In this document: piece after piece, positions 1 through 38,167 of the stretch
Layout: each line of letters starts with the position of its first letter
How positions within the stretch are numbered: the first letter of the stretch is position 1
Virus record (IMG/VR): IMGVR_UViG_3300044712_001366
Location: 1 to 38,167 of that record
Origin: a virus
Direction: 5' to 3' (one strand)
DNA length: 38,167 nt
The notes under the pieces: generated by a model
What the model saw: only the letters and a program-made list of their open reading frames with translations
What the model was told of the DNA's origin: nothing
The model's database searches: none
Program-made: the position numbers and the translations under genes

Positions 1-127
1 TTTGCATTTGTGCAGGCTAAGGTCTTTGATAACCAGACCTTGATGCAAGCCGATCCTGAGTACGTGAAAAGATTGCAAGACCTCCCAGAACACTTGAAAA
101 AAGCGTACTTAGATGGAGACTGGAACA
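1..127. repeat. Terminal direct repeat, left copy (circular overlap)
   Basis: This stretch is identical to 38041-38167. It lies inside the large terminase gene and keeps its frame across the join. A repeat of exactly 127 bp is a common assembler k-mer length, so it most likely marks a circularised assembly and not a biological terminal repeat. The real genome length is then 38,040 bp. Confidence 0.93.
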
Positions 128-801
128 TCTTTGCAGGGCAAGCCTTCCCGCAGCTTTCCTACGACACGCACCTTGTTGAACCCTTTGATCTTCCCCCAAA
201 TACCCGATACATTGCAGGATACGACCACGGGTACAATCACCCCTTTTCCTTTGTTCTGTTAGGCATCACTCCAGATGGTACGGTCTACGTCACCCAGCAC
301 TACAGCAGTCGCCTTTTAGAAGTGCCAGAGATAGCCAAGGGCATCAAAGAACACTTACGAGGAAGAAAGGTACAGATCTTTGCAGGGCATGATCTCTGGT
401 ACCCAGGACGAGGTGGTGGGGCTTCGGTCTTTGAGCAGTTCCAAGACAACGGAGTAACAGGATTTATTCGCGCCAAGATTGACCGCGTGCAGGGAGTAGC
501 CCAAATACGAAAGTACATCTCTCTTCTTCATGGAAAACCCCAACTGTTCTTTTTCAAAACCTCAACGGTGTTAGATCTCTTTAACACCGTAGCGGGGATG
601 CAGTACGACCCCAAAAACCCTGAAGACGTGGTGAAGGTTGATGCTATCGATGGCGTGGGTGGGGATGATTCGTATGACGCCTTCAGGTACGCCCTCATGA
701 GCAGAGCTACCCCAAATTCTCCCTTTGCTGAACCTCCCAAAGTATTTTCTGGCAACTGGATTTTAGAAAGCTTAGCCAGTAAGGAGGACGATGATTACTA
801 G
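1..801 (+). CDS. terL: Terminase large subunit, C-terminal part
   Basis: This is the continuation of the gene that starts at 37471 and crosses the artificial ends; the joined protein is 456 residues. This part holds the nuclease half. A beta-strand ending in GYDHG carries an acidic residue (about D265 of the joined protein) expected to bind metal, and an acidic stretch (GGDDSYDAFRYAL) near the C-terminus fits the last catalytic aspartate. In the family, TerL drives ATP-powered packaging of DNA into the prohead and then cuts the concatemer. The next gene overlaps its stop by 11 bp, with a strong AAGGAGG inside the terL tail, so the two are translationally coupled. Confidence 0.93.
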   Translation, partial: FAFVQAKVFDNQTLMQADPEYVKRLQDLPEHLKKAYLDGDWNIFAGQAFPQLSYDTHLVEPFDLPPNTRYIAGYDHGYNHPFSFVLLGITPDGTVYVTQHYSSRLLEVPEIAKGIKEHLRGRKVQIFAGHDLWYPGRGGGASVFEQFQDNGVTGFIRAKIDRVQGVAQIRKYISLLHGKPQLFFFKTSTVLDLFNTVAGMQYDPKNPEDVVKVDAIDGVGGDDSYDAFRYALMSRATPNSPFAEPPKVFSGNWILESLASKEDDDY

Positions 802-1228
802 TTTCACCCCAGCCCAGGATCTCTTTGATCTCATACAAAAGGACTTTTCCATGCCCTTGAAAGGACGGTTTGTTGTGGTTCCAGAAACTGAGATGTACCG
901 CTGGAAAGAAGATGAGAGTTTATGGAAGCAGAAAAAAGAGTTAAGCCCCAACGTCTATCAGTGTTTCTTTGACGGGGAGTTTGTCTGCTTCTTTGACCGC
1001 TCAGAAGACCAAGCCGTGGTCTACCACCGCGCGTTAAAAGGCATGACCGACCTCTATAAAGCCAAGAAAATCTTTTTCAACAAAGAGATGTACGCCATTG
1101 AGGAAGAGAAGAGGAAAGCCCAAACAAAAGCCAAAGAAGAGGCATTCAAGCAAATTGAAGCAACGACTCCTGAGGAAAAGATGATCAAAGAGGCATTCAC
1201 CCGTGCCAGAAAGAAGAAGCATGTTTAA
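791..1228 (+). CDS. Unknown protein between terminase and sigma-like gene
   Basis: A 145-residue protein I do not recognise. The N-terminal two thirds are mixed, with several aromatic residues (QCFFDGEFVCFFDR). The last 50 residues are a charged Lys/Glu-rich helix that could be a coiled coil. The start is set by AAGGAGG 5 nt before the ATG, and the gene overlaps the end of the large terminase gene. Its place among packaging genes suggests a head-assembly or packaging role, but that is position only. Confidence 0.8.
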   Translation: MITSFTPAQDLFDLIQKDFSMPLKGRFVVVPETEMYRWKEDESLWKQKKELSPNVYQCFFDGEFVCFFDRSEDQAVVYHRALKGMTDLYKAKKIFFNKEMYAIEEEKRKAQTKAKEEAFKQIEATTPEEKMIKEAFTRARKKKHV

Positions 1229-1490
1229 TTTCCCGCCTGATATGACCATGGAAGAACGTCAGTTTATTGATTTTCTAGAAGATGAGATGCTCATGAAGCT
1301 TCCTAATCCAACAGAGAAGTTTTTATTCGTCTTCCTTTTCAAACTGGGACGAAAACAAGTCGAGGCTTCCCGCATCTTGCAAGTGAATGAGACAAACATC
1401 AGCAGGCACGTACTAAAAATACGAAAACGCCTGCAAGAATACCGCCCTGTAAAGAATCCCGACCCAACCGAGGAAGATAGCGGTATATGA
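1221..1490 (+). CDS. Small HTH protein resembling sigma-70 region 4
   Basis: An 89-residue protein. A helical stretch at about residues 31-43 (TEKFLFVFLFKLG) leads into a helix-turn-helix at about 44-66 (RKQVEASRILQVNETNISRH), followed by a basic helix. This is the layout of sigma-70 region 4, which binds -35 elements, or of related small phage activators. There is no region 2, so it is not a complete sigma factor. A GTG lies in frame at 1203, but the ATG at 1221 has AGAAAGAAG upstream and overlaps the previous stop by only 8 bp. It sits at the head of the late region, beside a degenerate copy of the late motif. That makes it a candidate late-transcription factor. It could instead be a packaging DNA-binding protein. 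Confidence 0.75.
   Translation: MFNFPPDMTMEERQFIDFLEDEMLMKLPNPTEKFLFVFLFKLGRKQVEASRILQVNETNISRHVLKIRKRLQEYRPVKNPDPTEEDSGI
1449..1486 (+). promoter_or_regulatory. Degenerate copy of the late promoter-like motif
   Basis: GTAAAG at 1449-1454, preceded by CCT and followed by AATCCC, lies 18 bases before GAAGAT at 1473-1478. Spacing and the downstream GGTA match the better copies, but the second box is off consensus. It lies inside the end of the sigma-like gene, 8 nt before the portal ATG. An AGGA at 1471-1474 could also serve as a ribosome site, so the case for leaderless translation is weaker here. Confidence 0.35.
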
Positions 1491-3217
1491 CACTGCTTTC
1501 ACTTTTAAACCAACGCCTAAAAATAGCAAAAGCCTTCACCAAAGACTTTCACGACGAGATCAAACAGTCTTTAGAGGACTACGACCCGCCAAAGGGCAAG
1601 AAAGACCGAACGAGCCATGATAGGCTGATAAAAACCAAAGATCTCTTTAGCATTGACGTTCGCTATATCTTTGCGACGCATGAATCTATCCTTTCTTCCC
1701 TGTTTGAGCGCGAGATGCAAGTGCTATTCTCAGGACGCGGTGAAGAAGACGCCTATAAGGAATTTATTGTGAAGGCTGTCTATGAGTACCTCTACGATGT
1801 GTGTGATTTGGATGAGTTTATTATCAAGTCTGCCTGGTGGTTCTTGCTCACGGGGTTTGTCTCAAGTACGTGTTCCTTTAAAACTGAGGTAGCATCAGAA
1901 ACCCCGCAATTAGACAGCAATGGTGATCCTATGGTTGATGAACTGGGAAATCCTGTGATGGTGCCTGTGTACTCATATAACGATCCTCTTGTAGAAGTCG
2001 ATGACATGCAAAAGGTCTACTTTGCCCCAGACTCTGAGTTTTCCATTGATGGCAAAAAAGTACCCTACTACATCTCAGAAAAACTTGTTGATCCTTCGTA
2101 TGTTGAGGAAACCTACCACAAAGAAGTTGAGGCAACCGAAGAACTTGAGGTTAAAGGGTTTGCAGAGAAAAATGTGAGTGAAAAGTCAGACCTTCAGCGC
2201 GTGAAACTCTATCGGTATGCAGGGAAGTTGCCAAAAGAGATAGCCAACGAAATAGAAGGGTATGATCCCAAAAAAGAGTATACCTGTGTGTTTACGAGTA
2301 AAGAAATTGTTGAAGTCTTAGAAGATGAGAAGCGCTGTTATCTTGCCAAGTGGTTTTCTGCTCCCAATACGTTCTTCGGGTTTGGTTTGGCAAAAACCTT
2401 AAGAGATGAGCAAAAGGAAATGAGCATTCGACGAGGGCAGATGATTCGGTACGCGGACATGTACGCCTACCCCTGGCTTTCCGTATCCGCAGAGACGCAG
2501 GTAGATCAAAAAGCATTACAGGACAGAGAAAAGAAAACTCCCCTTATGTATCAAGGAGAGAAACCCGAGTACATTGTTCCCCCAGCCCTCCCTGATGCCA
2601 TTGTTCGAGCAAGTGATGTTTCCCGATCAGATGCACAATTTACCTCAGGGACATTAGATCTCTCTAAGGGCGCGCAAGAAACGAATACCGTCAACACCGC
2701 CACAGGGCAGCAACTGTTTGCACAAAGTCAGGATAAGAGAGTGCAAAAGGCCAGAAAAGCGTTAGCAACGTACTTTCGAGAAGTTGTCATTGCACTCTTT
2801 AAGTTAGCGCGTGATAACTGGGATGAAGAGAAAGTCATTCAAATCACGGATGATGACGGACAGCCTCAGGAAGTAACCGTGTCCTCTGAGAGCCTTCAGG
2901 ACATTGATTTTGACAAGGACATTGATATTTCACTAGAAAATATTTCCGTGAATAAAGACATTCTGTCTCAACGAGTCATTGCCATGTACGACAAAATCAA
3001 AGATGACCCCTTAGTGAATAGAAGAAAGATTTTTGCCAAGATGCTACGAGAAGGGTTTGGAGAGAAGAAACCCGAAGGCTACATGTTAAGCGAAGAAGAG
3101 GTTGCTAAACAGAGCCAGCCGCAGGTGCAACCATCACCAGACCAGGAACAGCAAGCAGAGCAACCATCACCAGAGATGCCAACTATGGGAGAGCAGAATG
3201 CCCCCCAACCCTACTAA
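1487..3217 (+). CDS. Portal protein
   Basis: A 576-residue protein directly after the terminase block and before scaffold and coat, the standard portal position. Its size fits podovirus-type portals. The central stretch around residues 295-335 (TLRDEQKEMSIRRGQMIRYA) looks like the conserved portal crown/wing helices that follow a plate-like N-terminal domain. The C-terminal 40 residues are Gln/Pro-rich and probably disordered. A dodecamer of this protein would form the ring at the capsid vertex that the terminase docks on and DNA passes through. The ATG overlaps the upstream stop (ATGA). The assignment rests on position, size and general resemblance. Confidence 0.8.
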   Translation: MTLLSLLNQRLKIAKAFTKDFHDEIKQSLEDYDPPKGKKDRTSHDRLIKTKDLFSIDVRYIFATHESILSSLFEREMQVLFSGRGEEDAYKEFIVKAVYEYLYDVCDLDEFIIKSAWWFLLTGFVSSTCSFKTEVASETPQLDSNGDPMVDELGNPVMVPVYSYNDPLVEVDDMQKVYFAPDSEFSIDGKKVPYYISEKLVDPSYVEETYHKEVEATEELEVKGFAEKNVSEKSDLQRVKLYRYAGKLPKEIANEIEGYDPKKEYTCVFTSKEIVEVLEDEKRCYLAKWFSAPNTFFGFGLAKTLRDEQKEMSIRRGQMIRYADMYAYPWLSVSAETQVDQKALQDREKKTPLMYQGEKPEYIVPPALPDAIVRASDVSRSDAQFTSGTLDLSKGAQETNTVNTATGQQLFAQSQDKRVQKARKALATYFREVVIALFKLARDNWDEEKVIQITDDDGQPQEVTVSSESLQDIDFDKDIDISLENISVNKDILSQRVIAMYDKIKDDPLVNRRKIFAKMLREGFGEKKPEGYMLSEEEVAKQSQPQVQPSPDQEQQAEQPSPEMPTMGEQNAPQPY

Positions 3218-3434
3218 TCTCTGGACGGAAACGAAAGACCCCCAAACGGGGGAATCGTCCCTAAGAACACATGAACTCAAAGTGGTGCAAACCTGGTGTA
3301 AGCCAAAGGATCATATCTTTACACAGGTAACCCCCCGACTCGTGCGCTGTACCCAGTGTCAGTTTGAAACTCCTTTCATTATCGGATACCACAAACTTGA
3401 GCAAAATCATCTGGTAGAAGTCTCCCCCCTGTAA
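3198..3434 (+). CDS. Small putative zinc-binding protein
   Basis: A 78-residue protein overlapping the end of the portal gene. Cys34, His39, Cys51 and Cys54 (the CTQC knuckle), with His65, could bind one zinc ion. I chose the ATG at 3198, which has GGGAG upstream; the frame stays open further back, but only inside the portal gene. Function unknown. Position suggests a head-assembly accessory protein. Confidence 0.65.
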   Translation: MPPNPTNLWTETKDPQTGESSLRTHELKVVQTWCKPKDHIFTQVTPRLVRCTQCQFETPFIIGYHKLEQNHLVEVSPL

Positions 3435-3476
3435 AGTTTTCCCCGCTACTCTGGCATGATCTGGGTAACGTACCCA
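3427..3476 (+). promoter_or_regulatory. Late promoter-like motif, copy 1 (scaffold-coat operon)
   Basis: GTAAAG at 3431-3436 and CATGAT at 3455-3460 are separated by exactly 18 bases, with CCT before and TTTTCCCC after the first box. It lies between the portal-side genes and the scaffold gene. Just downstream is the perfect hairpin TGGGTA-ACG-TACCCA (3462-3476), which may stabilise the mRNA 5' end. Unlike copies 3 and 4, the gene it serves starts about 60 nt downstream with a normal GGAAGGAG. Confidence 0.7.
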
Positions 3477-3522
3477 AGCCAAGGGAAGCACAAAGCTAAC
3501 CCCAAGGACAGGAAGGAGACAT

Positions 3523-4332
3523 ATGCCAACATTTCGCGACATTGCCGAAGAGTCAGTACAGGACAGTCAAGAAGAGACCACGCCCGTACAGCCCCAAGCA
3601 GAAGAACCAAAAGAAGAAGAGCACTCTGAATCTGAAGGTCAAGAAGAAATAGAAGCATTTGCCGAAAAAGTACCGCTTACTGGGAAAACTCCCGAAGAGC
3701 TAGAAGCCATCTATGACAAGTGGCAGAAAAGCTACCAGCAGAAACGACAAAAAGAAACTGCAGAGATTCGAGAGTTGAGACAACGAAACGCTGAGTATGA
3801 GCAGCGCTTATCTACCCAGCCCACGACCCAACAAGTCGAACAAGCACAGCAGGACGTACAGCAGCAGTTTGAGTTAGGAAACCTCACCGTAGAACAGTAC
3901 ACCGCATACATGCAGGAACTTTCTAAGGAAGCTGCAAAAGCTGTCTATCACGAGGAACGAGAGCAAGAGCGACAAGAAACCGCGTTTCAGGATTTTATTG
4001 ATCTTGATACACGGCTTGACAGCGACAGCCCAACATTCAATGAACGCATGTTCAAAGAATTAAACCTCGAGATGAGCCAACGACTTGCCGAGCATTTGGA
4101 GAAACATCAAACCGCGAAAGGGTTTAATGCCAAACGCATCGGAAAAGAAGTGATTGAACGGTACGACAAAGAGCTTGATGAGATCGTCAAGACAAGAACA
4201 CAACAAAGTACACAAGCTGCCAGGATGCGAGCTGCAAAGTTCTCAAAGGCCAATCCCCAAAGTACCAGTGCTCCAAGCACGTCAACCCAAGGGAAAAGTT
4301 TTCGAGACATCTTAGAAGAGAGCATGACCTGA
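3523..4332 (+). CDS. Scaffolding protein
   Basis: A 269-residue, highly charged, Gln/Glu-rich protein with long predicted helices (about residues 60-190) and almost no hydrophobic core, placed directly before the coat gene. That is the profile of a phage scaffold, which guides coat assembly and is then lost. A Ser/Thr/Gln-rich linker lies near the C-terminus. Oddly, the short motif FRDI(A/L)EES occurs at both ends: residues 4-12 and again just before the last two residues. GGAAGGAG precedes the ATG. It heads the group scaffold-coat-decoration under late motif copy 1. Confidence 0.8.
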   Translation: MPTFRDIAEESVQDSQEETTPVQPQAEEPKEEEHSESEGQEEIEAFAEKVPLTGKTPEELEAIYDKWQKSYQQKRQKETAEIRELRQRNAEYEQRLSTQPTTQQVEQAQQDVQQQFELGNLTVEQYTAYMQELSKEAAKAVYHEEREQERQETAFQDFIDLDTRLDSDSPTFNERMFKELNLEMSQRLAEHLEKHQTAKGFNAKRIGKEVIERYDKELDEIVKTRTQQSTQAARMRAAKFSKANPQSTSAPSTSTQGKSFRDILEESMT

Positions 4333-4350
4333 CAGAGATAAAGGAGACCT

Positions 4351-5304
4351 ATGCCTACATGGAACATTGGCGAAAAACTCGCCGCTGCTCTTCCGAACTA
4401 CGAAAAAGAGTTCAAAGATCAGGTATTTAACAAACACGTCCTTCTCAACATCATCAAAGAGAACGGCGGAATCAAGAAAAAGAGTGGTGGAACATCCGTA
4501 CGCGTCCCGCTCATGATTGCCGAAAGCAACTCAGAGTGGTTTTCTGGAACCGATCAATTGAATGTCGCTCCCGTTGACACATTGGATGCTGCCCAGTTTG
4601 AGTGGAGAAACTTAAACGCATCTATCACTATCACATTAGATGATGAACTGTCCAACTCAGGGCCAGAGCAAGTGATTGATCTTCTTGAAGCGAAAGTACA
4701 GCAAGCAGAGATGACTATCTCTAAAGCCTTGAATACGTCCGCCTTCACAGGAACAGGCACTGAAACCAGACCCCAGATTGTGGGATTGCAAACCTTAATC
4801 GGAACAGGAACCGTAGGTGGCATTGCAGGCGCAACCTACACCGACTGGCAATCATATGTTGAATCCACATCTGAGGCGCTTTCTGTAGCAAAGATGCGAA
4901 CAGCATTAAACACACTCAATTCTCGAAATGGCGGAGAGCCCATCTCTCACATCATGACCACACAGACGCTGTATGAGAAATATGAGACGTTGGCAACACC
5001 AACATACCAAGCAAACCCAATTGTCACTTCCAAAGAAGTGCAACGCATCATTGATGCAGGATACAACGCGCTTGCGTATGCAGGTATTCCACTCTCATTT
5101 GACCCATCTTGTCCAACAGGTGAGATGTACTTCTTCAACTTGAAGAACCTCATGATGTTTGTCCATAAAGATGCATTCATGGATAAGACACCTCGAGTGA
5201 GTCCAGTTGATCAACACGTATCCGTCCAGCACATTGTCATTCGCGCCGCTCTTGGCACGAATAAACGAAATGCACTGGGTAAATTGTCTGCAAAAACAGC
5301 ATAA
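4351..5304 (+). CDS. Major capsid protein
   Basis: A 317-residue protein after the scaffold, with no Cys-rich or catalytic motifs. Landmarks are a charged N-terminal helix, a Thr/Ser-rich hydrophobic middle (ASITITLDDEL at about 90-100, an E-loop/P-domain type segment) and a hinge rich in Gly-Thr repeats (AFTGTGTE). Position, length and composition fit an HK97-fold coat protein. The gene has AAAGGAG before the ATG. I see no fused protease domain, so maturation cleavage, if any, is not evident here. Confidence 0.85.
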   Translation: MPTWNIGEKLAAALPNYEKEFKDQVFNKHVLLNIIKENGGIKKKSGGTSVRVPLMIAESNSEWFSGTDQLNVAPVDTLDAAQFEWRNLNASITITLDDELSNSGPEQVIDLLEAKVQQAEMTISKALNTSAFTGTGTETRPQIVGLQTLIGTGTVGGIAGATYTDWQSYVESTSEALSVAKMRTALNTLNSRNGGEPISHIMTTQTLYEKYETLATPTYQANPIVTSKEVQRIIDAGYNALAYAGIPLSFDPSCPTGEMYFFNLKNLMMFVHKDAFMDKTPRVSPVDQHVSVQHIVIRAALGTNKRNALGKLSAKTA

Positions 5305-5326
5305 CGACTGAAAGGACATACATAGT

Positions 5327-5806
5327 ATGAGAAAAGTACCAGCAGCCTCATTAACAGCCTCCAACGACTCGACCGCAAAAGGTCAGCCAGGACACTTGGC
5401 AAGCTATGAGGGAAATATTTACAAATACGTTCTAATTGAAGACATGAACGTTGCAAACGGCGATGTCGTCGAATATTCCGACACATCAGGTTATGAAGTC
5501 ACCAAAGACCGAGCAGGCGGCGCGTCCATCGGACGATCCGTTGCAGGTGTAGCAGTAGGAACCATCACAGATGGAAACTACGGATACATACTTGTGCAAG
5601 GTCGCCACACTGCCCTCAAAACAGATGGTGGCGTTGCTTCTGGTGATGCGCTTGTTCCTCATGCAACCTATGACGGAAAAGCTGACACCGCAACCGCAAG
5701 CTCAACCGCAACCAATACCGAAGCCCAAACCTTCGGGTACGCGCTAGCCGCTGACTCAAGCTCAGCGTCAACCGCTACCGTGGTCGCAATGATTCGTTGT
5801 TTGTAG
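5327..5806 (+). CDS. Head decoration or capsid-stabilising protein
   Basis: A 159-residue, Ala/Thr/Gly-rich beta protein immediately after the coat gene. The pattern of repeated short strands with Gly turns (VANGDVVEYSD, VASGDALVPHA) resembles the DUF2190/decoration-protein type that trimerises on the capsid surface. GAAAGGAC lies upstream of the ATG. The gene ends directly at a strong hairpin, closing the scaffold-coat-decoration group. It could also be a small head-completion protein. Confidence 0.7.
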   Translation: MRKVPAASLTASNDSTAKGQPGHLASYEGNIYKYVLIEDMNVANGDVVEYSDTSGYEVTKDRAGGASIGRSVAGVAVGTITDGNYGYILVQGRHTALKTDGGVASGDALVPHATYDGKADTATASSTATNTEAQTFGYALAADSSSASTATVVAMIRCL

Positions 5807-5855
5807 GATCATCACTGGGGGGAAGTTTACCTTTCTCTTCCCCCTGGAAATGATC
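5807..5855 (+). terminator. Stem-loop after the capsid genes
   Basis: An outer stem GATCAT/ATGATC (5807-5812 with 5850-5855) encloses an inner GGGGGAAG/CTTCCCCC stem (5818-5825 with 5837-5844). It begins right at the decoration-gene stop and ends 2 nt before the next start. There is no U-tract after it. It may be an RNA processing or stability element that sets coat mRNA levels against the downstream cassette, more than a true terminator. Confidence 0.6.
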
Positions 5856-5857
5856 GT

Positions 5858-7102
5858 ATGAATATCTTACTCGGAATACCATCATCTGGTCTTGTCAGAT
5901 CAAGCTTTGCACTTGATAACTTACCCTCCATTATTGCCTACACGAAAGCCCATTGTCCTGATGTCAACCTGTCCATTGCCTACCAAGAAGGCGTGCGAAC
6001 CGACAGAAATAGAAACATCATTCTCTATGAAGCCATAAACCAGGGGAATATTGACGCCATTCTCTGGCTAGATGAGGACATGCTCTATCCGCATCATATT
6101 GTAGAAGAGTACCTAAAAGTTGACGCGGATATCATCGGATGTCTCTACTTTAAGAGAGCTGCAAACTATGACCCTGTAGGATACAGGAGAGGCACAAACC
6201 CCAAAAAACCCTACATTGCCATTCAACCGCATGAGATACCAAAAGACGGGGTGATTGAAGTAGACGGGTTAGGCTATGGGGGCATGTTTGTCAAAATGTC
6301 TTTGTACAACAAAATGGGAGATGACAAGTGGACGCATTACGGGGCAAACTTTCACCTTCCGTTTCCCTCTGAAGGACGGTTAACCCACGACTTACAGTTC
6401 TGTGAGGATGCCAAAAAGTATGGTGCTACCATTCTTTTACACTGTGGCATACGACCCGGACACATTAGCGAGAAAGTGGTGACGGAAAAAGACTGGATCC
6501 CTCTCAAAAGCTCACCTAAATCACCCTCCTCACCTACCATAGCCGTGTTGTGTCCTTCGATTGACACGAACAAAGCACAACAGACGATGGAACAATTAAA
6601 GAAAAGCGCGGGCATGGAGGCGTCCTTTTACATCATTGAGGACAAAGAGCGTACAGGCTACGTAAAGACCGTCAATACTGCTGTACAAAAGATTGACGCA
6701 GACTATTATGTCTACACTGCAGAAGATGCCTATGGCGGGAAAGACTGGCTCAAGATTGGGTTTGAACACCTCAAAAAGTCTGGACAAGAACTGTTAGCCT
6801 TTAACGATGGAAAGTGGAATGGGCATTTAGCCTCGTTCGGACTTGTGAGCAAACAATTCTTAAAAGCAATTTACAACGGCAACCTCTTTTATGAGGGCTA
6901 CCACTCGCACTACGGAGATACTGAACTCACAGCTATAGCGATGCGAAACGCCCGATTTTGCCACACTCCAGAGGCTCTCATGATAGAAGTTGACCCAAAC
7001 AAACACGGCGTAAACCCGAAGGATAAAGAACTGTATAACCAAAGAAAGGTTGAACTCTTTGGTGATGAAGAGTACCGATGGATTCTGGAGAAGTTTTCAT
7101 GA
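5858..7102 (+). CDS. Two-domain glycosyltransferase-like protein
   Basis: A 414-residue protein that looks like two GT-A (nucleotide-sugar transferase) domains in tandem. Domain 1 (about 1-215) opens with a beta-strand, has an R-N-R box (TDRNRNII, about residues 49-56) and the acidic metal-binding site WLDEDM. Domain 2 (about 225-414) restarts with IAVLCPSI and carries YTAEDAYGG in the equivalent place. GT-A enzymes transfer sugars from nucleotide-sugars to acceptors; acceptor and sugar cannot be read from sequence. It is the first gene of a three-gene cassette set into the head genes. Plausible targets are host wall polymers, virion proteins or DNA. The ATG follows the hairpin with no strong Shine-Dalgarno. 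Confidence 0.7.
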   Translation: MNILLGIPSSGLVRSSFALDNLPSIIAYTKAHCPDVNLSIAYQEGVRTDRNRNIILYEAINQGNIDAILWLDEDMLYPHHIVEEYLKVDADIIGCLYFKRAANYDPVGYRRGTNPKKPYIAIQPHEIPKDGVIEVDGLGYGGMFVKMSLYNKMGDDKWTHYGANFHLPFPSEGRLTHDLQFCEDAKKYGATILLHCGIRPGHISEKVVTEKDWIPLKSSPKSPSSPTIAVLCPSIDTNKAQQTMEQLKKSAGMEASFYIIEDKERTGYVKTVNTAVQKIDADYYVYTAEDAYGGKDWLKIGFEHLKKSGQELLAFNDGKWNGHLASFGLVSKQFLKAIYNGNLFYEGYHSHYGDTELTAIAMRNARFCHTPEALMIEVDPNKHGVNPKDKELYNQRKVELFGDEEYRWILEKFS

Positions 7103-7536
7103 ACGTCATCACCTTAGGATCCTTTGATCTGTTTCACTTTGGACACATGGAGCTTTTAAAGCGGTGCAAAGCAATCGCAGGAACAGGAACCGTCATTGTA
7201 GGACTCAATTCAGATGCATTCTATGAGAAGTATCGAAGGGTTGCGCCGATTATGACGTATCAGGAGCGGAAACAAAGCATTCTTTCCTCTGGTCTTGCTG
7301 ATGTAGTAGTGGAGAATGACCAAGATACAAAGTCTGTGCTTGATTTGGTGCTACAAGTGGGAGCAGAGATGATTGTGATTGGTTCTGATTGGTCTCCTTG
7401 GGGAGAGAAAAAGAAAGACTACCTTAATCAGCTTGCAATCACCCAGAATGAGCTTGATGAACATCAGATATCCTTGTGCTTTGTTCCTTATACTCGTACC
7501 ATCTCCTCAAGTGAGCTAAAACAGAGGATGCGATGA
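7099..7536 (+). CDS. Cytidylyltransferase-like nucleotidyltransferase (TagD/RfaE type)
   Basis: A 145-residue protein of the length of glycerol-3-phosphate cytidylyltransferases. It has the family's two signatures: HFGH (H13-H16) after the first strand (GSFDLFHFGH), and RTISSS (133-138) near the C-terminus, which contact the CTP phosphates. The family joins a nucleotide to a small phosphorylated alcohol or sugar, making an activated precursor for wall teichoic acid or heptose. An upstream in-frame ATG at 7078 exists. I chose 7099 because it overlaps the previous stop (ATGA) and has GGAGAAG at the right distance. It works between two transferase-like genes, so it probably makes the donor they use. 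Confidence 0.8.
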   Translation: MNVITLGSFDLFHFGHMELLKRCKAIAGTGTVIVGLNSDAFYEKYRRVAPIMTYQERKQSILSSGLADVVVENDQDTKSVLDLVLQVGAEMIVIGSDWSPWGEKKKDYLNQLAITQNELDEHQISLCFVPYTRTISSSELKQRMR

Positions 7537-8063
7537 AGGCAGTTGTCATTGCTACCACGCCAGACGGGTCTTCAAAATGTTCACAGCTTTTGTCTTCCCT
7601 GTCCTCCTACACGACACACCAGATTCTTGTACTCTCTGATTACTCCTGGGAGTTAGGGAAAATCAAGTTCATCACCAAGCACACCGATATTGAGGAGTTC
7701 GTCTTTCTTCATGATTCCTGCAGGGTCAAGGATCCGTCATTTCTTGACGAGGTGTTTTTGTATCCTTATTCTGTGGCGTTTTCCAATCATCCATGTCTTT
7801 TTGGGATGTATCTTGGAAAGTATCAACGTTCTGTGCTTAAAACCATGGACATTCCTGTGATTCACACAAAAAAAGAAGCCGTCGACCAGGAAATACTCTT
7901 TGCGCACGATTACACCTCACGAGATCCAGCCACGATACTGTGGTTTGATGATTTTTCCACAAGTGATGTGTTTGAACAGTTTGCAGGAAAGCAGTGTATG
8001 AAGGTAGAAAACCAGTATCTGATCAAGTGGAAATCCACCTGGTCGTATGACCAAATTGCCTAA
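7533..8063 (+). CDS. Third transferase-like protein of the sugar cassette
   Basis: A 176-residue protein that starts like a GT-A domain (MKAVVIATTPDGSS, a strand then a nucleotide loop). At about residue 58 it has an acidic strand-end motif (EFVFLHDSCRV) where the metal-binding Asp would sit. Its length is short for a complete glycosyltransferase, so it may be a reduced or partner domain. It is coupled to the upstream gene by ATGA. It closes the cassette and is followed at once by late motif copy 2. The assignment is weak beyond the Rossmann-like start. Confidence 0.5.
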   Translation: MKAVVIATTPDGSSKCSQLLSSLSSYTTHQILVLSDYSWELGKIKFITKHTDIEEFVFLHDSCRVKDPSFLDEVFLYPYSVAFSNHPCLFGMYLGKYQRSVLKTMDIPVIHTKKEAVDQEILFAHDYTSRDPATILWFDDFSTSDVFEQFAGKQCMKVENQYLIKWKSTWSYDQIA

Positions 8064-8100
8064 CCTGTAAAGATTCCCCCCCACGTTCTCCATACTCCAA
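8062..8100 (+). promoter_or_regulatory. Late promoter-like motif, copy 2
   Basis: GTAAAG at 8067-8072 and CATACT at 8091-8096 are separated by exactly 18 bases, preceded by AACCT and followed by ATTCCCC. It begins at the stop of the transferase cassette. A start about 7 nt after the second box gives a leader of about a dozen bases carrying AAAGGAG before the ATG at 8116. Confidence 0.65.
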
Positions 8101-8115
8101 CTAAAGGAGACGATT

Positions 8116-8541
8116 ATGCAGTCATTTTCATCACTCGCCAGTCAAGCACAGCAAGCACTTGAGGCAGAGTACAAAACACTCGAAACAAAAAAAGGACAAC
8201 TTCAAGAAAAAATGAACGTTCTTGCACAGCACGAACTTGCCATTACTGAAAAAGAGCAAGAGTTGGAGCGAAAAGACAAGGATCTCGTGTCACGACTTGA
8301 AGAAGTCTCACGAAGAGAAGCAAACCTTCATAGTCAAGACGAAGTGGAACAAGCAAAAGCGGAAGCGGAACGATTGAGCAAGCAAGCTTTGGACGCATTC
8401 AAGAAAGCAAAAGAGCTGAACGATGACGCAAGTTTGAAGCTCAAAGACCTTTCTAAGAGAGAACTTGCTCTTTCCGAAGAGAAGAAGTCATACGAAGCGC
8501 GGATCAAGCAGGAAATGATTGATCGCATGTTCTCACGATAG
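8116..8541 (+). CDS. Coiled-coil protein upstream of the adaptor
   Basis: A 141-residue, almost wholly helical protein with heptad-like Leu spacing and a strongly charged Lys/Glu surface from about residue 12 to 130. It has no hydrophobic segment and no signal peptide. AAAGGAG precedes the ATG. It lies just before the head-tail adaptor and may be a virion structural or assembly chaperone protein. No family recognised. Confidence 0.7.
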   Translation: MQSFSSLASQAQQALEAEYKTLETKKGQLQEKMNVLAQHELAITEKEQELERKDKDLVSRLEEVSRREANLHSQDEVEQAKAEAERLSKQALDAFKKAKELNDDASLKLKDLSKRELALSEEKKSYEARIKQEMIDRMFSR

Positions 8542-8547
8542 GAGCAT

Positions 8548-9195
8548 ATGGCTACAACGGTTGCTCAACTTCACACAGAACTTGCTCACCGATTAGGGGA
8601 GATTGCTACGCCCAATGACGTAAATGAAAAAGCGCGTCGGTTGACCTTTTTTAACCTTGCCTACAAAGCAGTGATGCGCAGACACTACTGGTGGTTTCTT
8701 GAGACAACGGGATCGTTTACTTCCGTTGCCAATCAAGAGTCATACACAACTGCCGACGGGTTCCCAACGGATGTTCGAAAGATTCTTGAGGTGCGCTACG
8801 GCAACACAATCATTACTCCAGCACTGCAATCGGAAGTATTAGACAGTGAAACTACGCCCTATAACGAACATTCCGAGTCTTACATGATGTTTCAGGGAAA
8901 GTTTTACCCGATTCCACGATTTATGACCGATGGAATCACGGTGAGTTTAAAGTACTACAAAAACCCCCCTGTTCTCACTGCTGATGCTGATGTGATTGTC
9001 ATTCCTGATATGTTCTCGGATGCGCTTGTTGCGTACGCAGAAGCACGTGTGTCGAAAGTTAAAGGTAAGCGGGGAAGTTCTGCAGACGGGTTTGATGAGT
9101 TTAACGAAATCATCAAGCAAATGGACGCAGAGCAGAATAAGTACCTTTTCTACCTGATGGCAACCACGAATTCCTACGAAGCGATGTATCCATAA
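8548..9195 (+). CDS. Head-tail adaptor (connector) protein
   Basis: A 215-residue, mostly helical protein. Its opening (QLHTELAHRLGE, then ARRLTFFNLAYKAVMRRHYWWFLE) is typical of podovirus adaptors such as P22 gp4 and T7 gp11-type proteins, with a Trp-rich helix, a beta middle (QESYTTADGFPTDVRKILEV) and a C-terminal helical pair. It would form a ring under the portal and join it to the nozzle. AGGAG precedes the ATG. It is followed after 10 bp by the nozzle gene, the expected order. Confidence 0.75.
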   Translation: MATTVAQLHTELAHRLGEIATPNDVNEKARRLTFFNLAYKAVMRRHYWWFLETTGSFTSVANQESYTTADGFPTDVRKILEVRYGNTIITPALQSEVLDSETTPYNEHSESYMMFQGKFYPIPRFMTDGITVSLKYYKNPPVLTADADVIVIPDMFSDALVAYAEARVSKVKGKRGSSADGFDEFNEIIKQMDAEQNKYLFYLMATTNSYEAMYP

Positions 9196-9205
9196 AGGGG
9201 GATGA

Positions 9206-11137
9206 ATGCCAAAGATTGTAGCAAACATCCAAGACCCGCCGCTAAAAGACGAATCTATCTCTGGATTTTTAGGGGGCTTAAACACTTTTCAAGATGAAAC
9301 CTTATTAAAAGACTCAGAGCTAACGGAAGCGAAAAACATCTTACTTTCCATTGATGGCATTGAACCACGCCCAGGAACTACTGCGTTTGGATCAAATAAC
9401 TCTGAAAGTCGCGTACTAGGAGGGTTTGCATACTACAAATCCGATGGAACACGAGAATTTTTGCGCATGTCTGGGGGGAAACTGTATAAAAAGAACGGGA
9501 GTTCTTGGGATAGAATCGGCACGCAGACCTGGACAGCAACCGCGAAGGCAAACTTTGTGCAAGCCAGGGATTTAGTCTTTATCTTCAACGGCGTTGATGC
9601 GCTTTCCTACTATAACGGTTCAACCATTACCACGTATTCTGCACTCACTACCCCTGTAGGGCTTGCGCTTGCAACCGCAGGAACCGCAGGAACCACAACC
9701 TACTCCTATCGCATTTCCGCATTTAATAACACAGGAGAAACACTAGCGTGTGCAGCCGTTACGATTGCTACAGGTAACGCTCTTCTAGATGCGACAAACT
9801 ACATTAAACTTTCTTGGACGGCAGTAACAGGAGCCGTAGGGTACAACGTCTGGGGACGAAAGAGTACAGGACTTGGCGAAACGTACTTAGCCACCGTGTA
9901 TGCAGCGGGAACTGATGCGTATTTGGATAAAGGACAGGACGATCCATCTACGGCAATCTTACCCCCAGAAGCGAATACGACCACAGGTATTATTTGTCAA
10001 AAGGCTGTATTTGGGCAGTCCAGAATCTTTGCAGCAGGCGACCCCGCAAACCCTTCTCGCCTCTACTACTCAGGCGTTGGTTCAAAGATAACCGACTTTT
10101 CCTTTTCAGAAACAGGAGGAGGAGCTACGGATATCTTTAAGAATGATGGCGCGATTATTCGGGATATCTTAGCCTTTCAAGGATCCATCATTGTCTGGAA
10201 GGATAACGCAATTTACTCATTTTCCATCTCCACAGGTATTCCAACACTTCTAGAAATTACCCGATCCTTTGGTGGTATTGCCTGGAGAGCCTCCCGACAC
10301 GTTGAAAATGACGTGATTTTTCCTGCAAGAAAAGATGGACGACTTGCCTTTTACTCTCTCGGAAACCAGGAAAACTACTCTGCAAATATCTTGCGAACCA
10401 ATGAATTAAGCATCAAAGTTGCCTCAAAACTCAATGAGGTGAATGTCTCAGGACTACCCAATGCCTGCGCGTTTTACTTTAATAACTTGTACATGTGCGC
10501 CGTTCCCAAGGAAGGGTCAAGCGTCAATAATAGAATCTGGATTTTAGATACGCGATTTGGCGCCTGGGTGTACTGGGAAGGCCCGAAGATTAACTTCTTT
10601 ACCACCTTCATTGATACAGATAACTCAGAAAAACTCTACTACGGCGGAGACGACACAGGCTACATCTACCAGATGTTTACAACAGACCGAAACGATAACG
10701 GTTCAGCAATGAGTGTGGAATGGGCGACAAAGTCCTTTAATCAAAAACTCTTTCACAAGAAAAAAGAGTACTACGATCCCACGTTTCAGTTTAAGGATAT
10801 CACCGTTTCAGGCGCACTTGAGGGGGACATCATCATTGACGGAGCGATTGTCAACGCCTCATTTACCGTCAACCAGCAGACGTCTGGAGGATCTGGATTT
10901 GGCGCGTTTAAAGTGGGAGCGTATCTTTTTGGCTTATCCCCTAATGGAACAGCAAGCCAGGCGCTTTCTTCCGATACAGTAGTGGAAGTGTACACCAAAC
11001 AGGAGTCTCGAGCGATTAAGTACCGATTCCGTTCAAATACCGTAAATGCGCGGTACAAGTTCCTTTCTATTAACCACACCTACGCCGTTTTAGGAGAGAT
11101 GCGCCTTTCCTCAAGTAGCAGGGTGTATGCAGATTAA
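9206..11137 (+). CDS. Tail nozzle / DNA stabilisation protein (P22 gp10-like)
   Basis: A 643-residue beta-rich protein. It opens with the motif SGFLGGLNTFQDETLLKDSE, followed by 'E(A)KNI...DG..PRPGT', the usual start of podovirus nozzle proteins of the gp10/gp12 type. A run of blade-like repeats suggests a beta-propeller. At about 147-210 an inserted Fn3/Ig-like domain (TTYSYRISAFNNTGET...LSWTAVTGAVGYNVW) interrupts it, a common insertion in this family. The protein would close the tail channel and carry fibres or spikes. Weak GGGGG before the ATG. It ends exactly where late motif copy 3 begins. Confidence 0.75.
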   Translation: MPKIVANIQDPPLKDESISGFLGGLNTFQDETLLKDSELTEAKNILLSIDGIEPRPGTTAFGSNNSESRVLGGFAYYKSDGTREFLRMSGGKLYKKNGSSWDRIGTQTWTATAKANFVQARDLVFIFNGVDALSYYNGSTITTYSALTTPVGLALATAGTAGTTTYSYRISAFNNTGETLACAAVTIATGNALLDATNYIKLSWTAVTGAVGYNVWGRKSTGLGETYLATVYAAGTDAYLDKGQDDPSTAILPPEANTTTGIICQKAVFGQSRIFAAGDPANPSRLYYSGVGSKITDFSFSETGGGATDIFKNDGAIIRDILAFQGSIIVWKDNAIYSFSISTGIPTLLEITRSFGGIAWRASRHVENDVIFPARKDGRLAFYSLGNQENYSANILRTNELSIKVASKLNEVNVSGLPNACAFYFNNLYMCAVPKEGSSVNNRIWILDTRFGAWVYWEGPKINFFTTFIDTDNSEKLYYGGDDTGYIYQMFTTDRNDNGSAMSVEWATKSFNQKLFHKKKEYYDPTFQFKDITVSGALEGDIIIDGAIVNASFTVNQQTSGGSGFGAFKVGAYLFGLSPNGTASQALSSDTVVEVYTKQESRAIKYRFRSNTVNARYKFLSINHTYAVLGEMRLSSSSRVYAD

Positions 11138-11176
11138 CCTGTAAAGATTCCCTATCGACTTCTTCATGATACGGGT
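11136..11176 (+). promoter_or_regulatory. Late promoter-like motif, copy 3, abutting a start codon
   Basis: GTAAAG at 11141-11146 and CATGAT at 11165-11170 are 18 bases apart, preceded by AACCT and followed by ATTCCC. The fibre ATG is at 11177, only 6 nt after the second box, and no Shine-Dalgarno lies between. If the box is the -10 element, transcription would begin at or next to the A of the ATG, giving a leaderless mRNA. Confidence 0.7.
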
Positions 11177-12676
11177 ATGGCTACTACACCGCTTTACTAC
11201 GCGCAACAATTCATTGAAACAACGCTCAATGTTGGAGGAGGAATCACCGACGTTCAGACTACAGGGATCATCCTTCAATCTGTTTCAGGCATTGATATCA
11301 CCAAGCCTGGCATTATCTGCATGACGTATGCAGAGCCACTTTCTACAAGTACCGCCGAGTTTATCACTTATACCTCGATTAACGGCTCGAATGAGCTTCA
11401 GGGAGTAACTAGAGGAGCGGAAGGGTACGGCGCAAAAACACACGCCAACGGCGCCCGTGTTGCCTTTGTTGTGTCTGAATCCCATTTTAATAACTTGAAT
11501 GCGATGTTTGATGCAACGGGCTTAGATATTAAGCAAATCGCAACCCCCGCAAACCCAGATAGCGGAAGAAATAAGCTGTACTTTAAATCCGACGGAAAGC
11601 TCTATTCTCTCACAAGTGCTGGAGTGGAAGGGGAAGTTGGCGCAAGCGCTTCGGTTGGATTGTTCCAGCAAGTTGTTATCAATGGAAACTTTGATATCTG
11701 GCAGAGAAACACCACCTTCACAACACCAAACGATGATGTGTTTTTAGCGGATAGATGGAATAACCTTGCAGACGGAAACGGCGCATGGACGTACTCTAGA
11801 GCAACCGATGTGCCATCTGAGAAGTCCATGTACTCCTTTAAAGCGGTCAATGTTACGGCCAACAAACAAGGCGGAATAGTCCAGTTCATTGAAAACGTCG
11901 ATACCAAAAAGCTTGCAGGAAAAACAGTCTCCCTTTCCTTTCAGGCAAAAACTACCACAGGAAAAGAGATTGGCAATCTTCGGGCTACAGTCTTAGCCTG
12001 GAACAGTACCGCCGATACCGTTACTTCTGATGTGGTTGGCACCTGGGCGGGAAATGGGACAGATCCAACCTGGGCCACAAACTGGACTGCAGAAGTTGCA
12101 GGAGCGAACAAAGCCTTAACTGCCGATTGGCAGAAGTTTACCGTTCAAGGGATTGTGTTAGATACCGCATCAACGGCAAATCTTGCAGTGGTCATCTGGG
12201 TTGATGACACCACGATTACTGCAGGGGATGAGTTTTTCGTTACCCAAGTGCAGATGAACGTAGGATCTACAGCATCCGAATTTTACCCAAAGACTTTTGG
12301 CGAGGAATTACGATCTTGCCAGCGATACTTTGAAAAAAGTGTAGGCTACAGCGTCGTTCCCAATACCACGGACGGATTTGATGAAACCGTAGGACGGGGT
12401 ATTGCCCTTACGACCACAGTCGTATCTATCGTCAATGGATTATTTGCTGCGGAGAAACACCGAGTACCAACTGTTACGTTTTACGCTTCTGATTCTGCAA
12501 CAGGAGCAGGTACGGCAAACCGCTTCCGTGATGATTCCGTAAGCGGACTGGTTGATATCTCCTCTCCCACATCAACGAACTTCTCTACAAAAGCGATTGT
12601 TATTCTCAAGAAAAATGTGCCATTTACCGCAGGAAGATGGTACGGATTCAACTGGATAGCAGAAGCAGAACTGTAA
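11177..12676 (+). CDS. Tail fibre / receptor-binding protein
   Basis: A 499-residue protein. The N-terminal 160 residues are a beta-rich virion-binding part ending in KLYFKSDGKLYSLTSAG. At about 170 the protein switches to a jelly-roll-like module (VVINGNFDIWQRNT...LADRWN), common in phage fibres and hydrolases. It has a carbohydrate-binding-module look (KLAGKTVSLSFQAKT). Near residue 380 comes EELRSCQRYFEKS, a motif often seen at the start of fibre C-terminal domains. No enzyme motif was seen. It probably binds a surface glycan. No Shine-Dalgarno precedes the ATG; see late motif copy 3. Confidence 0.75.
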   Translation: MATTPLYYAQQFIETTLNVGGGITDVQTTGIILQSVSGIDITKPGIICMTYAEPLSTSTAEFITYTSINGSNELQGVTRGAEGYGAKTHANGARVAFVVSESHFNNLNAMFDATGLDIKQIATPANPDSGRNKLYFKSDGKLYSLTSAGVEGEVGASASVGLFQQVVINGNFDIWQRNTTFTTPNDDVFLADRWNNLADGNGAWTYSRATDVPSEKSMYSFKAVNVTANKQGGIVQFIENVDTKKLAGKTVSLSFQAKTTTGKEIGNLRATVLAWNSTADTVTSDVVGTWAGNGTDPTWATNWTAEVAGANKALTADWQKFTVQGIVLDTASTANLAVVIWVDDTTITAGDEFFVTQVQMNVGSTASEFYPKTFGEELRSCQRYFEKSVGYSVVPNTTDGFDETVGRGIALTTTVVSIVNGLFAAEKHRVPTVTFYASDSATGAGTANRFRDDSVSGLVDISSPTSTNFSTKAIVILKKNVPFTAGRWYGFNWIAEAEL

Positions 12677-12684
12677 GGAGATAT

Positions 12685-15600
12685 ATGCAAAACCGTTCCC
12701 CCGTACTACAACGACCAAACAAGGGCAAATCCTCAGCAGAGTACTTGCAAGAACTTGAAGCATTAATGAAGCGAAACAAAGGCGGGATGACGTTAGTCGG
12801 TGAGGATGTGGGATTTAATACGCCGTACAGTTTAGCCAATGCTGTACCAAATACTCCACCTGCTCTACAAGGGGGATTATCAAACTATCAGCAACCCAAT
12901 CCAACCAAACAGAATAGACCCATTCCACAAGAATTACCACCCTATGAACCACCCCCAGAAGATACGGGAGATGAAGGAGAGGGTGATGAGTATGGAGATG
13001 AATTGCCAGAAAACCCAACAATTGAGCAGTTTTTAGACGTTATTAACAATTCCGTTAATCCTACACAACAGCCTAGTACACAACAAATGGAATCCGTGTA
13101 CCAGCAAACAGGAAAAGCCTATCCCTTAGCCTCTATGCAGGATGGTTCCGTTCTGTATTCCGATGGTTCGTATCGCTCAGCACAAGAAGTGCAACGAAAC
13201 CCCCTAGCAATAGCTTCACTGGAGGGAAATAGAGTGTTGTACGACGATGGGATTGTCCGAAACGGAGACTACATTGACGAGGAAGCGACACAAGCAGTAG
13301 CAGAATATGGTGGTGTTGCTGGTCTTTCTCAAATGATTTTTGGTCAGCAGCAAGCCGTTACTCAGGAGTTTGGAGTAAAAGGTATCCATGCTCGAGGGCA
13401 TCGAGGTGTAGACTTTCGAACGCGAGACCTTACAAACAGGGAAATACGCCCATCATTAAACGGTGAAGTCGTGCAAGTTCTTTATGATGACGGAACACGA
13501 TTCGGGACATATTCGGGACACCAGGGCTACGGAAACTCTGTTCTCATTCGTCTGTCCACAGGAGAGTATGTTCGTCTTTCACACCTTTCTTCAGTCGCAG
13601 TTCAGCCAGGACAAGCCATACGACCAGGAGACTTAATCGGAACACCAGGAAGCACAGGAAACTCAACAGCTGAGCATATGGACGTAGAGGTTCTGGATCA
13701 AAACGGCAGAGTAATGGATCCAAATAAATTGAATTATCAGATTCGACAAAATAGAGAGCAGTACGTTTCCCAGGATGAACGACCACAGCCAGGACAAATT
13801 TCAGACCAGTACAGCCCCTCTAACCAACAGCTTTTTTCTTCACAACCACAACAGCGACAGCAGATGCAACAGCCAGCTTCACAACAAATGCAACAGCAAA
13901 GACAAGAAACGATGTTGCCTCGCCCAATCGTAGAGAAAACAGCGCAAGCATTTCAAAATATCCAAGAAATTCCAGAAGCAATGCGCATGGTTGCAGAACC
14001 CATGAGTCCAGAAAGACAAGCGGGTGGAGAGTTTATTAATCAAACAGGTCAAGTTCTAGGACTTGGAACAGATAAAGGGTTTCTTGGTACTGGAGAAGAT
14101 TTTGCAGGAAATACACAAGCGGCAATACAAGAACGGGAACGTTCTATTGCATCTGGAACGTTAGGACAAACGAATCCACTTCGATATTTAGCAGGAAATG
14201 TAACAGAAAAAGTCGGAGATAGGCTTGGTTTTATTGAGGGAAAATCATCAGAAGCAATAGCAGGAGCGCCAACAAGAAGAACAAATCTTGCGGAAGCAGC
14301 AACTCCTGAATTTCAGCAAATGCCCCGTCCATTTCAAGATCAGTATGAACAAACCATTAAAGGTGATGTTCAGCGAGCTACTCCACAGATAAAGAATCTC
14401 TCAGCAAAAGCAAATCAGGTAACCAATCCTTTTAACCTTCTTACTTCTGGACTTCAAAAAGCAGGATCGTTTGTTGCCAATCAAGCGCAACAGAGCATGA
14501 ACACGAGAAAACAAGCCGCGCAGAATGTTTCGAATGTCTTTGCCAAAAGAGTGCAAAACCCCGTCTCAGCTCAACCTACGCAGGGTATGCCAAACCCAGA
14601 AAGCGCACTTGCAAAGATCATGAACCAGAAGGATCAGCAAACGCCTGATGCGTCCGCGCAACCTGTCATCAACCAGCCAGGACAAGGACTTTCCGACCTC
14701 AAGGGACAGTATCAGGGAGTGTCTGAGCAGGACAGTAATATTTTTAAACAAAAAGCACTTGATACCTTCGGGAAAAAGGCAATCGGCGAGGATTCATCAA
14801 ACTCTGAAGCCTCAAACATGCTTCCTACCTCGTTATTAGATCTCAATAAGGTGGGAGCGGAAAACGACAACAGAGATGCCTTCTTTAAAGCTGGAGGCGC
14901 ACAAGCCTACAAAGACTACCTAAACCCTGGAGTTACAGAAAAATACAAAGGCGCCCTTGATTTAAACCTGTTTAACGCAAAGACCTTTGATGATCCCAAT
15001 GCGATTGCAAACATCTTTGGTTCGACCTTTTTAGGCAAAGCAGCTACTGATATCTATAGAGGACGAGAAGCCGCAAAGTACCCGAAAATGGGCTATGGAG
15101 AGTACGGGTATGACGGTGATTACCGAAACGCGGTAGATTCCTACAACCGAGAGATAGATAAGTACATTTCTTCGATTCCTTCGGTGTTTACCTCAGGATT
15201 TAAGTTTGAAGCTCCTGCAAAGTCTTCTGTGATGCGTCCAACAGGCCCCGTATCACAAAAGGCAAGCGTTCAAGCACCGCCAAAAAACTTTATCCCTCTT
15301 GTTGCTCCAGTGCTCTCGTCGCTTCCTGTTCCAGGAAAGCAGATGATTCAGCCTCTTGCAAAAGCAGCAAGTATTGCACAAAACATTTTTGCAGCACAAA
15401 AACCCACAGCAGCGGTGAAGGCGCCAAGCATTTCACGACCATCAAGCGGCCCTGCACAGCCTTCTAAGCCATCCGTCAACGTGTTTTCCAATGCAGTCAA
15501 ATCGGTGATTTCCGCTCCCGCAAAGGTTGCAGCAAATCCTGTATCTATTGCTTCCAAGATCGTCAACCTTCCGAAGATCAGCACGCCGACCATCAGCAAA

Positions 15601-15702
15601 CCTGCCGTGCAGTCTGCAGTCAAGAGTGTGGCAAAAGCAGTGTCTAATCCAGGGAATACGCTGTTTAAGGCAATTACTAAGGCCGTGAGTAAAAAGAGAT
15701 AA
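12685..15702 (+). CDS. Virion-associated protein with M23-type peptidase domain
   Basis: A 1005-residue protein, first of three large Gln-rich putative internal virion proteins. The ATG at 12685 has AAGGAG 4 nt upstream, so I reject an in-frame upstream start at 12637. At about residues 230-345 lies an M23 (LytM/lysostaphin-type) fold: H239-x3-D243 (HRGVDF), then HLSS, then H331-M-D333-VEV. M23 enzymes normally end in HxH, so the second His, a zinc ligand, is replaced by Asp here. Activity is therefore uncertain. The rest is low-complexity, Gln/Pro/Ala-rich, with possible amphipathic helices. Expected role: local wall opening during DNA entry. Confidence 0.75.
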   Translation: MQNRSPVLQRPNKGKSSAEYLQELEALMKRNKGGMTLVGEDVGFNTPYSLANAVPNTPPALQGGLSNYQQPNPTKQNRPIPQELPPYEPPPEDTGDEGEGDEYGDELPENPTIEQFLDVINNSVNPTQQPSTQQMESVYQQTGKAYPLASMQDGSVLYSDGSYRSAQEVQRNPLAIASLEGNRVLYDDGIVRNGDYIDEEATQAVAEYGGVAGLSQMIFGQQQAVTQEFGVKGIHARGHRGVDFRTRDLTNREIRPSLNGEVVQVLYDDGTRFGTYSGHQGYGNSVLIRLSTGEYVRLSHLSSVAVQPGQAIRPGDLIGTPGSTGNSTAEHMDVEVLDQNGRVMDPNKLNYQIRQNREQYVSQDERPQPGQISDQYSPSNQQLFSSQPQQRQQMQQPASQQMQQQRQETMLPRPIVEKTAQAFQNIQEIPEAMRMVAEPMSPERQAGGEFINQTGQVLGLGTDKGFLGTGEDFAGNTQAAIQERERSIASGTLGQTNPLRYLAGNVTEKVGDRLGFIEGKSSEAIAGAPTRRTNLAEAATPEFQQMPRPFQDQYEQTIKGDVQRATPQIKNLSAKANQVTNPFNLLTSGLQKAGSFVANQAQQSMNTRKQAAQNVSNVFAKRVQNPVSAQPTQGMPNPESALAKIMNQKDQQTPDASAQPVINQPGQGLSDLKGQYQGVSEQDSNIFKQKALDTFGKKAIGEDSSNSEASNMLPTSLLDLNKVGAENDNRDAFFKAGGAQAYKDYLNPGVTEKYKGALDLNLFNAKTFDDPNAIANIFGSTFLGKAATDIYRGREAAKYPKMGYGEYGYDGDYRNAVDSYNREIDKYISSIPSVFTSGFKFEAPAKSSVMRPTGPVSQKASVQAPPKNFIPLVAPVLSSLPVPGKQMIQPLAKAASIAQNIFAAQKPTAAVKAPSISRPSSGPAQPSKPSVNVFSNAVKSVISAPAKVAANPVSIASKIVNLPKISTPTISKPAVQSAVKSVAKAVSNPGNTLFKAITKAVSKKR

Positions 15703-15710
15703 GGAGTACT

Positions 15711-17291
15711 ATGAATGTTTTTCAGACCATGGCAAATCAGAGCATGAAGAAGAGAGCGCAGGATTTTGTTACCCAGAACCCGCAAGTTTCCGCGTACAAG
15801 AACATTCAAACGGGCGGAAACACCATAGGAAACATCGCACGAGGCGTTACAAATGTTGTTGCGAAAGCCTCAAAGTACGTTCCCATGTTTGCGCCAGCCG
15901 TAAAGCAGTACAACACCGTACAAAAGTACCAGCCACAGACGCAACAGCCTAAGTTGTGGAGAAACACAAACGAAGGGAAAGCCGCGATGTCTCAGGCAAC
16001 GGCAAACGTGCAGATGCGACAGCAGCCATCCGCTCCTTCTCCTCAGCCACAGCCAATGGGTACACCCCCAAGCGCTCCTTCTCAGCCAAGCCAGAACACG
16101 ACGATGAACCAGTTGTTTAGCAGACAACAAGACTACATCAATAGCGCTGAAGCGAGACAACGAGCATTGCAGGAACAAATGCGACAGGAAAACGAGAGAA
16201 ACGCAGAACAACGATTTGGAAACGTCGAAGCGGATCTACGCGCACAAATCCCCGAACTTCAAGGGCAGTTTGAGCGGTTTAGGGGAAACGTGCAAGCTGG
16301 CATTCAGGACACCGAGAAACAAGGAGAACAGCAAAAACAACAAGCTGATACCTATTACGGTGATTTACAACGCCAATTGATGCAAAACAAGCGGCAAACC
16401 GATGCACAGCGTGAGAAACAATACGCAGGACTTGGCACTATAGATTCATACGGTACTGGCTCATTTACCCAGGGAAATGCTAACGCCGACACAGAGTTTA
16501 CGAGAATGACGAATCAAAACCTGGAAGCAAAGGCAAGCAAATTGTCAGACATTGATATGGCAGTAGGACAAGCCAAGCGGGACGCACAAGCAAAAATAGA
16601 TGATGAAGGGGCAAAGCTTCAATCTACCTTACGACAAATTGAATCCATGCTTCGGGATAACTCCCAAGCTAAGGGTGAAGCCATGCGAGGCGCATACCTT
16701 CAGTACCAGCAAGCAATAGGCGACATTCAAGACCAGTATGAAGGCTTGCGTATGGCGGGTGAAGAAGCAAAGATGCAGTACCAGCTAGAACTCAATAAAG
16801 CACAGCCTGATCTCTCTGAAGAGTTTATGCAAACTGGTGTACCACAAACCATGAATGACTTTATCTATAGAACACAAAACGCCTCAGCTTTTGGAAAATT
16901 TGGAGAATCGGGTAAAGCAAAAACATCAGCACAACTACAAATGGAAGGAAAAGCAGGAGCAGGACTGCGAGCATTGGACACGATTGAAACAGAAATTCTC
17001 AAAAACCCAAATATTCTTGTTCAGAATTCTATTTGGGGAGCTCCTGGAACCCGTGAATTTGAGGGTGCAGTTTCCAGTGCTATGGATGCTATTGGAGGAT
17101 TAAGAACAGGTGCATCAGTGAGTAAAGAGCAACAAGCATATTACCGCAATATGCTTCCAAAAGCTGGAGATAGTCAGGAAACTATCAAAAATAAATTGAT
17201 GGCGCTTCGTCAAGAACTTCAAGGGTATGCACAAGATGCCCAAAATATGAGAAGCGGAACAGATGAACTAATGCAAATATTAGGACTTTAA
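15711..17291 (+). CDS. Large Gln-rich internal virion (ejection) protein
   Basis: A 526-residue protein with a Gln/Pro-rich N-terminal third (about 75-140) and a long helical middle (about 140-370) rich in Gln, Ala and Lys. The helix could form an elongated bundle. No catalytic motif or signal was seen. AAGGAG precedes the ATG, 9 bp after the previous gene. Size, composition and place between the M23 protein and another large protein fit the three-protein internal or ejection set of podoviruses. Exact role is inferred. Confidence 0.65.
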   Translation: MNVFQTMANQSMKKRAQDFVTQNPQVSAYKNIQTGGNTIGNIARGVTNVVAKASKYVPMFAPAVKQYNTVQKYQPQTQQPKLWRNTNEGKAAMSQATANVQMRQQPSAPSPQPQPMGTPPSAPSQPSQNTTMNQLFSRQQDYINSAEARQRALQEQMRQENERNAEQRFGNVEADLRAQIPELQGQFERFRGNVQAGIQDTEKQGEQQKQQADTYYGDLQRQLMQNKRQTDAQREKQYAGLGTIDSYGTGSFTQGNANADTEFTRMTNQNLEAKASKLSDIDMAVGQAKRDAQAKIDDEGAKLQSTLRQIESMLRDNSQAKGEAMRGAYLQYQQAIGDIQDQYEGLRMAGEEAKMQYQLELNKAQPDLSEEFMQTGVPQTMNDFIYRTQNASAFGKFGESGKAKTSAQLQMEGKAGAGLRALDTIETEILKNPNILVQNSIWGAPGTREFEGAVSSAMDAIGGLRTGASVSKEQQAYYRNMLPKAGDSQETIKNKLMALRQELQGYAQDAQNMRSGTDELMQILGL

Positions 17292-17294
17292 CCT

Positions 17295-18914
17295 ATGCCA
17301 ACACAAGAACAAATCAACCTCGCACTACAAAAAGGGTATACCCCACAGCAAATCCAGCTCGCTCTTGCGCGAGCAGGTCAAATCCAGCCAAAAAAGAAAA
17401 CTATCGGAGGATTCCTTGGTAATGTCTTATCTTCTGGAGTAAGAACTGTAGGAGATGTTGCAGGAGCAGTTCTAAACCCAATAGAGACAGGAAAAAGCGT
17501 ATGGAACTTAGGAACAGGAGCAGCGCAATTATTGCTCCCTGGAGAACAGGGAAACGAACAGTACGCTCGAGCTGTAGGAGACTTTTACAAGAATAGATAT
17601 GGAAGTTTAGAAAATATTGGAAATACGTTGTATAACGACCCTGTAGGGGCTGTCATGGACGCTTCTTCTGTCTTTGGTGGTTCTGGTAGTCTCCTGAAAG
17701 GAGCGGGCAAAGTTTCAAAGATAAACTCACTGACAAAAGCAGGAACAGCACTTTCCAGAGCAGGAGATTTGATTGATCCAATTGCAGCAGTAGGAAGAGG
17801 AGTAGGAAAAGTAACTCGAGGAGTAGGGAGAAGACTTGCCCCCCTTGCTAAAGATGTAGGAAAAGAATTTGCAGTTCGATCTGTCCGAGCAAACCCCACA
17901 CAACTTGAAGACTTCAAAGAAATATCTGGAATGGATTTGAGCGATTACATGGTGAATGAAGAGTTGTATGGAGGCGGAAAACGGGCATTAAACCAATCTT
18001 TAAAACAATCGAAACCTTTTCAGAAAAAATATAATAAACTAACAAGAACAGGAAAAACAATTTCTCGAGGGCAATATATCGAGAATTTACGACAGCAGGC
18101 ACTTTCAATACTTGAAACAGATCAAAGCCCAGCTGCTCGAAATATGGCAGAAGCTGTCTGGAAAGAAGCAGATAAACAAGAACGATTGGGATCACTTACG
18201 GATACTATACTCACTAATTCCAAGTCAAGTAGCTACGCAAAGGCTCCAAAAGGATCACTTCAAGATGCAACGGTTATGAACTTTAATAAAGAGATTGGAA
18301 ATGTTGGAGCAAATACACTAGAGCAATTAGCTCAGGGATCAAGAGACTTGGGAAAGAAGCTTCAAATTCAACGCGCATTTCAAGACATTGCCTCAAAACA
18401 AAGCCAATTAGGAAGAGGAGCGCAGATTATTAACGCTTTTAAACCGATAATGTCAGGTATCACTGGTGGCGGAATTGTTGGAACAGGTTTTGCTCCGGGT
18501 ATAGGAACATTAATTGGATCTACTATTGGCGGTGTTACTGCGTTCGCAGCAAACAATCCAAGTCTTCAAGGAGCAGCTGCGAAAGTACTTACAAAAGGGA
18601 AATTACCAAAAATACCAGGACAAATTCCAGCAACAGGAAGAGCGGTATATAAGGTGGGAACAATTGGAAGAATGCTTAATCCCAGTACACAGCAATTATC
18701 AGCATCAACACAACAAATATCAAAAAAATCGCCAATGCAGTCATTACCATCTAGTATACCACAGCAAAACAAGCCTGTAGCTACTCAGCAGACAACTCCA
18801 GTACTGCCAAAGAAACTACCGAAATTACCACCTCCTACGATCTCACAACCGAAGAATAACCAAAGCATGAACTTCTATAAACCTGTGAAATTGAAGAGAA
18901 GTAGTGCGTATTAG
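17295..18914 (+). CDS. Internal virion protein with glycine-rich membrane-like segment
   Basis: A 539-residue protein. It begins with a small helical module (QEQINLALQKGYTPQQIQLAL) that may bind another virion part. Several amphipathic helices follow, with AVG/GVG repeats (about 120-200), and a long Gly/Ala/Ile stretch at about 384-420 (GITGGGIVGTGFAPG...). That stretch could cross or fuse with a membrane. The C-terminal 90 residues are Gln/Pro/Lys-rich. It may form part of a trans-envelope channel during DNA ejection. The Shine-Dalgarno is weak (AGGA about 9 nt upstream), and it starts 3 nt after the previous stop, so coupling is likely. Confidence 0.65.
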   Translation: MPTQEQINLALQKGYTPQQIQLALARAGQIQPKKKTIGGFLGNVLSSGVRTVGDVAGAVLNPIETGKSVWNLGTGAAQLLLPGEQGNEQYARAVGDFYKNRYGSLENIGNTLYNDPVGAVMDASSVFGGSGSLLKGAGKVSKINSLTKAGTALSRAGDLIDPIAAVGRGVGKVTRGVGRRLAPLAKDVGKEFAVRSVRANPTQLEDFKEISGMDLSDYMVNEELYGGGKRALNQSLKQSKPFQKKYNKLTRTGKTISRGQYIENLRQQALSILETDQSPAARNMAEAVWKEADKQERLGSLTDTILTNSKSSSYAKAPKGSLQDATVMNFNKEIGNVGANTLEQLAQGSRDLGKKLQIQRAFQDIASKQSQLGRGAQIINAFKPIMSGITGGGIVGTGFAPGIGTLIGSTIGGVTAFAANNPSLQGAAAKVLTKGKLPKIPGQIPATGRAVYKVGTIGRMLNPSTQQLSASTQQISKKSPMQSLPSSIPQQNKPVATQQTTPVLPKKLPKLPPPTISQPKNNQSMNFYKPVKLKRSSAY

Positions 18915-18924
18915 TAACCATGAT

Positions 18925-18955
18925 CTGCACAATAAGCAGGTTTAGGTGTTTTTTT
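18925..18955 (+). terminator. Possible weak terminator after the internal-protein genes
   Basis: A short CTGC/GCAG stem (18925-18928 with 18936-18939), then nine bases and a run of seven T (18949-18955). It separates the rightward late genes from the leftward pair 18972-19596. The stem is short and the gap is long for a classic intrinsic terminator. Confidence 0.3.
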
Positions 18956-18971
18956 ACAGTCTTCTGCAAGA

Positions 18972-19208
18972 TTATTGAGTTTTATTTAACTTCTCCATAC
19001 ACTGCTTTATATCATCAACTTTAATGTATCCAATATCCTTATTGTTCCACGTTTTAATGTCGAGCATACAGTTGAAAGAAGCTTTTTGCAGGTTATAGTC
19101 TGTCACCAATGCATTGTAATGCTCAGTAAGCTTTTCATACTGGTAAAAGTAATAGCCTAGAAACCCAAGTGTGGTGATAAATGTTAAAAGAAATAAAAGT
19201 CTTTTCAT
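18972..19208 (-). CDS. Small membrane-anchored protein (moron pair, second gene)
   Basis: A 78-residue protein with a basic start (MKR) and a single hydrophobic segment at about residues 4-24 (LLFLLTFITTLGFLGYYFY). A polar, probably external tail with two Cys follows (SFNCM..., KQCMEK), which could form a disulfide. Upstream is AAAGGAA 5 nt before the ATG, 1 bp after the stop of its partner at 19210. Opposite strand and AT-rich composition, unlike the late genes around it, suggest separate acquisition. Function unknown; superinfection exclusion or lysogenic conversion is a guess. Confidence 0.65.
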   Translation of the reverse strand: MKRLLFLLTFITTLGFLGYYFYQYEKLTEHYNALVTDYNLQKASFNCMLDIKTWNNKDIGYIKVDDIKQCMEKLNKTQ

Positions 19209-19209
19209 A

Positions 19210-19596
19210 TTATTCCTTTACTTGTACAAATCTAAACGTTTTTTTCAATTCCTCGTTTTCTTTTAGAAGTCTTGTTACTTCTTCTTCTTTTTTCTTTGTT
19301 TCATCTGCTATTTTTCCATATTCTTCCATTAATGACATTAATTGTGCATCTGTAATAGTATTTTTTAATAAACCAACGTTCATTTGATTGCATATTTTAT
19401 GTGTTTGATACATTCCCTGTGAATAATCATATAGTGAGGAACAATATGCAGTATCGCTTTTTGACGCTGAATTCATTTCCTCTATAGTCTTTTTATAGTC
19501 TGGAATCTGATAGAGTTTAATTGTTGCATAATCCCACGCAGCATAGAGGAAAAGACACAGAATAATTATGCGAATGATGAGATGGATTTTTTTCAT
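19210..19596 (-). CDS. Membrane-anchored coiled-coil protein (moron pair, first gene)
   Basis: A 128-residue protein: N-terminal transmembrane segment at about 4-21 (IHLIIRIIILCLFLYAAW), a middle with two Cys (AYCSSLY, HKICNQ), and a charged coiled coil at about 88-122 (EEYGKIADETKKKEEE). An in-frame ATG at 19605 exists. I prefer 19596, with AGGA 8 nt upstream on the predicted transcript. The Cys pair is then on the outside face. Together with 18972-19208 it forms a two-gene leftward unit with its own host-type promoter inside the late region, the hallmark of a moron. Product role unknown. Confidence 0.65.
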   Translation of the reverse strand: MKKIHLIIRIIILCLFLYAAWDYATIKLYQIPDYKKTIEEMNSASKSDTAYCSSLYDYSQGMYQTHKICNQMNVGLLKNTITDAQLMSLMEEYGKIADETKKKEEEVTRLLKENEELKKTFRFVQVKE

Positions 19597-19616
19597 ATCT
19601 AACATCCTATAATACT

Positions 19617-19645
19617 ATTATACTCCTCTAAGTCAAGACAAACAA
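19617..19645 (-). promoter_or_regulatory. Host-type promoter for the leftward membrane-protein pair
   Basis: Read on the minus strand: TTGTTT (19645-19640), 17-bp spacer, TATAAT (19622-19617), a perfect -10. Start would be near 19610, leaving a short leader that carries AGGA before the ATG at 19596. A second reading (TTGACT, 16 bp, TATTAT) overlaps it but would place the start too close to the gene. It lies back to back with late motif copy 4. Confidence 0.6.
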
Positions 19646-19660
19646 AAGGCGAACCACTCC

Positions 19661-19704
19661 AATACCTGTAAAGTTTCCCCGTTCAGTCTGGCATCATCGA
19701 ATCT
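19661..19704 (+). promoter_or_regulatory. Late promoter-like motif, copy 4, abutting a start codon
   Basis: GTAAAG at 19668-19673 and CATCAT at 19692-19697 are 18 bases apart, preceded by TACCT and followed by TTTCCCC. It shares TCTGGCAT with copy 1. The ATG at 19705 is 7 nt after the second box and lacks any Shine-Dalgarno, the same arrangement as copy 3. It would drive the lysis and tailspike genes. Confidence 0.7.
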
Positions 19705-19968
19705 ATGCCAGCTTCAGGTCAAGATCTCATCTACACAAAAAACTTCCTTGCTAACTTCATTCTTCTGAATGTGGAAAAAGTGGGGGCTGTTACCTATCTA
19801 GGGAAACAATCCCCTGATGGGGCATACCTTGTGATGAAGATCGATACCACGTCAGGTACGGCGTTCTCCTACGCCACACTTCGCAACAATCCGACAATTC
19901 TTGATTATCCAACTGCCTGGACAAACAGGGCAAGTTTAACGTATGGGACACCAGCGCAAGCCGTGTAA
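19705..19968 (+). CDS. Small beta-rich protein heading the lysis operon
   Basis: An 87-residue protein with no recognised domain. The pattern (VGAVTYLGKQSPDGAYLVMKIDTTSG) suggests a small beta sheet; there is no membrane segment. It is the first gene under late motif copy 4 and is predicted to be translated from a leaderless mRNA. Similar small proteins often sit near fibres, so a virion part is possible. Confidence 0.65.
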   Translation: MPASGQDLIYTKNFLANFILLNVEKVGAVTYLGKQSPDGAYLVMKIDTTSGTAFSYATLRNNPTILDYPTAWTNRASLTYGTPAQAV

Positions 19969-19978
19969 AGGAACAGAA

Positions 19979-20245
19979 ATGAGAACACATGACGAAAAAT
20001 CAACATTCTCAATCTCAGGGGCAAGCCTCCAATTTGTTATCACGCTTAGCGGTGTGGCGGTTACTCTTCTTAATATTTTCCTTTTGTCTAAGCTTGCTCC
20101 TCTTACACAAGATATTGCGCTCATCAACCAACGAGTTAGCGCCAACGAATCACAAGATGAACGAACAGAAGATCGCTTCGATAAGCGCTTCACCATCATT
20201 GAGACCAAACTTGACACCATTCTTGAAAAATTAGCAAGGAGATAG
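19979..20245 (+). CDS. One-span membrane protein with coiled-coil tail (holin-like)
   Basis: An 88-residue protein. I chose the ATG at 19979, which has AAAGGA upstream. One hydrophobic segment (about 17-37, LQFVITLSGVAVTLLNIFLL) follows a short polar N-terminus. A charged coiled coil comes after it (about 48-86, RVSANESQDERTEDRFDKRF). The layout resembles small accessory holins or XhlA-type lysis proteins. It sits 2 bp before the endolysin gene, which supports a lysis role. A second holin candidate lies downstream at 21232. Confidence 0.65.
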   Translation: MRTHDEKSTFSISGASLQFVITLSGVAVTLLNIFLLSKLAPLTQDIALINQRVSANESQDERTEDRFDKRFTIIETKLDTILEKLARR

Positions 20246-20247
20246 CT

Positions 20248-21225
20248 ATGCGTTTCCCCGTAGGATCAGACTATCAGGACTTTACAAAGTACTGGTACAA
20301 CGCCTTCAAGTTTGGAGAGAAGACCGATTACGGCTTCCATGACGGGGATGACTTTAACTTAAAGACGGGTGGAGACTCAGACCTTGGGCAACCCCTCTAT
20401 GCAGTTGCTGATGGAGAAGTAACCTCTGTACATAGTCATCCAGAATCAGGGTTTGGGCTTCATATTCATCTCTACCACCCAGAGTACAAGATCTATTCTC
20501 ACTACGCCCATTGTCAAGACATCAAGGTGGTTAAAGGGCAAAAGGTTACTGAAGGGCAAGTGATTGCAACGCTAGGAAAGAGCGGAAGACCCAAGAATAC
20601 CCTACCTGCACACCTGCACTTCTCACTCAAGAAAGAACCAACGGGCATTGATAGCGTCCCCAGAACACAAGAAGAACTTTCAAAGTGGATGAATCCTACG
20701 CACTTTATCACCGAACACCTAACCAAGGAGGAGTCTATGAGTACTGAGCTTGAAGCGTGTATGGCAGATCGTCAGAAATTCTGGACTGAACGAGACGAAG
20801 CGCTCAAAGAATTAGAAACAAAGAAACGAGAGATTGCAGAGTTAAACGCAACCATCAAAGTCGAGCAAGACAAAGGGGAAGAGTACCGAAAAGCACACGT
20901 GAGCTTTTTAGAAACCTTAGCACAAAAACTCATGTGCCAACCTACGGAAATTGATATCACCAGCAAAATTGATGTGTTAATAAGCGTAGAAGACAAGTTA
21001 GGTGCAGTACAAAAAGCATTCGATAACGCAAAAACAGACTACCAACGACAGATAGATGAATTAAAAGCCGAAAATCAGCACTTACAGGAAGCACTCCAGA
21101 GGTACGGTGAGAAGGTGGAAGAGCTAGAAGCTAAGATTACCGCTTTACCTACTCAAACACCCGAAACAAACCCATTAGAGAACCTTATAGAGTCCATTAT
21201 TGCGCTCATCAAGCGCAGAAAGTGA
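20248..21225 (+). CDS. M23 peptidase endolysin with coiled-coil tail
   Basis: A 325-residue protein. The N-terminal 160 residues are a complete M23 zinc peptidase: H31-x3-D35 (FHDGDDF), H85-Y-A-H88, and H122-L-H124 (AHLHFSL). All expected metal and catalytic residues are present, so it should cut peptide cross-links in peptidoglycan. A long charged coiled coil (about 165-300) follows, then a C-terminal amphipathic helix (NLIESIIALIKRRK) that could touch the membrane. There is no signal peptide, so release would need a holin. AGGAG precedes the ATG. The coiled-coil tail is unusual for an endolysin; a virion or anchored role is an alternative. Confidence 0.85.
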   Translation: MRFPVGSDYQDFTKYWYNAFKFGEKTDYGFHDGDDFNLKTGGDSDLGQPLYAVADGEVTSVHSHPESGFGLHIHLYHPEYKIYSHYAHCQDIKVVKGQKVTEGQVIATLGKSGRPKNTLPAHLHFSLKKEPTGIDSVPRTQEELSKWMNPTHFITEHLTKEESMSTELEACMADRQKFWTERDEALKELETKKREIAELNATIKVEQDKGEEYRKAHVSFLETLAQKLMCQPTEIDITSKIDVLISVEDKLGAVQKAFDNAKTDYQRQIDELKAENQHLQEALQRYGEKVEELEAKITALPTQTPETNPLENLIESIIALIKRRK

Positions 21226-21231
21226 GGAGTA

Positions 21232-21453
21232 ATGACCATTACAAGCCCAAAGAATACGATGACCAAAGCCGACTGGTACCGATGGAGCCAGAACACGTTT
21301 TTGTTTCTGATTCCAGCCCTCTTGGTTGTTCTCTCAGAAGGATTAAAACTCTTACCTGAAAATGCAGAGTACGGGGCGGTAGCACTCTATCTTGTCAACA
21401 TCTTGATGGATCTTCTGAAAAAGTATAAGCAAGAGCATACCTACAGGATGTAG
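21232..21453 (+). CDS. Two-span holin candidate
   Basis: A 73-residue protein with two hydrophobic segments (about 22-40, FLFLIPALLVVLSEGLKLL, and 46-62, YGAVALYLVNILMDLL) and a basic C-terminus (KKYKQEH). Size, topology and place just after the endolysin match class II holins, which make the membrane lesion that frees the endolysin. GAGGAG precedes the ATG. The next gene starts at the very next base after its stop. Confidence 0.75.
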   Translation: MTITSPKNTMTKADWYRWSQNTFLFLIPALLVVLSEGLKLLPENAEYGAVALYLVNILMDLLKKYKQEHTYRM

Positions 21454-21798
21454 ATGAAAGAGGCGCTTACTTCTTTCGAGACAGTAAGCATCCTTGCCCC
21501 AGTCGCTTTAGCATTCCTTCGGGAAATCGCAAAAGAGATAGGCAAGAGAGACAAGTGGACATGTCAGGACTGCGGGAGGAAGTGGAGTGATGGGTGGCTT
21601 GTGGATGTCGCACACTACCCAGACCACCACAGAAAAGATGATCCGGCATACCAGGAGACAACAAGCGGGCGCGTGTTATGTCTGGAGTGTCATGAGAAGG
21701 AACACGAGAACTTAGGACAACCAGGAAGCGCACAACTGATTGAAAACAGGAGAAAACCATCAGAAGGACATACCTACTTCTGGAGAAGAAACATATGA
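21454..21798 (+). CDS. HNH-type protein with hydrophobic N-terminus
   Basis: A 114-residue protein. It has the zinc and active-site pattern of an HNH nuclease: C37-x2-C40, H54, H58-H59, then C76-x2-C79-H80 and H84. HNH enzymes nick or cut DNA; some phage forms help packaging. Unusually, the first 30 residues form a hydrophobic/amphipathic helix (TVSILAPVALAFLREIAKEIG) that could associate with membrane. The gene begins immediately after the holin stop. A lone HNH here may be packaging-related, a homing remnant, or an anti-host nuclease. Confidence 0.7.
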   Translation: MKEALTSFETVSILAPVALAFLREIAKEIGKRDKWTCQDCGRKWSDGWLVDVAHYPDHHRKDDPAYQETTSGRVLCLECHEKEHENLGQPGSAQLIENRRKPSEGHTYFWRRNI

Positions 21799-22028
21799 TA
21801 TTCAGAGGAAAAGAACAATCAGCAAATTTTGAACCATGGGACGAACCGTTCTGGAAAACCGTGGTGATTGCCATGTTTGGAAAACCTGAACGACAAGGAA
21901 CTCAAGTGGGAACCTACAGCAAAATTGGACCAGAAGACCCCGCCAGGGGAGCAGAGTATATACCGATTGTCTTTGGAGAAACCGACCAACCACACATGAT
22001 TCATAAAACACGAGTGAGGGGGAAATAA
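21795..22028 (+). CDS. Unknown small protein before the tailspike
   Basis: A 77-residue protein with no recognised family. It opens with a hydrophobic/aromatic stretch (EPFWKTVVIAMFGK) and has a charged Gly/Pro-rich end. It is coupled to the HNH gene by ATGA, and its stop overlaps the tailspike ATG by one base, so it is expressed with the spike. It might be an assembly or attachment helper. Confidence 0.6.
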   Translation: MIFRGKEQSANFEPWDEPFWKTVVIAMFGKPERQGTQVGTYSKIGPEDPARGAEYIPIVFGETDQPHMIHKTRVRGK

Positions 22029-25021
22029 TGGCAGCACTGCACATTGACCCACTTGTACCTGGTAATGTTGTCATGCACGAGCATGAGACCAGTGATATTG
22101 TGGGGTATGTTGCACCGATTACTGACCACACCCTCCTCTCTAACATCGGCACAAATACCCACGCGCAGATCGACACTGCACTTGCAGGTTTGGCGACAAC
22201 GTATCTCAAGTTAGATGGAAGCAACGACCCGATCACGGGACAACTGGACGTGAATAATATCCTTACTTCTACCGATCTTCAAGGCTATGGTGGTGTTCCT
22301 GTTACACTTTCGAAAGGCTTAAAAAGCCCATACACTAATCAGGTGGTTGTGGATGCTGGAGGAAAAGGTGATTACACCACGATTGCTTCAGCTATCGCGG
22401 CGTTTCCTTCTGGGGGAGTCTTCATCAAACTGAGTGCCGGAACCTATACAGAATCAAGTATTACGATCCCGTCCAACACGATCATTGAAGGCGCAGGGAT
22501 TGGGGTAACAATCTGGCAAAACACCGCCACAAACACGCGCATGATGACAAGTTCTGCTGCAAGTAATGTGTCGCTACGGAACATGACAATCCTCTTTAAC
22601 CGATCAGATAATTCCGCAGTCAACTGGTCTGCACTTGTCTTCTCTTCAACTACTTTCATTCAAAACTGCGATGTGGACTCTGGAGGGTATCGCACCCATT
22701 ACAACGCCAATACCGGCGGAGTCTACCTTAACTGTCTGATTAACCGCGGAACGTCCTACCTTGACGGATTAACGGGCTGGGAATCAGGCGCAAAGTTTAT
22801 CGGCTGTACGATTGCTGGAACCATGGTTACACCAGCTGGTGGTGCAACGGGCAATCATCAGGTGTACGGAGGCTCCATAGCAGGAGCGATAGAACAGCGC
22901 GATGCAACGCAGTTATTCGGGGTGCGGATGCCGTCTACAGGAACGATTACCCTGGGGACTGGTTCGGGAACTCCAGAGACTTCACTACGAAACATTAATA
23001 ATTCAACGATTGAAAATCTTGAAATGCGAACCGGCACTGGTGGTGTAATAACAAATTCTTTTGTAAAAACCTTGAACCTCAATGACACCTGGAGCGGGAA
23101 CTCTGCACGGTTACGGTTGTGGAATACCTATGTCTCAGCCTTAAACGGAAAGTCTCAAGCTGGAGAAATCTGGCCATCTGGGGCATTTATCGCTTCAGTT
23201 TCCAATATGTCTTCAGGACAACTGGTTGCCCAATCAAACTACGCTCCACAACTCTTCAGACCGTATCACACGGGAGCCGTTCCAGTAACGATTCGGGCCT
23301 TAGCAAACCAGACGGGAAATCTTTTAGAGTTTCAAAACTCCAGTAACACAGTTCAGTTATCTATTGCCAAAGATGCAGAAATTACCCAAAATATCGCCAA
23401 AACCAGTGCTACTGCATCTCCCATAAACGCTACTCTAACCTTCACCCAAAACGCCAGCAACCAGAATCAATATCCTTATCAATTCACGGAAACGCACAAT
23501 ATCCCTGATTTTGCTTCGATTGCAAATAGATCGCACTTAGTGAGTTACAACCTCACGGTAGATTCAGATAACGCCTCAACAGCATTTACCTCTGTCAAAG
23601 CCTTCACCGCAACGCTCAACTATGCCAACAAGGGCGGAGTTACCGATCTTTTAGGCTATGACGCAACACTCAATGTCAACGATACAGGAAGCATTACCAA
23701 TCTCTACGGTATGAAGTTCGTGTTTGCGAATGCTGGAGGAAGAACCCCTACGAATACGTATGGCGTCTATGTGAATTCTTTAGCAATACCTGGCACAAAC
23801 TGGTACTCATTCTATTCAGAGGGAGGAACGGGGTACTTTCGGTGCGGAAGCGCGTCAACAAAAGGACTCGTTGTTCAAGCAGAAGCGGCTCAGTCAGCAA
23901 GTCTTCAAGAGTGGATTAATAGTAGTGGGACTATGTTGGCAAGAATTACAAAAGATGGGTACATTCAGTCTTCGTATGATGGAAATTATGCAGGATATAG
24001 ACTTGAGATCAATGAATCAGCAACAAGTAAGATATGGACTAATGATGGGCAGTTCTTTATTCAAAGAGCTTCGGGTGCTGGGTTTGTTGTTCGGTCAACA
24101 AGTGGGGGAAACAAAGATTGGTATGTTACCACATCAGATGTAGTTCAAGATCAAATAGCCTCGTGGATTAAATTTTCGTCTTTAACAGAAACAAATGACA
24201 TAGGTTTAATGTTGCGAGGCAAATATGCAGGAACAGTTGGGGAATCCATCGACTCAAGACCACTATATTTCCCGACTCATTACTTTGATACAACTTATCG
24301 CCTTGAAGGGGCGATGCTAAAAGCATATCGAGATTCCGCAACACCAGGCGATTACTACTTAGGGATAAGCACCGGAATTACTGCAACACAAACAGTGAAA
24401 CATAAATTTTTCAGTAACGGTGATGTACTTCTTGGTACTTCAGACTCAATAAAAACCTTCTGGGGGGCAGGAAAAGATATGAGCCTCTACTATGACGGAA
24501 CAAATGCAATCGTTAACCCGAAAGAGGTGGGCACTGGATATCTCAATATTAAAGGGACGGTATTAGTAGATGATTATCTGTACGAAGACGGAACATTTGC
24601 CGAAATCTACGTGGCTGATGGCTCAACCGCGCAATCCATCCCCACAGGGACAACCTACACAAAATGTACGCTATTTACCACAAACGGCGCTTCAAGTAAC
24701 TGCACAGCCGACGCGACAAACGACAAGATCACCATCACGAAGGCTGGAAAGTATCGAGTGTCTGGGACGTTTTCGATGAAGTCAGGAACGAATAATGTCG
24801 AGTTCAAAGGCACTGTATTTTATGACGGAACGGAACAAAGCAATATCCACTGGGAGCGCAAGATTGGTGTAGCTGGAGATGTTGGCAACGCCTCATTTTC
24901 TGGAATTTTAACGGCAGCAGCGAACAAAGATATTGATCTTCGCATCAGACACGACAATGCAGGAAGCATTGATTTTACACTTACCTACGCAAATATTAGT
25001 ATTTGTTATTTAGGAGAATAA
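22028..25021 (+). CDS. Tailspike with beta-helix and C1q-like tip
   Basis: A 997-residue protein. The N-terminal 80 residues are a virion-attachment part with DHTLLSNIGTNTHAQID, a widespread phage-tail motif. From about 110 to 340 there is a right-handed parallel beta-helix of pectate-lyase type, beginning VVDAGGKGDYTTIASAIAAF and continuing through Asn/Ser/Thr-rich coils. Such spikes often bind or cut surface polysaccharide; catalytic residues cannot be named. A trimer-type segment follows (TNLYGMKF...TYGVYVNS, about 557-582). The last 140 residues look like a C1q/TNF jelly roll (KYRVSGTFSMKSGTNNVEF). GAGGGGGAAATA precedes the ATG. Confidence 0.8.
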   Translation: MAALHIDPLVPGNVVMHEHETSDIVGYVAPITDHTLLSNIGTNTHAQIDTALAGLATTYLKLDGSNDPITGQLDVNNILTSTDLQGYGGVPVTLSKGLKSPYTNQVVVDAGGKGDYTTIASAIAAFPSGGVFIKLSAGTYTESSITIPSNTIIEGAGIGVTIWQNTATNTRMMTSSAASNVSLRNMTILFNRSDNSAVNWSALVFSSTTFIQNCDVDSGGYRTHYNANTGGVYLNCLINRGTSYLDGLTGWESGAKFIGCTIAGTMVTPAGGATGNHQVYGGSIAGAIEQRDATQLFGVRMPSTGTITLGTGSGTPETSLRNINNSTIENLEMRTGTGGVITNSFVKTLNLNDTWSGNSARLRLWNTYVSALNGKSQAGEIWPSGAFIASVSNMSSGQLVAQSNYAPQLFRPYHTGAVPVTIRALANQTGNLLEFQNSSNTVQLSIAKDAEITQNIAKTSATASPINATLTFTQNASNQNQYPYQFTETHNIPDFASIANRSHLVSYNLTVDSDNASTAFTSVKAFTATLNYANKGGVTDLLGYDATLNVNDTGSITNLYGMKFVFANAGGRTPTNTYGVYVNSLAIPGTNWYSFYSEGGTGYFRCGSASTKGLVVQAEAAQSASLQEWINSSGTMLARITKDGYIQSSYDGNYAGYRLEINESATSKIWTNDGQFFIQRASGAGFVVRSTSGGNKDWYVTTSDVVQDQIASWIKFSSLTETNDIGLMLRGKYAGTVGESIDSRPLYFPTHYFDTTYRLEGAMLKAYRDSATPGDYYLGISTGITATQTVKHKFFSNGDVLLGTSDSIKTFWGAGKDMSLYYDGTNAIVNPKEVGTGYLNIKGTVLVDDYLYEDGTFAEIYVADGSTAQSIPTGTTYTKCTLFTTNGASSNCTADATNDKITITKAGKYRVSGTFSMKSGTNNVEFKGTVFYDGTEQSNIHWERKIGVAGDVGNASFSGILTAAANKDIDLRIRHDNAGSIDFTLTYANISICYLGE

Positions 25022-25031
25022 AGGAGGAATC

Positions 25032-25355
25032 ATGGCACTACTAGCCAATAAAACAGCAGAATTTGGGGTACAGGCTACCTACTGGAGTTCAGATCAAGTG
25101 AATATTCACTGGGATGCAGGAGTCAATAATAACGCGCATGTAGAACTTATGGGTTATCGCTCTGAACAGCATAAAAAAATCGACAACGAACGCTATGTTG
25201 ATAAGTTTATGTACGAATTTACTCATGACAATTTCCCCTTTACCAAGGGAGGAAACAACGAAGCGGAATTTTACATGTGGCTCAAGGCAGAAGCACAAAA
25301 ACCTGAGAATACAGAAGAAAAGTACACGCTCTTTACCAATGCACCAGACGCATAA
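25032..25355 (+). CDS. Unknown protein after the tailspike
   Basis: A 107-residue soluble protein, mixed in character, with an aromatic N-terminal half (YWSSDQVNIHWDAGVNNNAHVE stretch at about 17-38) and a charged helical C-terminal half. AAGGAGG precedes the ATG, one of the strongest sites in the late region. It may be a spike chaperone or an extra tip protein. No family recognised. Confidence 0.65.
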   Translation: MALLANKTAEFGVQATYWSSDQVNIHWDAGVNNNAHVELMGYRSEQHKKIDNERYVDKFMYEFTHDNFPFTKGGNNEAEFYMWLKAEAQKPENTEEKYTLFTNAPDA

Positions 25356-25366
25356 GAAAGGAATAT

Positions 25367-25525
25367 ATGACCCCAGTACAAGCCCTTGAATTACTTGACC
25401 AAGCCGCAAGTTTAGCACCGCTTAATCGTCAGCAACACTTTGCCATTCAGCAGGCGTTAGAAGTCGTAAAAAAAGCACTTGAGGAGAAGAAGGATGGAAA
25501 GGCAGACAAAGGTGCATCTCGCTGA
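25367..25525 (+). CDS. 52-residue helical protein
   Basis: A short gene with AAAGGAA at a good distance from its ATG. The 52 residues form one or two helices (QALELLDQAASLAPLN..., then QALEVVKKALEEKK) with a Lys-rich end. It overlaps the start of the MazG-like gene by 32 bp; that gene's ribosome site lies inside it, so the two are coupled. Similar short Ala/Leu helical proteins are frequent in phages, role unknown. Confidence 0.6.
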   Translation: MTPVQALELLDQAASLAPLNRQQHFAIQQALEVVKKALEEKKDGKADKGASR

Positions 25526-25994
25526 AGCAATCGAAGCCCGTTACCGGATCGTTGCTGAACACGTAGCAAAGCAACACGAAAATCGGGAAACATGGGGCAA
25601 AGAGGACACGCTTTCACATATCGAAAAGCTTATTTGGCTTGAGTATGATGAACACCTTGAGGCGATTGCGCATGATTTACCTGCCGTTGCCGTTGCTTCA
25701 GAGGTGGGGGATGTGCTGTACCTTATTACGTTGTATGAGAGCAAAGCGCCACTTTCTCCTGCACTGACAGCCCTAAAACAAGAGATGTACCAGTTTTGCG
25801 AAGAAGTCGGACTAGACCCTTTGGAGTGTGTGGAAATGAAAGTCTTACGCAATGCGATTAAGTACCCCGATGCTCTCTGTAACAACGGCTACGCCTATAA
25901 AGAAGCGATGCAGATCAGTAAACTGTTTTATGTCGCGTTAGCAGGCTCACAGGACTTGAAGTTTTACGAGGCGTATCTAGAAGTGTTTGGGTAG
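25494..25994 (+). CDS. MazG-like nucleotide pyrophosphohydrolase
   Basis: A 166-residue all-helical protein with the MazG/dUTPase-superfamily metal pattern: E50-x2-E53 (LEYDEHLE) and E70-x2-D73 (SEVGDVLYLITLY). A typical VLRNAIKYPD segment lies later. Such enzymes cleave NTPs or alarmones to the monophosphate plus pyrophosphate; phage versions may protect nucleotide pools or damp host stress signals. The ATG at 25494 (GAGGAG upstream) is preferred over an in-frame TTG at 25479. It is the last gene of the late plus-strand run, an unusual place for a nucleotide-metabolism enzyme. Confidence 0.7.
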   Translation: MERQTKVHLAEAIEARYRIVAEHVAKQHENRETWGKEDTLSHIEKLIWLEYDEHLEAIAHDLPAVAVASEVGDVLYLITLYESKAPLSPALTALKQEMYQFCEEVGLDPLECVEMKVLRNAIKYPDALCNNGYAYKEAMQISKLFYVALAGSQDLKFYEAYLEVFG

Positions 25995-26030
25995 AGCAGA
26001 ATGTTACAATGGTACAATATGACAATAAAC

Positions 26031-26049
26031 AGCTACATACTGGGTTGGA
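26031..26049. repeat. Inverted repeat flanking the small leftward gene, left arm
   Basis: AGCTACATACTGGGTTGGA is the inverted partner of 26245-26263, matching at 17 of 19 positions. The two arms enclose 195 bp that contain the 38-codon gene at 26072-26188. It could be a closing stem in the minus-strand RNA, a pair of recombinase or protein sites, or the ends of an invertible segment. Confidence 0.8.
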
Positions 26050-26071
26050 GGGGAAATAGACACGTTACGCA

Positions 26072-26188
26072 TTACTTTTTACGAATGCGCTCTTTTTCGT
26101 GAGTCGCTGGACTTTTTACTGCTTTTTGTGGGGTAGTAAATTGTCCCGTAACTGAACTGCGAAACACTGTGATGTATTTCTTTGCCAT
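26072..26188 (-). CDS. Conserved-type 38-residue phage protein
   Basis: A 38-residue basic protein of the common phage type that reads 'AKKY...RSS.TGQF...' and ends in a Pro-Ala-Thr-His-Glu-Lys-Glu-Arg tail. Its function is unknown, though such proteins are very widespread. The start is fixed by AAAGGAGGTG 5-6 nt before the ATG, a near-perfect ribosome site. It lies between the arms of a 19-bp inverted repeat and downstream of a promoter and long hairpin (26274-26402), so it may belong to a lysogeny-expressed unit. I reject an extended start upstream. Confidence 0.75.
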   Translation of the reverse strand: MAKKYITVFRSSVTGQFTTPQKAVKSPATHEKERIRKK

Positions 26189-26244
26189 GTTTTCACCTCC
26201 TTTCGTTGTCATGTCTCCGTGTGTATGGAGCAAGTGAGGACGGT

Positions 26245-26263
26245 TCCAACCCAGCGTGTAGCT
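26245..26263. repeat. Inverted repeat flanking the small leftward gene, right arm
   Basis: Inverted partner of 26031-26049 (17 of 19 positions). It lies between the long hairpin and the ribosome site of the 38-codon gene, so any minus-strand transcript that contains the gene contains both arms. Confidence 0.8.
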
Positions 26264-26273
26264 CTTCAAGCCA

Positions 26274-26367
26274 CAAAAAAACCTCTCTGTCTGAACCTGG
26301 AACGCGCGATATACTGCGAGTTTTGCTTGAAACTTTCGTTCCAAGCCCAGACAAAAAGGTCTTTCTA
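26274..26367 (-). ncRNA. 31-bp hairpin RNA starting at its own promoter
   Basis: Read on the minus strand, 26367-26337 pairs with 26304-26274 over all 31 positions: 23 Watson-Crick and 8 G-U pairs, no mismatch. All 8 differences between the arms are transitions that become G-U only in minus-strand RNA; in plus-strand RNA they would be A-C mismatches. The 32-nt loop holds a further AGTTT/AAACT hairpin. The 5' arm begins at the predicted transcription start. The 3' arm ends in seven U, so a free RNA of about 94 nt ending there is plausible. It may instead be the 5' leader of the 38-codon gene. Confidence 0.7.
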
Positions 26368-26372
26368 GGTAC

Positions 26373-26402
26373 AGTATATCACAATGTTTCAAGCATGTTC
26401 AA
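26373..26402 (-). promoter_or_regulatory. Extended -10 promoter reading into the long hairpin
   Basis: On the minus strand: TTGAAC (26402-26397), 18 bp, then TGATATACT containing an extended -10 (TGn plus TATACT at 26378-26373). Start is expected near 26366, the base of the hairpin. The -10 lies in CAGTATATC (26372-26380), whose inverted copy GATATACTG occurs at 26308-26316 inside the hairpin loop. Confidence 0.65.
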
Positions 26403-26445
26403 AATACCAAATAAATACCGAACTTGTCAAGTGGAATGGAAACCT

Positions 26446-26475
26446 GCCCCTTGTGCTTGCACTTGGGGCGTTTTT
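26446..26475 (+). terminator. Intrinsic terminator for the late operon
   Basis: A symmetric stem GCCCC-TT-GTGC / GCAC-TT-GGGGC (26446-26469) is followed by GTTTTT. It faces the end of the rightward late genes, so late transcripts would run antisense through the hairpin RNA and small gene before stopping here, just short of the convergent integrase gene. Confidence 0.75.
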
Positions 26476-26543
26476 ATGGTTCTCTTACAATGCTTCTCTA
26501 TACTTCCTTGTTAATGCCCGAACAGTTGCCCTTGCCGTTTCCT

Positions 26544-27467
26544 TCACTTGAGCTCGACGTGGAGTGAGTGATCGGTGAACGAAAATCCGATATGTGCATG
26601 CCCTACAATAGCCTCTTTTGCGGTTTCAATGAGTTCTATAAGAATATCCGCGTCTGATCGCAAATGCTCTTGTGCGGGGTCTTTTTTGCTTGCTTCTTTC
26701 ATGAGATATTCATTTCGCTCTAAATACTGCATCGTCGATACCACGCTTTCATGCCCCATGAGTTCTTTTAGTTGTTCAATCCCCACTTTTGGCGCCATCC
26801 TTCTTCCGAACGAGTGGCGAATACTATACACAGAGACGTGTTTGAGAAGCCCCATAGAATGAATTCTTTTTGTAAAATCGTTCTCAATAGACTTTCTTGA
26901 CAGTGGAGTATCGGAAGTCGGACAGGGAAAGAGGTGTCGAGTGTTTAGCGTTTTACAGTAGGAGACAAGATCGGGATAGACAATATCCTCAATAATCACT
27001 GGGCGTGTTTCTTTGGTCTTGTCTGAAACATACAACACATGATTATCAAAATCGATTTGCTCAAGTGTTAATGTTCGTACTGCTCCAGGACGCGCACCGG
27101 AGAAACAGTACAGTTTCCAGTACATGCCGTATTTTGATGGCGGTGGGTCTTTAGCAATAAAGGTATGAATTTCCTCAATGGAGAGGTTGGCTTTCTTTTT
27201 TGGGTGTTCTTTGAAGTGCTTCCATAATACAAGGTCAATCTTTGCAAACTGGGCATAGAGGGAAAAGGTCTGTCTCACCTTGTTTAACAGTGCTTCACTA
27301 CATCCCTTTTCCTGTAAATCGTACCGGTATTGTGTCAGTGTTTCAGAGGTAATCTCTTTGTATGTTTCAACAAGTTTTTCTACATGAGAAACGTGCCATT
27401 TGGCGCATTGCTTGGACACAAGGCGGTCATTGAGCAGATGCCGATAAAATCCCTGTATATCAACCAT
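26544..27467 (-). CDS. int: Tyrosine recombinase (phage integrase)
   Basis: A 307-residue protein with an N-terminal core-binding helical domain (about 1-90) and a C-terminal catalytic domain. Catalytic set: R126 (SGARPGAV), K150/K152 in the beta-hairpin, R217 (YSIRHSFGRR), H239 (LMGHES) and the nucleophile Y248 (TMQYLE). The first His of the usual HxxR box is Tyr214, a change tolerated in some members. The enzyme should integrate and excise the phage at an attachment site. The C-terminal 50 residues are extra. No clear Shine-Dalgarno precedes the ATG, and its promoter would overlap the rightward early promoter region. Confidence 0.88.
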   Translation of the reverse strand: MVDIQGFYRHLLNDRLVSKQCAKWHVSHVEKLVETYKEITSETLTQYRYDLQEKGCSEALLNKVRQTFSLYAQFAKIDLVLWKHFKEHPKKKANLSIEEIHTFIAKDPPPSKYGMYWKLYCFSGARPGAVRTLTLEQIDFDNHVLYVSDKTKETRPVIIEDIVYPDLVSYCKTLNTRHLFPCPTSDTPLSRKSIENDFTKRIHSMGLLKHVSVYSIRHSFGRRMAPKVGIEQLKELMGHESVVSTMQYLERNEYLMKEASKKDPAQEHLRSDADILIELIETAKEAIVGHAHIGFSFTDHSLHVELK

Positions 27468-27513
27468 AAACCAGGGCAGACTCTAGCACAGAGATTCTCT
27501 AAGGAACAGCCCT

Positions 27514-27542
27514 ATTGACACTGCATAATACTTCGGCTATAC
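27514..27542 (+). promoter_or_regulatory. Early rightward promoter
   Basis: TTGACA (27514-27519), 17-bp spacer, TATACT (27537-27542): consensus -35, five of six in the -10, ideal spacing. It lies in the gap between the leftward integrase and the rightward early operon and should be read by host RNA polymerase on entry. No repressor gene or obvious paired operator was found beside it. Confidence 0.85.
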
Positions 27543-27561
27543 TTGTGTTTGAGATGTGTTA

Positions 27562-27669
27562 ATGGAACTGGATTTGAATGAGATTGTCGATATGTATATC
27601 TGGCTACTTCCCATCCTTGGGAAGGATGCATACTGCCAGTGTACTAATCCCGCACTATCACATAAGTAA
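27562..27669 (+). CDS. Possible 35-codon leader peptide
   Basis: A short frame beginning about 13 nt after the predicted early start point, encoding 35 residues with a hydrophobic middle (MYIWLLPIL) and two nearby Cys. The ribosome site is weak (GAG). Its ATG lies in one arm of a long-range pairing and its body spans the 27600-27639 stem-loop, so translation could remodel the leader. It may also be chance. Confidence 0.3.
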   Translation: MELDLNEIVDMYIWLLPILGKDAYCQCTNPALSHK

Positions 27670-27682
27670 ATCACAATTCCAT
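27562..27682 (+). promoter_or_regulatory. Structured leader of the early operon
   Basis: A nested hairpin: outer CTGGC/GCCAG (27600-27604 with 27635-27639), inner CATCCTT-GGG-AAGGATG (27612-27628). A second overlapping inverted repeat, CTTCCC/GGGAAG, lies at 27608-27624. Bases 27562-27570 can pair with 27674-27682 (one mismatch), closing the whole. It could act as attenuator, RNA stabiliser or DNA operator. Confidence 0.5.
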
Positions 27683-27727
27683 ACACTTCTCTGTGTGTAA
27701 CCAATGAGTATACCACGAGGGGTCAAC

Positions 27728-27964
27728 ATGGAAGACAAACGAAAAAATCCGATCAACGAACTATCACGTTCTATTGCTCGATATTACGATCGCAAATACG
27801 CAAAAGGCATTTATCAACTATTTCTCAAGAACGATAAAAACTGGGAAAAACTCGGAAAAGATTTGGATATTACTGGAACCCGAGCAAAAGCTATTTTTAG
27901 CGACATTTTCAAAGAATTAGAAAACAAAACAGGAGCCGAAGCCCTTGTAGAGGAGGCAAGATGA
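27728..27964 (+). CDS. Small putative DNA-binding protein, first early gene
   Basis: A 78-residue basic helical protein. Residues about 35-60 (FLKNDKNWEKLGKDLDITGTRAKAIF) look like a helix-turn-helix, with DITGTRA in the recognition-helix region. I chose the ATG at 27728 (GAGGGG upstream) over the in-frame ATG at 27704. As the first full gene behind the early promoter it is the best local candidate for a regulator, perhaps of the early-to-late switch. It is too short and basic to be a CI-like repressor with its own oligomerisation domain. Confidence 0.6.
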   Translation: MEDKRKNPINELSRSIARYYDRKYAKGIYQLFLKNDKNWEKLGKDLDITGTRAKAIFSDIFKELENKTGAEALVEEAR

Positions 27965-28176
27965 ATTCTACTCATCTCACCAACAGCGCAGATTGTAGCG
28001 CTTGGGAACCCGTAACACAAGCGGTGTACAACCGCATGGATAACTACCAGAAAGCCCGAATGTGGCACTTCTGGCTTGATATGGGCTTAGTGTCAGAGAC
28101 ACAAGCACGAGAGAACGTTACCAACCTCATGACTGCAGAGACAATAATCTCTGTCTTCTTAGGAGGTCGACGATGA
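27961..28176 (+). CDS. Unknown early protein, 71 residues
   Basis: Not recognised. It has an amphipathic helical middle (NRMDNYQKARMWHFWLDMGL) and a hydrophobic C-terminal part (AETIISVFLGGRR) without a clear membrane span. Coupled to the upstream gene by ATGA, with GAGGAGG before the start, and coupled by ATGA to the next gene. Confidence 0.6.
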   Translation: MNSTHLTNSADCSAWEPVTQAVYNRMDNYQKARMWHFWLDMGLVSETQARENVTNLMTAETIISVFLGGRR

Positions 28177-28766
28177 AATACAACCCCGATGAATACGAAA
28201 CAGTAAAAAGCCGAAAAGCAAAGTTTTATCAAGTGTATCCAGATGGACGAATCATTGTAGAACTTATCTCTCCAGAAAAGATTGAAGGAGAAGCACTCTT
28301 TCGCGCTAGTGTGTACATGACTGCACAAGATCAAGAAAAAGGACTAGCACGTGGGGTTGGCTATGCCTACGAAATCCGCGATCGGCAAATGTCTATTAGC
28401 AACACTGGAAAAGAGTATGAAAGCGTGAACTATTCTTCCTGGACAGAGAACGCAGAAGAGTCCGCGGTTGGTCGAGCATTAGATAATGCAGGGTTTTCTG
28501 GAAACAAGAAACCCTCATTAGACGAAATGCAAAAAGCTGAACGCATGAGCAATAACTTCTCCAAACAGAAAACCGTTGAGTCCATGAGCAAAGACGAGCT
28601 AACCGCAGTCTTAACCGATGAACCCATGACCGATGGTCTTACGTCGATCTGTCCCCTACATAACGAACCGATGGTGCAGGGATTTGCTAAAAGTACAGGA
28701 GATCCCTATTGGTATCACAAAGTACAGCCCTACAACAAGATGTGCTTTGGTAAGGGGGTGAAATGA
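28173..28766 (+). CDS. Putative single-strand annealing/ssDNA-binding protein with zinc tail
   Basis: A 197-residue protein. The first 120 residues resemble a phage family linked to ssDNA annealing: a strand-rich opening (FYQVYPDGRIIVELIS), RASVYMTAQD, then the stretch SWTENAEESAVGRALDNAGFSG. That 'ENAE(T/E)SAVGRAL..AGF' helix is the hallmark I recognise. The C-terminal 40 residues hold a possible zinc site (ICPLHNEP...YWYHK...KMCFG). In a small early operon this would be the recombination or replication partner protein. The family name is from memory of the pattern, and the biochemical role is inferred. Confidence 0.55.
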   Translation: MKYNPDEYETVKSRKAKFYQVYPDGRIIVELISPEKIEGEALFRASVYMTAQDQEKGLARGVGYAYEIRDRQMSISNTGKEYESVNYSSWTENAEESAVGRALDNAGFSGNKKPSLDEMQKAERMSNNFSKQKTVESMSKDELTAVLTDEPMTDGLTSICPLHNEPMVQGFAKSTGDPYWYHKVQPYNKMCFGKGVK

Positions 28767-28984
28767 TCGCCAAACGCCAAGACGGTAAACCCATTCTTTG
28801 TGATTTTCACAACTCCTTTCTCTATGAAAAAGAATACGTCGATAAAGAGACAGGGGAAACGAAGAAATACAGCTATCACATCTGTTACCGCTACAGCGGG
28901 GAGATGTTGGAATCAGCCCTCTGCTATGGACACGGAGTCAATGGTTCCAAGTGGAAAGAAGCCTATCTTCCGGAGGACAAATAA
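28763..28984 (+). CDS. Unknown early protein, 73 residues
   Basis: Not recognised. It is beta-rich and aromatic (KKYSYHICYRYSG), with three Cys and three His (CDFH, HIC, LCYGHG) that could bind a metal. Coupled to its upstream neighbour by ATGA, with AAGGGGG upstream; the downstream gene's ATG shares its last base. Confidence 0.6.
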   Translation: MIAKRQDGKPILCDFHNSFLYEKEYVDKETGETKKYSYHICYRYSGEMLESALCYGHGVNGSKWKEAYLPEDK

Positions 28985-29130
28985 TGACCAACCTAAAAGA
29001 CGTGATCAGAGACATGATGCAAGATGCTAAACAGCGCTGGGAACTAGACCAGGAAATGCCCGATGATGAGAGACAGTATGCATCCTATGAACAGGTAATT
29101 GATGAAGTTACTGAGGAGTACATGCAATGA
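28984..29130 (+). CDS. 48-residue acidic helical protein
   Basis: A short gene with GGAGG before the ATG, and overlapping both neighbours (A of the ATG is the last base of the previous stop; ATGA with the next gene). The acidic product is helical (VIRDMMQDAKQRWELDQEMP). Coding is supported mainly by the coupling and strong ribosome site. Function unknown. Confidence 0.6.
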   Translation: MTNLKDVIRDMMQDAKQRWELDQEMPDDERQYASYEQVIDEVTEEYMQ

Positions 29131-29756
29131 CCTTTACTCCTGCCCCTGGAAACCCTAATAAACTCGTGAGGACTGAGTACAGTAGTAATGCTGGAAAGGG
29201 ATCCGCTCGGTCCTCACATCCGTTTTATGGGAACGCCTACATTAAGGTGATTTACAGAAAACGACATACGGACATGTTTCCAGGAGTTGTACTTTTCTTT
29301 GCCTTCCTATTCTTAAGCTCAGTAGTAACCAGAGCGGGCTGGAGGTTCTATACCAAGCTTGCCTCTAGCCCCCTGGTTGCTCCAGTAGTTGAGTTTCCAA
29401 AGTTAAGCTTGGTCTCAGTAGTACAGGCGAAAGAAGCCGTAGAAGTACCGAAAAAGGGATTGAATGTGGCTTGGGTTGTCGATGGTATTCATATGCTTGA
29501 AACCTCTAAAGGAACAGCACCACGAGGGCGACATGTAACGTGTAAAAACAAGGGATTAAGTAATGAGTATGGGTATAACCCTGGACAGTGTTTTGCAACT
29601 CACGAGGAAGCCACAAACGTAGTGAAGTCTTGGGTAAAGCGACAGTACGCACGATTCAATGATCTTAATACCACCTTGTGCTACTACAACACAGGGAAAG
29701 TGCTATCTACCTGTCAGTACAGCCAAGATTTTCATAAGGTAAAGGGGGTGAAATGA
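29127..29756 (+). CDS. Membrane-anchored lysozyme-like protein
   Basis: A 209-residue protein. It has a basic N-terminus, one transmembrane segment (about 51-67, FPGVVLFFAFLFLSSVV), and a C-terminal domain (about 111-205) that should lie outside the membrane. That domain reads VVDGIHMLETSKG, then NEYGYNPGQCF and TTLCYYNTGK, with four Cys likely in disulfides. The pattern resembles small lysozyme/transglycosylase-like domains, with E125 as the candidate acid. Placed in the early operon and lacking a holin partner, it is not the classical endolysin. It may remodel the wall or block superinfection. It starts with MTFTPAP, as does the product at 32797. Confidence 0.5.
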   Translation: MTFTPAPGNPNKLVRTEYSSNAGKGSARSSHPFYGNAYIKVIYRKRHTDMFPGVVLFFAFLFLSSVVTRAGWRFYTKLASSPLVAPVVEFPKLSLVSVVQAKEAVEVPKKGLNVAWVVDGIHMLETSKGTAPRGRHVTCKNKGLSNEYGYNPGQCFATHEEATNVVKSWVKRQYARFNDLNTTLCYYNTGKVLSTCQYSQDFHKVKGVK

Positions 29757-30172
29757 CATACCAAGTTACGAAAAAACAATGTCAAGAACAGATCAATGCG
29801 CGTAATTATGTCTGCGATAGATGTGGTCGCAAGATCGTTCCTCTAAAAACGGTAAATAACTCTGGTGAGCCAACATATTGGGCGGGATGTATGCACGGAC
29901 AAAAACAAAAAGGGGCTTGGGGGCATTTTACCAGTGGAGTACCAAAAAAGATTTACACGTTAGCTGTAAAACTTGTTTTAGAAGATGACATGGAATTTGG
30001 CATGTCCTACGAAGATAAAGAATTAGGCGATTTTGATTATGCTTTTCAAAATGCAGTACGTGAGGCATGCGACAAAGTAAGACAAATTGAATGGATGAAA
30101 GAAGAAAAACCAAGGTACACAAAAAAGAAATTAAAAGAAATGTATTTTGCTAAGAAAGTGGGGAAGAATTGA
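29753..30172 (+). CDS. Unknown early protein with zinc-finger start
   Basis: A 139-residue basic protein. C21-x2-C24 (YVCDRCGRK), followed by CMHGQ about 20 residues later, gives a possible zinc ribbon. The C-terminal half is a charged helix (EEKPRYTKKKLKEMYFAKK). It is coupled to the membrane protein by ATGA, with AAGGGGG upstream. Nucleic-acid binding is a guess. Confidence 0.6.
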   Translation: MTYQVTKKQCQEQINARNYVCDRCGRKIVPLKTVNNSGEPTYWAGCMHGQKQKGAWGHFTSGVPKKIYTLAVKLVLEDDMEFGMSYEDKELGDFDYAFQNAVREACDKVRQIEWMKEEKPRYTKKKLKEMYFAKKVGKN

Positions 30173-30237
30173 CCGAAAAACAGTGTACGGAAGGTTTGGG
30201 ACTGTGTGGGGATTGTATCTGGTTACTAGATAAGTAA
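30169..30237 (+). CDS. Possible 22-codon Cys-rich micro-gene
   Basis: A TTG start overlaps the previous stop (TTGA) with GTGGGGAAG upstream. The 22 codons include three Cys (KQC, LCGDC). It is followed by the structured region 30311-30476. Evidence is only coupling and the ribosome site, so it may be chance. Confidence 0.25.
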   Translation: MTEKQCTEGLGLCGDCIWLLDK

Positions 30238-30310
30238 TCTCTTGCTGATCCAACCAGGTGTATCTCAAAAGGGTATACGTGGGGGGTCAAGAAGAGAGGT
30301 TCTTTAACAT

Positions 30311-30476
30311 CTAAAGATTGAGAGAGGGAGTGGCGACTAGGGTGTTTGGAGGTTCTAGTCTAAAGGAATACTAGTCATTCTTAACCAGCAGTCTCGAACA
30401 TGATAGTGAGATTACCCTGCAGGGTTAACATCTCACTGGCACGAGAGCAATCTCGTCCCCCTCTCTGAGTCTTTAG
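30311..30476 (+). ncRNA. Multi-helix structured RNA
   Basis: In the 332-bp gap between two early genes, 30311-30328 (CTAAAGATTGAGAGAGGG) pairs with 30459-30476 at 17 of 18 positions (one G-U, one G-G mismatch). Inside are GACTAG/CTAGTC (30335-30340 with 30355-30360), AGGAAT/ATTCTT (30364-30369 with 30377-30382, 7-nt loop), and AGTGAGAT/ATCTCACT (30405-30412 with 30430-30437), capped by ACCC-TGCA-GGGT and flanked by TCTCG/CGAGA (30392-30396 with 30442-30446). CGAGA can instead pair forward (30442-30455, GCAA loop), and CTAGTC recurs in the second loop. This allows alternative folds. It is a regulatory leader or free RNA. Confidence 0.65.
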
Positions 30477-30504
30477 GTACACGTACAAAAGAAAGGAGCC
30501 AAAT

Positions 30505-30846
30505 ATGGCAAAAACACTAACAATTAGCGATGAGACGTACGAGCTCATTAAAGAACAACTTGGAAAAAGTACTGCATTTGAGGTCAACGAGCTTGATGAG
30601 TTCATTGGAAAAAAAGTGTTTATTCGCACCGTTACCTATCACTTAGTAGGTAGAGTTGTAAAGCGCATCGGGCAACTTTTTGAGCTACAAGAGGCTTCGT
30701 GGGTTGCAGATTCTGGGAGATTCATGCAAGCAATCAAGGAAGGAACTCTTGATGAAGTTGAGCCCGTTGGTCAGTGCTGGGTAAACATTGAAGCACTTGT
30801 TGATATGTACCCATGGAAGCACAACCTTCCTAAGGAGCAATCATGA
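30505..30846 (+). CDS. Conserved-type phage protein of unknown function
   Basis: A 113-residue protein. The opening (MAKTLTISDETYELIKEQL) resembles a small DNA-binding helix start. The middle (FIGKKVFIRTVTYHLVGRVVK) and the end (CWVNIEALVDMYPWKHNLP) match a pattern I recall from many phage early proteins of unknown role. AAAGGAG precedes the ATG. It is the first gene after the structured RNA, so that RNA may set its level. Confidence 0.7.
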   Translation: MAKTLTISDETYELIKEQLGKSTAFEVNELDEFIGKKVFIRTVTYHLVGRVVKRIGQLFELQEASWVADSGRFMQAIKEGTLDEVEPVGQCWVNIEALVDMYPWKHNLPKEQS

Positions 30847-31025
30847 TTGCGGCAAACATTAATACCCTGTACTGGGTCAATGGGTCGAGGTCGAGGTCGA
30901 GGTCGTGGTCGAGGTCGTGGTCGAGGTCGTGGTCGAGGTCGTGGTCGAGGTCGAGGTCGAGGTCGTGGTCGTGGTCGAGGTCGAGGTCGTGGTCGAGGTC
31001 GAGGTCGTGGTCGTGGTCGTATTAA
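30843..31025 (+). CDS. Overlapping Ser-Arg/Ser-Trp repeat frame
   Basis: This frame has the better start signals: ATGA coupling to the previous gene and AAGGAG upstream. After 14 ordinary residues it runs through the hexanucleotide repeat as Ser-(Arg or Trp) and then stops. The base that varies between repeats changes Arg to Trp here, so there is no sign of selection on this reading. It may deliver ribosomes to the Gly-Arg frame by a +1 shift near AATGGG (30879-30884). Confidence 0.35.
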   Translation: MIAANINTLYWVNGSRSRSRSWSRSWSRSWSRSWSRSRSRSWSWSRSRSWSRSRSWSWSY

Positions 31026-31068
31026 CAGTAAAACGCTCAAACATCCTCTTTTTAAGGGGATGAAATGA
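30880..31068 (+). CDS. (Gly-Arg)23 repeat protein
   Basis: A 62-residue frame: Met, 23 Gly-Arg pairs, then a 15-residue basic tail (INSKTLKHPLFKGMK). Every A/T difference among the repeat units falls in the third base of an Arg codon (CGA or CGT), so it is silent in this frame. Arg-Gly repeats bind RNA and nucleic acid in other proteins. The local ribosome site is weak (GGG), so translation may come from the frame starting at 30843. The stop overlaps a 13-codon frame (ATGA at 31065). Confidence 0.5.
   Translation: MGRGRGRGRGRGRGRGRGRGRGRGRGRGRGRGRGRGRGRGRGRGRGRINSKTLKHPLFKGMK
30883..31020 (+). repeat. Hexanucleotide tandem repeat (GGTCGW)x23
   Basis: Twenty-three uninterrupted units of GGTCGA or GGTCGT. 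The last base alternates in no simple order: AAA TATATATAAA TTAATAATTT. Units of six keep all frames open whatever the copy number. Short reads can mis-size such a repeat, so the number may differ from the true one or vary in the population. Confidence 0.97.
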
Positions 31069-31077
31069 ACGCTTTAC

Positions 31078-31127
31078 TACTCAATAAGCATACGAGTATT
31101 GAGTAAGACAAGAACAAAAAATATATA
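31078..31127 (+). promoter_or_regulatory. Promoter with overlapping operator before the replication gene
   Basis: A perfect 9-bp inverted repeat TACTCAATA / TATTGAGTA (31078-31086 and 31097-31105) overlaps the -35 TTGAGT (31099-31104). A 17-bp spacer leads to TATATA (31122-31127). The spacing is ideal for host polymerase, and the repeat is well placed to bind a repressor. The A-rich stretch 31111-31128 could also ease strand opening if an origin lies here. Confidence 0.6.
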
Positions 31128-31156
31128 AGAGTTTAGTAAGTCCGCTTGGGAGGGAC

Positions 31157-32116
31157 ATGAATACACGAGTGATACATACAAAGATATGGAAAGATGAATT
31201 CTATGCTGAATTATCGGTATCAGAAAAGCTTCTTTTTATTTACTTGATTACTAATGAACGTATAAGCGTTGCTCACTGTTATCAGATCTCCAACAGAGAA
31301 ATTCGTTTTGATACGGGTTTAACCGATGACCAAATAGAAAAAGCAAAAAGCAAGTTCCAAGAAGCACAAAAGATATTTTTTATGAACAATTGGGTTGTTC
31401 TTAAAAACGCAAGTAAGTATCAAAAGTACGAAGGAACGAAAAACGAAGAAGCACGAAGAAAAGTCTTTGCATTGATGAATGATACCGAACTCGAGTGGTA
31501 TAGCGTAGTATCTTCTGAAAAATATACCCCTATCAATACTGAGAACGTAAGTATTGCTACCCCCTTGAAGGGGTCTAGTAATCAACAATCAACAATCAAC
31601 AATCAGAAATCAGAAAAGGGAGAGAGTGCAGAGAGAGGGATTGCCAAGTCCTTAACGGACAACTTACCCCCCGACGTCATTCAAGAGCTTGCAACAAAAT
31701 ACCAGATACCACCAGAGACAATTGAACAGTACAAAACCTCGTACATGAGCTGGATTCAGGAAAAACCCAGAGACAAGAACCGCCAAGACCGCAACATGAA
31801 GGCAACGGTGGAGAATTGGATATCTCGAGACAAAAAAGACGGAAAACTCCACATACAGCACGTCGAGCAAGACCCAGAGTTTACTCAAGTGTTAGCACAT
31901 TACGAACACCGCATGAACACGAAACTCACCAATCTCTCAGAGCAAGCTAGGTACTGGAACGAGATGAAAACCGCAGGCTACACCCCAAAGCAGGTAGAGA
32001 TTGCGATTGATGAGATGTTGGATACACCTTTCTGGAAAGATAACGGCTTTACGTTCAAGCAAATTTCCAAAGAAATTCCTAAAATCCGCTACAAGCTCAT
32101 GAAAGGAGCCTCATGA
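31157..32116 (+). CDS. Replication initiator-like protein
   Basis: A 319-residue protein. The N-terminal 110 residues form a winged-helix-like domain of the phage replisome-organiser type: HTKIWKDEFYAELSVSEKLLFIYLITNER, then NREIRFDTGLTDDQIEKA. A Ser/Gln/Asn linker (about 135-165) leads to a helical C-terminal half with PPETIEQYKTSYMSWIQEKPRDKNRQDRNMKAT-type helices. Such proteins bind the phage origin and bring in the helicase loader. GGGAGGG precedes the ATG, and it has its own promoter/operator. The origin may lie in the upstream AT-rich strip or inside this gene. Confidence 0.7.
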   Translation: MNTRVIHTKIWKDEFYAELSVSEKLLFIYLITNERISVAHCYQISNREIRFDTGLTDDQIEKAKSKFQEAQKIFFMNNWVVLKNASKYQKYEGTKNEEARRKVFALMNDTELEWYSVVSSEKYTPINTENVSIATPLKGSSNQQSTINNQKSEKGESAERGIAKSLTDNLPPDVIQELATKYQIPPETIEQYKTSYMSWIQEKPRDKNRQDRNMKATVENWISRDKKDGKLHIQHVEQDPEFTQVLAHYEHRMNTKLTNLSEQARYWNEMKTAGYTPKQVEIAIDEMLDTPFWKDNGFTFKQISKEIPKIRYKLMKGAS

Positions 32117-32514
32117 ATCACATTGAATGGACGGAACTGGATGAGCAACTTGAGCAAGAAGAGGTAAGACGCCAAGAAGCAGAGTACAAGAGACTTTTAG
32201 GGCTGTCCCACACAGAGAGGCAGTACTTGGTTGAAGAATGGAATGTGTATTTCAAGCGCATGAATGAAGAAAGTCTTTATAAAAAAGCGTTTATGCACAT
32301 GAAAGAGGCGGTGCTAAAGGGGAATCCCATAGTCCTTCAGGAAGCAAAAGAGACGTTTGCAGAACTTAAAAAGACCGTACCCTTCATGCAAAAACCCTCA
32401 GCCTATGACCCTATCTGGCTGATGATGAAGTTCAAGAAAGCAAAGACAGAAATACTTTCACGAGATGACCGCAAAAAAGGATTTATCAAAGAAGTAAAAG
32501 AAGCGCTCTACTAA
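32113..32514 (+). CDS. Unknown helical protein after the replication gene
   Basis: A 133-residue, highly charged helical protein (EQLEQEEVRRQEAEYKRLL at the start). Coupled to the initiator gene by ATGA with AAAGGAG upstream. A helicase-loader partner is possible from position, but no Walker motif is present, so it is not a DnaC-type ATPase. Confidence 0.65.
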   Translation: MNHIEWTELDEQLEQEEVRRQEAEYKRLLGLSHTERQYLVEEWNVYFKRMNEESLYKKAFMHMKEAVLKGNPIVLQEAKETFAELKKTVPFMQKPSAYDPIWLMMKFKKAKTEILSRDDRKKGFIKEVKEALY

Positions 32515-32533
32515 CGAGCGGAAAGGAAGGCGT

Positions 32534-32800
32534 ATGCCAACAAAAAGAAAACTCACTAAAGAGGAAAAAGAAGCAATGCTTCAAGAATTCTATAAAGCAG
32601 CTAGAGAGATTGCTCACAAGATGGACAGAAACGAGCAAAGCGTTATTAAGACCATTAAGGAACACTATTGTGAACAACTGTACCACGCATATCTTGATGC
32701 GCAGTGGAAAGTAAGCAATAGACAGCACCTCATTATGGCGTTGATGGAAGACTTGAGAAACGCACAGAAAAACAGATGGTTCTTCTGGAGGAAGATATGA
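32534..32800 (+). CDS. Unknown basic helical protein, 88 residues
   Basis: Not recognised. It is rich in Lys and Glu, wholly helical (KEEKEAMLQEFYKAAREIAHKM), and ends in an aromatic/basic tail (NRWFFWRKI). GAAAGGAAGG precedes the ATG. Coupled to the DUF1064 gene by ATGA. Confidence 0.65.
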   Translation: MPTKRKLTKEEKEAMLQEFYKAAREIAHKMDRNEQSVIKTIKEHYCEQLYHAYLDAQWKVSNRQHLIMALMEDLRNAQKNRWFFWRKI

Positions 32801-33183
32801 CCTTCACACCTGCCCCAAAGCCTCTAAATTCGAGGATTTACCATCTGAAGCAGAACAAGTACCGAAACATCCGCCAAACCTATAACGGGTACTCCTACAT
32901 GTCCAAAAAGGAAGCACAATTTGCGTATGAGCTGGATATGCGCCTCAAGGCAAAAGAGATTGTGGGCTGGGAAAAGCAAAAAAAGATTGAACTGTTTGGA
33001 GAGCATGGACGGCATATTTGTAACTACTTTGTTGACTTTATTGTGTCCTATCCTGACGGAACCGAAGAATACATTGATGTGAAAAGCCCTACAACAAAAA
33101 CAGATGTATGGAGGCTCAAATGGAAGATGTTAGAGGACAAACTTGATGGCGACTGTACCAAAAAAATGACGGTATACGAATAG
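32797..33183 (+). CDS. DUF1064-type nuclease (PD-(D/E)xK-like)
   Basis: A 128-residue protein with the layout of the phage DUF1064 family. KKEAQFAYELDMRLKAKEI carries the first acidic residue (E39), YFVDFIVSYPDG the second (D80), and EEYIDVKSP the (E/D)xK pair (D94, K96). The fold is that of archaeal Holliday-junction resolvases and restriction-type nucleases. Likely work is trimming or resolving branched replication intermediates before packaging. The ATG at 32797, coupled by ATGA and with GGAGG upstream, is preferred over an in-frame ATG at 32776. Confidence 0.75.
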   Translation: MTFTPAPKPLNSRIYHLKQNKYRNIRQTYNGYSYMSKKEAQFAYELDMRLKAKEIVGWEKQKKIELFGEHGRHICNYFVDFIVSYPDGTEEYIDVKSPTTKTDVWRLKWKMLEDKLDGDCTKKMTVYE

Positions 33184-33199
33184 AGGAGCTAAAAAAGAT

Positions 33200-33559
33200 A
33201 TGAAGAAAATACCAATAAAACGAGGACAAATCTGGAAGCACAAACATACAGGGGAAATCGTTCATGTACAGAACAAACATGACGGTTCACGATGGACGCT
33301 CTTTTGCACGAAGAGAAAAGAATCTCACGCGACGACAGAATCAACCATCTACAAGTACTATGAACCTTTTACTCAGGCAGACGCTCAAGAGCTAGGCATT
33401 GTCCCTACGTATCGCACCATTTCTTATCCACTGCTGTACAAGCTCCCTGAAGATGTTTTTGTATTGCTTCCTAGACCTTGGTGGATACCTTTACGGCTGT
33501 ATACCTTCATCATGAAACACCTAGTACAACCCTACGAAAGGAGTAGTCATGAAAATTAA
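33200..33559 (+). CDS. Unknown early protein, 119 residues
   Basis: Not recognised. The N-terminal half is a small beta domain (KRGQIWKHKHTGEIVHVQNKH) like the SH3-like modules seen in many phage early proteins. The C-terminal half is aromatic and basic (LLPRPWWIPLRLYTFIMKHL), perhaps membrane-associated. GAGGAG lies about 14 nt upstream of the ATG. Confidence 0.6.
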   Translation: MKKIPIKRGQIWKHKHTGEIVHVQNKHDGSRWTLFCTKRKESHATTESTIYKYYEPFTQADAQELGIVPTYRTISYPLLYKLPEDVFVLLPRPWWIPLRLYTFIMKHLVQPYERSSHEN

Positions 33560-33659
33560 AGCATTGCGAACTATCGCGGAACTATTTGGATATACCCTTG
33601 TTTCGATCTACGAGACATCTAAAGGAGAGCGATTAGTGTTTCAGGAGAGAACCACATGA
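33549..33659 (+). CDS. 36-residue early protein
   Basis: A short gene overlapping the end of its upstream neighbour by 11 bp, with GAAAGGAG at the right distance from its ATG. The product is one helix followed by a short strand pair (TLVSIYETSKGERLVF). It is coupled to the next gene by ATGA. Function unknown. Confidence 0.55.
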   Translation: MKIKALRTIAELFGYTLVSIYETSKGERLVFQERTT

Positions 33660-33793
33660 AAGAACACCTGCCCCACGAAGACGGCAAAATACTGGTAAAG
33701 ATCCTTCTAGGTATTGGAGGAGCAATAGTGTTAGAACTCTGTCTTCTGTCTATTGATGTTGTTACCTATCTTCTGAGTAAAGGGGGAAAGTGA
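33656..33793 (+). CDS. 45-residue single-span membrane protein
   Basis: A short gene with AGGAGAG upstream and ATGA coupling. Residues about 12-40 (LVKILLGIGGAIVLELCLLS and on) form one hydrophobic membrane segment flanked by Lys. The stop overlaps the GTG of the next gene. It may be an inhibitor of a host membrane process, but nothing identifies it. Confidence 0.6.
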   Translation: MKEHLPHEDGKILVKILLGIGGAIVLELCLLSIDVVTYLLSKGGK

Positions 33794-33954
33794 AGTACGA
33801 ACGCATATCTAACGGAGTCTTTAGAAAAACAAGTACTCGTGAAACCGAGAGGAACTACTGGAATCCGTATACTCTGTTTCTCTTGATTTGTGAATTATTA
33901 AGGGGAAGAAAGGAACGGTATGAAAGATACAGATGTTATAGCAGAACTCGATAA
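33790..33954 (+). CDS. 54-residue basic protein with GTG start
   Basis: The GTG overlaps the previous stop (GTGA), with AAAGGGGG about 6 nt upstream. The product is basic (nearly one third Arg/Lys) with a hydrophobic patch (YTLFLLICELL). It overlaps the next gene by 35 bp, which is long for this genome and lowers confidence. The overlapping C-terminus is Arg/Tyr-rich. Confidence 0.4.
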   Translation: MKYERISNGVFRKTSTRETERNYWNPYTLFLLICELLRGRKERYERYRCYSRTR

Positions 33955-34252
33955 TTTGAAACTACGGATCATGCTCGAAGGCATTGAGCGTCCACTGACT
34001 GAAGTGGAGCGTTTTGATGCTTGGGTAGATGAGGTTGTAGGTAATAACATACCGAACAATGTCACGGTATGCTTTCCGCGAACATACGCAACCTGTACGG
34101 AACTTGTTGATCGTGTGAGCGACCTCTATCACCAAAAACATCGCGATGAAAAGGAATACCACAAAAATATGAGAGAGACTATGACAATCATTAGAGAAGC
34201 CGTGCATATGGCTGTGTATTTCGTGGAAATGACTAAGAAAGGAAACAGATGA
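33920..34252 (+). CDS. Unknown early protein, 110 residues
   Basis: Not recognised. It is acidic and helical at both ends, with a short strand-rich middle (NVTVCFPRTYATCTELVDRV) containing two Cys. AAAGGAA precedes the ATG; coupled to the next gene by ATGA. Confidence 0.65.
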   Translation: MKDTDVIAELDNLKLRIMLEGIERPLTEVERFDAWVDEVVGNNIPNNVTVCFPRTYATCTELVDRVSDLYHQKHRDEKEYHKNMRETMTIIREAVHMAVYFVEMTKKGNR

Positions 34253-34791
34253 AAAATAGTACAGTAGTAGAAGAGATTGTTGAAGAACTTATCCAAGAGA
34301 TAGGGTATCAGGTAACTAGAGATTACGAAGGAAAAGGCGGGATATGGGAAGGGATGAGCATTAGTAACGTAAAGTCGCGAGACAAGGCATTACACGCGCT
34401 CTCTACCCTAGAAGCACAGATACGGGAAGAGAAAATCAATGAAAATACCTCAGACGGCTATCACACATTCAAAGAATTGTATGAGTTCCGATTGCTGTAC
34501 AACGCAGGCTTGTTTAATGATCTTGCACGAAATCCTCGCTACAAAGTTCACAAGAGCAAAAAGCACCATGATGGTGAAGACTGTTCTGGTGGGGGGTGGT
34601 TTATTGTCATGGCAACACTACCCACAGGACAAATCAGCAACCACTACGAACTCAAAGATTGGGACTTATTTCATTGTCATGAGCAAAAAGTTGCCGATAC
34701 ATGGGATGGACATACTTCTCAAGATGTCGCAAAAAGACTAAGGGAATGGTTAACGCCACACAATCCACTGAGAGCACAGGAGGAGCAATGA
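34249..34791 (+). CDS. Phage protein with YHTF...WDGHT domain
   Basis: A 180-residue protein. The N-terminal 60 residues are acidic helices. The C-terminal 120 carry a pattern I know from many phage and mobile-element proteins: DGYHTFKELYEFR, GGGWFIVMATLPTGQISNHY, then WDGHTSQDVAKRLREW. It is a compact alpha/beta domain of unknown function, usually found among small early or hypermodification genes. AAAGGAAA lies before the ATG, coupled by ATGA on both sides. Confidence 0.7.
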   Translation: MKNSTVVEEIVEELIQEIGYQVTRDYEGKGGIWEGMSISNVKSRDKALHALSTLEAQIREEKINENTSDGYHTFKELYEFRLLYNAGLFNDLARNPRYKVHKSKKHHDGEDCSGGGWFIVMATLPTGQISNHYELKDWDLFHCHEQKVADTWDGHTSQDVAKRLREWLTPHNPLRAQEEQ

Positions 34792-34964
34792 CACCCGAAG
34801 AACTTATTGACCTCGCCGACCAAGTACGTAAAGACTACCCCCAGTGGATGCAGTACTTAGATTTCACCGCAATGACACTATTGCTTCACTTCCCTGATGA
34901 GGAGAATGAACAGTGGATACCCGTAGACCAGTTACTTAAAAAGGAAGAGAAAGGAATGGTATGA
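34788..34964 (+). CDS. Unknown acidic protein, 58 residues
   Basis: Not recognised. The start at 34788 is fixed by AGGAGG and ATGA coupling; the open frame upstream is antisense-like sequence of the previous gene. Acidic and helical, with aromatic residues in YPQWMQYLDF. Confidence 0.6.
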   Translation: MTPEELIDLADQVRKDYPQWMQYLDFTAMTLLLHFPDEENEQWIPVDQLLKKEEKGMV

Positions 34965-35221
34965 CATTTAGAATTTCAAAAGGATTCACCGAATACGACA
35001 TAGATAGATACCAACAACAAGTAGGCAAAGAAGCAATCAGCGACCAGCTCCGCCTAAAACTTCGAGATATTGCTTATGAATTAGCACAAAAGATTGTTGA
35101 TTCCTCAGATTTCTCACAAGAGATACAAACACGAGCTGAAGAAGATGGAACACGAACAATCATAGTAACCAGTGTGTTTCGTGTACGCGATGAGGCACTA
35201 CCGAAGAAAGAGGAGAAATGA
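34961..35221 (+). CDS. Unknown early protein, 86 residues
   Basis: Not recognised. Long helix (KEAISDQLRLKLRDIAYELAQKIV), then a strand pair (TRTIIVTSVFRVRDE) and a Lys/Glu tail. AAAGGAA lies upstream of the ATG, with ATGA coupling on both sides. Confidence 0.6.
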   Translation: MTFRISKGFTEYDIDRYQQQVGKEAISDQLRLKLRDIAYELAQKIVDSSDFSQEIQTRAEEDGTRTIIVTSVFRVRDEALPKKEEK

Positions 35222-35418
35222 GAAACAAACCAACCGAAGAAACATTTGAAGGTGAATACCTCCGCTCTATTTGTTTTACGTGTGGAAAGAAGCATGGAAG
35301 GCTACCTACACGCGCGATAGGAATCTGGGAGGATACGTGTGAACTCTGTGGAAAGAAAGCTTTCTGTGCTGATGCAGGGCATGATTTCGGGATATATAGA
35401 AAGAAAGAGGAACAATGA
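35218..35418 (+). CDS. Small zinc-ribbon protein
   Basis: A 66-residue protein with two CxxC knuckles (C19-x2-C22 in ICFTCGKK and C41-x2-C44 in TCELCGKK), plus Cys50 and His55, the classic zinc-ribbon spacing. It is probably nucleic-acid or protein binding. AGAGGAG precedes the ATG; coupled by ATGA on both sides. Confidence 0.7.
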   Translation: MRNKPTEETFEGEYLRSICFTCGKKHGRLPTRAIGIWEDTCELCGKKAFCADAGHDFGIYRKKEEQ

Positions 35419-35816
35419 AACAACACATTACGCCAAAACAATTAGAAGAACTCTCAGAACAAGGAAAAGAAAAGTTACGAGCGTGGTGGAAACCACAAGA
35501 GGGGGACTGGTTTATGTGTCTATGCCATGGTGAAAAACATCTCTTGCATGATGATAATGACGAAGGCTGCGAGGTTGGAAATGATTATTTCCACAGGTTT
35601 AATGACATTGAAAAACCATTACCTCTTCTCTCGATTGGACAGATGATTCAATATCTGGATGAGCATAGAGATAAAGATGATTTTGTTCCGCTAGCAATAG
35701 ATAAAGGTGAGTATGAGTGGCACGTTTACTCGGTAAGCAAAAAACCTAGTTATAGATCGGTAGAACTCTGTGATTGTCTCTGGGAAGCCGTAAAAAAAGA
35801 ACTGGAGGAGGAATGA
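35415..35816 (+). CDS. Conserved-type phage protein of unknown function
   Basis: A 133-residue protein. Opening ITPKQLEELSEQGKEKLRAWWKPQEGD, middle LPLLSIGQMIQYLDEH and end SVELCDCLWEAVKKELEEE form a pattern I recall from many phage early regions. No catalytic motif was seen; two Cys-His pairs (CLCHGEKH) might bind metal. AGAGGAA upstream, ATGA coupling. Confidence 0.7.
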   Translation: MKQHITPKQLEELSEQGKEKLRAWWKPQEGDWFMCLCHGEKHLLHDDNDEGCEVGNDYFHRFNDIEKPLPLLSIGQMIQYLDEHRDKDDFVPLAIDKGEYEWHVYSVSKKPSYRSVELCDCLWEAVKKELEEE

Positions 35817-36049
35817 TAGGCACGACACAAACACTTGAAGAATCGCTTCAAGAAGCCATGAAGAAGTACAGGATTAGAGAAATTCACTTTGAGCCCGATA
35901 CAACACCAGAAGAACGAGAAGAAAGCAAAAGATTACTTGAAAGCGCTCTGTGGATGGGAATCATTAAACACGACTTTGATATTATGGGATTAAAAAAGAC
36001 GAAAAATGATCGTAAAACAGCGGGAAAATCAAACAAAAGCAACCTATAA
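35813..36049 (+). CDS. Unknown early protein, 78 residues
   Basis: Not recognised. Charged helices (TLEESLQEAMKKYRIREI; TTPEEREESKRLLESAL) and a basic Lys/Asn-rich end. The start at 35813 has GGAGGAGGA and ATGA coupling, better than an in-frame upstream start. Confidence 0.6.
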   Translation: MIGTTQTLEESLQEAMKKYRIREIHFEPDTTPEEREESKRLLESALWMGIIKHDFDIMGLKKTKNDRKTAGKSNKSNL

Positions 36050-36064
36050 CAGAAAAGAGACTAT

Positions 36065-36268
36065 ATGACCATAGACCACTACAGTATCCGCTTATCAGGC
36101 AAACGAGAGCATGAGATTGTGATAGACAAACCCCTCAGTATGGATCAAGAAGTTACCCTAACAGTGAGAGGACAAGTGATAGAGGTAAAAGATACGACCA
36201 ACAACGATGGAACAGTAAACAGGTGTTACACCATTCGAGGAGAGATAGCCGAGGAGGTAAAGGAATGA
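36065..36268 (+). CDS. Small beta-rich early protein
   Basis: A 67-residue protein with alternating strands (YSIRLSGKREHEIVIDKP; EVTLTVRGQVIEVKD; YTIRGEIAEE), which could fold as a small barrel. AGAAAAGAG upstream. Coupled to the next gene by ATGA. Function unknown. Confidence 0.6.
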   Translation: MTIDHYSIRLSGKREHEIVIDKPLSMDQEVTLTVRGQVIEVKDTTNNDGTVNRCYTIRGEIAEEVKE

Positions 36269-36657
36269 TATTACTTTTTTTTACGATAGTACTTCTGTCC
36301 TTGATTTTGAATAGAAAACCTGACGAAGAGCATCATCCAGATAAAACGTGTTCTGGAAAGAATGAAGGATGTATCTATTGCTCAAGTTGGAATGCCCCTC
36401 TATGTCCGTATCATGACAAGAAGAAAAGAAACAAACCTGTTCGCTATGTGAATATTTTTCCTGGGTATGAATTTGGCAGTGATGGGAGTATGTGGAGTTT
36501 GAGTTACAACAGAACTGGACAAAGAAAACAACTAAAACCCATTTACAAAAAAGATAAGCACTATTTTTGTTATCTTCTCATGAAACAGAGGAAACGAAAG
36601 CAGATTATTATTCATGTTGCATTACAACGCTATTTTCCTGAAGAAGGAGAAAAATAA
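36265..36657 (+). CDS. Membrane-anchored NUMOD4-like protein without nuclease domain
   Basis: A 130-residue protein. An N-terminal hydrophobic helix (about 1-16) is followed by a Cys/His cluster (TCSGKNEGCIYCSS...CPYH, about 28-50). The C-terminal half reads YVNIFPGYEFGSDGSMWSLSYN...KQLKP...HYFCYLLM...IIIHVALQRYF. That half resembles the NUMOD4 DNA-binding module of HNH homing endonucleases, up to the helix that normally leads into the HNH domain. The HNH itself is missing. It may be a remnant or a repurposed DNA or tRNA-type binder at the membrane. GAGGAGG upstream, ATGA coupling. Confidence 0.5.
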   Translation: MILLFFTIVLLSLILNRKPDEEHHPDKTCSGKNEGCIYCSSWNAPLCPYHDKKKRNKPVRYVNIFPGYEFGSDGSMWSLSYNRTGQRKQLKPIYKKDKHYFCYLLMKQRKRKQIIIHVALQRYFPEEGEK

Positions 36658-36839
36658 TGACTCACTCTGCCCAAGTTCAAGCACTTCTAACCTGGATTCT
36701 TCAACACCAGAAACAGTTAAGTGATGCCAAAAAGTATAATCTTCAGTTATCTGTGAGTAGCACACAAGTAAAAGGGAAATTCACTGATGTATTTCTTGAT
36801 GAAGTGGAGCAGTTGAAAAATCCCGAAAATATGCCATAA
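36657..36839 (+). CDS. Last early gene, unknown, 60 residues
   Basis: Not recognised. Helical start (VQALLTWILQHQKQLSDAKK), then a short sheet. The ATG shares an A with the preceding stop, and GAAGGAG lies upstream. It is followed after 28 bp by a strong terminator, ending the early operon. Confidence 0.6.
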   Translation: MTHSAQVQALLTWILQHQKQLSDAKKYNLQLSVSSTQVKGKFTDVFLDEVEQLKNPENMP

Positions 36840-36867
36840 TACGGCTACACACGTAACTGAAACAAAC

Positions 36868-36904
36868 AGGCGGTGCAATCTTTACTAGGTTGCCCGCCTT
36901 TTTT
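36868..36904 (+). terminator. Early operon terminator
   Basis: A 12-bp stem with one bulged T: AGGCGG and GCAATC on the left pair with GGTTGC and CCGCCT on the right, around an 8-nt loop (TTTACTAG). A run of six T follows (36899-36904). It would end rightward early transcription and, read backwards, may also slow leftward transcripts of the tRNA-like genes. Confidence 0.9.
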
Positions 36905-36915
36905 AGTATTCGTGT

Positions 36916-36984
36916 AGCGTCCGGTAGGATACGAACCTACTTTAAGTCTTTTCCGGAGACAAGTTTTCTATAAACTACGGACGC
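36916..36984 (-). tRNA. tRNA-like gene with shrunken D-arm (anticodon possibly GGA)
   Basis: On the minus strand the 7-bp acceptor (GCGTCCG/CGGACGC) and 5-bp T-stem with a canonical loop (GTAGG-TTCGTAT-CCTAC) are perfect. The D-arm is GTTT/AAAC with only a 5-nt loop and no GG pair. The anticodon arm has 4 bp plus a T-T mismatch and loop CCGGAAA. That resembles a Ser-GGA loop except that the invariant U33 is C, and there is no long variable arm as Ser tRNAs need. The body is 68 nt. CCA is not encoded. Either a degenerate tRNA or a specialised tRNA mimic. Confidence 0.6.
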
Positions 36985-36999
36985 AATATTGGTTTTTGA

Positions 37000-37065
37000 G
37001 CCGCTGTTGGGATTTGAACCCAATACCAAGAGACTACCAATGCTCCAGTTCTGCCTAGCAGCGGC
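37000..37065 (-). tRNA. Second tRNA-like gene, atypical core
   Basis: On the minus strand the acceptor (GCCGCTG/CAGCGGC) and T-arm (TTGGG-TTCAAAT-CCCAA) are perfect, but only 35 nt lie between them, about six fewer than normal. The element ATTGGTA within GGAGC...GTCTC looks like a D-loop (A, GG, A). As an anticodon loop it would read UGG with a bulged stem. No single standard fold fits, so an anticodon cannot be assigned. It lies 15 nt from the other copy, same orientation, with TATAAA about 6 nt upstream of the 5' end as a possible -10 box. Confidence 0.5.
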
Positions 37066-37096
37066 ATAATTTATAGAAAGAATTTTGAAAAAACCC

Positions 37097-37429
37097 ATGA
37101 CACAGAACTCCGCAAATTCCGCACAACCACCAAAGGAAATCTACAAAGAGGAAGAGTTTGCCTTAATGTGTGATTTCATCAGAAAAGGACTGTTCAAAGA
37201 TGTGAATTTGGCGACTGCTTGTCATGTGGATAGAGACACTATTGCAAGCTGGAAGAAGCGAAAAGAGGCCATTCAAGCCCATCGTGAAGCCTTAGCAAAG
37301 TACTTACCCCGAAGAAAAGACGAAGAAAAGATCCTAGCAGAACTGGGTGTGGAAACTGACCCAGATAAACTAGAAGTGAAAGCAGAGTTAAAGGTAACAG
37401 GATTAGAGTTTCTGAATAAACAGAGCTAG
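37097..37429 (+). CDS. terS: Terminase small subunit-like protein
   Basis: A 110-residue protein directly before the large terminase. About residues 30-50 (DVNLATACHVDRDTIASWKKR) form a helix-turn-helix, a charged helix follows, and the C-terminus (KVTGLEFLNKQS) ends in a short conserved-looking strand. Size, domain order and position fit TerS, which recognises the packaging site and regulates TerL. The start is uncertain: the ATG at 37097 lacks a good ribosome site, while a TTG at 37085 has AGAAAG 5 nt upstream. The latter adds four residues. Confidence 0.7.
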   Translation: MTQNSANSAQPPKEIYKEEEFALMCDFIRKGLFKDVNLATACHVDRDTIASWKKRKEAIQAHREALAKYLPRRKDEEKILAELGVETDPDKLEVKAELKVTGLEFLNKQS

Positions 37430-37470
37430 CGCGTGTACAGGGGGGGAGTTTCGCTAGCGCCTCCCTGCGC
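37425..37470 (+). repeat. GCTAGCGC direct repeats and hairpin before terL
   Basis: GCTAGCGC occurs at 37425-37432 and 37453-37460, 28 bp apart. Between and after them, CAGGGGGGGAG (37438-37448) can pair with CTCCCTG (37461-37467). The purine run would be the only Shine-Dalgarno-like sequence for terL but lies 23 nt away and inside this stem. The element may regulate terL translation or be a recognition site for the small terminase. Confidence 0.5.
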
Positions 37471-38167
37471 ATGGAAACTCAAGTCTATACCTTTGCGTTT
37501 GATTCGCTGTCAACCAACCCCCGACAACAGGAGGCGTTGAAACTGTCTCTTGAAACTCCTGTCCTCTTCTATGGCGGAGCAAAAGGAGGGGGAAAGTCGC
37601 ACCTTGTGCGTGTGAAAGAAATTGTTCTTCGTCTTGCGTATCCTGGCTCTAAGGGTTTGATTGTTCGAAAAACCTACCCAGAACTGATTGATAACCACAT
37701 TAACAAGATGTTTTCCGAGTACCCGCACATGCGAGCTTGGTACAACAAATCAGAAAAAACCATCTACTACCCCAACGGCTCAACCACCACATTCTCATAT
37801 CTCAAGTCAACGGATGACGTGTACACCTACCAGGGGCGTGAGTTTGAAAACATCACGATTGATGAGATCACCCAGCACGAGGAGCAAGTCTTTAAGATCT
37901 TACGCTCTTCTCTTCGTACCACCAGAAAAGACATCAGACCCACCATGTTACTGACGGGAAACCCTGGAGGAGTCGGGCATTCTTGGGTGAAACGCCTGTT
38001 TGTTGACAGAAACTTTCGAAGTGAAGAAAATCCTGATGACTTTGCATTTGTGCAGGCTAAGGTCTTTGATAACCAGACCTTGATGCAAGCCGATCCTGAG
38101 TACGTGAAAAGATTGCAAGACCTCCCAGAACACTTGAAAAAAGCGTACTTAGATGGAGACTGGAACA
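37471..38167 (+). CDS. terL: Terminase large subunit, N-terminal part
   Basis: The ATPase half of the packaging motor, continuing at base 1 after the 127-bp overlap (joined 456 residues). Walker A is G35-GAKGGGK-S43 in LFYGGAKGGGKSHLV. Walker B is ITID131-E132. The coupling motif LLTGNPGG lies near residue 157. An adenine-binding Gln (RQQEAL, 18-23) precedes Walker A, as in the family. The start is the only in-frame ATG before Walker A. It has no nearby Shine-Dalgarno, unlike most genes here. It sits 41 bp after the small terminase gene. Confidence 0.95.
   Translation, partial: METQVYTFAFDSLSTNPRQQEALKLSLETPVLFYGGAKGGGKSHLVRVKEIVLRLAYPGSKGLIVRKTYPELIDNHINKMFSEYPHMRAWYNKSEKTIYYPNGSTTTFSYLKSTDDVYTYQGREFENITIDEITQHEEQVFKILRSSLRTTRKDIRPTMLLTGNPGGVGHSWVKRLFVDRNFRSEENPDDFAFVQAKVFDNQTLMQADPEYVKRLQDLPEHLKKAYLDGDWN
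38041..38167. repeat. Terminal direct repeat, right copy (circular overlap)
   Basis: Identical to 1-127 and in the same terminase frame. Remove one copy before using the sequence as a circle. Confidence 0.93.

Follow-up and report, generated by a model that had tools for sequence, protein, structure and literature searches.

Predicted leaderless late mRNAs and a candidate sigma-region-4-like promoter reader in a temperate phage of Patescibacteria-type bacteria

How does a phage express late genes whose ATG lies almost directly behind a promoter-like box? A preliminary description of IMG/VR virus record IMGVR_UViG_3300044712_001366 raised this question by proposing leaderless late mRNAs for the tail fibre gene and the head of the lysis operon. 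Little work has been devoted to how Patescibacteria and their phages express their genes, and analysis of the whole 38,167-nt stretch of this record (the window) now yields a concrete, testable model.

Results

Five copies of a putative late promoter

A scan of the window for CCTGTAAAG-N-TTCCC returned five copies on the + strand and none on the - strand. With up to three mismatches allowed in the 15-mer, the count is five where 1.24 would be expected, a count that no shuffle out of 100 attained; the motif together with a -10-like box occurs twice in the window and in none of 100 shuffles. Because all copies lie on the + strand and the shuffle counts are lower, the motif is not attributable to chance. 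A -10-like box follows GTAA in all five copies, always at exactly 24 nt. In our proposal the copies serve a temperate phage of Patescibacteria-type bacteria as late promoters, the late timing being predicted. In each, a -35 element specific to the phage, GTAAAG in the window, is paired with a -10 box that starts 24 nt past the G of that element:

1446..1478, + strand: putative late promoter 1; element CCTGTAAAGAATCCC at 1446-1460, weak -10-like box GAAGAT at 1473-1478
3428..3460, + strand: putative late promoter 2; element CCTGTAAAGTTTTCC at 3428-3442, box CATGAT at 3455-3460, predicted leader of ~56 nt
8064..8096, + strand: putative late promoter 3; element CCTGTAAAGATTCCC at 8064-8078, box CATACT at 8091-8096, predicted leader of ~13 nt beginning near AAGGAG
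11138..11170, + strand: putative late promoter 4; element CCTGTAAAGATTCCC at 11138-11152, box CATGAT at 11165-11170
19665..19697, + strand: putative late promoter 5; element CCTGTAAAGTTTCCC at 19665-19679, box CATCAT at 19692-19697

The boxes are weak, with three to four of six consensus bases, the weakest being that of the portal gene. Each promoter has one element, which extends only to about -39; several imperfect upstream repeats are absent. A single exact match to the motif in a scan of IMG/VR (n=1) was rejected as chance: it lies inside a tape-measure gene of an unrelated phage, on the opposite strand.

The motif might instead work in the RNA, for example in antitermination or as a translation enhancer: its 15-base core is conserved within one genome, and transcripts from further upstream could include it. 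We consider this very improbable, however, since the spacing to the TATAAT-like box is constant while that to the ATG varies in the window from 39 to 95 nt, and since relatives have class-specific element-box spacings.

Promoter-fused and leadered starts in the window

The genes associated with these promoters are the following:

1487..3217, + strand: portal protein, P22-type by Pfam and PHROG
3523..4332, + strand: scaffold-like gene before the capsid gene, with AAGGAG at its start; function presumed from its position
4351..5304, + strand: major capsid protein (PHROG major head protein, 1.6e-44), led by AAAGGAG
8116..8541, + strand: coiled-coil protein gene, with AAGGAG before its start in the window
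9206..11137, + strand: virion/tail protein, better conserved in the family than any other protein (59% identical in relative L014)
11177..12676, + strand: tail fibre gene (PHROG tail fibre, 4e-39)
19705..19968, + strand: gene of 87 aa at the head of the lysis block
20248..21225, + strand: M23 peptidase, probable endolysin (Pfam Peptidase_M23, 1.7e-17; PHROG endolysin)

Three of the promoters are fused to a start codon (1487, 11177 and 19705), in each case an ATG, with gaps of 8, 6 and 7 nt from the box. At the fibre gene the box CATGAT is followed by ACGGGT and then by the ATG, and RNA synthesis is predicted to start at the A of this codon. At the lysis head the box CATCAT is followed by CGAATCT and the ATG. 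The preliminary description had placed both ATGs 6-7 nt past the box, in exact agreement with these positions, and had noted that neither has a Shine-Dalgarno sequence; no match of at least three bases exists at either. Its statement that most genes carry AGGAG is fair though loose: 30 of 48 ORFs have a match of at least four bases and 21 of 48 one of at least five, versus 2.3 expected from shuffles. Both genes that it named hold, but it missed the portal, and the motif has five copies. The proposed use at chosen structural genes fits portal and fibre but not the lysis head.

The portal ATG lies 8 nt after GAAGAT, which has three of six consensus bases, giving a predicted leader of ~2 nt. An AGGA is present 9-13 nt before this ATG but overlaps the box. 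The lysis head gene has no family match in Pfam or PHROG and no relative among the phages compared, so its promoter rests on the window's own motif; the block is called a lysis block because of the M23 peptidase.

With only 6-8 nt between box and ATG, RNA polymerase would start at the ATG or one to two bases before it at portal, fibre and lysis head, and the ribosome would initiate on the leaderless mRNA, as it seemingly does for many host genes. The copies at 3428 and 8064 precede genes with true leaders and AGGAG: for scaffold/capsid and the coiled-coil gene, the same promoter placed further upstream would produce a leader with a Shine-Dalgarno sequence. The scaffold-like gene, which lies between portal and major capsid throughout the phage family, returned no family match in Pfam or PHROG searches. 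Folding of scaffold leaders was not significant when each sequence was tested by itself; a leader hairpin is noted here, not claimed.

Conservation of the fused starts in related phages

Relatives were found with the virion/tail protein (9206..11137). Capsid relatives L004-L008 were left out as too distant or too short, and fibre relatives, most of which have only the C-terminal part of the fibre in common with the window, were left out of the promoter work, except L016. Among annotated phage records there was no DNA match and no portal match, and capsid matches were remote only. The late-gene block is common to 16 relatives, and in most of them an element of their own stands at the corresponding genes (portal, scaffold, coiled-coil and fibre). 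The element-to-box distance is constant within each phage class (13 of 13 at +24 in class A, 15 of 16 at +23 in class B, whose element is GTAACA, and five of five at +24 in a further class), whatever the distance from box to ATG.

Among the 23 starts of portal and fibre genes, the gap from box to ATG is exactly 6 nt in 13, whereas 5,000 shuffles gave a mean of 1.33 and a maximum of 7. Portals of the family have a box with at least four of six consensus bases 5-9 nt before the ATG in nine of 12 cases (the window's box scores three), and the portal is the family's most consistent promoter-start fusion. Fibre genes have a box at 5-9 nt in seven of 11 relatives, six of these at 6 nt. A Shine-Dalgarno sequence is present at scaffold (12 of 13) and capsid (nine of 14) starts of relatives and lacking at portal and fibre. 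The exceptions are the portals of L094, which has no box, and L102, which falls outside these limits, and the fibre starts of L016, L094, L095 and L096, which are not of the promoter-fused type. The coiled-coil gene start, unlike that of the window, is fused to the promoter in L014, L098, L102 and L104.

Some relatives are A+T-rich (32-38% GC), and such sequence before start codons could mimic a -10 box. This explanation has next to no chance of being right: no shuffle reached the observed number of 6-nt gaps, none of 13 scaffold and none of 17 tail starts in the same genomes show a box, and the window has 44% GC.

A further possibility accepts the promoters as real but has portal and fibre translated mainly from read-through transcripts by coupling, the short gap reflecting compact packing. 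The window's late genes are co-directional and its portal start codon shares bases with the stop codon of the preceding gene (ATGA), as this would suggest. The fibre ATG, however, lies 39 bases past the tail stop without a Shine-Dalgarno sequence, the genes preceding the lysis head sit on the other strand, and packing alone does not predict a 6-nt peak across relatives. We judge coupling improbable as the main route. Transcript starts at or next to the ATG, as the preliminary description had predicted, are well supported by the comparison, the 6-nt box recurring in diverged relatives; leaderless late mRNAs at the portal, fibre and lysis genes are very likely on this sequence evidence.

Leaderless-type starts in the host group

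The closest relative (L107) resides as a prophage in a Patescibacteria-like genome of ~1.1 Mb, which we surveyed as a host; the window's own host may differ. A TATAAT-like box lies 6-9 nt before the ATG in 97 of 348 genes of this genome (28%), versus 16.5 expected, and in 59 of 275 genes in its order and 18 of 212 phylum-wide; the box-to-ATG peak is absent from an E. coli control. Shine-Dalgarno sequences occur in the L107 host genome at chance frequency, and the window uses them more than that host does. The share of box-fused genes and the chance-level Shine-Dalgarno frequency together indicate that leaderless expression is a habit of the host group. We have thus dropped the view of leaderless starts as an unusual strategy peculiar to the phage. 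The more unusual part is promoter specificity: a phage-specific -35 element that tracks the class of a sigma-region-4-like protein. GTAAAG at the phage spacing was found at none of 103 L107-host promoters, and the putative late -35 element is not host-like.

A candidate reader of the -35 element

The gene that adjoins the portal promoter encodes a protein of this kind:

1221..1490, + strand: small (89 aa) helix-turn-helix protein, similar to sigma region 4, whose gene overlaps the portal start at its end

The gene is kept before the portal in 11 phages. The best match to Pfam Sigma70_r4_2, 5e-10, is that of a relative, the window copy scoring 0.056, below the cut-off; the PHROG match is a sigma factor. 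An AlphaFold model (pLDDT 85.5) shows four helices only, and its best Foldseek matches, though weak (E ~0.01-0.2), are mostly sigma factors or region 4. A profile search of solved structures found nothing significant. Sigma region 2, which reads the -10 box, is absent from this four-helix protein, and we therefore class it as sigma-4-like rather than as a sigma factor. In Pfam it matches sigma region 4 and general helix-turn-helix families, and the RinA, Ltr and ArpU families are not among the matches.

We propose this protein as the most likely reader of the -35 element; its likeness is to region 4, the part of a sigma factor that binds such an element. Across relatives, the class of the -35 element tracks the class of the protein. 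The mosaic phage L105 has tail and fibre genes of the other class and a promoter of its own protein's class, and L094 lacks both the protein and the element-box pair. This natural recombinant and this natural loss support the link between element and protein; they are one exceptional case each, the classes otherwise following phylogeny. The protein is probably a late promoter specificity factor, its binding to DNA being inferred; alternatively, the reader may be a different factor with linkage to the head module.

Near-leaderless RNAs might also arise if the late promoters were read by host sigma, with or without another phage activator, and the sigma-4-like protein had a different role. The boxes do look like common -10 boxes, a complete sigma factor has more than region 4, and the protein is linked to the remainder of the head module, so that there are other candidates. 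Host promoters, however, lack the element, whose class in L105 follows the head module that carries the protein and which L094 has lost along with the protein. We regard host sigma as an unlikely reader.

Discussion

Taken as a whole, the model of phage late promoters fused to ATGs, giving leaderless messages and read by a sigma-4-like protein, is one that we consider probable. On its furthest extension we are evenly divided: that a stand-alone sigma-region-4-like protein steers the RNA polymerase of the host to -35 elements specific to the phage, and that each gene's output depends on promoter placement, ATG-fused at portal and fibre versus leadered at scaffold/capsid. In the host order leaderless starts are frequent, and the phages would use them at conserved virion genes. 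Specificity for the late promoters is probably conferred by the sigma-4-like protein, and L105 and L094 serve as built-in controls. Rules of this kind for promoters and start codons would help to annotate these genomes and phages better.

In Deinococcus-Thermus, an ORF-adjacent -10 motif drives leaderless expression of ~30% of ORFs with no need for a -35 element (PMC12340547). The two systems share a -10 box directly before the ORF, the lack of a Shine-Dalgarno sequence and a similar frequency, ~28% in the L107 host. That system is cellular; the one proposed here would be a late regulon of a phage, would use a -35 element specific to the phage and belongs to a host group of Patescibacteria type. 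The RinA/Ltr proteins of Gram-positive phages act via repeats upstream of a single promoter before the terminase genes (PMC13123087). As there, the gene of a small phage protein, the presumed activator, adjoins a late promoter; in contrast to Ltr, a single -35 element recurs at four or five promoters, the gene follows the terminase, and the protein matches sigma region 4.

Phage T4 redirects host RNA polymerase to its late promoters with gp55, a phage sigma factor, and gp33, a sigma-like co-activator. The same kind of redirection is proposed here, but with one small region-4-like protein, no separate -10-reading partner or clamp having been identified in this phage. Lambda cI expressed from PRM is a leaderless phage mRNA that starts at the A of the AUG, as is predicted for the messages described here. 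Whereas cI is a single lysogeny gene, the predicted leaderless genes are late virion and lysis genes, and the arrangement is kept across a phage family.

Predicted late promoter sites and their start codons

Five copies of the upstream motif CCTGTAAAG occur in the window, more than in shuffles and exclusively on the + strand, each followed by a −10-like box, its second base A and its sixth T, that begins exactly 24 nt past the G of GTAA (5/5):

Copies of the putative late promoter motif in the window
before 1487 (+), portal gene; promoter-start fusion, 8 nt, weak box
before 3523 (+), scaffold-like gene
before 8116 (+), coiled-coil gene
before 11177 (+), fibre gene; box CATGAT, 6 nt to ATG
before 19705 (+), head of the lysis operon; box CATCAT, 7 nt to ATG

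The preliminary description had picked out the fibre and lysis-head starts as having an ATG 6–7 nt past the box and no Shine-Dalgarno. Both sites are indeed built this way, and the portal start was overlooked as a third fusion. The lysis-head copy is directly preceded by two small opposite-strand genes (18972–19605, −), which separate the lysis block from the virion genes. The probable early region opens with a canonical promoter, TTGACA-17-TATACT (27515–27543, +), which is unlike the late promoters.

Conservation of the element and its spacing

Relatives were collected with a portal search, which gave the viral contig L014, and a tail-protein alignment, which recovered L014 along with 14 further viral contigs (L016, L094–L106) and the closest relative, the bacterial contig L107. 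As far as the contigs extend, they share the gene order terminase, small genes, portal, scaffold, capsid, coiled-coil, tail and fibre, except that the fibre homologue of L096 is at another location. The element falls into classes: the window, L105 and L107 have GTAAAG (GTAAAT at the L107 portal), L014, L095, L098, L102 and L104 have GTAAC, and L097, L100 and L103 have TAAACCTTT; L096, L099 and L101 carry other sequences and were left unclassed. The element-box distance is 24 nt for GTAAAG (13/13), 23 nt for GTAAC (15/16) and 24 nt for TAAACCTTT (5/5 sites), counts that describe the pattern rather than test it blindly, as sites were picked by element and position. Because this distance is fixed per class, and the TATAAT match peaks sharply there independently of the distance to the ATG, the sequence pattern is that of a −35/−10 pair. 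The same constancy is not the pattern of an element acting in RNA and anchored to the start codon.

The box-ATG gap can be assessed independently of the upstream element: it is exactly 6 nt at 13 of 23 portal and fibre starts (mean 1.33, maximum 7 in 5,000 shuffles). Within the window family, a Shine-Dalgarno of at least 4 bases is rare at portal (1/12) and fibre (3/11) and common at scaffold (12/13), capsid (9/14) and coiled-coil (7/8) genes. At the coiled-coil gene, the window and some relatives have a leader and L014, L098, L102 and L104 have a fused start, so the start state can switch at one gene. Scaffold-gene leaders (for example L014:4075–4123, L095, L102, L104, L105, L106) start near AGACC, followed by a short hairpin, GTCT and then the Shine-Dalgarno. 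The hairpin keeps its outer stem constant, its inner stem varies with some paired changes, and folding of single sequences was not significant.

From sigma-70 promoter geometry, RNA would be expected to start ~7 nt past the box: at the A of the ATG at the fibre gene, and one or two bases ahead of the ATG at the lysis head and portal. Late mRNAs that are leaderless or nearly so are thus predicted, and very likely.

Leaderless-type starts in the host of the closest relative

L107 lies at the end of a 528-kb contig, with phage genes up to an integrase at ~17.9–18.9 kb (Pfam, 1e-25) and bacterial genes beyond. The size of its host genome (~1.1 Mb; 0.5–1.8 Mb in the same order) and the 16S gene on the contig suggest Patescibacteria. 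A TATAAT-like box lies 6–9 nt ahead of the first ATG at 97 of 348 host genes (16.5 expected), at 59 of 275 genes in the order (12 expected) and at 18 of 212 in a phylum-wide sample (8.4 expected); taking starts as first ATGs blurs a peak and does not create one. Leaderless-type starts occur at 20–28% of genes across the host genome and its order (L113–L132, from contig C2 of G001, and L154–L173). Shine-Dalgarnos of at least 5 bases show no excess in this host (10 vs 10.2 by chance), despite a 16S 3′ end with CCTCC, an intact anti-Shine-Dalgarno. The same method applied to 49 kb of E. coli gave no box peak, and 37% of genes with a Shine-Dalgarno of at least 5 bases.

Given the box excess and the chance-level Shine-Dalgarno, leaderless-type starts seem to be habitual in this host group. 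The late expression strategy, previously proposed as unusual, would accordingly be ordinary there, and is notable for being conserved at phage virion genes. Shine-Dalgarnos are much commoner in the window (21/48) than in this host of the closest relative.

A candidate late promoter specificity factor

Directly ahead of the portal gene, and overlapping its start, 1221–1490 (+) encodes an 89-residue helix-turn-helix protein. Such a gene precedes the portal in 11 of the 12 phages with a complete region, L094 being the exception. Family members match PHROG sigma factors and Pfam sigma-70 region 4, the latter at 5e-10 in the best case and weakly, at 0.056, for the copy in the window. An AlphaFold model (mean pLDDT 85.5) has mostly sigma factors or region 4 as its best Foldseek matches, with weak E-values typical for so small a domain. 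Recognition-helix groups of this sigma-4-like protein correspond to the element classes. Promoters of the L107 host have an extended −10 instead, and GTAAAG at late-promoter spacing was found in 0 of 103.

Two natural cases, one event each, bear on which protein reads the element. L105 is a mosaic: its head genes and sigma-4-like protein are near those of the window and L107, and its tail and fibre near those of the GTAAC phages L102 and L014 (tail protein 79% to L102, 62% to the window). Its fibre promoter nevertheless belongs to the GTAAAG class; the element thus goes with the protein and not with the neighbouring genes. Some other factor that travels with the head module may be the reader instead. 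L094, a GTAAC-class phage by portal and capsid, has no sigma-4-like protein and zero element-box pairs; the coding strand of L014 and that of L095 each carry exactly four such pairs, located at the portal, scaffold, coiled-coil and fibre genes. The sigma-4-like protein is the likely specificity factor. The phage-specific −35 element with this probable reader is the more interesting part of the system than the leaderless starts.

Other features of the window

Bases 1–127 and 38041–38167 of the 38,167 form an identical 127-base terminal repeat, which indicates a genome that is probably complete and either circular or terminally redundant. The terminase gene runs across the repeat. Further features are:

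12685–15702 (+), probable virion protein of large size that carries an M23 peptidase domain; the lysis block has its own M23 protein
30883–31020 (+), tandem array of GGTCGA/GGTCGT hexamers
36916–36984 (−), tRNA-Ser gene
~37004–37073 (−), adjoining tRNA-like stretch, uncalled by ARAGORN

Comparison with known systems

We found no paper in the open literature on leaderless genes in Patescibacteria/CPR, nor any on late promoters of their phages; this is weak evidence of novelty, because most subscription papers were outside the scope. In Deinococcus-Thermus, a −10 box directly ahead of ~30% of ORFs has been established with mutational proof (PMC12340547). RinA/Ltr are phage late regulators encoded next to their own promoter (PMC13123087): the arrangement described here resembles theirs in having the gene of the putative regulator beside a promoter, and differs in that RinA/Ltr act via repeats at one promoter.

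Follow-up and report, generated by a model that had tools for sequence, protein, structure and literature searches.

The window analyzed here is an entire IMG/VR virus record, IMGVR_UViG_3300044712_001366, of 38,167 bases, with terminase, portal, capsid, tail, and tyrosine-integrase genes. On the integrase strand, 177 to 270 nt downstream of the integrase stop codon, lies a long hairpin, and no other convincing terminator was found on that strand between the integrase gene and the late genes. The hairpin and the features around it are as follows.

26445-26475, plus: hairpin resembling a terminator of rightward (late) transcription and antisense to the leader unit (GCCCC..GGGGCGTTTTT, z -2.45)
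26401-26430, minus: distal promoter candidate, TTGACA-N18-TATTTT, with an extended -10 (TG before the -10); a consensus match only, at 10 of 12 positions
26373-26402, minus: proximal promoter candidate, TTGAAC-N18-TATACT, with an extended -10 (TGATATACT); 9 of 12 consensus positions
26371-26383, minus: element A, predicted 5' strand of P1, overlapping the proximal -10; pairs with 26317-26305 over 13 contiguous positions
26347-26368, minus: P2 of the predicted junction (minimum free energy fold of the partial transcript)
26337-26367, minus: 5' arm of the 31-bp terminator-like hairpin; 31 of 31 pairs kept in the relative L118
26325-26346, minus: P3 of the predicted junction, GCUUGGAAC-GAAA-GUUUCAAGC (from the same partial-transcript fold)
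26305-26317, minus: element A', 3' half of the hairpin loop, complementary to the -10 region and predicted to serve as the 3' strand of P1
26274-26304, minus: 3' arm of the hairpin, with U7 inside it at 26281-26275
26072-26188, minus: basic 38-aa ORF, MAKKYITVFRSSVTGQFTTPQKAVKSPATHEKERIRKK, the gene after the leader, with a strong Shine-Dalgarno sequence, AAAGGAGGTG, just upstream of its ATG
26028-26064, minus: 3'UTR of the 38-aa ORF; its predicted partners are the 5'UTR (26266-26245) and the SD/AUG region (26200-26186)

Elsewhere in the window, a tRNA-Ser (GGA) adjoins the terminase genes (36916-36984, minus), two small membrane-type minus-strand ORFs with a weak Rz-like match sit amid the plus-strand late genes at 18972-19605, and overlapping frames of a plus-strand tandem repeat at 30843-31025 encode alternately RS/RSW or RG repeats.

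In minus-strand RNA, 26367-26337 pairs with 26304-26274 over 31 uninterrupted positions (23 Watson-Crick and 8 G-U) around a 32-nt loop, exactly the counts given in the initial annotation of this DNA; the second-longest uninterrupted stem in the window has 16 pairs. Folding favors the same strand: the minus strand reaches -54.6 kcal/mol (z -6.75, with none of 200 shuffles equally stable) and the plus strand is unremarkable (z -1.90). The proposed bias of the wobbles toward minus-strand RNA also stands: all eight face one strand, an outcome with a two-sided probability of about 0.008 given eight transitions. The U7 said to end the 3' arm is present, but it lies within the arm, and G26274 is the last base of the stem.

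Searches of IMG/VR by way of the integrase, the ORF at 25479, or small-ORF patterns yielded no relatives, which were recovered instead through alignments of the capsid and tail proteins and have most structural genes in common with the window at 25 to 75% identity. When hairpins were ranked across 904 kb of the window and related phage DNA, the window's came first and one in L118 (IMGVR_UViG_3300025669_000226, a distant relative with capsid and tail genes common to the window) came second, far above the remainder. The L118 element occupies 1324-1440 (contig 13224-13340), and its hairpin has 28 contiguous pairs (23 Watson-Crick, 5 G-U), a 29-nt loop, U7, and a z of -6.35. Common to both hairpins are the U7 and an extended -10, which in L118 reads TGATATAAT and is of a kind that precedes 0.9% of random positions; all five L118 wobbles are G-U on the strand of the promoter and U-run. 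A covariance model built from the window alone aligned L118:1324-1440 end to end in a 90-kb search with filters off (42.4 bits, E 1.9e-8, a score that partly rewards any long hairpin), and a scan with default filters missed the element. Among 42 further records and 289 genomes, the latter without a known host link, L118 was the sole match to the RNA model.

In the alignment of these two sequences, which was fitted to the stem, all 31 pairs of the window are kept, 15 having changed on both sides, 4 on one side, and none being broken; none of 500 column shuffles and no slid register did equally well. Since L118 came out of a scan for strong hairpins, its pairing cannot count as independent evidence; what does stand apart from the stem search is the extended -10, the strand of the wobbles relative to the U-run and -10, and the similarity of flank and loop. 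The two sequences thus support selection on the element at the RNA level, on the minus strand, as the initial annotation had supposed. By that annotation's own criterion, homologues whose arm changes break the pairing would have refuted the idea, and the single homologue recovered keeps every pair. An origin, attP site, or recombinase inverted repeat acting as DNA would fit inverted repeats that adjoin an integrase in the window and a primase in L118, but DNA recombination sites require identity of the arms rather than G-T pairs, the double changes preserve RNA pairing, and every wobble in both phages is G-U on the promoter and U-run strand, so that we consider a DNA-level element highly implausible. 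Very unlikely, too, is that two unrelated long terminators came to look alike by chance or convergence. Sequence identity is just 60/115, the genomic contexts differ, and there are two examples, all of which would suit such an account; against it, similarity scored without structure (45.5) exceeds the maxima of 2,000 shuffles (42) and 3,000 genomic windows (44.5), and promoter motif, loop length, and loop complementarity are common to both.

Three other hairpins preceded by promoter motifs were rejected as members of the family. Those at L090:4555-4608(-) and L144:5450-5504(-) are of ordinary size and weak or unmatched in the covariance model, and the one at L108:14256-14336(-) has a good -10 but lacks a U-run. 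The first belongs to a relative with a capsid identity of 67%: in an early operon's leader, a 24-bp terminator with U8 follows TGCTATAAT, and an upstream segment (AAGCCGC..ACCCAG) can compete for its 3' arm, which would make an attenuator-like leader. The L108 hairpin (22 bp, 37-nt loop) follows TGGTATAAT and precedes about 350 nt without a long ORF on the same strand.

The surroundings of the second copy bear on what the element serves. In L118 about 16 nt separate the end of the hairpin from the ATG for a 712-aa primase/helicase with VapE-like and NrS-1 polymerase-type domains; it is therefore a leader there, and the unit does not include the integrase. The relatives' records that were searched gave no match to the window's integrase, and a genome scan with this protein returned only an unrelated Xer-type protein, which was discarded. 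The link to the integrase drawn in the initial annotation is thus unsupported, and weaker with it is the case for an unusually long terminator or RNase III site that ends the leftward integrase transcript without switching, as lambda tI/sib might suggest. Lambda sib acts on int from a downstream site (PMC5300877, PMC2951348), and in the window both the strand and the distance past the int stop, with no other convincing terminator there, are as such a site would have them; no match to this int was found in the relatives, however, the L118 homologue lies upstream of the primase, and such a site would explain neither the structured loop and flank nor the presence of a -10 motif where the stem begins. 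The discovery of the L118 element demoted this idea, which we now regard as improbable. Just upstream of that element, a cloverleaf-like fold at L118:1250-1345 (plus, z -3.1, no Rfam match) may be part of the leader.

Both the loop and the 5' flank of the hairpin have partners of their own. In each phage the 3' half of the loop complements the -10 region (p ~7e-4 each), and its 5' half has a possible partner in the distal 5' arm. Partial transcripts that lack the 3' arm are predicted to fold as a junction in both (window, -31.4 kcal/mol, z -6.5; L118, -21.7 kcal/mol, z -4.5), each including two hairpins and a joining strand of 7 nt, AAAACUC in the window and CAAAGUC in L118. With the arms fixed and either loop or flank shuffled, equal stability arose in 0/1000 and 0/1000 cases for the window and in 4/1000 and 5/1000 for L118. 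Because the 5' arm is common to the junction and the long hairpin, the two folds are mutually exclusive; a pseudoknot that keeps P1 and the full stem together was dismissed, as its 3-nt linker cannot span a 31-bp helix. A covariance model of the junction finds L118 at 20 bits (E 0.011), and P1 keeps 9 of 12 modelled pairs there, with one double change; the P2 and P3 pairs of the two phages are not homologous column by column. As modelled, then, what has been conserved is the junction's architecture more than its register.

Which fold prevails in these calculations depends on where the RNA begins. The start predicted from the proximal promoter candidate is the base of the stem, where the initial annotation had placed the start of the transcript. 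That promoter motif is indeed present, but the distal candidate, 28 nt upstream on the same strand, is closer to consensus (10/12 versus 9/12), and L118 also has TTGACA-N17-TAGATT upstream. A distal promoter is equally or more plausible and alters the predicted fold, which leaves a small RNA that begins with the stem as one candidate product. In equilibrium folding at the end of the U-run with 8 to 14 nt of RNA hidden in the polymerase, a treatment of equilibria and not of kinetics, the window's probability of forming the terminator is 1.00 for a start at 26366 and 0.00 to 0.09 for one at 26394, so a start about 27 nt upstream of the stem base gives the junction and a start at the base gives the terminator. 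Shuffling the upstream sequence reproduced this effect in 0/300 cases for the window and 3/300 for L118. L118 shows an effect that points the same way but is marginal. It is clear for a start at 1315 when 10 or more nt are hidden and weaker for 1233 (probability of the terminator at 10 nt, 0.06 and 0.58, respectively); with 8 or 9 nt hidden, the terminator wins; and in a differently set-up survey the value was 0.81. Among 26 U-run hairpins surveyed, a few weak ones also lose to upstream sequence, and start-site sensitivity alone is therefore not diagnostic.

Beyond the hairpin, the RNA from 26273 to 26020 is itself highly structured (-83 kcal/mol, z -6.2). The 5'UTR and 3'UTR of the 38-aa ORF are predicted to pair over about 26 bp (26266-26245 with 26049-26028), and most SD/AUG bases are computed to be paired with the 3'UTR at a probability of about 0.9 or more. 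The encoded peptide is basic and hydrophilic by inspection and had no match in Pfam, NCBIfam, PHROGs, phages, plasmids, or 195 Verrucomicrobiota genomes.

A message predicted to be closed in this way is one of several points that lend weight to the main rival account, in which a promoter-born, terminated hairpin RNA of about 90 nt is the principal product and acts in trans, for example on read-through transcripts, with the downstream ORF as target mRNA, much as in Gifsy-1 IsrK and the P4 CI RNA. It is favored by the U7 and by the proximal extended -10 that each phage has where its stem begins, and the loop can pair not only with the -10 region but also with GCUUGAA after the terminator; the layout resembles that of IsrK (PMC4825925). 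Yet in L118 the primase start site directly follows the U-run with no visible sequestration, mutually exclusive folds in cis better account for the crossed order of the complementary segments, and the target is putative. We judge this account unlikely.

A leader that attenuates transcription through competing terminator and antiterminator folds is, on the modelling, what the element probably is, at somewhat better than even chances. In the window a 31-bp hairpin with U7 stands in the leader of an ORF with a Shine-Dalgarno sequence, the arrangement recurs in L118, and an antiterminator fold that excludes the hairpin is computed to be stable before the 3' arm emerges. The reading draws on two examples, the window and L118, and intrinsic terminators do not usually have loops as long as 32 nt.

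We infer four components: transcription, termination by the hairpin, antitermination by the junction, and a trigger that sets the balance. The hairpin and its U-tract would form an intrinsic terminator between promoter and gene. In the three-way junction, P1 would join the -10 region to the loop's 3' half, P2 would lie within the 5' arm, and P3 would pair the distal 5' arm with the loop's 5' half; once the junction was completed ahead of the emergence of the 3' arm, polymerase would read on into the downstream ORF, that of the 38-aa protein in the window and of the primase/helicase in L118. The simplest trigger would be the choice of start site. Without the P1 strand, RNAs begun at the stem base would always terminate, as a hairpin RNA of about 90 nt, and those from the upstream promoter would carry the strand and read through. 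That this more specific scheme is right in full, with the proximal -10 doubling as the antitermination strand, distal starts reading through, and the family reused before different genes, is a tentative proposal on the doubtful side; the trigger might also be a ligand or protein that acts on the junction.

If the attenuator reading is true, the element would be a previously undescribed phage regulatory RNA that has retained two competing folds through compensatory turnover of its stem, and it could convert promoter choice into a termination decision free of ligand and protein. The hairpin would be only half of the element, with the loop and 5' flank constrained like the stem.

Comparison with known systems would place the element among leaders that end transcription early. 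With attenuator leaders of the riboswitch type it would have in common an exclusive choice between terminator and alternative fold in a 5' leader, the alternative being completed first. It differs in having no recognized aptamer or Rfam match (riboswitch classes gave nothing significant, and weak microRNA-type, sRNA, snoRNA, and bglG cis-regulatory matches fell below gathering scores), in its stem of 28 to 31 bp and loop of 29 to 32 nt, and in an alternative stem that uses a -10-like sequence; start-site choice may be the trigger. Lambda sib/tI resembles the window element as a long stem that follows int on the same strand, but the L118 homologue is not near an integrase. Type I toxin-antitoxin mRNAs of the hok type recall the mRNA of the 38-aa ORF, with its 5'-3' pairing and an SD/AUG that is, by computation, hidden by the 3'UTR; the product here, however, is basic rather than hydrophobic, and no antisense antitoxin or antisense promoter was identified.

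By analogy, the systems nearest to the element in logic are P4 CI and Gifsy-1 IsrK, although Rfam searches of window 25000-28000 (E<=5) and L118 1100-1600 (E<=2) gave neither a C4 nor an isrK match. The immunity leader of P4 combines premature termination before replication genes with complementary segments in one leader (PMC4825925), and both traits of P4 CI (seqA-CI-seqC) and the C4 RNA of P1/P7 would be echoed by the element, which in L118 precedes the primase/helicase; here, however, the hairpin itself would be the terminator, and a processed trans-acting RNA is only putative. In Gifsy-1 IsrK/orf45, a promoter gives a short structured RNA that runs to a terminator and a read-through small-ORF mRNA whose ribosome-binding site can be sequestered (PMC4825925). 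The layout in the window is alike, with no visible sequence relation and with pairing in trans that is, for the element, putative.

Follow-up and report, generated by a model that had tools for sequence, protein, structure and literature searches.

A segment in the early operon of a phage genome is predicted to fold into several helices closed by a long stem, just upstream of a conserved gene. We asked whether this fold exceeds what chance would produce, whether it controls the gene that follows, as the alternative pairings noticed in a first-pass annotation had suggested, and what else it could be.

Setting of the locus

The window, that is, the whole stretch of DNA analysed, comprises 38,167 bases and represents a complete phage genome, its two ends being identical over 127 bp. 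It encodes a P22-type portal, TerL, a tyrosine integrase and a DnaD-like replication protein, and the phage is a temperate one of the P22-portal type. IMG/VR and INPHARED contain no close relative of it: the portal has a sole distant relative in IMG/VR, a fragment with 36% identity, and the capsid reaches at most about 29% identity in the two collections. The capsid resembles those of phages of Myxococcus and Alphaproteobacteria, whereas the replication protein resembles those of Bacillota phages.

The early genes (27704-36839) lie on the plus strand, mostly with 4-nt overlaps. The folded domain, 166 bases at 30311-30476, has the same orientation and sits between a gene ending at 30172 and one starting at 30505; it occupies most of the non-coding stretch of this 332-nt gap. 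The gap had been described as the largest in the early operon, which is nearly right, a larger one of 360 nt being found at 33560-33919 when open reading frames of 50 aa or more are considered. The flanking genes at 29753-30172 and 31157-32116 had no relatives in the IMG/VR search. Part of the gap may be a small Cys-rich frame (30169-30321, plus strand) with a TTG start and an in-frame TAA at 30235-30237, its pieces being 30154-30237 and 30238-30321 and its last codons entering the closing stem. Over 30154-30321 it reads CTEGLGLCGDCIWLLDK, a stop and then SLADPTRCISKGYTWG..., and a check for hidden small proteins found no homologue of it.

A stable predicted fold of several helices

The closing stem, P1, pairs 30311-30328 with 30459-30476 on the plus strand at probabilities of 0.93-1.0, and these hold at 1.0 with context up to 600 nt. 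Its 18 positions comprise exactly the 16 Watson-Crick pairs, one G-U and one mismatch first reported: 30311-30319 pair with 30468-30476 (including U30318-G30469) and 30321-30328 with 30459-30466, on either side of a G30320/G30467 mismatch. Only one other long-range stem of comparable 18-position length occurs in the genome (26031/26263), and none in two whole-genome dinucleotide shuffles. Downstream of the integrase gene we also observed a 22-nt inverted repeat (26028-26049 and 26245-26266) and, on the minus strand, a long hairpin region that folds strongly (26209-26420); these are possibly the attP region.

Three inner hairpins had been described within P1, one of them capped by a palindrome, and all three are present, two firmly and one more weakly. 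P3 (30405-30437, plus strand) has 8+4 pairs with probabilities mostly of 0.88-0.95, and its cap is the 12-nt palindrome ACCCTGCAGGGT (30414-30425), among five perfect ones of this length in the genome. P4 (30438-30458, plus strand) carries a GCAA tetraloop of the GNRA type, abuts both P3 and P1, and has pair probabilities of 0.70-0.86. Together with P1, these two hairpins are stable whatever the context in folds of 400-600 nt. The P2 region (30335-30376, plus strand) is weakly defined in constraint folding: GACTAG at 30335-30340 pairs with CTAGTC at 30371-30376 with a probability of 0.36 and with 30355-30360 with a probability of 0.03.

The minimum free energy of 30309-30476 was -64.4 kcal/mol, against -46.1 +/- 4.1 for dinucleotide shuffles (z -4.4), none of 1000 shuffles reaching it; folding 30300-30490 gave a z of -4.48. 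The stability expected of a structured non-coding RNA beyond its composition is thus present, and the predicted fold looks real rather than a product of chance. In a coarse genome-wide scan, in which z is noisy and the ends of the domain are hand-picked, the domain ranked 7th among 908 tiled windows. The fold is therefore exceptional but not unique, being one of several strongly folding places. The most exceptional in that scan (5713-5880, plus strand; z about -7.5 with 14 shuffles) spans the gap after a gene ending at 5806, downstream of the capsid gene, and is probably a terminator. Another strongly folding place lies near two tandem tRNA-like genes on the minus strand (36916-36984 and about 37000-37066); ARAGORN reports a 'tRNA-Ser(GGA)' of 69 nt lacking a long variable arm and misses the neighbouring tRNA-like sequence. 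The description of the domain as a multi-helix structured RNA is accordingly borne out by the fold, as a prediction.

Alternative pairings and the downstream gene

Does the domain act as a switch of the downstream gene? The two segments said to have mutually exclusive partners do have them in the sequence, and the alternatives lie within 1.3-2.5 kcal/mol, but they are minor. With nearest-neighbour energies, TCTCG (30392-30396, plus strand) pairs with CGAGA (30442-30446) with a probability of 0.12, versus about 0.8 for P4, so that the two alternatives account for 12% and 3% of the ensemble. Multi-partner 5- and 6-mers are marginally enriched, 4-6% of shuffles having at least the observed number, which is near chance. 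The competing pairings, taken alone, need not mean a switch.

The gene at 30505-30846 (plus strand) encodes a conserved phage protein of 113 aa with the motifs FIRTVTYH ... WxADSGRF ... EVEPVG. Its family comprises 41 IMG/VR loci at 28-74% identity and 4 loci in GTDB contigs; it matches no Pfam, PHROGs or PADLOC family, and comparison with solved structures returned only E>0.05. The Shine-Dalgarno sequence of the gene, AAGGAG (30493-30498, plus strand), lies outside the fold, 17 nt past P1; folds of 400-600 nt leave it mostly unpaired, with its last G in a local 3-bp hairpin. Nothing terminator-like was seen in 29700-31300, and no promoter stands out. An expression platform of the riboswitch kind, with a terminator or a sequestered Shine-Dalgarno sequence, is thus absent. 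So is an aptamer conserved upstream of homologous genes: in the closest homologues the gap between an upstream reading frame and the gene is about 10-50 nt, the upstream DNA is mostly coding, and the folded RNA was found neither by blastn nor by the covariance model R1 in the loci or records of the 41 homologues. The nearest relatives hence keep the gene and lack the pairings, the outcome that the first-pass annotation had named as refuting its reading; this tells against a conserved link to the gene at 30505. On the sequence and the modelled folds, the riboswitch- or attenuator-type control first put forward is not supported, and nothing shows that the RNA switches the downstream gene.

The domain might still be a cis-acting leader of the cassette at 30505, whether a riboswitch, an attenuator or a protein-binding site altering translation or decay through the P2 and P4 alternatives. 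Its position immediately upstream of the gene, the small energy differences between partners and the slight enrichment of multi-partner segments are in keeping with this. However, the accessible Shine-Dalgarno sequence, the lack of a terminator, the low share of the alternatives and the homologues of up to 74% identity in which a protein gene stops a short way upstream and the RNA is missing make it rather unlikely. A lineage-specific leader for this gene is possible.

Hexamer arrays beside the downstream gene

The reading frame that follows the 113-aa gene (30843-31025) consists of TCG-NGG hexamers encoding Ser-Arg or Ser-Trp. Of 37 members of the FIRTVTYH family (the window and loci L002-L051), 27 have arrays of Ser-[Arg/Trp/Gly] hexamers directly downstream of the gene. 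The arrays have 8-46 units, nearly always with one fixed Ser codon (TCG, TCT, AGC, TCA or TCC) plus NGG; the exceptions are L022, which mixes AGC and AGT, and L018, with one TCG among AGC. A and C at N never occur in the same array, so Arg is AGG or CGG, never both. The arrays often come with a short leader peptide, for example MIQLANVNTLW, and the order of Arg, Trp and Gly differs between them. In L007, L008, L040, L004 and L009 there is an array upstream of the 113-aa gene, either as well as or instead of a downstream one; in L007 and L040 arrays flank the gene on both sides. The use of both TCN and AGC codons points to Ser-X as the frame that is kept. The arrays and the 113-aa gene look like a conserved two-gene cassette, and a first literature search found no such repeats in phages. 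As an anomaly, the hexamer arrays are stronger than the folded RNA.

Searches for relatives of the domain

The absence of a described family with this layout was confirmed in Rfam 15, where nothing reached the gathering score and two irrelevant sub-threshold hits were the only ones at E<=10. No relative was found by blastn against phages and plasmids, exact 18-23-mers taken from three parts of the RNA had no match in IMG/VR, and GTDB contigs (84,980 genomes) contain no exact copy of a 21-mer from its inner part. Model R1, a single-sequence covariance model of little reach and without a known positive, recovered the window itself and chance-level fragments in two genomes when run on 44 sources, 38 whole records and 957 sampled genomes spanning three phyla. 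These absences are weak negative evidence, as close relatives of the window may be missing from the collections searched. Judged on its sequence, the domain appears to be an orphan structured RNA, and as no homologue was found its pairs have no covariation support.

Within the phage genome the domain occurs once, and neither coding nor terminator features were seen in it. Its antisense matches to the rest of the phage include no perfect one of 13 nt or more and a single one of 12 nt, near the number expected by chance; this argues against a simple antisense RNA, as far as targets in the phage itself are concerned.

Could the element act as DNA? It might be a replication-linked hairpin, a recombination site or the dead remnant of a MITE-like insertion bounded by terminal inverted repeats of 15-16 bp and flanking TA. 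In favour of this, the ends here read TA-AAGATTGAGAGAGGG ... CCCTCTCTGAGTCTT-TA, and the DnaD-like replication gene follows about 680 nt further on. Both strands fold, the minus strand almost equally well (-61.1), a further point for a DNA element and against the RNA reading proposed below. On the other hand, single-strand DNA parameters give a less exceptional fold than RNA parameters (z -3.1 versus -4.4), and the single copy in the phage, together with the absence of the inner 21-mer noted above, departs from the multiple copies of a MITE. The only iterons are those of the coding hexamer array, DnaA boxes are not nearby, and GC skew has no sharp minimum here. We consider a DNA-level element unlikely. 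More improbable still is that the sequence between the genes is neutral or decaying and owes its stability incidentally to inverted repeats, for example as what is left of a broken small gene and a recombination scar: the in-frame stop of the upstream frame, the similar z of several other places and the lack of conservation would fit, but a near-perfect 17-pair stem with two independent hairpins would hardly persist neutrally in a packed operon, nor does any shuffle reach its energy.

A candidate RNA domain and its proposed release from the early transcript

We tentatively propose, as a plausible reading of the modelled fold that falls short of a probable one, that 30311-30476 forms an RNA domain of its own, which RNase III-type cutting of P1 would set free from the early transcript. 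In favour of such a self-contained domain are its stability beyond all 1000 shuffles, the firmly predicted P1, P3 and P4, its orientation with the early genes, the free ribosome-binding site, its filling of most of the non-coding stretch and the stronger z with RNA than with DNA parameters. P1 would close it, P3 and P4 would stack against P1, and P2 would be a weak or switchable arm. The helix of roughly 17 bp formed by P1 is long and thus a natural substrate for a double-strand-specific RNase; an RNase III-like enzyme acting on it in the polycistronic mRNA would cut the domain out, or the domain would be protected within that mRNA. GNRA loops and palindromic loops are typical protein- or RNA-docking parts. 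Once freed, the domain may serve as a small non-coding RNA that probably binds a protein or else associates with itself via the palindromic P3 cap. Its transcription, its processing and its action in trans are what we infer. A more doubtful extension of this model is that the domain represents a new class of small phage non-coding RNA, processed at the closing helix and with a host or phage protein as its target in trans; the P3 cap would perhaps join two copies into a dimer.

If expressed, the domain would be one more unclassified structured RNA in phage early regions, where, to our knowledge, few RNAs have assigned functions. As it has no relatives, it supports no general claim yet; its value is that of a candidate to recheck once closer phages have been sequenced.

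Comparison with known systems

The lack of an Rfam match separates the domain from all the RNA classes that it recalls, namely phi29 pRNA, riboswitches and attenuators, GOLLD and ROOL, and the AbiF antitoxin RNAs. The pRNA of phi29 is a phage packaging RNA of about 170 nt. The domain has a similar length, a closing helix and possible intermolecular loop contacts, whereas its phage has an ordinary TerL and a P22-type portal. With riboswitches and attenuators it shares a place upstream of a gene and alternative pairings, but it lacks their terminator, their sequestration of the Shine-Dalgarno sequence and conservation with the gene. A retron msr-msd is not indicated, as no RT family was found among the window proteins scanned, operon neighbours included.

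GOLLD and ROOL are ornate RNAs of 659 to over 800 nt found near tRNA islands (PMC12286853). Unlike them, the domain has 166 nt and belongs to an early operon, with the tRNA-like genes about 6.4 kb away; like them, it is a phage- or prophage-encoded folded RNA with no assigned function and possible self-association (PMC12286853). RCd22, from a C. difficile prophage, is a type III-like AbiF RNA antitoxin with abiF motifs and an Abi_2 protein as its binding partner (PMC12373285). Such a partner was not found: no window protein scanned against Pfam matches Abi_2, and the neighbouring gene is without a family match. What the domain has in common with RCd22 is that each is a phage-borne structured RNA placed in an operon with a protein gene (PMC12373285).
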